The notes beneath the pieces are model-generated. The model was not told where the DNA came from. It searched no databases and saw only the letters and a list, made by a program, of their open reading frames with translations. A stretch of DNA of 25,373 nucleotides from a virus. Location of the stretch: the IMG/VR virus record IMGVR_UViG_3300042475_000565, positions 1 through 25,373 of that record; one strand, given 5' to 3'. Shown piece after piece: positions 1-25,373 of this stretch; position 1 is the first letter of the stretch, and each line of letters starts with the position of its first letter. A program made the position numbers and the translations under genes.

Positions 1-182
1 AGATCGAATGCGAAAAAGCCTAGAAAACAAGTGCAAAACGAATGCGACGTGCGAGAAAGCCTATTTTTATAGGACTTCCGCCACCATGGACGCACGGATT
101 CGACGGGTCCTTCCGGCCGAAATCGAGGAAGCCTCAGCTGGGAGCCTCCCTATTATCGCGCGTTTTTTAGCCCATCCTGACC
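1..182. other. Non-coding leader upstream of terminase
   Basis: I see no convincing gene here. The stretch is more AT-rich than the rest of the window. It holds two near-identical 14-mers (9-22 and 50-63, one mismatch) whose starts are 41 bases apart, further TGCRA-type words between them, and a small inverted repeat at 60-73 (CCTAT, four T, ATAGG). A short open frame at 8-217 crosses it but runs into the terminase gene in another frame, and its composition is unlike a protein. No clear -35/-10 pair is visible. Because it lies directly before the terminase gene it could hold a promoter, an operator or terminase recognition sites; this is inference. Confidence 0.5.
9..63. repeat. Pair of 14-bp direct repeats, 41-bp period
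   Basis: The word TGCGAAAAAGCCTA at 9-22 recurs as TGCGAGAAAGCCTA at 50-63. The 41-bp period is close to four helical turns, so both copies would face the same side of the helix. Degenerate TGC-A words lie between them at 32 and 43. Possible roles are repressor or activator sites, or cos/pac-type binding sites, but nothing in the sequence decides between these. Confidence 0.45.
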
Positions 183-2282
183 ATGGCAGTTCGAGCAGAC
201 CAGAAAAAACGCACTGACGCAGCCAAGGCCCGCTATGACGACATCAAGCGCAGGACCGGGGAACGCTCGCGCATTGTCGGTGCAGCCGGCCGCGACATCG
301 GTTCCATACCGCCGGTCAAAGACAAGAAACGGCGCGAATCCTGCCGCAAAGATTTCCGCAAGTTCTGCGAGACGTATGGCGGCGAATCCTTCCCGCTGGC
401 GTGGTCTGCGGACCACCTGACGGCGATAGGCAAGATTGAAGGCGCCGTGCTGCGCGGCGAGTTGTTCGCCTTCGCCATGCCCCGTGGTTCTGGCAAAAGC
501 ACGCTCTGCGAATGGGCTTGCCTGTGGGCCATGCTCTACGGGCATCGTCCGTTTGTGATGCTCATTGGCTCGGACCAGGCGATTGCCTGCCAGATGCTGG
601 ACAGCATCAAGAGCCACCTAGAGCAAAACGACTTGCTACTTGAGGACTTCCCGTCCGCAGCCTTTCCGGTGCGGGCGCTGGAAGGGATCACGGCCCGTGC
701 TCGCGGGCAGACCTCTGCCGGTGAGCCTACGCACATTGAGTGGACCGCTGACCAGATCACGCTGCCGTGGGTTGCTAAGGCTGAATCTGCTGGAGCCTGC
801 GTGCGGGTGGCTGGCATCACGGGCCGCATCCGTGGCATCAAGCACACCCGCCCTGACGGTAAGACGGTGCGGCCGTCACTGGTGCTGATTGACGATCCGC
901 AGACAGACGAATCAGCCGGTAGCCCAGCCCAGTGCGCCACGCGGGAAAAGATCCTGTCCGGTGCGATCCTGGGCCTTGCCGGGCCGGGCGCGAAAATCGC
1001 CGGGCTCACGACCATCACGGTGATCCGTCCCGATGACCTGGCCGACCGTCTGCTTGACCGGTCAAAGCATCCAAGCTGGCAGGGTGAGCGGACCAAGTTG
1101 GTCTACGAATGGCCGACCGCCGAAGAACTGTGGAGCCAGTACGCAGAACTGCGGCGCGAGGGACAGCGGAACGGGACTGGGACCGCTGCGGCGGATGACT
1201 TCTACCGGTCAAACCAGACTGCGATGGACGCCGGGGCTCGGGTGGCGTGGCCGGAACGGCGGAACGCTGACGAACTCACGGCAATTCATCACGCCTGGAA
1301 CCTGCGGATTGACCGTGGCGAATCGGCTTTCATGGCCGAATATCAAAATCAGCCGCTCGCGGATGACATTGCCAGCGACAAGTTGGACAAGCGGTCGTTG
1401 GCGCTACGGGCCACCAACGTGGAGCGTGGCGTGGTGCCGCTCGACCACCAGACGCTGACAGCGTTTGTGGACGTGCAGGAAAAAATCCTGTTCTGGCTAG
1501 TGGCTTCATGGAACCAGTCGTTCGGTGGTCACGTTGTGGCCTACGGCACGTACCCAGACCAGGCGTCCAGTTTCTTTGAGGCGAAGCACGCCAAGCGGAC
1601 GTTGTCGCTGGCAGCGAAGGGGGCTGGGTTCGAGGCGTCCCTACACGCTGGCTTGGAGTCTGTCACGCAGCTGCTGCTGGGGCGTGATTGGAAGCGGGAA
1701 GACGGGGCCGCCATGCGGATCGGCCAACTGATGATCGACGCCAACTGGGGGCAGAGCACGTCAACCGTTCGCACATTCTGCCGCCGGTCGCCGTTCGCCG
1801 GCAGCGTGCTGCCCAGTCACGGCAAAGGCATCGGTGCATCAAGCCAGCCGATTGGCGAAAAGAAGGGGCGTGGCGACCGCATCGGCATCAACTGGAAAGT
1901 TGGGCAAATATCCGAAGGGCAGCGGTCCTGCCTCTATGACACCAACTTTTGGAAAACATTCTGCGCCGCCCGCCTGCGGTTGCAGCTAGGCGATCCCGAA
2001 GCGATTGCGTTTCATGCCGGTGAACACGAATTGCTGTTTGAGCATCTGACCGCTGAATACCCAGTGCGGACAGAGGCGCGCGGGCGAGTCGTGGACGAAT
2101 GGAAGATGGCGGGCCGCGACAACCACTGGCTCGACTGCCTAGTTGGTGCCGCTGTGTCTGCGTCGATTGCAGGCGTGCAGCCCGTGGCTACCGAGGCTGG
2201 CGGCAGGCGGCGCAAGAAGGTTGAGATTCCTGCCAGCGGTTCCGGCAAGCGAGTAATCACGCTGAAGCGTCTTGGCACGTAG
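183..2282 (+). CDS. Phage terminase, large subunit
   Basis: ATP-driven motor and nuclease that packages DNA into the prohead through the portal. The 699-residue protein has an N-terminal ATPase with Walker A MPRGSGKST (residues 99-107), Walker B LVLIDD (233-238) and a likely coupling motif GLTTIT (274-279). The C-terminal RNase H-like nuclease shows acidic residues at the expected places: D430 in TAFVDVQ, D519 in LMIDANWG and D651 in NHWLDCLVGAA. The length and the LDC...AA ending recall the lambda GpA group, although the Walker A here is canonical. The ATG at 183 is the first start after the in-frame stop at 168; no clear Shine-Dalgarno precedes it. The partner small subunit is not in this window and is probably upstream. 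The gpW-like gene follows after a 47-base gap. Confidence 0.93.
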   Translation: MAVRADQKKRTDAAKARYDDIKRRTGERSRIVGAAGRDIGSIPPVKDKKRRESCRKDFRKFCETYGGESFPLAWSADHLTAIGKIEGAVLRGELFAFAMPRGSGKSTLCEWACLWAMLYGHRPFVMLIGSDQAIACQMLDSIKSHLEQNDLLLEDFPSAAFPVRALEGITARARGQTSAGEPTHIEWTADQITLPWVAKAESAGACVRVAGITGRIRGIKHTRPDGKTVRPSLVLIDDPQTDESAGSPAQCATREKILSGAILGLAGPGAKIAGLTTITVIRPDDLADRLLDRSKHPSWQGERTKLVYEWPTAEELWSQYAELRREGQRNGTGTAAADDFYRSNQTAMDAGARVAWPERRNADELTAIHHAWNLRIDRGESAFMAEYQNQPLADDIASDKLDKRSLALRATNVERGVVPLDHQTLTAFVDVQEKILFWLVASWNQSFGGHVVAYGTYPDQASSFFEAKHAKRTLSLAAKGAGFEASLHAGLESVTQLLLGRDWKREDGAAMRIGQLMIDANWGQSTSTVRTFCRRSPFAGSVLPSHGKGIGASSQPIGEKKGRGDRIGINWKVGQISEGQRSCLYDTNFWKTFCAARLRLQLGDPEAIAFHAGEHELLFEHLTAEYPVRTEARGRVVDEWKMAGRDNHWLDCLVGAAVSASIAGVQPVATEAGGRRRKKVEIPASGSGKRVITLKRLGT

Positions 2283-2293
2283 CCACACCCCCT
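2280..2293 (+). repeat. 14-nt repeat at stop codon, copy 1
   Basis: TAGCCACACCCCCT begins with the terminase stop codon. The identical 14-mer begins with the stop codon of the gene ending at 15671. Both copies open a short intergenic gap that lies between functional modules. The tract is C-rich. It could be a transcript-processing or termination element, or a remnant of shared ancestry; function is unknown. Confidence 0.5.
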
Positions 2294-2329
2294 GCCGGTG
2301 AGCCTTGCCGTTCGTCTACCGTCGCCGGT

Positions 2330-2539
2330 ATGAGCGACGAACTGCGCGACAAGATTTCCGAAACGGCCCAAGGCCCGAAGCGCGTCCGCACCGATGCGGG
2401 CGAAGTCGAGGCGCAATCCTTGGCCGACATGATCGAAGCCGACAAGTACTTGTCTGGCAAGTCGGCTGCGACATCGTCAGCAACGAACACGCGGCGTGGC
2501 CTGCGGTTCAACAAGCTGGTTCCACCAGGGACGATCTGA
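2330..2539 (+). CDS. gpW-like head-to-tail joining protein
   Basis: A 69-residue protein whose central pattern, KRVRTDAGEVEAQSLADMIEADKYL (split as KRVRTDAGEV and EAQSLADMIEADKYL), matches the short phage gpW/joiner family: a basic-hydrophobic strand, then a SL-x-[DE]-[LM]-I-x-A helix. In lambda, gpW is about the same size and completes the head before tail joining. Its place between terminase and portal is the position of lambda gpW (A-W-B order). The C-terminal part RRGLRFNKLVPPGTI is a short basic tail. The stop codon at 2537-2539 directly abuts the portal ATG at 2540, suggesting translational coupling. No obvious Shine-Dalgarno is present before the ATG. Confidence 0.75.
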   Translation: MSDELRDKISETAQGPKRVRTDAGEVEAQSLADMIEADKYLSGKSAATSSATNTRRGLRFNKLVPPGTI

Positions 2540-3988
2540 ATGGGCCTGTTCGGCAACCTCTGGGCAAAGTCGAAGCCGGCAGCGCAGCCGATGCCCGTGC
2601 GTGTCCGTGCAAAGTTCGACGCTGCCGAGAAGGGCGACGACTATCGGCACTGGGCTGCGGCTGACGCATTTGCTGCGGACGCTGCCCTGTCGCCAAACGT
2701 CAGGCGGACGCTGCGGAACCGCGCCCGTTACGAGCGGCAAAACAACTCTTGGTTGGCGGGCATTTCCGGCAGTGTGGCGGCCAGTCTGATCGGCACCGGC
2801 CCGCGCCTGCAGTTGGATACCGGCGATGCCGAAAGCGATCGGGCCATAGAGCGTGCGTTCTACGACTGGTCGTGGTCAATCGACCTGCCGGCCAAACTGC
2901 GGACGATGCGCGAGGCGCTGGTGGTCGATGGCGAAGCGTTCGCGCTGATGATTTCCAATCCTCGCCTGCCGGGCGTGCAACTCGACGTTCGTCTTGTCGA
3001 AGCGGAAATGGTCGCCACGCCGACTGAGTTGATGTCGCAGACGATCACGCCCGAAGGCAACATCGTTGACGGCATGGAATTCGACGCGATTGGAAACGTC
3101 ATCGCCTACCAAGTGCTGAACTTTCATCCCGGCAGCAACTACCGCGTCAACAACCTGCAGTTCCAGCGTGTGCCGGCCAATCAGATGGTGCATTGGTTCC
3201 GCGCCCAACGGCCTGGCCAACACCGTGGCGTACCGGAGGTGGCCCCTGCCCTGCGGCTGTTCGGTCAGCTGCGGCGCTACACCGATGCCGTGCTGGCGGC
3301 TGCCGAGACTGCCGCCGATTTCGCTGCGTTCCTGCACAGCAATTCGCCTGCGGCGGAAGTGGACGAAGTCACTGCGTTTGCTGAAATGCCCATCGAAAAG
3401 CGCAGCATGGTCACGCTGCCGGAAGGCTGGGACATCTCGCAGCTGCGTGCGGAACAGCCGACGACGCAATACCCGGCGTTCGTCAAGCAGATTTTGAACG
3501 AGATCGCCCGCTGCCTGCAGATCCCGTTCAACGTCGCGGCGCTCAACTCGAGCGAATACAACTACGCATCTTCTCGCATGGACTGGCAGATTGCCGGGAT
3601 GCACGAGCGCGTGGACCGCGACCAGCTAGAGCGTGTCCTGCTTGACCGTCTGCTTGCGGCGTGGGTCAACGAAGCCAGCCTTGCCGGCGTGCTGCCCGGC
3701 GCGTTGCCGCCGTTCTCCGAATGGAACTGGTCGTGGCAGTGGGATGGCAAGGATCACGTCGATCCTGCCAAGGAAGCCACTGCGTCTGAAACGCGGCTGC
3801 GCACGCACACCACCACGCTGGCGGCTGAATACGCCAAGCAAGGCAAGCAGTGGGATCAAGAACTGCGGCAACGTGCGGCGGAAGTCGCGCTGATGCAGGA
3901 ACTTGGCTTGTTCGTGGACTTCACGCCCGAAACGAACTACGGCGGCACGCTGGACGAAAACGGTAGGCCGCAGGGGGCCGACGCATGA
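2540..3988 (+). CDS. Portal protein, lambda-type
   Basis: Dodecameric ring at one vertex of the capsid through which DNA enters and leaves. The 482-residue protein shows typical lambda GpB-family features: an N-terminal RNRARYERQNNSWLAGI segment (59-75), DGEAFALMI (130-138), LDVRLVEAEMV (148-158), the DGMEFDAIGNVIAYQV strand pair, then MVHWFRAQRPGQHRGVPEVA with the long helix that follows (about 215-260). The late acidic, Trp-rich stretch EWNWSWQWDGKDHVDPAKEA is also family-like. It starts immediately after the gpW-like stop codon, and its own stop overlaps the ATG of a 19-codon ORF. Length agrees with the family. Confidence 0.93.
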   Translation: MGLFGNLWAKSKPAAQPMPVRVRAKFDAAEKGDDYRHWAAADAFAADAALSPNVRRTLRNRARYERQNNSWLAGISGSVAASLIGTGPRLQLDTGDAESDRAIERAFYDWSWSIDLPAKLRTMREALVVDGEAFALMISNPRLPGVQLDVRLVEAEMVATPTELMSQTITPEGNIVDGMEFDAIGNVIAYQVLNFHPGSNYRVNNLQFQRVPANQMVHWFRAQRPGQHRGVPEVAPALRLFGQLRRYTDAVLAAAETAADFAAFLHSNSPAAEVDEVTAFAEMPIEKRSMVTLPEGWDISQLRAEQPTTQYPAFVKQILNEIARCLQIPFNVAALNSSEYNYASSRMDWQIAGMHERVDRDQLERVLLDRLLAAWVNEASLAGVLPGALPPFSEWNWSWQWDGKDHVDPAKEATASETRLRTHTTTLAAEYAKQGKQWDQELRQRAAEVALMQELGLFVDFTPETNYGGTLDENGRPQGADA

Positions 3989-4044
3989 CTTGGGTTGGCG
4001 ATCACGATGCGGACGACATCGACACCGTCTGGGAGTTTGGCTGA
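3985..4044 (+). CDS. Candidate 19-residue microprotein
   Basis: A tiny frame, MTWVGDHDADDIDTVWEFG, fills the gap between portal and protease-capsid exactly. Its ATG overlaps the portal stop (ATGA) and its stop codon abuts the next ATG at 4045. An AGGGGG tract at 3972-3977 sits seven bases before the ATG, and a GGGAG at 4031-4035 inside it serves the next gene. It is acidic and Trp-containing, with no known family. It may be a real small protein, or simply a leader whose translation carries ribosomes from portal to capsid. The perfect stop/start fit at both ends is the main evidence. Confidence 0.4.
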   Translation: MTWVGDHDADDIDTVWEFG

Positions 4045-5880
4045 ATGAACAAAATCTCTTTGGATACTCGCGTGACGTTCCTGACGGCCGCTGATGGCGA
4101 TGCTGCCGCAGCGCCAAAGCGGTTTTCGATCGAAGCCTATACGGGTTCGCAGATCCGTCAGGGCTGGAGCCGTGAGCCTGTCGTGATCGATCTGGCCGGA
4201 ATGTCGTTCAAGCAGAAACTGCCGATCGTCTTGGGTCACGACTACAACCTTGGTTCCATCCTTGGGCAGACCGACAGTGTGCGGGTGGAAGCCGGCAAAT
4301 TGATCGTTGAAGGCGAGATATTGGCCGACAGCGATACGGCCCGCCAGGTGCTGGCGCTGGCAGAGCGTGGATATCAGTGGCAGGCCAGCGTGGGCGCCGA
4401 TGTGCGCCGCCATCAAAAAGTGGACGCCGAAGCCGCCACGACCGTCAACGGGCAGACCCATCTGGGTCCGGTCCGAATCGTCAAAGCCTCCAGTCTCCGT
4501 GAGGTTTCTTTTGTCACCCTTGGCGCTGACGCGGAGACAAGCGTCGCCATCGCGGCGGAAGCCGACGAGGAGATCACCATGGCGGATAACGCCAACCAGA
4601 CGCCTGCCGAGGAGCCCGTTGTGGCTGCTGCGGTGGAAGCCACGGCGAGCGCCGCCGTGGAGGCCCCCAAGGTCGAAGCCAGCGAGACCAACGGACTCAA
4701 GGCCCAGATCGAAATCCTTACCCAGAAAGTTGAAGCCATGCAGCAGTTGAACGCGACCCGTGACGAGCGCCCGGTTCCGCCGGCCGTCCACGTTGCGACG
4801 AAGACCGCCCCCACGGCGGAAGTGATTGAGGCGTCCTTTGCCCTTCAGGGCGGGCTGCCCAACGTCGAGAAGGCGTACAGCGCGCAGACGCTCGAGGCCG
4901 CTGCCCGCGTGCAGCGGAGCACGACGCTGGGTGAGGTGCTTCTGTCGGCCGCTGAGTCCAACGGTTATGACGGCCCGCGCCGCCTGACCGCTTCGACGCT
5001 GCGTCCGATTCTGGCGGCTGCGTGGGCTACCCACTCGATCGCCGGTATCCTGTCCAGCACCGTCAACAAGTTCCTCCTTGCCGGCTTCGACGGCGTGGAG
5101 TCTTCGTGGCGGTCGATTTCGGCGGTGCGCTCGGTCAACGACTTTAAGAGCGTGACCAGCTACCGGCTGAACGGCGGCTTCAAGTTCCAGCAAGTCGCCA
5201 ACGGCGGCGAACTCAAGAACGCTGCCGCTTCTGACGAGTCGCGGACGATCAGTGCCGACACCTACGGCATTATGACGAGCGTGACCCGTACGGACCTCAT
5301 CAACGACGACCTCGGCGCCCTGACCGCTGTTCCGCAGCGGATCGGCCGTGGCGGTGCGTTGAAGCTCAACGACGTGTTCTGGGCTGCGTTCCTTGACGAT
5401 TCGTCCTTCTTCACCACGGCCCGTGGCAACAAGAAGACGAGCGCCACGGCGCTGTCGATCGCCGGTCTGAAGGAAGCGGTCGGCCTGTTCCGCAAGTTGA
5501 CCGATCCCGATGGCAACCCCATCGCGGTTCGTCCCAGCGTGCTGGTGGTTCCGCCGGAACTGGAGATCACCGCGGCCGAGATCATGGGTTCTGCTCTGAT
5601 CCAGAGCGGTGCCACTGGCGGCCAGCCGTCTGCGAACGTGTTCGCGGGTCGGTATCAGGTGGTCGGCTCGGCCTACCTGACGAACGCGGCCGACTACTAC
5701 CTGCTTGCCTCGCCGGCTGACCTGCCGGTGATGGAAGTGGCGTTCCTTAACGGCGTGCAAAGCCCGATCGTGGAGACGGCGGAAGCCGACTTCAACACGC
5801 TCGGCGTGCAGATGCGGGGTTACTTCGACTTTGGCGTGGCCAAGGCCGAGTACCTCGGCGGCGTGAAGATGGACGTGTAG
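4045..5880 (+). CDS. Prohead protease / scaffold / major capsid fusion
   Basis: One 611-residue frame carries three head functions. Residues 1-175 resemble the phage prohead serine protease: LPIVLGHDYN with candidate catalytic His65, QWQASVGADV with Ser115, and LREVSFVTLGADAETSVAI with Glu153 as a possible third residue. Residues 179-250 are Ala/Glu-rich and end in a short coiled coil (217-235), as expected of a scaffold or delta domain. From about 255 to the end is an HK97-fold major capsid protein, with a capsid-like C-terminus VQMRGYFDFGVAKAEYLGGV. The protease presumably cleaves near the scaffold/capsid border during maturation. A strong internal start at 4579 could provide extra scaffold-capsid. 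Protease-capsid fusions are known in other phages. Confidence 0.88.
   Translation: MNKISLDTRVTFLTAADGDAAAAPKRFSIEAYTGSQIRQGWSREPVVIDLAGMSFKQKLPIVLGHDYNLGSILGQTDSVRVEAGKLIVEGEILADSDTARQVLALAERGYQWQASVGADVRRHQKVDAEAATTVNGQTHLGPVRIVKASSLREVSFVTLGADAETSVAIAAEADEEITMADNANQTPAEEPVVAAAVEATASAAVEAPKVEASETNGLKAQIEILTQKVEAMQQLNATRDERPVPPAVHVATKTAPTAEVIEASFALQGGLPNVEKAYSAQTLEAAARVQRSTTLGEVLLSAAESNGYDGPRRLTASTLRPILAAAWATHSIAGILSSTVNKFLLAGFDGVESSWRSISAVRSVNDFKSVTSYRLNGGFKFQQVANGGELKNAAASDESRTISADTYGIMTSVTRTDLINDDLGALTAVPQRIGRGGALKLNDVFWAAFLDDSSFFTTARGNKKTSATALSIAGLKEAVGLFRKLTDPDGNPIAVRPSVLVVPPELEITAAEIMGSALIQSGATGGQPSANVFAGRYQVVGSAYLTNAADYYLLASPADLPVMEVAFLNGVQSPIVETAEADFNTLGVQMRGYFDFGVAKAEYLGGVKMDV
4567..4581 (+). 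promoter_or_regulatory. Internal ribosome binding site and ATG in the capsid fusion gene
   Basis: GAGGAG at 4567-4572 is followed after six bases by an in-frame ATG at 4579 (codon 179). Initiation here would give a 433-residue scaffold-capsid protein without the protease. The junction falls exactly between the protease domain and the scaffold-like segment. Lambda uses a comparable internal start to make Nu3 from gene C. The spacing and position are seen directly; use of the site is inferred. Confidence 0.6.
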
Positions 5881-5899
5881 TCCACAGAGATCAACCGGA

Positions 5900-5933
5900 G
5901 TTGCCGGGCGGGAGCCCAAGCCCGCCCGGCAAC
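5900..5933 (+). terminator. 13-bp perfect hairpin after the capsid gene
   Basis: GTTGCCGGGCGGG (5900-5912) and CCCGCCCGGCAAC (5921-5933) form a perfect GC-rich stem with an eight-base loop, 20 bases after the capsid stop codon. The T tract (5952-5957) is 18 bases downstream, too far for a classical intrinsic terminator. It may partly terminate or protect the 3' end of capsid mRNA, since downstream late genes follow on the same strand. Confidence 0.65.
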
Positions 5934-5973
5934 CTGACTATCCACAAACACTTTTTTCCTGCGAGGTTTTCTA

Positions 5974-6291
5974 ATGGCTTCTTATGTTGCTGACGGTTGC
6001 CTGCTTGACCACACGCCGGCCGCTGCTGTTGCGGTTGGTGACGTGGTCGTGATCGGCGCGATGGTCGCGGTTGCTCCGCGCCCGATCGCCGCTGGAGCGC
6101 TTGGCGCTCTGGCTGTTGATGGCGTGTTCGAGATGCCGTGTGCGACCGGTGCTACCGGCGCGCAGGGTTCGGCCATCAACTGGTATGCGACCAGCGGCGT
6201 TGCCCACGCTTCGACCGGCGTTGCCGCCGGCAAGCTGGCGAAGGCCCGCGCGGCTGGCGACACCAGCGTGCACGTGCTGATCAACCGCTAG
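5974..6291 (+). CDS. Capsid cement (decoration) protein, DUF2190-like
   Basis: A 105-residue beta-rich protein of the DUF2190 type, which binds the outside of phage capsids and stabilises them. Visible hallmarks are the early AVAVGDVVVIGAMVAVAPRPIA-type pattern (about residues 19-39), then AGALGALAVDGVFEMP (40-55), the usual motif of this family, and a final VHVLINR strand. The size is normal. It has a good ribosome binding site (GAGGT at 5963-5967, six bases before the ATG). It sits directly after the capsid gene, where decoration genes usually lie, and is flanked on both sides by strong hairpins. A short GATGAQG stretch in the middle recalls a collagen-like loop. Confidence 0.78.
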   Translation: MASYVADGCLLDHTPAAAVAVGDVVVIGAMVAVAPRPIAAGALGALAVDGVFEMPCATGATGAQGSAINWYATSGVAHASTGVAAGKLAKARAAGDTSVHVLINR

Positions 6292-6302
6292 TTTCGATCC
6301 CA

Positions 6303-6353
6303 CGCAAGCCCCCGCAGCCGCTGCGCTCGCCGCGCGGCTCGGGGGCTCTTGCG
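6303..6353 (+). terminator. Long GC-rich hairpin after the cement gene
   Basis: The arms CGCAAG-CCCCCG-c-AGCCG and CGGCT-CGGGGG-ct-CTTGCG pair with small bulges to give about 17 base pairs enclosing a 14-base loop. It begins 12 bases after the cement stop codon. No T tract follows, so it is either a partial terminator or an mRNA-stabilising element. Together with the hairpin at 5900-5933 it isolates the two high-copy head genes from the downstream genes. Confidence 0.6.
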
Positions 6354-6367
6354 CAGTGAGGTGATAC

Positions 6368-7057
6368 GTGTCCGACCTTCTCCAGACCGGTGCGGCGTGG
6401 CTAGCCAATCGGCTGGCGGATTCTGCGGCCAGCCTCTGCACCTACCACCGGGGAAACAGTTTTGCCCAGGTGCGTGCCACCGTCGGCAGTTCGACGTTTG
6501 AGGCGGCATCGCAATCCGGCGTCGTTGAAATCTGGCAGTCTCGGGACTTCATCGTTAAGGCATCCGAATTGCCGTTTGGCGAACCGCTGCGGCACGACAC
6601 GATCGTTGAGACGATTGGCGGCGTTGACCTGACGTATGAAGTGACGAGCCCTTCGGGGATGCCGGTGTTCCGGTATGCCGACCCGTTCCGCAATTGCGTG
6701 CGGGTCCACACGATCGCCACCGACAAGAGTTCCGCGGCGCTGCCCACGCTCAAGCAACGCTACTGGGGCGTTTCGGCTTTGGCGACCGTGACCGACCAGC
6801 AGATCGTTGCACTGTTTTCGAGCGACTTGGCTGGCGCCAACGGGCAGACTCGAACGCTCACGCCTGCTAGCCAGCACATCTATTTCGTTCTGCCGGCGTC
6901 GTTCGGCGCTGCGTCGTTCACAGTCAACGGGCTGTACACCTCTGCGTGGGAATCCACCACTAGATCAATCACGTTCCCGTCGCAGGCGGCCGCAAGCTAC
7001 ACGATCTACCGTTCGACCTATGCCATCACGGGCAATGCGAAGGTGGTGGTGTCGTGA
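6368..7057 (+). CDS. Head-closure-like protein with fibre-like C-terminal domain
   Basis: The GTG start at 6368 follows a strong GAGGTGA (6358-6364). Residues 1-120 resemble a phage neck protein found between the cement and tail-terminator genes: LLQTGAAWLANRL, an RGNSFAQVRATVG strand, QSRDFIVKASEL, then RYADPFRNCVRVHT. It probably acts as a head-completion or stopper protein. Residues from about 128 to 229 (YWGVSAL..., IYFVLPASFGAASFTVNGL, YTIYRSTYAITGNAKVVVS) match a beta-rich domain usually seen at the end of phage tail fibres. The join is in frame with no sign of a broken gene. The next gene is a fibre and overlaps it by four bases. The N-terminal assignment is from memory of gene order and motifs. 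Confidence 0.6.
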   Translation: MSDLLQTGAAWLANRLADSAASLCTYHRGNSFAQVRATVGSSTFEAASQSGVVEIWQSRDFIVKASELPFGEPLRHDTIVETIGGVDLTYEVTSPSGMPVFRYADPFRNCVRVHTIATDKSSAALPTLKQRYWGVSALATVTDQQIVALFSSDLAGANGQTRTLTPASQHIYFVLPASFGAASFTVNGLYTSAWESTTRSITFPSQAAASYTIYRSTYAITGNAKVVVS

Positions 7058-8040
7058 GCGAGATAAAAGGCACAAATGTCATCGGGCCGGTGGTGCCGTT
7101 TGACACGACGGACACGCACGCCAGCCATTTGGCGAAGTATGGCCAGGGCGGATACCGCACCGCGGCTGACACAGCTGAACGGGATGCGATCCCTGCCGCT
7201 AGGCGAGAAGCCGGGATGCTCGTCTATGTCACGGCAGCGAACACAATCTACAAGCTAGGCGTAGACCTGACGACGTGGGACGAGTTTGGCGGCCCAACTG
7301 GGCCAACGGGCTCGGTTGGTCAGCAAGGTGCAACAGGGGCCGCTGGTGTGGTTAGCGTTGCGGCTCCGCTCGTCAACAGCGGGACAAGCACAGCTGCATC
7401 ACTGAGTCTTGACTACGGCACGGGCTTTGGTGTGATCGATGGCAAGCTGATTCTGTTCGGCGTGCCGCAGTCCAGTATTTCGGGTTTGACGGATGCGCTG
7501 ACGGCAAAAGCGGCTGTTGGTCATACGCACGCACTTAGCGCGCTGACGCAGTCCAGCGCAACGACCGGCCAAGTGGCAGCATGGAACGGAACGGCATGGG
7601 CGCCGGCGGCACCGTCTTCCGGCGCAACCGGACCCACGGGAAGCGCTGGCGCTGCCTCGACAGTCACGGGACCGACAGGCCCTTCGGGCGCCACCGGTGC
7701 GGCCTCTAACGTAACCGGGCCTACGGGCGCAACTGGCGCGGCGGGCGCTGCATCCACTGTTACTGGGCCAACCGGCGCGACTGGTTCGGTTGGTGACGCT
7801 TCGACGGTGACGGGTCCAACGGGAGCGACAGGCCCAGCGTCCACCGTGACGGGGCCGACGGGCAGCCCAGGTTCCGCTGGCGGTCAAGGCGTGACGGGGC
7901 CTACGGGTCCAGCCGGAAGCGGTGATGGCGGCGGGTCATCGTCGGCCTCGGACCTGACGACCGGCACACTCGCAGATGCCCTGCTCTCCGACAAAGCACG
8001 CGCCGCCGCAAACATCTACCTCTGGAGCAACTTCCGATAA
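7054..8040 (+). CDS. Collagen-like tail fibre protein 1
   Basis: A 328-residue fibre starting at GTG 7054 inside GTGA. Residues 1-80 hold a conserved phage fibre domain (TDTHASHLAKYGQGGYR, AERDAIPAARREAGMLVYV, LTTWDEFGG). A short collagen stretch follows (80-98), then a beta region with a GHTH motif (156-159) of the kind found in trimeric fibre shafts, where His pairs can bind metal. Residues 190-290 are collagen-like G-x-y repeats dominated by GPT and GAT triplets and broken at intervals by AASTVT. The C-terminus ASDLTTGTLADALLSDKARAAANIYLWSNFR (read in two parts) is a typical fibre ending. It probably forms trimers and binds the cell surface. Confidence 0.82.
   Translation: MSEIKGTNVIGPVVPFDTTDTHASHLAKYGQGGYRTAADTAERDAIPAARREAGMLVYVTAANTIYKLGVDLTTWDEFGGPTGPTGSVGQQGATGAAGVVSVAAPLVNSGTSTAASLSLDYGTGFGVIDGKLILFGVPQSSISGLTDALTAKAAVGHTHALSALTQSSATTGQVAAWNGTAWAPAAPSSGATGPTGSAGAASTVTGPTGPSGATGAASNVTGPTGATGAAGAASTVTGPTGATGSVGDASTVTGPTGATGPASTVTGPTGSPGSAGGQGVTGPTGPAGSGDGGGSSSASDLTTGTLADALLSDKARAAANIYLWSNFR
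7621..7920 (+). repeat. Collagen-like repeat tract in fibre 1
   Basis: About 300 bases of related 30-36-base units encode G-P-T-G-A-T-G and the interruption A-A-S-T-V-T. Units differ mainly at third codon positions, which suggests selection on the protein. The second fibre at 9742-9996 carries similar units, so the two tracts could recombine. Confidence 0.75.
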
Positions 8041-8423
8041 TGGCAACGAACCCATCATTCGCCGCTACGCCGCGCATCGCGTCCGTCAACATCGCGACCG
8101 CGAACACGAACCGCGACGGCTCTGGCACAGTTGCCACGCTCATCACGGGAGTGGCGGCCGGGACTCGCGTGAGCGAGATCGTCATCAAGGCTCGCGTCAC
8201 AACGACTGCTGGACAGGTGCGCGTGTTTTTGTACGACGGGACAACATTCTTCCTGTTCGATGAAATCGCGGTCGCAGCGGCAACCGTGTCCGCGAGCGTG
8301 CAGGGTGTTCGGCAAAGCGTCAGCTACAACAATCTGATTCTTCCATCCTCGTCGTGGTCGGTGCGAGTCAGTACGCACAACGCAGAATCAATTGACGTAA
8401 CCGCTCTCGGGGCCGACTTGTGA
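8040..8423 (+). CDS. Phage tail beta-sandwich protein
   Basis: A 127-residue protein with no signal peptide or membrane segment. It resembles a widespread small virion protein: ATPRIASVNIATANTNRDG near the start, then VSEIVIKARVTTTAGQVRVFLYDG (read in two strands), and a WSVRVSTHNAESIDVTALGADL-like ending with the conserved STHNAE motif. Alternating hydrophobic strands suggest a jelly-roll or beta-sandwich. Its ATG overlaps the stop of fibre 1 by one base, and its stop overlaps the GTG of the next gene. Among adhesin genes it probably serves as a fibre tip or fibre-associated subunit. Its precise role is unknown. Confidence 0.65.
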   Translation: MATNPSFAATPRIASVNIATANTNRDGSGTVATLITGVAAGTRVSEIVIKARVTTTAGQVRVFLYDGTTFFLFDEIAVAAATVSASVQGVRQSVSYNNLILPSSSWSVRVSTHNAESIDVTALGADL

Positions 8424-9265
8424 ATACCGGCATTTATGGCCTCGGCGCGGCGACGGCGGCGGGTGGCCCGTTCGGCCTGAACGGCGTTCCGGCACCGGCG
8501 ACGGTTCGCGTCCTCGTATTGGCCGGTGGTGGCGGCGGGCAGACTTCCTCTGGAGCCGGTGGAGGAGGGGCAGGCGCGGGCGGGATGCTGGAGCAGTTCG
8601 TAAACGTCACACTTGGCACCGCGATAGCCGTCTCGGTCGGCGGCGGGGGCGCGGCGGCGTCTCGTGGCTCAAACAGTTTTTTCGGCGGCGTGATCTGTAT
8701 CGGCGGCGGTGGTGGCGCAAGCAACCTCATCTCCGCTGCTGGAGGCTCTGGGGCAGGAGGCACCACGACGACGGCGGCGGGGCCGATTGCCAGCCAGCAA
8801 GGCAACACGGGCGGCGCGGTCCAAGGCGGCGCGCGTGGCGGCGGCGGTGGCGGTGCTGGTGGGAACGGCAGCGCTGGGTCCGCGACTGGAGGTGGTGCCG
8901 GCGGGGCGGGCCGCGAGACATCAATCACGGGGGCTTCGCAGACACTGGCAGGCGGCGGCGGCGGCGGGCCGGCGTCAACTCAATCCACTGTCTCTGCTGG
9001 CGGGTCTGGTGGCGGCGGCGTAGGCGCGAGCAATGCGACCGTAGCAGGAGCGGGGCTGGCTGGCACCGGCGGCGGCGGCGGCGGCGGGTGCAACGTAGCG
9101 GGATTCACTGTCGGCGGTCAGGGCGGATCGGGCCTCATCGTGCTGCGCTACTCGTCGCTCCTGCAAGTCCGAATCGGCTCGGGACTCACCTACTCAATCG
9201 CGAGTGCGGGCGGCGATCAAATCGTCACGATCACGGCCGGCACCGACACGATCTCTTGGAGTTGA
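8420..9265 (+). CDS. Glycine-rich (polyglycine) tail protein
   Basis: Starts at GTG 8420 overlapping the previous stop. The 281 residues contain a short N-terminal beta segment ending TVRVLVLAGGGGG, then repeated Gly-rich blocks interleaved with hydrophobic strands (TAIAVSVGGGG, VICIGGGGG), and a closing GGSGLIVLRYSSL strand. This is the pattern of glycine-rich phage adhesins; in the Salmonella phage S16 adhesin such runs form stacked polyglycine-II helices that present receptor-binding loops. The last 40 residues (VRIGSGLTYSIAS..., IVTITAGTDTISWS) form a small beta domain. The gene contains GGC triplet runs at 8951-8965 and 9068-9085 that could change length in frame. It is probably a receptor-binding or fibre-tip protein. 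Confidence 0.72.
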   Translation: MNTGIYGLGAATAAGGPFGLNGVPAPATVRVLVLAGGGGGQTSSGAGGGGAGAGGMLEQFVNVTLGTAIAVSVGGGGAAASRGSNSFFGGVICIGGGGGASNLISAAGGSGAGGTTTTAAGPIASQQGNTGGAVQGGARGGGGGGAGGNGSAGSATGGGAGGAGRETSITGASQTLAGGGGGGPASTQSTVSAGGSGGGGVGASNATVAGAGLAGTGGGGGGGCNVAGFTVGGQGGSGLIVLRYSSLLQVRIGSGLTYSIASAGGDQIVTITAGTDTISWS

Positions 9266-9269
9266 GCAA

Positions 9270-9554
9270 ATGGCGCACTATGCCTTCGTGGATGAAAACA
9301 GTGTCGTGGTGGAGGTGATCGTCGGCAACGACGAAGGCGAAGGCACCGACTGGGAAGCGTACTACGCTGCTGTTCGCGGCCTGGCCTGTAAGCGAACGAG
9401 CTACAGCGCGAGAAACGGAATTAGCACGCGCACAGGCGGGCCGGGCTACAGAGGAAACTATGCGGGCATCGGCTACCGATTCGATCCGACAATCGGTCCA
9501 GACGGTGCGTTCCTTCCACCAGAGACACAGCCGGATCTCAATACCAACGTCTAG
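9270..9554 (+). CDS. Small phage tail or fibre protein
   Basis: A 95-residue protein, MAHYAFVDENSVVVEVIVGNDE... ending in RGNYAGIGYRFDPTIGPDGAF. The start with a beta hairpin and the GNYAGIGYxxD motif match a small protein family found among tail genes of marine and T4-like phages. A longer in-frame start exists at 9204 but would overlap the upstream gene by 62 bases. The ATG at 9270 has GGAG (9258-9261) at the right distance and gives the family-type MAHYAF start, so I prefer it. Function is unknown; position suggests a fibre component. Confidence 0.65.
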   Translation: MAHYAFVDENSVVVEVIVGNDEGEGTDWEAYYAAVRGLACKRTSYSARNGISTRTGGPGYRGNYAGIGYRFDPTIGPDGAFLPPETQPDLNTNV

Positions 9555-9563
9555 GATTCATCC

Positions 9564-10313
9564 ATGCCTTTCTATTCGCTGCCAACTGGTGGATCGCCTG
9601 TTCTCGCCGGCAACGGTGCGCCGACGGGCGGCATCGGAAACGTTGGTGACATCTACCTAGACAAGACAAACAAAGGGCTTTACGGTCCAAAGGACGCCGT
9701 CACTGGATGGGGCAGCCCTGTAGACGTTTCTTCCGGCCCTACCGGCAGCACGGGCAGCACTGGGCCAGCATCAACGGTAACCGGCCCGTCTGGCCCGCAG
9801 GGCAGCACAGGTGCCACGGGCAGCACGGGGGCTGCATCGACGGTAACCGGCCCGCAGGGCAGCACGGGACCGACAGGACCGGCGTCCGCAGTGACCGGCC
9901 CGCAGGGCAGCACAGGACCAACGGGCAGATCCGTGACCGGCGCCACGGGCAGGCAGGGACCGACCGGCCCGGCAGTGACCGGCCCTACGGGCGGATTCGG
10001 TCTTCCTCAAGCAATCAACGCACAGACCACAGGTTACACGCTGGCGTTTGCCGACGCCGGAAGTCTGGTGACCGTAGACGTTGCCACCGGTCCCGTCGAA
10101 GTCATCGTGCCGGCATCTGCTGACGTTGATTTTCCGACCGGCACGCACGTTGACATCGCGCGGCTCGGTACAGGCGCCGTGCAGGTAACTGGTGCAACTG
10201 GCGTGACCGTCAACGCCACGCCTGGCACAAAGCTGCGCGATCAGTATTCCGCAGGGACGGTGATCCTCTATGCAGCTGACACGTGGCTGCTGGTTGGAGA
10301 CGTTGACGCATGA
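9564..10313 (+). CDS. Collagen-like tail fibre protein 2
   Basis: A 249-residue fibre. Residues 1-50 contain a fibre-type [26 protein letters not shown] segment (read in two parts). Residues 58-145 are collagen-like with GPT, GST and GPQ triplets and the same ASTVT/ASAVT interruptions as fibre 1. The C-terminal 100 residues ([53 protein letters not shown]) form a beta-rich domain seen at the end of many phage fibres, likely a trimerisation or tip domain. Its stop overlaps the ATG of the next gene. It may be a second specificity fibre, or part of the same fibre complex. Confidence 0.78.
9742..9996 (+). repeat. Collagen-like repeat tract in fibre 2
   Basis: Repeated units encode G-P-A-S-T-V-T-G-P and G-P-Q-G-S-T-G, with near-identical DNA words such as ACCGGCCCGCAGGGCAGCAC at several places. 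Nucleotide similarity between units is higher than in the tract of fibre 1, suggesting more recent amplification. Confidence 0.7.
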
Positions 10314-11764
10314 GAGGCAAGGCCGGTCTGTTCAGCCGGTTTGTCGTTCCTGCCGTGATCGCGTTTGACGGTAGCGATGGCGATGCCATCAACGTCGGTG
10401 GCGGCACTCGCAGCGGCACCGTTACGTACACCGGCGCCGGCCACACCACTTCGCGCGTTTTCAAGCTTGCTGGCACCAGCGGTGGCGCAACGTTTGATTC
10501 GTCAGGCACCGGCCCGCTTGTCGTGACGCAGGCGTTCACCTACACGACAGGTGCCAAAACGCTGACGATGACAGGCTCGAACACAGGCGCCAACTCGGTG
10601 GGCGTAATCGCAAACGCCGGAGGCCAGCCAATTTCTGTGGTGAAGTCGGGAGCCGGAACGTGGCAATTCTCCGCAACCAGTTCTTACGCAGGACAGACAA
10701 CGATTCTTTCCGGCACGGCCTTGGCTGCAGACGATGCGCCGTCCGATGGGAATGGCGTATTTGGGTACTCGTCTAGCGGCGGCCTTGGTTCTGGCTCTGC
10801 TGTCACGGTCCTGGGAGACGACGCCGCAGACTCATCTGGGTCTGCATCGCTGCTGTTGGATCAAGGCGCGCTGTTCGGCCGCTTGGTAACTATCCCCGCG
10901 CTCGGCACGGGTGGCGTGCAGACGGTCATCGTGGGCGGCGCAAACACATCTGGCACGACACGGTTTCAGTCTGCCATGACGTTCTATGTGAACAGGGACG
11001 TTGTCCTGCGGGCTGCAACTGGCGGCACGTGCGAGTTTGCCAATGGCTGGCTCGGTGGCGTTCCTGGCGACGTGGGTGGCGTTGCCGCTTCAATTACGGT
11101 GGGCAGTTCTGGAAACACTGGCACCGTGTTGGTGTCAGGCAACCTCTCCACGTCTGGTGTTATCACGCTGGCTTATGGAACCTTGAAGGTTACCGGCACA
11201 ATCGCCAGCACGGATGAAATCGTTGTTGATGGGACGGGTGCTGTTCTGGTCTACAACGGGGCTGCGGAACTGTTGTCGTCATTGACGCTGACGCAAGGCA
11301 CGTTGTCCGGTTCCAGCGAAATCGCAACGGCCGTAACGGCTGGAGCGAATGCCACGCTTTCACCCGGCGATCCTGTCGGGTCGCAAGCGTTTTCAGCCGG
11401 CCTAACGCTTGCCAGTGGCGGCACCTATCGCTGGCAAATCAACAACTGGACGGGTTCTGCTGGCAGCGGCTTTGCCCAGCTGGTTGTGTCAGGCGATGAC
11501 CTGTCGATCACGGCCACCAGCGGCAGCACGTTCACGATCAAACTGGTTGGGCTGACTTCCGGCAACGTCTCCGGTGCCGTTCCCAACTTTGACAACACAA
11601 CATCGAAGTCGTTCACGATTGCCACGGCCGGTACGCTGGCAGGGTTCGCATCCAACAAGTTCACGATCGACGCCAGCGAGTTCACGAACAACAACGATTT
11701 GGATGGCGGCACGTGGACGCTGTCCGACTCTGGCGATGACATCGTTTTGACCTTCACGCCATGA
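10310..11764 (+). CDS. Beta-solenoid fibre with autotransporter-associated (PATR) repeat
   Basis: A 484-residue Gly/Ser/Thr-rich protein with long runs of short beta strands. Residues about 108-140 carry a recognisable passenger-associated repeat ([34 protein letters not shown]), the motif found in autotransporter passenger domains and abundant in Planctomycetes and Verrucomicrobia. Further solenoid-like segments run to about 360, and ATLSPGD...[11 protein letters not shown] plus the ending [13 protein letters not shown] also match the C-terminal region of such repeat proteins. There is no autotransporter barrel and no convincing signal peptide. Placed among fibre genes and overlapping both neighbours, it is best read as a phage fibre or adhesin that borrowed a cellular solenoid. 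Confidence 0.7.
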
Positions 11765-12834
11765 TCCAGCACCTAGCGGCATTGAGCGTCCACGCCTTCT
11801 ACGCAGGCGAATTGGACGCTGGCCGCCGGTCATGCGAACGGCTGCTGTCTCTGCCCGGTCTGCCGCAGGAAATGGAAATGCAGACTAGGGTGAACCGCAC
11901 GTTTTACACGCAGCCGCTGGAGGAACTGGCTGGGTGCCGTTTCGTTCGGCTTGACGTTGAGCCGGCGCAGCCCGGCTGGTCTTGCTTCAATCCGACGATT
12001 GCAGACTGCGGCGGCCTGGTCGCAGTGGTCCGCTCGAGCAACTACCGGATCGTGGATGGCAGATACGTGATGCCGCCGGAAGACGGCGACACAATCCGCA
12101 CGCAGAATCTTCTGGTTCGCCTGCGGCCCGATTTGACCGTGGCCGACTGTCGGCCGATAGCCGGGCCGGAGTACCACCGGACCGAGTATCCGGTTGAGGG
12201 GCTCGAGGACTGCCGGCTGCGGCAGACCCAAGCGGGTATAGGTGTTTCCGCCACGGTCCGCGATGCGGCGCCGCTCAACGGCGACTGCCGGATTGGGATT
12301 GCCGATCTGGACGTTGACCGTGCCGAGTTCACAGGCCTGCGAATGCTGGACTGCCTGTCGCTGCAGCAGCATGAAAAAAACTGGATGCCGCTACAGGGAT
12401 GCGATGGTTGGGTCTACGCCGTCAGCCACGCCGGCCACACGGTCACGGTGGACGCTGACCCGTCGCTGCGTGGTGCGTATCTGATGCACCGCCGGTCGCC
12501 GGCGCCGCAGATTGGCAGCCAGTTCCGTGGTGGCTCGCAGTTGGTGCAATTCCGTGGCGGATGGCTCGGGCTGATACACGAAGTGGCGCACGGCGGCCAC
12601 AGGGTCTACGAACACCGCTGGGTATGGCTGGACAATTCGCTAACGCTCAAGCGGTGGTCGCTGCCGTTCGCGTTTCGCGAACTGCGAACAATTGAGTTCG
12701 CCGCTGGTCTTGCGATCACCGGCAGCAGCGTAGTGGCGTCGTTTGGCGTGCGAGACGCCGAAGCGTGGCTTGTGGACCTCGATGCGGGTTCCGTTGAAGG
12801 GATGCTTGCGGATGCTGCACCAGCAGATCGCTGA
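11761..12834 (+). CDS. GH130/GH43-like five-bladed beta-propeller protein
   Basis: A 357-residue protein. Residues 1-55 look like a helical TPR-type segment (LSVHAFYAGELDAGRRSCERLL, read in two helices). From about 60 on it resembles a five-bladed propeller of the GH130/GH43 type: FNPTI (76-80), EGLEDCRL (146-153, compare the ED-[PC]-R motif of GH130), HEKNWMPL (204-211), FRGGSQ (255-260), LIHEV (271-275) and IEFAAGL (311-317). GH130 enzymes phosphorolyse or hydrolyse mannosides; relatives of this subtype often sit beside glycosyltransferases. It may therefore process or recognise a glycan. Catalytic competence cannot be judged by eye. It overlaps the PATR fibre by four bases and the next gene by 23. 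Confidence 0.6.
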   Translation: MIQHLAALSVHAFYAGELDAGRRSCERLLSLPGLPQEMEMQTRVNRTFYTQPLEELAGCRFVRLDVEPAQPGWSCFNPTIADCGGLVAVVRSSNYRIVDGRYVMPPEDGDTIRTQNLLVRLRPDLTVADCRPIAGPEYHRTEYPVEGLEDCRLRQTQAGIGVSATVRDAAPLNGDCRIGIADLDVDRAEFTGLRMLDCLSLQQHEKNWMPLQGCDGWVYAVSHAGHTVTVDADPSLRGAYLMHRRSPAPQIGSQFRGGSQLVQFRGGWLGLIHEVAHGGHRVYEHRWVWLDNSLTLKRWSLPFAFRELRTIEFAAGLAITGSSVVASFGVRDAEAWLVDLDAGSVEGMLADAAPADR

Positions 12835-13351
12835 CGCACTGGCGAGGGCATGGATGCCAAATGACTGGTTTGCGCTGGACGCACGGTCGCTGCGGCACTA
12901 CCAGCACAAGGCTGACGCCGTTGCAGCGATCCAGCCTAAGACCGGCATTGAGATCGGAACCCGCTGCGGGTACTCGCTGCTGGCGTTCCACGTGGCCAGC
13001 CCTGGCACGCGATGGCTGTGCGTGGACGGCTGGCTAGACGCTGATTCGCCGCAGTGCATGGACCACTGGCAGCGGATCGTGGCGGAATGGCGGATCAATG
13101 CCCAGCTGCTGCGGGCCGACACTCGAGGTGTAACGGAGTTGCCGCCTGCGGACTTCGCGCACGTGGACGGCGATCATTCCTACGCCGGCGCCCTGGCGGA
13201 TCTGCACTTGGTCGCTGACGTTCCGGCGATCCTGGCGGATGATTGCGACAACGCCAGCGTGCGCCGGGCCGTCGAAGACTTCTGCGCTAGCAGGAACAGG
13301 CGGGCCACGTTCACCGACGATGGCCTGCGGCAATCGGCACTGATCCTATGA
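12812..13351 (+). CDS. Class I SAM-dependent methyltransferase (Methyltransf_24-like)
   Basis: I place the start at ATG 12812 (179 residues): GAAGGGA at 12796-12802 lies nine bases before it, and an earlier in-frame ATG at 12743 would overlap the propeller gene by 92 bases. Motif I is IEIGTRCGYS (46-55), followed by an acidic strand end CVDGW (70-74) and the family signature FAHVDGDHSYAGALADLHL (115-133). This arrangement is common in small methyltransferases of polysaccharide and glycoprotein gene clusters. It would transfer a methyl group from SAM, plausibly to a sugar. The stop overlaps the glycosyltransferase ATG. The domain is compact but complete. Confidence 0.68.
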   Translation: MLHQQIADALARAWMPNDWFALDARSLRHYQHKADAVAAIQPKTGIEIGTRCGYSLLAFHVASPGTRWLCVDGWLDADSPQCMDHWQRIVAEWRINAQLLRADTRGVTELPPADFAHVDGDHSYAGALADLHLVADVPAILADDCDNASVRRAVEDFCASRNRRATFTDDGLRQSALIL

Positions 13352-14403
13352 GTCTGAAAATTGGCGTTTACGCGCTGGCACGCAACGAAGAAAAGCACGT
13401 CTTTGACTGGTCGCATTCGTGTGACGAAGCCGACGTGCGTGTTGTCACCGACACGGGATCGACTGATTCCACAGTTGATCGGCTGCGGCAGTCAGGCGTG
13501 ACGGTTGCCACAGGGAACGTCGTGCCGTGGCGCTGGGACGATGCCCACAACCTTTCGCTCTACCACCTGCCGTCCGACGTAGATGTGTGCCTCCGCTTGG
13601 ACCTAGACGAACGCTTGTCGCCCGGCTGGCGGGAAGTAATTGAACGCGAGTGGACGGACGGCACCAATCAACTTTTCTACAAATACGTTTGGTCATGGGC
13701 TTCCGATGGCACGGAAGACTTGGTGTTCATTGCGGACCGCATCCACTCGCGGCACGGGTTTCGCTGGTCGGCACCAACGCACGAAGGGCTGATCTGCTGG
13801 CATGGCGAGAAACGGTCAAAGCTGACCACGGATCTGCAGATTTTCCACTTTCGAGACAAGGGGAAAAAGCACACCACCGACCTAGAGTTGTTGCGAATCG
13901 CCGTGCGCGAGGCTCCGCACGACGCACGGGCGCAGTGGTATCTAGCACGCGAAATGGACTACGCCGGGATGCCAGAGGCACGGGAAGCCTTTGAGCGGTA
14001 TTTGCAGATGGACGGCGGCATAGCGACAGAACGCGCATTCGCCTGCCGCATCTTGTGGAAGCTGACCGGCGATCCGTCCTGGTTGGTGCGGGCGACTGCG
14101 GAAGCGCCAGACGAGCCAGAAGCGTGGGAGCGGCTGGCGTTCCTCGCCTATCGCCAACGGGACTGGGGCAAGGTCGTGGCACTGGCCCGCAATGCCGTTG
14201 AGCGGCAGAACATCGGCACGCATTGCAGCGATCCACAGTCGCGCACCAAAGCGATGGACCTGCTGGCAGTCGCTCTGTGGGAACTTGGGAGGCGTCCAGA
14301 GGCACTGACGTTCGCCCGGCAGGCTCTGGCAAGATGTCCGAAAGACGCCCGCCTGCGCTCAAACGTGGCGGCCATGGAACAGACGCTAGGAGGCGCGGCG
14401 TGA
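13348..14403 (+). CDS. Family 2 glycosyltransferase with C-terminal TPR repeats
   Basis: A 351-residue soluble enzyme. The N-terminal GT-A domain has LARNEEKHV (10-18), the DTGSTDST loop (35-42) and a DxD-type LRLDLDE (82-88) for metal and nucleotide-sugar binding. The middle part (WSAPTHEGL, LQIFHFRD) matches GT2 enzymes of the glycan and SunS-like groups. Residues from about 180 to 345 are helical pairs typical of TPR (AREAPHDARAQWYLAREMDY, AWERLAFLAYRQRDWGKVVA, GRRPEALTFARQALARCPKD), as in O-glycosyltransferases that grip a protein acceptor. It overlaps the methyltransferase upstream and the tail-terminator GTG downstream. It likely glycosylates a virion or host surface target. Confidence 0.78.
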   Translation: MSLKIGVYALARNEEKHVFDWSHSCDEADVRVVTDTGSTDSTVDRLRQSGVTVATGNVVPWRWDDAHNLSLYHLPSDVDVCLRLDLDERLSPGWREVIEREWTDGTNQLFYKYVWSWASDGTEDLVFIADRIHSRHGFRWSAPTHEGLICWHGEKRSKLTTDLQIFHFRDKGKKHTTDLELLRIAVREAPHDARAQWYLAREMDYAGMPEAREAFERYLQMDGGIATERAFACRILWKLTGDPSWLVRATAEAPDEPEAWERLAFLAYRQRDWGKVVALARNAVERQNIGTHCSDPQSRTKAMDLLAVALWELGRRPEALTFARQALARCPKDARLRSNVAAMEQTLGGAA

Positions 14404-14858
14404 GTAGTTATCTGCGGCAGATTGCCGACGCGCTAGCCACTAGCCTGGATGGCGTCACGTGGGCGATTCAGTCCACGACCGTGGAACGAAAGAACTGGGT
14501 CAGCATCGACGTGGAGTCGATGGCCAATCCGGTGGTCTACGTCACGCCTGGGTCCGCTGACGTGACCCGCATCGGACGCCGGCAGACGCAGGTGGACTAT
14601 GACGTGCAGGTGTTCGTTGGCAGACACGTCACGACCGATCAAGACGTTGACGGGATGCTCGATCTGGCAAACGACATCTTCCGCCAGGTGAAGGCCCACC
14701 AGTTTGATGATATCGAGGACTGGCCAGAGGGCGTAACGAGCCCGCAGACGGTCACGATCGACCTAAACCCTGACGATGCGTTGAGTGAGCGAAACGTCTG
14801 GCGGGCGGCGATTGTTGCCACCTATCGCGTCCTTGAAAGCGACGACCTGCCGGAGTGA
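14400..14858 (+). CDS. Tail terminator / tail completion-like protein
   Basis: I choose the GTG at 14400, preceded by a near-perfect AGGAGG (14388-14393), giving 152 residues; an upstream ATG at 14223 only extends the frame into the glycosyltransferase gene. The protein starts SSYLRQIADALATSL and has strands such as VDYDVQVFVGRHV and NVWRAAIVATYRVLE. The helix-strand pattern, size and position resemble phage tail-terminator (lambda gpU-like) or minor tail proteins, which cap the tail tube and join it to the neck. The next gene is gp10-like, which fits. The family was inferred from size and context more than from a diagnostic motif. Confidence 0.5.
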   Translation: MSSYLRQIADALATSLDGVTWAIQSTTVERKNWVSIDVESMANPVVYVTPGSADVTRIGRRQTQVDYDVQVFVGRHVTTDQDVDGMLDLANDIFRQVKAHQFDDIEDWPEGVTSPQTVTIDLNPDDALSERNVWRAAIVATYRVLESDDLPE

Positions 14859-14864
14859 ACGCAC

Positions 14865-15671
14865 ATGCGTGCTAGCCGTGCATGGATTAGACCTGGCCAG
14901 ATTGGCGGCAACCGCCGGTCACGGTCTGCCGCCACTGATCTGAAGTTGGCGTTGAACTTCAAGATCAAAAGCGGGTTTTTCGACCGCGCCCATGTTCGCC
15001 GGATGCTGGATGCCACTAACCAGACGTGTCTGATAAAGGCCGGGCTGAATATCAAAGAGGCTGCAAAGAAGGGCATTGGCCAAAAGCCACCAGCGAAAAC
15101 AAAGGCTGGCAAGCGCGCGGTCAATTCCGGGGCCATCGTTGAGTTTGTCGGTGGCCTATACAAAGATTTGACGATGGTGAACAGCGGGAAGCCGCGGTCT
15201 GCCGGCAGTCCAATCAAATCGTGGGGGCCGAAGCGGTTCACCTACGCAGACATAAAGGACTATTTCGACACCAGCCGCAAGACGGCAGTGATCGGGGCCG
15301 CCAAGGCGCCGTGGCTCAACAAGCTGCATGAGTTTGGCGGAACGCTGCGGCTGCGTGCGTGGCGCACTGGCGTTGGCGCCGCACGAAATGCTTATCTGCG
15401 AAGGTCTGCCGGTCGAAGCGGGGCCGGGCGCGATGCGTCAGGAAGATTCACGAAAGGCACAAGCCTCGGCCCGCAACGGAATCAGTTTGACTACGGGCTG
15501 CTTGTCTGGACCAACAAAAAGCCACGGCATTCCCGCAACTGGGAAGCCACCACGATTGTGAAGACGGCCCGCTATCCGGCCCGCCCGTTCATGCAGGGCG
15601 CTCGGCTTGTGCAAAAGGCCGTTGCCAAAGCGAACGAAAAGTGGCGGAACGCTCTGCGGAAAACAGGCTAG
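14865..15671 (+). CDS. HK97 gp10 / virion morphogenesis-like tail protein
   Basis: A basic 268-residue protein. The second half has the typical gp10/gpG-like signature: LNKLHEFGG (after residue 145) and, near the end, YPARPFMQGARLVQKAVAKA. Such proteins act in tail completion at the neck. It is longer than most family members because of a Lys/Arg-rich insert (about 165-205) and an extended N-terminus rich in Arg. GGAG at 14852-14855 sits nine bases before the ATG. The gene is followed by a 73-base gap with the 14-nt repeat at its stop codon, which marks the border to the tail-tube genes. Confidence 0.55.
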   Translation: MRASRAWIRPGQIGGNRRSRSAATDLKLALNFKIKSGFFDRAHVRRMLDATNQTCLIKAGLNIKEAAKKGIGQKPPAKTKAGKRAVNSGAIVEFVGGLYKDLTMVNSGKPRSAGSPIKSWGPKRFTYADIKDYFDTSRKTAVIGAAKAPWLNKLHEFGGTLRLRAWRTGVGAARNAYLRRSAGRSGAGRDASGRFTKGTSLGPQRNQFDYGLLVWTNKKPRHSRNWEATTIVKTARYPARPFMQGARLVQKAVAKANEKWRNALRKTG

Positions 15672-15682
15672 CCACACCCCCT
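15669..15682 (+). repeat. 14-nt repeat at stop codon, copy 2
   Basis: Identical to the copy at 2280-2293 (TAGCCACACCCCCT) and likewise starting with a stop codon. The rest of the gap (15683-15744) contains no clear promoter or hairpin. Confidence 0.5.
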
Positions 15683-15744
15683 ACGCCGCTTTGCTGTGCT
15701 GGCCCTAATCTGCAAGCACACCCGACCAAGGAGCACACAAGCCA

Positions 15745-16062
15745 ATGGCCATTACTCTCGGCAAGGACGTGACAATCGCTGGCGTCTCAAACGCTCGGTC
15801 TTGCACCGTCACGTCCAGCGCATCGGAAGTGGACGTTACCAAGCTTGGCGATTCGTCGCGCAAGTACCGCAAGGCGCTGATCGAGCAGACGATTGAGGTT
15901 GAATGCGTTGACGATCCCGGCGTCGAGGCTGGCGACGTGTTCACGATCACTGGCACCGAGACGGGAAACGCAGACTACATCTGCACAAGCGTTGCCCAGT
16001 CAGAGCCGCTTGACGGCATTGTGACGTACACGGTTTCCGGCTCTCGCACCGTTGCCGACTGA
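15745..16062 (+). CDS. Tail-tube-like protein, paralogue 1
   Basis: A 105-residue beta-rich protein beginning MAITLGKDVTIAGVSNARSC. It is the first of three adjacent genes that share the N-terminus MAITLGKD and similar length and strand pattern. The core includes ASEVDVTKLGDSSRKY, a pattern seen in major tail proteins where the strand before a DxTxxGD loop packs the tube, and it ends ITYTVSG-like (GIVTYTVSGSRTVAD). AAGGAG at 15728-15733 serves the ATG. The position before the tail chaperone is where the major tail protein belongs. I cannot tell which of the three is the main tube subunit. Confidence 0.6.
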   Translation: MAITLGKDVTIAGVSNARSCTVTSSASEVDVTKLGDSSRKYRKALIEQTIEVECVDDPGVEAGDVFTITGTETGNADYICTSVAQSEPLDGIVTYTVSGSRTVAD

Positions 16063-16066
16063 CAAG

Positions 16067-16089
16067 CACACACACACGCACCCACACAC
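16067..16089 (+). repeat. CA-rich simple repeat between tail-tube paralogues
   Basis: A run of CACACACACACGCACCCACACAC lies between paralogues 1 and 2, just before the AAGGAC ribosome binding site (16091-16096). A similar CA-rich string precedes paralogue 1 (15714-15740), so the leader seems to have been duplicated with the gene. Length changes would alter spacing upstream of the ribosome site, not the coding frame. Confidence 0.6.
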
Positions 16090-16101
16090 TAAGGACAGCA
16101 C

Positions 16102-16419
16102 ATGGCCATCACTCTCGGCAAGGACCAGACAGCGCCTCCGGTTGGCACGAACATCATTTCTGCCACCTACACCGAGGAATGCGAAACGATCGACATCAGC
16201 AACCGAGACAACATCGGCGGCAGCGCCGGGGACCCGGGCTACAAGATGTCCACGGCAGGGTTCACCACGAAGACGTGGGAGATTGAGTGCCACGACGCGA
16301 CCAGTTTGATTGCTGACCTTCAGGCAAACGCCAGTAGCGGTTGGAAGGTCATGAGCGTCACGGAGAACATCGGAGTTGACGGCGCCGTGACGTTTTCGGT
16401 GACTGCCAAGGAGTTCTGA
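16102..16419 (+). CDS. Tail-tube-like protein, paralogue 2
   Basis: A 105-residue protein with the same MAITLGKD start as its neighbours. The middle has TYTEECETIDISNRDNIGG, again a strand followed by a DISxxxN-type loop, then TKTWEIECHDATSLIADLQ and a final VTENIGVDGAVTFSVTAKEF. The pairing of a strand-helix-strand core with a terminal VTFSV strand suggests the same beta-barrel fold as paralogues 1 and 3. The ATG follows AAGGA by six bases. It may be a tube subunit or a specialised ring protein. Confidence 0.58.
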   Translation: MAITLGKDQTAPPVGTNIISATYTEECETIDISNRDNIGGSAGDPGYKMSTAGFTTKTWEIECHDATSLIADLQANASSGWKVMSVTENIGVDGAVTFSVTAKEF

Positions 16420-16422
16420 TCC

Positions 16423-16779
16423 TTGGCCATCACGCTCGGCAAAGACTGCACCGTTTCAGTTGGCAGCAACATTGTCAGCGCTCGCAGTGTGACGTTTACG
16501 GAGTCAGCGCGGACCATTGAAATAAACGAGTTTGGGTCGCGGTACTCGTCCGTCTATTCGACGGGCTTTGACGCATCTGTGTCCGTGGAACTAAACGACT
16601 CTGCGGATGCAACCGACTTGTTTGCGACGTTGGAAGACGGCGACGAAATCACGGTTTCCGGCGGCGCTGGCGGCTGGTCGTTTCCTGCTGTCGTCACGGG
16701 CATTTCAGAGACTTGCCCGGTAGACGGCGTGGCGACGTTCACGATTGAAGCGCGAATGACAAAAAGCGGGCTGCGATAA
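16423..16779 (+). CDS. Tail-tube-like protein, paralogue 3 (TTG start)
   Basis: The start is TTG at 16423, with AAGGAG (16408-16413) nine bases upstream. The rare start is supported because it yields MAITLGKD, as in the other two copies. The 118 residues include VTFTESARTIEINEFGSRYSS, strands FDASVSVELND, LFATLEDGDEITVSGG, and the end VDGVATFTIEARMTKSGLR. It is slightly longer than its paralogues at the C-terminus. Only three bases separate it from paralogue 2, so its ribosome site lies inside that gene. The weak start codon could keep this subunit at a lower dose, for example as a tube-end protein. Confidence 0.58.
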   Translation: MAITLGKDCTVSVGSNIVSARSVTFTESARTIEINEFGSRYSSVYSTGFDASVSVELNDSADATDLFATLEDGDEITVSGGAGGWSFPAVVTGISETCPVDGVATFTIEARMTKSGLR

Positions 16780-16797
16780 CTAGCTAGTGGAGGCTTT

Positions 16798-17358
16798 GTG
16801 CGCGAGTTCAAGGACGATGAAGGCCGGCCGTGGCGGTTGGCGTTGACGGTCGCTTCGGCGCTGCGTGTTCGTGACATGGTCACGGTTGACGTGGCCGACG
16901 ATGACACAGGCGAACGGAAGCAAGTGCCGTTTGATCTGGTGGACGCCGGGTCAATTGCGCAGACGTTCCAAGTGCTTCGCAGCCAGTTCGCCAAACTGGG
17001 CGAAATCCTTTACGCCATGCTGGTGAAGCAGGTAGAGGAACGGAAACTCTCCAAGGAAGAATTCTTGGACGGGCTGCGTGGCGATTCTCTTGAGTCGGCT
17101 TCGCGTGCCTTGGAGGCCGAGCTTGTCGATTTTTTCCCGCAGCGCCTCCGCAAGATGGTCGGGCTTCTCGGCAGCAAGATGGACGAAGTGCAAACCGAAA
17201 TGCTCGGTCGGGCGGAGGCGCAGATGGCGGGCGTGACAGTGGAGACGCTGACGAACGCAGCATCTGGGATGCCGTCTGGGAAGCCGCTGGAATCATCGGA
17301 GTCCATCCAGGCAGGTGGACCCTCCGACAACTCATCGCAGCTAGAAACGGCCGCCTAG
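16798..17358 (+). CDS. Tail assembly chaperone, G-type product
   Basis: The GTG at 16798 follows GGAGG (16789-16793). This 186-residue protein reads MREFKDDEGRPWRLALTVASALRVRDM..., a beta start followed by helical parts (LRSQFAKLGEILYAMLVKQVEERKL and ELVDFFPQRLRKMVGLL, each read in parts), and ends in a low-complexity Ser/Gly/Ala tail. It lies between tail-tube genes and the tape measure, exactly where phages encode the tail chaperone G. In lambda a -1 frameshift adds the T domain, and both products wrap the tape measure during tail assembly. The same arrangement is visible here: the -1 frame contains a conserved domain but no usable start. Confidence 0.72.
   Translation: MREFKDDEGRPWRLALTVASALRVRDMVTVDVADDDTGERKQVPFDLVDAGSIAQTFQVLRSQFAKLGEILYAMLVKQVEERKLSKEEFLDGLRGDSLESASRALEAELVDFFPQRLRKMVGLLGSKMDEVQTEMLGRAEAQMAGVTVETLTNAASGMPSGKPLESSESIQAGGPSDNSSQLETAA
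17112..17136 (+). other. Programmed -1 frameshift site
   Basis: The heptamer T TTT TTC at 17130-17136 lies in the correct zero-frame phase (codons TTT and TTC) and matches the X XXY YYZ slippery rule. GGAGG at 17112-17116 ends 13 bases upstream, within the range in which Shine-Dalgarno-like sequences stimulate -1 slippage in dnaX-type sites. The -1 frame is open from 17094 to the stop at 17538-17540 and contains no ATG, GTG or TTG before the conserved T domain. It is the only canonical -1 heptamer I found in the overlap. No obvious downstream stem was found by eye. Confidence 0.65.
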
Positions 17359-17540
17359 AGAACGATTGGTGGCACACCGCCAACCTGCTGGCCCAGCAAG
17401 TCAACCTGCACAAAGACAAGCACGCACCGAAAGCCGATCCCCGAAAGTTCAACCCGTTCGCAAAGAAGCCAAAGGCGCGCGAGGCATCGCCCGAAGAACT
17501 GAAACGGCTGTTCGGTAAAGACTGGCAGAAATACGTATGA
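17136..17540 (+). CDS. Tail assembly chaperone, T-type extension (-1 frame)
   Basis: This is the downstream part of a GT fusion, not an independent gene. With slippage at 17136 the product would be 113 residues of G followed by 134 residues of extension, 247 in all. The first 42 residues of the extension are Gly/Arg/Asp-rich, probably a linker. From about 17265 a conserved domain appears: WDAVWEAAGIIGVHPGRWTL, RQLIAARN, WWHTANLLAQQVNLH, then a basic KFNPFAKKPK segment. Phage T domains typically show GxxP..[LW]TL.EL and W..TA.LLA, as here. The stop overlaps the tape-measure ATG (ATGA), a further hallmark. If slippage happened further downstream the linker would be shorter. Confidence 0.7.
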   Translation, partial: PAAPPQDGRASRQQDGRSANRNARSGGGADGGRDSGDADERSIWDAVWEAAGIIGVHPGRWTLRQLIAARNGRLENDWWHTANLLAQQVNLHKDKHAPKADPRKFNPFAKKPKAREASPEELKRLFGKDWQKYV

Positions 17541-20167
17541 GTTCTTCCAAGGTACGTGCTGGCCAGGTTTACGTTGAGATCGGGGCAGATCCCAGAAAGT
17601 TCTTTGCCGCGCTCGGCAAATTGAATAAGGCTGTCGGCACAATGGGCCGCAGCCTGTCGATGTCGGGCGCTGCACTCACTGGCATCGGCGCCGGCATGGC
17701 GGCGCCAATCGTTGCGGCAGTTGCCGCCGGTGCTCGGTTTGAAGATCGCCTGCTTGCCATCAAGGCGTCCACCGGTGCAACGCAAGGCGAACTGGATCGG
17801 GTCAAGTCGGCAGCAATGGGGATGTCGGAGGCGCTAGGCGTCGGGCCGACTGAGGCCGCAGCCGGAATGCTCGAACTGCTCAAGGCAGGCATGAGCCTTG
17901 ACGCCGTGCTAGGTGGTGCTGGCAAGGCCGCACTAGAGTTCGCCAAGGTTGGCGAAATGGACGTTGGTCAGGCGGCCGTTGTGATGTCGGACGCCATGAA
18001 CGTCTTTGGCATCAGTGGCGAAAAGGCCGCTAATACGCTTTCGTCTGCGGCTGACGCATCCAGCACGTCTATCGCGCAGATGTCTGAAGCGTTCTCAATG
18101 TCGTCTGCCGTGGCGGCGCTGGCGAACCAGTCGATCGACGATCTGTCGGCGGCTCTTGCCATCCTTGCCAACAACGGCGTTAAGGGCAGCGACGCCGGCA
18201 CTAGCGTCAAGACGATGCTGATGCGATTGATGGCGCCAGCAGACGAAGCAATCGGCGCGTTTGCGCAACTCGGCCTGTCTGTCGATGCGTTCCGTGGCGC
18301 TGACGGCAAGATGAAGCCAATGGTCGAGATTATCCGCACGCTCAACGGGGCGCTGGCGGGAATGGACCAGGCGGCGAAGGATGACATTTTCCGCCGCATC
18401 TTCGGCGCTGACGCCATTCGTGCGGCTTCGATCTTGACGAGCGCCGGCGCGGAAGGCTTCGCCAACATGCAGGCAAGCATGGCGTCTGCGCTGCCGGTTG
18501 GCGAGAAATACAAGGCGATGATGTCGGGTCTGTCCGGCGCCATGGGCAACATCATGGCCTCGCTGGAACGGATGTCGATTGCCATATCTGACGCTGTCGC
18601 ACCTGCCTTGGCTTCCGTCATTCCGTTTGTGGAAGGGCTGGCCCGCAGCCTTGTGGATTTCGTCACGAACAACAAAGAAGCGGTGGCCCAGTTTGCCAAG
18701 CTGGCGGTGGCGACGATTGCCGTTGGCGGCGTGCTGACAGGTCTAGGCTTGTCACTTCAAGTGGCCAGTTTTGCATTCGGCGGCATTCTCAAAGCGTGCA
18801 GCATTGTGGCGGCTCCGCTAAACGCTGTTGCCAGCCTTGCCATGTTTATCGGCACGTCTTTTTACAACGCGATTGCTGGCGTCGTTGCCTTTTCAGCGCA
18901 GTCCGTAGCGTCTGCCGTTGCCACTGGCGCTGCGTGGGCAGTAGCCAATGCGCCGCTGCTTGCCATGATTGGCCTACTGGGAGCCGTTGCGGCAGTAGCC
19001 ATCACGGCAGCGGGCGGATTCTCTGGGATCGCATCGGCCATCGGCAGCGGGTTCAGCGCCGCAGTATCTGATGGAGCTGTCGTTCTGTCCGACTTGGCGT
19101 CAACCGCCACCACGACGTTTAACGGCATCTACGAAGCGATTGCAGATGGCGACCTAGCTGGCGCCATGGACATCCTCTGGGCAGGGCTTGTTGCCGGTTG
19201 GCTGCGTGGCGTGGAAGCAATCATGTCCTACGTTGACCCGTGGACAACGGCGTTTCAAGACGTGTTCGGACGCATCGGGTCTGAAATCTACATCATCTGG
19301 GACAAACTCTACACCGATTCCGCTGCGATTCTCAACACGATGGGGGCATGGATAACTGGGTTCTTCGACAACATCGCCAACGGAATTATGGCGACGTTCG
19401 ACAATCTAGTTGCCGCCATTCAGATTGCATGGACACGGGTTCAAGGATTCATCACGGGAGCCAAGGACACGGAAGAGCGAGTGCAGGCGATCAAGGATGA
19501 AAACGCCGCAAGGGCTGAACAGCGGATGCAAGAGCGGCCCGGCATTGAGGGGCGCACGGCAGAGGCGGCTAGACAAAATGCTGACGCAGAAAATCAGCGA
19601 AAGGACCGAGAACGTGCCGTTGTTGAAGGCGCGGCGGCTGATCGGGAGGCGCGGCAGGCAGAAAACAGACGGCGTTCCGATCAGCGCAGGGCAGACACGC
19701 AGGCGGCTGAATCAACGGTAGCCGGCAAAGGAAAAGGCAAGCGTGAGGCACGCGCACGAAACGATCAGTTTGCGCGCCTGCTGTCGGACATCGAGGGCGC
19801 TTCATCCATTGATCAGCTGCGCGACCTCTATGGTGAGTTTGACGCACTATCCGCCAATGGTCGGTTGTCTTCCGTACAGTCCAGCACAATTGAAGCGGCA
19901 CTTGATGATGCCCAAGAGCGGATCACGAAAAACCTTGTCAATGCTCAATCGGCTTCGGCGCAGTCTTCGGCGCAGGCCGGTGCTGATGCAGCTGGCCAAG
20001 ATGCCGCCAGAAGCAAATCGGAAGTGGCCGGCACGTTCTCGTCCATGGCCCTTGGCGGCATGGGCTTTGGTAGCAGCCTTGCGGAGCGGACGCTCAAGGC
20101 TGCGGAACGCACGGCGGCAGCTACGGAACAAATCGCAGCGGAGGGCGGCCCGCGGGCCGCTGAGTAA
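17537..20167 (+). CDS. Tail tape-measure protein (TP901 type)
   Basis: An 876-residue protein that sets tail length and is ejected with the DNA. Residues about 68-330 are the TP901-type tape-measure core: FEDRLLAIKASTGATQGELD, EAAAGMLELLKAGMSLDAVLGG, AMNVFGISGEKAANTLSSAAD, LAILANNGVKGSDAGTSVKTM and IFGADAIRAASILTSAG (each as seen in sequence). Residues 388-500 are hydrophobic and Ala/Gly-rich with several potential membrane-spanning helices. Residues about 640-745 are a charged, coiled-coil-like region rich in Arg, Glu and Ala. At roughly 0.15 nm per residue the tail would be near 130 nm. The ATG overlaps the T-extension stop, so translation may depend on frameshifted ribosomes. Confidence 0.92.
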   Translation: MSSSKVRAGQVYVEIGADPRKFFAALGKLNKAVGTMGRSLSMSGAALTGIGAGMAAPIVAAVAAGARFEDRLLAIKASTGATQGELDRVKSAAMGMSEALGVGPTEAAAGMLELLKAGMSLDAVLGGAGKAALEFAKVGEMDVGQAAVVMSDAMNVFGISGEKAANTLSSAADASSTSIAQMSEAFSMSSAVAALANQSIDDLSAALAILANNGVKGSDAGTSVKTMLMRLMAPADEAIGAFAQLGLSVDAFRGADGKMKPMVEIIRTLNGALAGMDQAAKDDIFRRIFGADAIRAASILTSAGAEGFANMQASMASALPVGEKYKAMMSGLSGAMGNIMASLERMSIAISDAVAPALASVIPFVEGLARSLVDFVTNNKEAVAQFAKLAVATIAVGGVLTGLGLSLQVASFAFGGILKACSIVAAPLNAVASLAMFIGTSFYNAIAGVVAFSAQSVASAVATGAAWAVANAPLLAMIGLLGAVAAVAITAAGGFSGIASAIGSGFSAAVSDGAVVLSDLASTATTTFNGIYEAIADGDLAGAMDILWAGLVAGWLRGVEAIMSYVDPWTTAFQDVFGRIGSEIYIIWDKLYTDSAAILNTMGAWITGFFDNIANGIMATFDNLVAAIQIAWTRVQGFITGAKDTEERVQAIKDENAARAEQRMQERPGIEGRTAEAARQNADAENQRKDRERAVVEGAAADREARQAENRRRSDQRRADTQAAESTVAGKGKGKREARARNDQFARLLSDIEGASSIDQLRDLYGEFDALSANGRLSSVQSSTIEAALDDAQERITKNLVNAQSASAQSSAQAGADAAGQDAARSKSEVAGTFSSMALGGMGFGSSLAERTLKAAERTAAATEQIAAEGGPRAAE
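20145..20160. repeat. 16-bp perfect palindrome at the tape-measure end
   Basis: GCGGCCCGCGGGCCGC is its own reverse complement. It lies six bases before the start of the next gene. As RNA it could form a short six-pair stem with a four-base loop that affects initiation of the downstream gene; as DNA it could bind a dimeric protein. It could also simply be a by-product of GC-rich Gly/Pro/Arg codons. Confidence 0.4.
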
Positions 20168-21066
20168 TGTCACTGACGTGGGTTGAAGACGGCGACAGCC
20201 GATCCGCAACCATTTATCGCCTTGGCAAGAAGTCCACGGCGACGATGCAGCGTAGCTACAAAGTCTTCGGCACCACCGATGACGTTGTGTTGCACGCCGA
20301 CTGCAACCAGCGGATTTCAACGCTGCTGCCGTACTGGCAATATCCAGGCACCAGCGTCAACCTGCGAGCCGAAAGCTATTCCGTTTCGTACCTAGGCGAC
20401 GAGGCGTGGCAGGTAACGATTCAGTACGAAAAGATGGGGGCGGACGATGACACCCAGAAAGATCCTCTCAAGCGGTCGAGATCGTTTGACACTTCCGGCG
20501 GAACGCAGCACATCACGCAGTGCCAAGCGATCGGTGCCGGTGCGACTCTAGACTTTGAAAAGCGTTTTCCGTCTGGCGCAACCAACATGTCTGGCGCCAT
20601 CGGCGTTGACGATTCCAGCGTTGCCGGCGTGGATATTGTCGTTCCGCAGTTGACGTGGACGGAAAACTATGACGTTCCACATGCGTACGTCACGTCTGCA
20701 TACATCAAGACTGTTGCCGGCCTCACCGGCACCGTGAACAACGCTGCGTTCCGCACATTCGCAATAGGCGAAGTACTGTTTATGGGCTGCAGCGGCTCGC
20801 ATGAATGGGATGAGGAAAAGGGGCATGGCCCGTGGTCGTTATCGTTCAAATTCGTGGCTTCACCAAACGCTGGCGCAGGGCAGACGATGCCAGCCATAAC
20901 GATTGGAAACATCAGCGGCATAACAAAGAACGGCCACGAATACTTGTGGGTTCGCTATGAATCTAAGGTAGATAGCAATGCGTTGCTGCAGCATCCAAAG
21001 GCCGTCTACGTCAACAAAATCTATCGGGAAGCCAATTTCTCCGACCTAGGCATTGGCACGACCTAA
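20167..21066 (+). CDS. Conserved tail protein after the tape measure
   Basis: A 299-residue protein with no family I can name with confidence. The N-terminal third has tail-protein-like strands (MSLTWVEDGDSRSATIYRLG, SVSYLGDEAWQVTIQYEKMG). The C-terminal part holds GCSGSHEWDEEKGHGPWSLSF-like strands and a GHEYLWVRYESKVDSN...AVYVNKIYREANFSDLGIG ending (read in two parts). There is no signal peptide or membrane segment. It is placed directly after the tape measure, where distal-tail or hub proteins are encoded, and overlaps both neighbours by one base (TAATG). A distal-tail or hub role is inferred from position only. Confidence 0.45.
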   Translation: MSLTWVEDGDSRSATIYRLGKKSTATMQRSYKVFGTTDDVVLHADCNQRISTLLPYWQYPGTSVNLRAESYSVSYLGDEAWQVTIQYEKMGADDDTQKDPLKRSRSFDTSGGTQHITQCQAIGAGATLDFEKRFPSGATNMSGAIGVDDSSVAGVDIVVPQLTWTENYDVPHAYVTSAYIKTVAGLTGTVNNAAFRTFAIGEVLFMGCSGSHEWDEEKGHGPWSLSFKFVASPNAGAGQTMPAITIGNISGITKNGHEYLWVRYESKVDSNALLQHPKAVYVNKIYREANFSDLGIGTT

Positions 21067-21596
21067 TGGCAGGCGACAACTACCGAATCGAAAAGGGCCA
21101 GCGTCTGTCCTCGGCCGTGTCTGCACGGGCGTGGAACCGGGCGCAGGATGCCGCCGACGTTGTGCTTGGGTCTGTCACTGGCTTTGATGCGGGGGACAGC
21201 ACGCCTGGTGCTCGAGCGGCGAACATCATCCTCCTACGGAACGACGCTGGCATTGTCGTGCCGCAATTTGGCGTCCTGCGTATTGGATCGCCAATCGTTC
21301 TGGGTGATCCAGAGAAGCCGTCGCAGTTCGGGCAGAACATGGTGCTAACCGGATTGATGCCTGACGGACTGTCGCCGTTCGCGGTTGCCATGGAGCCGAT
21401 TGAAGTTGGCAAGATCGGGCAATGTGCGATCGGCGGAAGATTTGCCTGCAAAGTTAAGGTTGTCACTGCTGGCCACAAATACGCACGCTCAAGGAACAAC
21501 GACGTAACGCAGCTGATCAGCACGGCGTGCGGCCCATTGCGGCTTGTGTGGTCGCAGGGTGTGGGTGACGACAAGTTCGCCGCTGGTGTTATGTGA
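21066..21596 (+). CDS. Conserved hypothetical tail-tip protein
   Basis: A 176-residue protein beginning MAGDNYRIEKGQRLSSAVSA, with AWNRAQDAADVVLG near the start, a VPQFGVLRIGSPIVLGDP strand set, and a C-terminal CGPLRLVWSQGVGDDKFAAGVM. I recall similar proteins among tail genes of GC-rich environmental and planctomycete phages, always without a known function. No enzymatic motif, signal or membrane segment is seen. The beta-rich, small character fits a structural tail-tip subunit. Its last bases overlap the GTG of the large tail-tip gene by four bases. Confidence 0.5.
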   Translation: MAGDNYRIEKGQRLSSAVSARAWNRAQDAADVVLGSVTGFDAGDSTPGARAANIILLRNDAGIVVPQFGVLRIGSPIVLGDPEKPSQFGQNMVLTGLMPDGLSPFAVAMEPIEVGKIGQCAIGGRFACKVKVVTAGHKYARSRNNDVTQLISTACGPLRLVWSQGVGDDKFAAGVM

Positions 21597-24500
21597 CTTG
21601 CACGTGCTGCGTATGCGCCGGGCTTCCGCTCACTCGTGGATTTGGCGGGCCTGTTTGGCTCAACGGCAGCGATCAAAACCTAGACTTCACCACAACAAAA
21701 CTGGTGACGTGGGCTGACGCTGGGGGCTCACTCCACAACGTTGTTGACGGCCACGGCCCTATTGAAATGCAGGGCCAGCCCGGCTGGGATTCTTTTGTTG
21801 ACGGCCGCTGGCTGTCAGGGTCTTCAGTCACGTTCACGAAACTGGACGGGCCTGGCCTATCGCTGGGAACGTTTCTGTTTCCGAGCGTGTGGACGATTGA
21901 TTACCCAGACAACGAAACACTATCGGCACTCCCGAAATCTGGTTCCGTTACGGCGTCGCTCTACGGCGTGTCGCTGGCGCTGTCCTACTCGCTGACGCTT
22001 AATCAACTAGATGCCTCTGTCAGCAATGCCGTCTACGTTGACAAGAGCGACAATGGCGACCCGCCGTTCACAGCGTCAGCGGTTATTGGCCAGCAAATCC
22101 AGTCACGCACGTTTACGCCAGCCGTCACCTTGCCGTCAGTCCTTGATATGTCTGCCAGTGTTGTTTCCAGCGATGGAACATCGCTGGAGGAATTCACGGA
22201 AAGGCCGCTTGATGGATTGAAGGATTTGCTGTGCTGGCGAGAGGTGTTCCCTGGCACTGATCAAGCCAAATGGAACCTGCAGCAGCAGCAACTTGGTGGC
22301 GCTGACCAATCGCCACCGATCACGTCTGGCTACACGATTTCCCACACGCTTGAATTCAATGGGGAACAAAGGCTGTTGTTGCCGGAAGGCGGCGGACCGC
22401 GCCCAGCGTGGCCGTATCCAGCGTCGCTGTCGTTTGTCTGCAGCGGTCAGCCAACAGACGAGGCACTGCCAACGTCTGGGTTCTGGACGGCGGCTGTGTT
22501 TCGTCCGACGCATTTGAACTGGGCTCGGCAGACGCACATTGACTACGACGTAACCGGACCAACAGGAACCGTCAGCCCGTACATCAAGGGGCGATTGGTA
22601 GGCATTGACCGTGGAAACACTGCCTACCAAGACGCCGGATCGGGAATGCTTTATTCGCTTTCGTGCAATGGCGTTGAGACGCTACCGCCAACCCAAGCAC
22701 CGACCAGGCAGCAACTGTTTGACGCGACCAGCGGCGAGGGATCGTACTTGGTAACAGTCACGCCGACTGGTTCTTACGGTTATCCAAGCACTGCAATTCC
22801 GACAAACAAGGATTTTTTTAGCTTCGTCATTGACAGGAAAAAGCCTGTCGTCGGATTTGCTCCCTTGGATGACATCTTTGCTCTCGGCGTCGTTCCTAAT
22901 AGCGTCCTTACGTCCACAAAACCGCTGGCGGCTCCAAACTGCCCAGACGAAGAATCAGCCGACGGCTTTTTGCCTAGGCCATTGTTTTTTGACGGCGTCA
23001 ATAACTTCTTGAAGCAGGATGGCGTCAACGCCACTACTCTTGGCGCAACGCCCGGCACTTACACGCTCCAAGCGTTTTCTGTTTCCCAGTGCCATGATTT
23101 TTCCGGCAACAATCCAGACCAATCGTTTTCGCAGTCATGGACGGTCCATGCCAAGCACGCAAACCACCGGCCGGAAAGTCAGGTTGGCGGGCACTCCTAC
23201 TACGGCGCCGTCCCAGCAATTGAGCAGCCTGGCCTGTTGACGCGCGAGTATTACCGCGCACGGTTGCAGTCAGAACAAATCACGTCGCTTAAGCTGACAT
23301 TTGATCGTCCGGTGGACGCCAGCACCGTGGACGCTTCGCAGGTAACGCTGCGGGCCAACGGCGTGCCAGTTGGCGGATGCACGATAGAGCAAGTTGACGC
23401 AACGACGCGCAACTGGCGTATCAACATTCCAGCAGGAGTTCAGAATTCGGCCACGTTCCTAATGCTTGAATATGACCCATCCGGCAACGTGATGACGGCT
23501 GACGTATTCCCAGAGGTTCACTATCCAACGAAAGACGACTTTCCAACAGATCCGCAGCGGATGGCGGAACTGTTCCGATTAGTCTTTATTTCCGACAACG
23601 ACAACAGACGTTATTCGGTTTCCGTCAATCCAGCCACTTTTGCGATTTCATACGTTGAGATAGCCGGCAACCCGCTGGACTGGAACGGCAATCCATATGA
23701 CCCAGAGCCGTCTGTGATTGCGGCCAGAGCCAGCTGGCTTATGGCGGACACTGGCGGCTGGCCCCGCATGATTGACACCAGTTCCGTGCTGCGCGGATTC
23801 GTTGTTGGGCGTGCCGCAAGCATCGGCGCAAGTTCGTCAATCAATATGCAGCAGAACGACTTGGCAATTTCGTCAAGCGGTGATATTGGGATTGCGGCAG
23901 AGTCTTCGCCTGGGCCGTTCAATTTTTTAGGGGCAACCGCTTTGCCTCCTGTGCAGCCGCAGCAGGATTTTATCGACTTTGGATTGGTCGCCACGGCCGT
24001 GAACTACGAAGGCTTTGTGCCTCGGGTTCCTGTCGCCGGAGCGACAGGGCCATTTTCCTACTGGGGCCTCGGCACGACGATTGATCCCAGCCCGCCAGCG
24101 CTGGTGTCACAGTGCGCCGGGCCGAGCGAGGCGCAGTGGCACAGTTCAGCAATCGTCTGCGCGACAGAAATCACGGAAGTCACGGCTCGAATTGTGCTGC
24201 TGGATGAAGACGGAAACGAAATACAACCGCCGGACGACGTTGGCGGGGCGTACTTCCAAGGAAAAGTTTTGTTCCCTGGCGGGCCGCTTGACAACACCAA
24301 CGCAATACCGGCGTGGACTGGTCCTGCACCTGGCGACTTCAACCACGTTGCGCGCGACCTGTTTCCGCGCATCATGTGCCTAGACAGCGAGCCGCCGCCG
24401 CCCGATATCAAGTTGGTTACCACCTTTCAAGCAGCTACGCTGTCGCAGAACGTGTGGGCCTGCGTCAATAGTGGTGGCGGCGCGGAAGTGGAAGCCGTTC

Positions 24501-25252
24501 CTGCGGCGACTAGAAACGCATTCTTTCTATCCGGCGACACATTCACGGAATCCAACCACTGGCTGGATGAGAGCCCGTATTTTCGGCTGCACTTCGACAG
24601 CGCGGAAAAAACGTTTGGTGATTCAGAGACGACCGAAGAACAGGCGAAAGACGGGCTGCGGTTTACCAAAGAGGAATTGCTGGTTGGTGGCCCGTTCCCG
24701 TTTGGAGAAACGGAACTGCAGCGGCGCATTCGCAGCGTGAAGTCTGCAACGTATTCGCTTGAAGGCGTCCAAGCAATGCTGTCCGTATGCCGGCAGGCGA
24801 AGACCTTTCCGGCGCTCAAGACGACGACGCTTGGTCCGCTTGTGTTGACGCTGTCATTTCGTGCGTGCATCAAAGCCGAAACGGAATACGAGGATTTCAG
24901 CGTCAAGCCTTCGGATCACGTGCGAGTGATGGGCGAAATAGATGGCTGGCCAAACGTCACACTGCAGGAAAACGTGACGTTCTCTGAAGCCATGGACTGG
25001 CTTATGGACAACAGAATTGCGTTGGATGCTGTAGCCAACACATGGAAAGTGCAGCCGTTTCGGTGGCTGATGTATTGCGAGAAAGACCAGTCTCTTGCCA
25101 CTCGAACGCTAACTGAACGGGTACTCAGCGATTACGCCTACACCCACACGCTGACGCCTGACCAAGAAGTGGCACTAGCCAACGGCGATGAAATCACGAT
25201 GCCGCTTGGTGGCGTGGATGGTGCGTACAGCGTCAAACTAAAGCGGAGCTAG
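21593..25252 (+). CDS. Large tail-tip/baseplate hub-like protein with Ig-like domain
   Basis: A 1219-residue protein from GTG 21593. It begins MTCTCCVCAGLPL, a CxCCxC cluster (Cys 3, 5, 6, 8) that could bind metal. The middle is mostly beta-rich, without family motifs I can name. Residues about 555-640 look like a bacterial Ig-like domain: ITSLKLTFDRPVDASTVDAS, QVTLRANGVPVGG, WRINIPAGV, FLMLEYDPSG. The C-terminal third (about 870-1219) includes VTARIVLLDEDGNEIQPPDD, SGDTFTESNHWLD and a long helical/strand region to SVKLKRS. Location after the tape measure and size suggest the central tail-tip protein or a receptor-binding platform. There are no visible enzymatic residues. It is the largest gene here. 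Confidence 0.5.
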   Translation: MTCTCCVCAGLPLTRGFGGPVWLNGSDQNLDFTTTKLVTWADAGGSLHNVVDGHGPIEMQGQPGWDSFVDGRWLSGSSVTFTKLDGPGLSLGTFLFPSVWTIDYPDNETLSALPKSGSVTASLYGVSLALSYSLTLNQLDASVSNAVYVDKSDNGDPPFTASAVIGQQIQSRTFTPAVTLPSVLDMSASVVSSDGTSLEEFTERPLDGLKDLLCWREVFPGTDQAKWNLQQQQLGGADQSPPITSGYTISHTLEFNGEQRLLLPEGGGPRPAWPYPASLSFVCSGQPTDEALPTSGFWTAAVFRPTHLNWARQTHIDYDVTGPTGTVSPYIKGRLVGIDRGNTAYQDAGSGMLYSLSCNGVETLPPTQAPTRQQLFDATSGEGSYLVTVTPTGSYGYPSTAIPTNKDFFSFVIDRKKPVVGFAPLDDIFALGVVPNSVLTSTKPLAAPNCPDEESADGFLPRPLFFDGVNNFLKQDGVNATTLGATPGTYTLQAFSVSQCHDFSGNNPDQSFSQSWTVHAKHANHRPESQVGGHSYYGAVPAIEQPGLLTREYYRARLQSEQITSLKLTFDRPVDASTVDASQVTLRANGVPVGGCTIEQVDATTRNWRINIPAGVQNSATFLMLEYDPSGNVMTADVFPEVHYPTKDDFPTDPQRMAELFRLVFISDNDNRRYSVSVNPATFAISYVEIAGNPLDWNGNPYDPEPSVIAARASWLMADTGGWPRMIDTSSVLRGFVVGRAASIGASSSINMQQNDLAISSSGDIGIAAESSPGPFNFLGATALPPVQPQQDFIDFGLVATAVNYEGFVPRVPVAGATGPFSYWGLGTTIDPSPPALVSQCAGPSEAQWHSSAIVCATEITEVTARIVLLDEDGNEIQPPDDVGGAYFQGKVLFPGGPLDNTNAIPAWTGPAPGDFNHVARDLFPRIMCLDSEPPPPDIKLVTTFQAATLSQNVWACVNSGGGAEVEAVPAATRNAFFLSGDTFTESNHWLDESPYFRLHFDSAEKTFGDSETTEEQAKDGLRFTKEELLVGGPFPFGETELQRRIRSVKSATYSLEGVQAMLSVCRQAKTFPALKTTTLGPLVLTLSFRACIKAETEYEDFSVKPSDHVRVMGEIDGWPNVTLQENVTFSEAMDWLMDNRIALDAVANTWKVQPFRWLMYCEKDQSLATRTLTERVLSDYAYTHTLTPDQEVALANGDEITMPLGGVDGAYSVKLKRS

Positions 25253-25259
25253 CCGGCAC

Positions 25260-25373
25260 ATGGCACGGAAGCGACGCACCGTATACGTGGGCGATCAACG
25301 CTGGAAGATTGAGCGCGTGCGGCTGCGTCACGATGACGGGCAGTGCAACTACACGACCAAAACTATCCGCATT
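25260..25373 (+). CDS. Partial gene cut by the window end
   Basis: An open frame begins at ATG 25260, seven bases after the previous stop, with GGAG at 25245-25248. The 38 visible residues read MARKRRTVYVGDQRWKIERV, then RLRHDDGQCNYTTKTIRI. The start is basic, followed by two predicted strands and a C-N-Y-x-T-x-T-I-R-I run. The frame has no stop before the end of the window. I cannot name a family from so short a piece. The pattern would fit a small protein with an N-terminal beta-hairpin, but that is a guess. Confidence 0.6.
   Translation, partial: MARKRRTVYVGDQRWKIERVRLRHDDGQCNYTTKTIRI

Follow-up and report, generated by a model that had tools for sequence, protein, structure and literature searches.

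Fibrous structures at the phage neck have been described in a small number of systems. The Anabaena myophage A-1(L) carries neck fibres made of gp82-gp81-gp80 on the neck protein gp5 (PMC10966104), and the whiskers of T4 (fibritin, wac) and the gp40 spikes of XM1 are fibrous collar appendages (PMC10491603). Sugar-bearing collagens are known from other surfaces: BclA of the Bacillus anthracis exosporium is a glycosylated collagen-like surface protein (PMC6222408), its glycan being O-methylated according to the account of Daubenspeck 2004 given in PMC9614988, and the collagen of Mimivirus, with L230, is glycosylated on hydroxylysine (PMC9614988).

The locus considered here lies in a viral DNA of 25,373 nucleotides (IMG/VR record IMGVR_UViG_3300042475_000565; the window), in which genes for TerL, a gpW-like joiner, the portal, a protease-MCP fusion, decoration and an FII-type stopper are followed by a block of nine genes at 7054-14403. 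The tail terminator comes next, and 3' of it lie a gp10-like gene, three tube-like genes, the chaperone, the tape measure and distal proteins. The block encodes two collagen-like fibres, small proteins of 127 and 94 aa, a Gly-rich adhesin, a PATR/beta-strand-repeat protein, a propeller-type protein, a Methyltransf_24 protein and a GT2-TPR glycosyltransferase (Table 1). This gene order confirms the earlier note, which had placed nine fibre, adhesin and glycan-enzyme genes between head closure and tail terminator; the stop/start contacts it described hold for most junctions, eight of the ten being overlaps (of 1 or 4 nt in seven cases and of 23 nt in the other) and two being gaps of 4 and 9 nt. 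A scan for consensus types of promoter- and terminator-like sites found none above chance in the locus, and an Rfam search gave no match. Cultured phages gave no megablast match to the window, tblastn with the closure protein found nothing either, and scanning bacterial genomes with the portal returned no prophage relative.

Table 1. Features of the locus, with positions in the window
Feature	Position	Strand	Basis or remark
Stopper domain, lambda gpFII type	6368..6730	+	PF25138, AF2, Foldseek, VIA
Dock, C-terminal ~110-aa predicted beta-sandwich fused to stopper	6728..7057	+	AF2, homologues
Collagen-like fibre 1	7054..8040	+	Starts at GTG, sharing 4 nt with the stopper gene; matches phrog_5073 (tail fibre, E 2e-16)
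Plug, domain of ~87 aa at the N-terminus of fibre 1	7054..7314	+	
127-aa small partner of adhesin	8040..8423	+	Relatives in L158, L207, L209
Gly-rich adhesin	8420..9265	+	PF21722, 58 bits
94-aa protein	9270..9554	+	phrog_7759
Collagen-like fibre 2	9564..10313	+	22 GXY triplets
PATR/beta-strand-repeat protein, probable beta-helix	10310..11764	+	PF12951, 27.1 bits; TIGR02601, E 2.4e-8
Probable glycan enzyme, like phage 'beta-mannosyltransferase' propeller proteins	11761..12834	+	tblastn
Methyltransf_24 methyltransferase	12812..13351	+	PF13578, 38.1 bits
GT2-type glycosyltransferase with C-terminal TPRs	13348..14403	+	phrog_13126; TPR Pfam matches
Tail terminator, 3' border of locus	14400..14858	+	At border in 36/36 relatives

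The closure protein is a gpFII-type stopper fused to a separate domain of 110 residues. PF25138 matches its residues 2-119 (90.9 bits), and the AF2 model of the stopper (pLDDT 81) has Foldseek matches to lambda gpFII (8xow, E 4.4e-5), 8k37 and the R4C stopper. With VIA, residues 1-120 give Z scores of 11.9 for Chi, 11.2 for lambda gpFII (8xow) and 9.7 for R4C. The fold of these residues and the position of the gene, between decoration/capsid and tail terminator, both identify a stopper of this type. The C-terminal domain, here called the dock, is modelled on its own by AF2 with pLDDT 83.6 and pTM 0.79; comparison with the PDB reached Z 5.4 at best, with no clear relative among the solved structures, which is not proof of a new fold. 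The neighbours of the whole-protein model in BFVD include tail-fibre and collagen-repeat proteins. The dock is present in stoppers of 229 aa and missing from those of ~121-143 aa, and nearly all its occurrences are directly upstream of a fibre gene bearing the domain that we call the plug. The functional unit begins inside the closure gene, upstream of the range given in the earlier note.

The plug is a conserved domain: across 14 relatives, 29 of its 87 columns do not vary. In other relatives it is a free protein of 88-126 aa or is fused to fibres of up to 1307 aa. A plug gene directly follows 74 of the 77 stoppers with a dock (the exceptions are L148, L157 and L333) and none of the 16 dockless ones, and a dock lies directly upstream of all 71 plug genes in which this is testable. 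At least five switches of the dock fall on the capsid tree; the plug follows in 4.8 of five independent pairs, and the opposite is never seen. The coupling supports the attachment of fibres at the neck, which the earlier note had suggested. Since neighbouring genes travel together, part of it could be due to linkage within the family.

The neck reading gains further support from unrelated phages, as the arrangement of a gene ending in a dock before one that opens with a plug recurs in Bacteroides phage SJC03, Vibrio phage pVp-1, Tunturi_5 and a 642-kb phage. When a dock profile made from this family alone was searched on 293 ORFs from 15 regions of unrelated phages, the top nine ranks were C-terminal docks, eight of them directly 5' of a plug gene. 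The pair is again present, as two genes, in K380, a phage selected for its upstream protein and without regard to a plug; MT835639 has its dock and plug ~3.6 kb apart, and in the plug-bearing records of Yoloswag, JA29, Tandem and phi18:2 no dock was found directly upstream. phrog_10818 spans both genes of Vibrio phage Bennett and so hinted at a fusion of dock and plug in one protein. Such a protein was sought in four more phages and the idea rejected: K380 has the two-gene pair instead, and K437a, Saratov-12 and the 1576-aa protein of pVco-7 gave no significant dock or plug match. In SJC03_81/82, pVp-1 gp075/076 and Tunturi_5 gp28/29 a C-terminal dock precedes an N-terminal plug, as here; unlike here, the dock-bearing protein is not recognised as a stopper. 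Among these three records a function is given for Tunturi_5 alone ('tail fiber protein'), and no earlier description of the pair was found. Tentatively, dock and plug may be a portable fibre-attachment pair across unrelated tailed phages, its dock grafted in this freshwater group on the stopper ring, the gatekeeper of the genome; exchangeable, glycosylated collagen fibres would then hang straight from the neck.

Fibre 1, with 23 GXY triplets, has the build expected of the base protein of a neck fibre, a conserved N-terminal plug and then a collagen rod, and would serve in attachment. DNA similarity to close relatives is undetectable in its stretch 7280-7521 and in the centre of the PATR protein (10665-11282). 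The N-terminal domain of fibre 2 is found at 20 of 21 sites with a glycosyltransferase and at 0 of 15 without one. The place of the 127-aa protein is taken in L006 by an unrelated protein of 109 aa, and in close relatives the N-terminal ~225 aa of the adhesin are replaced and its last 53 aa retained (60% identity). In the adhesin pairs the small partners belong to several families, among which no convincing alignment was obtained. An apparent fusion of small protein and adhesin in L002 and L004 proved to be a gene-calling artefact. Profile scans placed no member of the fibritin (T4 wac) family among the Pfam and PHROG matches.

The last three genes of the block point to glycan synthesis. The glycosyltransferase belongs to GT2 by its match to phrog_13126 (beta-1,4-glycosyltransferase, E 3.5e-78), and tblastn relates the propeller protein to DSL-LC02 (E 4e-15), S-SCSM2R (2e-14) and DSL-LC01 (1e-9). 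Triplets ending in T make up 53% in collagens at glycosyltransferase-positive sites vs 33% at negative ones, which form essentially one clade, so that within the family few independent events stand behind this link of enzyme and collagen. A collagen comparison using loci without a glycosyltransferase was dropped, many of these being truncated before that gene. The collagens of this group are almost lysine-free, unlike the hydroxylysine-bearing acceptor of Mimivirus, and threonine would therefore be the acceptor. The enzyme trio beside the terminator probably glycosylates the threonine-rich collagen.

We consider it fairly likely that the window holds an ancestral neck-fibre locus, with a dock on the stopper, plug-borne collagen fibres, exchangeable adhesins and a glycosylating trio. 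The dock would sit on the gpFII-type stopper ring, which lies between the portal and the terminator, and the plug, which starts the fibre gene overlapping the stopper stop codon, would seat in this dock, so that collagen-like fibres would hang from the neck. The pairs of small protein and adhesin and the beta-helix protein would be exchangeable receptor-binding parts, and the mannosyltransferase-like propeller, the methyltransferase and the GT2-TPR enzyme may put an O-methylated glycan on G-X-T threonines. We infer the neck position, the physical docking, the glycan acceptor and the use in host attachment. This freshwater phage group probably wears fibres at the neck, not solely at the tail tip, and these are perhaps sugar-coated.

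The earlier note had also raised the capture of a mobile host-range cassette between the head and tail modules, and had proposed synteny with relatives as the check. In 36 distinct uncultured relatives the fibre sets do differ (about 120 protein clusters over sites of 3.5-10.6 kb), and the expected empty sites are absent (0/36). Nor are the same nine genes kept everywhere with equal divergence, the pattern which the note had set against a cassette: phages with flanks mostly 93-97% identical differ by piecewise replacement inside the locus, and swaps between close relatives start just past the plug and affect fibre and adhesin parts only. Such variable content, and edges that coincide with recombination breakpoints, would suit a cassette. 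However, the site is always filled, its 3' edge is fixed (the terminator is directly 3' of the glycosyltransferase in 28/28 non-redundant glycosyltransferase loci), and L158 has the same layout with portal and MCP only 52-55% identical, so that capture is largely refuted and scarcely credible. A site filled in every relative points to an old fibre locus, and a layout ancestral to a large group makes 'inserted' misleading; the locus is best read as ancestral and hypervariable, not as an insertion.

The position of the products on the virion admits other explanations. The dock might be an accessory stopper domain, with fibres attached at the tail tip or shaft and a neighbourhood shaped by linkage and shared recombination borders. 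Adjacent genes are co-transferred, as between L234 and L222, which are 87-98% identical from the capsid end through the glycosyltransferase and only 53-79% from the terminator on, and the three docks without a plug neighbour fit this account too; the same junction in unrelated phages, on a protein not recognised as a stopper, is unexplained by linkage within this family and renders the account unlikely. That the products decorate the capsid as head fibres, like phi29 gp8.5 or SPP1 gp12, is very improbable: a decoration gene is near the locus and SPP1 gp12 is a collagen-like capsid protein, but it is the stopper, and neither the capsid nor the decoration protein, that bears the domain coupled to the fibres. 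There is a modest chance that the envelope of the host, and not the virion, is what the glycan enzymes modify, to mask receptors or exclude superinfection. Host envelope glycans or DNA are frequent substrates of phage glycosyltransferases, and the homologues in PaBG, Lu11 and HRDY3 have no collagen nearby. On the other hand, the enzymes belong to a late operon of structural genes, where their starts overlap and they are always at the site edge, and homologues adjoin threonine-rich collagens in unrelated records: both DSL-LC01 and MT838491 have GPT-rich collagens ahead of a glycosyltransferase homologue, and in DSL-LC02 a collagen gene is next to the homologue of the mannosyltransferase.

If the neck-fibre reading is true, the signature of a C-terminal dock followed by an N-terminal plug in the next gene could predict where on the virion many unassigned fibres sit, and it extends to Vibrio and Bacteroides phages in culture, in which it is testable now. 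Part of the host-range variation would then sit at the neck in a widespread freshwater phage group, and phage glycosyltransferases would gain a concrete substrate in threonine-rich collagen fibres.

The proposed neck fibre would resemble that of A-1(L) in having a base protein set on a neck ring by its N-terminal domain and in being built in modules from several genes. The anchor of A-1(L), however, is a separate pentadecameric ring of gp5, and its fibre genes gp80-82 lie apart, whereas here the predicted anchor is a domain of the stopper chain itself, the fibres are of collagen type and the fibre-1 gene overlaps the stopper gene. Neither a dock nor a plug was seen described for A-1(L) (PMC10966104). 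The whiskers of T4 and XM1 gp40 are borne by a collar disk around the neck, with no stopper dock. Lambda gpFII and the R4C stopper are like residues 1-120 in fold and gene position; their solved chains have 102-114 aa and are without the C-terminal dock. No fibre genes are known next to that of gpFII in lambda. BclA and the Mimivirus collagen are glycosylated collagen-like surface proteins, as the gene content proposes for the fibres of this phage.

The window spans a complete IMG/VR record (25,373 bp) with a gene order of the lambda/HK97-like siphophage type, and this order confirms an earlier description of nine fibre, adhesin and glycan genes between the closure protein and the terminator (Table). 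Genes overlap at 8 of the 10 junctions of this locus, and a site scan found no promoter- or terminator-like sites in it above chance. The three tube-like genes, present in nearly all relatives that have the region, may encode three paralogues that form the phage tube, or caps.

Table. Features of the window in gene order, followed by stretches without a detectable DNA match to the closest relatives
Feature	Coordinates	Remarks
TerL		head side
gpW-like joiner		
Portal		
Protease-MCP fusion	4045-5880	head maturation protease and major capsid protein (MCP), 611 aa (phrog_4523, E 6e-68)
Decoration protein		
Closure protein (stopper)	6368-7057	C-terminal domain (dock) 6728-7057
Nine-gene locus	7054-14403	
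Collagen-like fibre 1	7054-8040	locus gene 1; N-terminal domain (plug) 7054-7314
127-aa protein		locus gene 2
Gly-rich adhesin		locus gene 3
94-aa protein		locus gene 4
Collagen-like fibre 2		locus gene 5
PATR/beta-helix-like protein		locus gene 6
Propeller-type protein		locus gene 7; similar to phage 'beta-mannosyltransferases'
Methyltransf_24		locus gene 8
GT2-TPR glycosyltransferase (GT)	13348-14403	locus gene 9
Terminator	14400-14858	tail side
gp10-like protein		
Three tube-like genes	15745-16779	tandem; each with N-terminal (M/L)AITLGKD
Chaperone		
Tape measure		
Distal tail proteins		
1219-aa distal tail protein	21593-25252	no significant Pfam or PHROG match
Unmatched stretch	7280-7521	fibre 1, just beyond N-terminal domain
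Unmatched stretch	about 8000-9223	127-aa protein and most of Gly-rich adhesin
Unmatched stretch	10665-11282	centre of PATR protein

The earlier note proposed that the nine genes are either a captured mobile cassette or encode products attached at the neck. Scanning IMG/VR with the closure protein, portal, gp10-like protein and GT gave about 240 loci, of which 36 distinct ones hold both borders. The interval from stopper domain to terminator is filled in all 36 (3.5 to 10.6 kb), so the search for an empty site was negative and the cassette is not borne out. Its content falls into about 120 protein clusters, most limited to a few phages. A relative whose portal and MCP are 52-55% identical (L158) keeps the 127-aa protein, the propeller-type protein and GT in unchanged order, and GT lies between the propeller-type gene (5') and the terminator (3') in 28/28 non-redundant GT loci. 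Constant occupancy, the order in L158 and the fixed GT-terminator edge therefore identify an ancestral, permanently occupied fibre locus, not an insertion.

Neck attachment gains support from an unexpected side, a domain on the stopper whose presence is coupled to that of a fibre base, which on sequence grounds would place the products there. In the closure model (AF2 pLDDT 81) a linker of low confidence (120-127) connects two domains. The first, residues 1-120, matches stoppers of known structure: lambda gpFII (Foldseek E 4.4e-5, VIA Z 11.2), Chi (Z 11.9) and R4C (Z 9.7). The last 110 residues, the dock, form a separate beta-sandwich (modelled alone: pLDDT 83.6, pTM 0.79) with no clear relative in the PDB (best Z 5.4). 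BFVD neighbours of the closure model include tail-fibre and collagen-repeat proteins, although the query was the whole chain and these matches are not assigned to the dock. Closure proteins of relatives measure about 229 aa with the dock versus about 121-143 aa in its absence; those with the dock cluster together on the stopper tree but are interspersed on the capsid and tail trees.

The plug, invariant at 29 of 87 columns, occurs as a free protein (88-126 aa) or heading fibres of up to 1307 aa. Its gene directly follows the stopper in 74/77 non-redundant dock-bearing loci but in 0/16 dockless ones, and a dock stands directly upstream of all 71 testable plug genes. A capsid tree of 75 rows shows at least 5 changes of the dock, and in 4.8 of 5 independent pairs the plug shifts in the same direction, never in the opposite one (p 0.06, the minimum reachable with five pairs). 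Three loci (L148, L157, L333) have a dock without a plug gene; the sites of L148 and L157 are short (3.5-3.7 kb) and begin with a 126-aa protein followed by a 635-795-aa fibre. At dockless sites the first gene is a collagen with another conserved N-terminus in 9/11, perhaps a second anchoring type. N-termini after dockless stoppers (L176, L177, L187, L213 and others) read MPTQKRVDQLP...TKR or MATKKISQL...VQGGVTKR.

Tblastn searches of cultured phages with dock and with plug share several records. As an independent test, a dock profile built from the window's family only was run on 293 ORFs in 15 regions of unrelated phages; most regions were chosen by a plug hit and four by a dock hit in a record also holding a plug, so the test chiefly addresses what stands upstream of the plug. 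In each of the nine top-ranked ORFs (E 8e-13 to 0.02) the dock sits at the C-terminal end or close to it, and for eight of them the next gene downstream is a plug gene: SJC03_81, DAC19_87, Tunturi_5 gp28, Bennett gp146, pVp-1 gp075, D93_0034 and, in the 642-kb phage LR756502 (L380:11392-19246, LR756502.1), two pairs in a row, possibly a chain of fibre segments. K380, chosen by its upstream protein, also has the pair, its dock being significant with an iterated profile only. Exceptions are MT835639, with dock and plug about 3.6 kb apart, and Yoloswag, JA29, Tandem and phi18:2, whose plugs have no dock ahead of them in the profile search; the weak matches in CKB-S2 (E 0.06) and Sen-NF (E 1.1) are not counted. 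Such recurrence cannot be accounted for by linkage inside the window's own family.

DNA identity to the closest relatives is mostly 93-97% over long flanking stretches, but three stretches within the locus are unmatched (Table); after the second of these, the match resumes from 9064 in one relative. Other relatives have different small-protein/adhesin pairs. Two relatives, L234 and L222, share 87-98% identity in the capsid end, decoration protein, stopper, dock and enzyme trio (propeller-type gene, methyltransferase and GT) but only 53-79% from the terminator onward, which marks the border of the locus as a border of head/tail recombination too. The 1219-aa distal tail protein, which differs greatly among relatives that are nearly identical elsewhere (e.g., L089), is a second host-range candidate.

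GT and the propeller-type gene, whose product presumably has a propeller fold, occur at 21/36 sites, most of these also with the methyltransferase. Collagen triplets end in T more often at GT sites (53%, 22% GPT; 1972 triplets) than at the 15 others (33%, 5% GPT; 242 triplets), and 20/21 GT sites versus 0/15 others have the N-terminal domain of collagen 2, comparisons weakened because the GT-negative sites are essentially one clade. Independent records add some support: in DSL-LC01 and MT838491 a GT homologue comes after GPT-rich collagens, and in DSL-LC02 a mannosyltransferase homologue is next to a collagen and FkbM methyltransferases; no collagen lies near the GT homologue in PaBG, Lu11 and HRDY3.

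The stopper ring of lambda is a hexamer. Beyond the observed locus anatomy, dock-plug coupling, recurrence and exchange, we infer where and how the fibres bind, their stoichiometry, the glycan acceptor and the purpose. In the most probable mechanism, the stopper ring would present its docks around the neck, each fibre base would sit in a dock by its plug, collagen rods would bear exchangeable adhesins, and the trio would put an O-methylated glycan on threonines. Neck fibres are a known kind of structure; the docking pair is apparently new, a limited literature search having found no earlier description. The closest solved precedent is A-1(L), whose neck fibres hang from a neck ring by their N-terminal domain (PMC10966104). 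Its distal fibre module showed no host binding according to the authors (PMC10966104), and neck fibres thus need not be the main receptor binders.

Follow-up and report, generated by a model that had tools for sequence, protein, structure and literature searches.

A Phage Operon Proposed to Glycosylate Collagen-Like Fibres

The Operon and Its Neighbouring Fibre Genes

The window, which denotes here the whole 25,373-nucleotide stretch of viral DNA that was analysed, carries on its plus strand three overlapping genes in the order PROP, MT and GT. PROP (11761..12834) encodes a short TPR-like N-terminus followed by a five-bladed propeller of the GH130 superfamily, MT (12812..13351) encodes a Methyltransf_24 O-methyltransferase of 179 residues, counted from its inferred start, and GT (13348..14403) encodes a 351-residue protein made of a GT2 (GT-A) domain and C-terminal TPR repeats. 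PROP and MT overlap by 23 nt, MT and GT by 4 nt, and PROP also overlaps by 4 nt with the preceding gene, denoted PATR. The MT reading frame is open from position 12743, and its start is most likely the ATG at 12812, because its relatives start there. A preliminary description of this DNA had already recognized three overlapping genes for a propeller, a methyltransferase and a GT2 glycosyltransferase with TPR repeats; their coordinates, order and strand were correct, the overlaps are confirmed as real, and the types of the three genes can be assigned confidently.

The same description placed the operon directly after two collagen-like fibres rich in GPT, GAT and GST triplets. Both fibres are indeed found upstream, but PATR (10310..11764, plus strand), which encodes a 484-residue passenger-repeat protein (Pfam PATR, E 4e-6), intervenes between COL2 and the operon; its product is probably a fibre and possibly an additional substrate. 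COL1 (7054..8040, plus strand; 328 residues) matches PHROG tail fiber families and consists of an N-terminal adapter followed by interrupted GPT/GAT/GST tracts. COL2 (9564..10313, plus strand; 249 residues) is a collagen-like fibre or minor tail protein (PHROG 8780, minor tail protein, E 1.2e-15) with 22 GXY triplets, in which Thr occupies the Y position with a frequency (Y=T) of 0.55. The triplet content is as had been claimed: GxTG motifs number 16 in COL1 and 14 in COL2, compared to about 1.2 in composition shuffles, and 0/2000 shuffles scored as high. In both proteins, which can be regarded as putative glycosylation substrates, the collagen tracts are short and contain interruptions. Since a strict detector demanding six consecutive GXY triplets missed interrupted stems, including those of the window, shorter GXY runs and GxTG counts were adopted for collagen detection, and all ORFs were scanned because greedy longest-ORF calling took wrong frames in some GC-rich loci.

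In dozens of viral contigs related at 54-100% identity, the operon keeps a fixed location between the fibre genes and a connector gene, always among late structural genes. PROP accompanies GT in nearly all complete loci and is full-length in 83 loci, and the middle slot is variable, being filled by other methyltransferases or by glycosyltransferases in sister phages. The sole hint of a host comes from GT relatives in a Planctomycetaceae MAG (loci L268 and L277), neither of which is accompanied by other homologues of the window.

The Three Enzymes

GT matches PHROG 13126 (E 3.5e-78), a family filed under moron/host-takeover functions and annotated as beta-1,4-glycosyltransferase, as well as Pfam TPR_2 (E 1.4e-8), and its structural model (pLDDT 89.9) shows a GT-A domain joined to TPR repeats, in agreement with the preliminary assignment. 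Two active-site motifs are found on the plus strand: the nucleotide-binding DTGSTD (13450..13467), near-invariant in 22 relatives and common to the Clostridioides difficile enzyme SgtA, and LDLDER (13597..13614), the DxD metal motif, with invariant D85, D87, E88 and R89. The C-terminal TPR superhelix (13924..14400, plus strand; helices 193-350 of the model) would serve as the fibre-docking domain. The nearest solved folds identified by Foldseek are the peptide glycosyltransferases ThuS and SunS (E 4e-14, identity 13-16%), and the GT profile also matches the flagellin glycosyltransferase GmaR. The profile aligns end to end with SgtA (79 bits, positions 3-339 of 349), and GT shows the architecture of that enzyme, an N-terminal GT2 domain plus C-terminal TPR repeats in about 350 residues, which points to an initiating protein O-glycosyltransferase. 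The TPR region also gave a weak, sub-threshold match to TPR_P4H, a collagen-peptide-binding domain, in 15/22 members; because it falls short of the curated cut-off and is outscored by ordinary TPR families, this match was kept as a lead only.

The fold of PROP was settled by structure alone, given that neither Pfam nor single-sequence PDB searches returned a match. Its AF2 model (pLDDT 88.5, pTM 0.89) adopts the five-bladed beta-propeller fold of the GH130 superfamily: the top 35 Foldseek matches in the PDB are all GH130 mannoside phosphorylases or synthases (best 9erg, E 7.8e-11), with the GT108 protein MPT-2 ranking after them. Hence, of the GH130/GH43-like propeller first proposed, the GH130 half stands, while the fold search offered no support for GH43. 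Designed propellers ('Cake') were the first profile-PDB matches and were judged to reflect composition and repeats. Against the curated cut-off of PF04041 PROP itself gave no match, and 7/23 relatives match weakly (best E 0.013). N77, D150, R152 and D332, invariant in 23 sequences, align with N25, D89, R91 and D287 of GH130 in a weak profile alignment (E 0.053), so that the Asn, the Asp of the (E/Y)DPR motif, the Arg and the C-terminal Asp expected of that family all have counterparts; in the same weak alignment, His273 is conserved and the Arg/Lys partners of the phosphate site align poorly. The GLEDCRL motif (12199..12219, plus strand), with invariant Glu149, Asp150 and Arg152, aligns with the GH130 (Y/E)DPR catalytic Asp motif, and in the GH130 enzyme BT3780 both the E141Q and D142N mutants are inactive (PMC4599007). 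The invariant Lys206 of HEKNWMP (12370..12390, plus strand) may be, judging by spacing, the counterpart of the beta-1,2-specific lysine of GH130.

MT exceeds the curated Pfam cut-off for Methyltransf_24 (38.1 bits versus 26.3; E 3.2e-9), as anticipated, and weakly matches catechol-type O-methyltransferases in the PDB. Its SAM-binding motif I, IEIGTRCGYSL (12947..12979, plus strand), shows little or no variation among 11 relatives, and the segment HVDGDHSY...ILADD..N (13160..13252, plus strand) provides Asp128, Asp152, Asp153 and Asn156, which are invariant in those relatives together with E56 and G58. This residue pattern, with both motif I and a metal site, suggests a metal-dependent class I O-methyltransferase.

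Association with Thr-Rich Collagen Genes

A comparison of phages with and without the operon, which the preliminary description had suggested, was performed on the related lineage. Among the operon-bearing members with a whole MCP-to-connector interval (n=26), 26/26 encode Gly-X-Thr repeats, with Thr in position Y in 543 of 1159 triplets and in position X in 13; GT thus shares with SgtA the link to a Thr-rich GXY collagen gene. In operon-less phages Y=T falls to 29/176, and 20 of the 29 come from one contig. In most of these sisters the COL1 ortholog is reduced to 89-92 residues and its stem is missing, although L174 and L175 still contain collagen (Y=T about 0.29). The operon-less clade is nested inside the operon-bearing phages and retains the capsid and connector/tail genes, the collagen stems and the operon missing together; this presence/absence contrast is a single loss event. 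Frequent occurrence of the operon in phages lacking collagen-like proteins, which had been put forward as an argument against fibre decoration, is not seen in the lineage (26/26), whereas some more distant GT relatives lack nearby collagen.

In cellular genomes, a collagen gene lies within 1.31 kb of the GT relative in 22/63 loci, compared to about 1.3% expected from the genome-wide cluster density in eight genomes, and the median Y=T is 0.75; the other 41/63 loci have no collagen gene within the DNA examined per locus. GXT repeats were found in 25/25 genomes tested, and the contrast between close and distant GT2 loci yielded a Fisher p of 0.08 in an underpowered comparison. The organisms in which GT relatives lie near Thr-rich collagen are spore-formers.

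The GT-collagen pairing recurs in unrelated phages. In the virus locus L091, a fusion of GT2-TPR and PROP adjoins GPT genes, and GTs of the DSL-LC01 type adjoin GPT/GAT genes (Y=T 0.64). The Actinomycetia phage DSL-LC01 has GPT fibres together with a GT, and Synechococcus phage DSL-LC02 is another cultured relative. No collagen was found near about 12 other contigs with GTs of this type, nor in the vicinity of the GT relative in phage PaBG; that protein is annotated as LOS glucosyltransferase, and its gene has a prohead protease gene and a tail gene in its neighbourhood.

A Model for Fibre Glycosylation and Its Alternatives

Self-decoration of collagen fibres, as initially proposed, is the best-supported reading of the 26/26 phages, the SgtA homology and the cellular GT-collagen adjacency. 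We assign a probability of roughly 0.73 to the cassette being a late-expressed, cytosolic glycosylation module acting on the collagen-like fibres of the phage itself, in which the three enzymes most likely attach and edit sugars. In the model that we propose, GT would dock unfolded fibre chains via its TPR superhelix and, with a nucleotide sugar as donor, place the first sugar on the Y-position Thr of Gly-X-Thr before trimerisation. PROP, GH130/GT108-like and acting alongside GT, would extend or edit the glycan by adding or remodelling a second sugar, probably beta-linked and mannose-type, and the product of the middle gene, here MT, would cap it. Because other methyltransferases or glycosyltransferases fill the middle slot, phages would differ from one another in their outer glycan. 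Glycosylation would probably benefit the phage by stiffening the collagen stem in the absence of hydroxyproline and by providing a variable coat relevant to proteases or adsorption. Bann, in 2000, is said to have described sugar-stabilised collagen. The phage collagen EPclA, made in E. coli, is stable without sugars (PMC3368898).

Among the alternatives, it is rather unlikely, although worth considering, that GT glycosylates the fibres while PROP trims as a phosphorylase or hydrolase, or serves as a binding module, and MT has another methylation target. Characterized GH130 enzymes mainly cleave beta-mannosides (PMC8950772), in some phages the middle slot holds an enzyme other than a methyltransferase, and the residue equivalences of PROP were drawn from motif spacing and from a profile alignment that is weak; on the other hand, PROP travels with GT and is even fused to GT2-TPR in L091, and the GT108 enzymes that share its fold act both as transferases and as phosphorylases. 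A role on other virion proteins (capsid, tail tube, PATR or a glycine-rich fibre), the collagen being a mere neighbour, appears improbable. Phage enzymes do glycosylate capsid and tail tube, as cited in two reports (PMC12363180, PMC11256854), and the PaBG relative sits among virion genes lacking collagen, but operon and stems were lost together while capsid and connector/tail genes stayed, and cellular GT homologues adjoin collagen genes.

The option raised in the preliminary description, modification of host surface glycans (O-antigen-like or capsule) leading to a superinfection block, has lost ground and seems to us quite improbable. Seroconversion glycosyltransferases are well known in phages, and the annotations of PHROG 13126 and of the PaBG homologue would fit. 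However, PROP, MT and GT contain no predicted membrane segment (19-residue hydropathy maximum 0.72-1.38), the block holds no extra gene and no GtrA/GtrB-like partner, although a Gtr system would call for a flippase in the membrane and a membrane-bound bactoprenol glycosyltransferase, the position among late genes is fixed, the closest solved folds to GT are peptide transferases, and the tie to Thr-rich collagen genes is tight in both phages and spore-formers. Finally, there might be no glycosylation at all, the Thr-rich GXY being ordinary bacterial collagen composition and the enzymes serving unrelated small-molecule metabolism. Thr is already common at Y in bacterial collagens (31.6%, and 48.3% in Gram-positives; PMC8968730), so that Y=T alone is not diagnostic; nevertheless, active-site motifs that remain invariant across wide divergence, the SgtA homology, a collagen adjacency far above chance and the independent pairing in unrelated phages make this very improbable.

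If fibre self-decoration is correct, a compact operon would glycosylate collagen-like tail fibres, recur in several unrelated phage groups and have its initiating enzyme in common with the systems of spore exosporia, thereby connecting two fields of research. The chances seem even that widespread uncultured phages contain a modular O-glycosylation system of this kind, composed of an SgtA-like GT, a PROP of GH130/GT108 fold and a swappable cap. The GPT/GAT triplets and GT offer a ready substrate-enzyme pair, and the exchangeable middle gene opens the diversification of fibre glycans to direct testing: related phages would differ in their outer fibre sugar as bacteria differ in O-antigens. The cassette could also explain how phage collagen stems are stabilised without prolyl hydroxylase, phages that lose the module would be selected to shed their Thr-rich collagen stems as well, and some 'moron' glycosyltransferases adjoining fibre genes may modify proteins rather than the host.

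Comparison with Known Systems

The closest solved fold to GT, that of SunS and ThuS, shares the GT-A plus TPR arrangement at 13-16% identity, and these enzymes S-glycosylate Cys residues of short antimicrobial peptides (glycocins). In the exosporium of Bacillus, the Thr-rich collagen-like stems of BclA carry O-glycans that include methylated sugars, and they resemble the putative targets described here, although the biosynthetic operon is different from the phage cassette. BclA glycosylation is also cited in PMC8968730. With regard to phages, virion glycosylation is documented in PMC12363180 and PMC11256854 for only a few mycobacteriophages (Che8, Corndog and Myrna), whose own glycosyltransferases decorate capsid and tail tube, in contrast to the collagen-like fibres that would be modified here. 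Mimivirus also glycosylates collagen of its own, but its L230 hydroxylase-glucosyltransferase acts on hydroxylysine, is another type of enzyme and belongs to a virus of amoebae (PMC9614988). PROP shares with GH130 phosphorylases and GT108 mannosyltransferases the five-bladed propeller and the N/ED/R/D active-site pattern, and differs from them in its low identity (11-17% to the GH130 matches), its extra N-terminal TPR-like helices, a phosphate site that is not clearly conserved and its place in a virion operon.

In vitro, C. difficile SgtA attaches O-GlcNAc to Thr in the GPT repeats of BclA3, and the genes of the two proteins are adjacent (PMC7157674). The search of the other cellular GT loci returned no relatives of PROP or MT, the SgtA locus being covered over 3 kb only. 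SgtA and GT share a GT2 domain with C-terminal TPR repeats (358 versus 351 residues), an end-to-end profile match and genes that lie near GPT-rich collagen; the former acts on the spore surface, and the latter would act on the virion.

Organisation of the window and its collagen-like genes

The window, a virus record of 25,373 bases, has its late genes in a standard order, namely large terminase, portal, protease/major capsid, fibre genes, a three-gene block, connector genes, tail-tube-like paralogues and tape measure, the labels "connector" and "tail tube" for 14400–16779 being based mostly on position. Three consecutive genes at 15745–16779 (105–118 residues) matched one another in cross-searches, the first of them also weakly matching a major tail protein family, and the record ends with a 1219-residue ORF (21593–25252) that has no PHROG match. 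The block encodes, on the plus strand, a propeller protein (PROP, 11761–12834), a methyltransferase-like protein (MT, probably starting at 12812 and ending at 13351) and a glycosyltransferase (GT, 13348–14403). The three genes overlap translationally, and the positions given for them in the preliminary description proved exact. The two collagen-like proteins recognized there, COL1 (7054–8040) and COL2 (9564–10313), are real: GxTG motifs exceed the shuffle mean more than 10-fold, an excess restricted to these two genes and absent from every other gene of the window. Between them lies a glycine-rich fibre gene (8420–9265; Pfam Gly_rich_2, phrog_2295).

The glycosyltransferase and its likely substrate

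Three computational lines of evidence point to the threonines of collagen-like proteins as the substrate of GT: homology to SgtA, the neighbourhood of cellular relatives and the comparison of phages. GT consists of a GT-A domain and a TPR superhelix; among solved structures its model comes closest to ThuS and SunS, both peptide glycosyltransferases, and its profile also matches GmaR, a flagellin glycosyltransferase. Against C. difficile SgtA, retrieved via a published primer sequence, the phage GT profile scored 79 bits over nearly the whole length. SgtA (358 residues, GT plus TPR) places beta-O-GlcNAc on Thr of the GPT repeats in the adjacent BclA3 (PMC7157674).

Among 63 bacterial loci with GT relatives (33–53% identity, mostly spore-forming Firmicutes), 22 carry a collagen gene, in every case at most 1.31 kb away and in 16 within 400 bases, with a median Thr fraction at Y of the GXY triplet of 0.75. 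The density of GXT clusters (18 in 26.1 Mb, from eight of these genomes) predicts adjacency at about 1.3% of loci (binomial p ~1e-25), an expectation that is only rough because loci vary in length and relatives are non-independent. Most cellular loci (L218–L297, Firmicutes) hold more than one SgtA-like copy, sometimes adjoining the collagen gene. GT relatives in two contigs of the Planctomycetaceae MAG UBA4732 (L268 and L277; 40%, and 53% over 131 residues) are a weak hint that the gene pool, or the host, may be planctomycete.

The phage comparison covered 26 distinct operon-bearing contigs, spanning major capsid protein to connector, and nine operon-less ones. GXT triplets occur in all 26, with Thr in Y in 543 of 1159 triplets and in X in 13, versus 29 of 176 in the operon-less contigs, where L174 alone supplies 20 of the 29. 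Most operon-less COL1 orthologues retain the N-terminal adapter while the collagen stem is wholly missing; L122 keeps the stem, with a Y-Thr fraction of 0.07. The operon-less phages form one clade (support 100/99) nested within the operon-bearing tree, so this contrast represents a single loss. The adapter (7054–7290 in the window, 7258–7500 in L122, and in sister loci) exists in operon-less phages as a free protein of 89–92 residues, a natural stem deletion.

Independent phage lineages present related arrangements. In L091, a 96-kb contig, GT2-TPR and the PROP propeller are fused in one protein of 675 residues; its gene lies 3' of three collagen genes rich in GPT, and a Methyltransf_24 protein is also encoded nearby. 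In the Actinomycetia phage DSL-LC01, two GPT collagens (Y-Thr 0.65–0.70) precede the GT relative, and 50 of 80 IMG/VR relatives of this type have a collagen gene (Thr 0.64 in Y, 0.02 in X), less than 1 kb away in 33; about 12 with sufficient upstream DNA have none. Among jumbo phages the analysis covered PaBG, whose GT relative has no collagen within 6 kb. In the cyanophage DSL-LC02, a PROP relative and FkbM partners adjoin a collagen-like gene rich in GTQ/GTT, with Thr in X, a pattern recurring in many of its relatives; the Y-threonine signature thus tracks GT, not PROP. Cyanophage-type PROP relatives occur in at least 600 IMG/VR contigs (L356, 6264–12708, and L454–L533 among them), often beside such X-Thr genes, and together with their TPR-FkbM partners may constitute a second, distinct fibre-modifying system.

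The propeller and the variable middle slot

Sequence searches of Pfam and PDB with PROP returned zero matches. Its structure model, built from 23 aligned relatives, is confident, and the first 35 PDB structures that it matches are all GH130 mannoside phosphorylases/synthases or structural-genomics entries related to them; MPT-2, a GT108 mannosyltransferase from Leishmania, ranks slightly below these. PROP N77, D150, R152 and D332 are invariant and align with four residues (N, D, R and D) that are likewise invariant in GH130. In BT3780, changing E141, D142, K199 or D363 abolishes activity (PMC4599007). Conservation of the phosphate-binding residues is unclear, so PROP may act by hydrolysis, phosphorolysis or transfer. 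MT presents a SAM motif and the Asp/Asp-Asp/Asn pattern of metal-dependent O-methyltransferases.

Dozens of IMG/VR contigs (54–100% identity) share the arrangement of PROP and GT around a variable slot, at the same site 3' of the fibres and 5' of the connector gene. The slot holds Methyltransf_24 in the window and, elsewhere, an FkbM methyltransferase, a second methyltransferase, GT2 enzymes, a GT34-like enzyme that scores under the Pfam threshold, or proteins of 231 residues belonging to no known family. Two of about 231 residues in sister phages, in L010 (4355–5050) and L041 (2373–3068), with no Pfam match, are likely enzymes acting on glycans. A constant initiator and extender flanking a swappable decorator would be the expected look of a glycan-building cassette.

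Proposed role and comparison with known systems

GT would start the glycan on Y-threonines of still-unfolded chains, as collagen modification precedes trimer formation, a sequence of events stated for animal collagen (PMC8968730); PROP would then extend or edit the sugar, and the middle-slot enzyme would cap it. We infer this order of action, the sugars and the benefit; glycosylated threonine is a recognised collagen stabiliser (Bann 2000, as cited in PMC3368898). Across the collagens of bacteria, 31.6% of Y residues are threonine, a share that reaches 48.3% among Gram-positives (PMC8968730), so that composition by itself proves nothing. Modification of the host surface, the alternative raised in the preliminary description, appears less likely, since the block proteins carry no membrane segments and their genes remain inside the late structural block.

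Our search of mostly open-access literature turned up no description of collagen-like fibres being glycosylated by phage enzymes. The separate elements have precedents: phage self-glycosylation is known for capsid and tail tube (cited in PMC12363180 and PMC11256854), and collagen glycosylation is known in mimivirus (PMC9614988) and in bacterial spores (PMC7157674).
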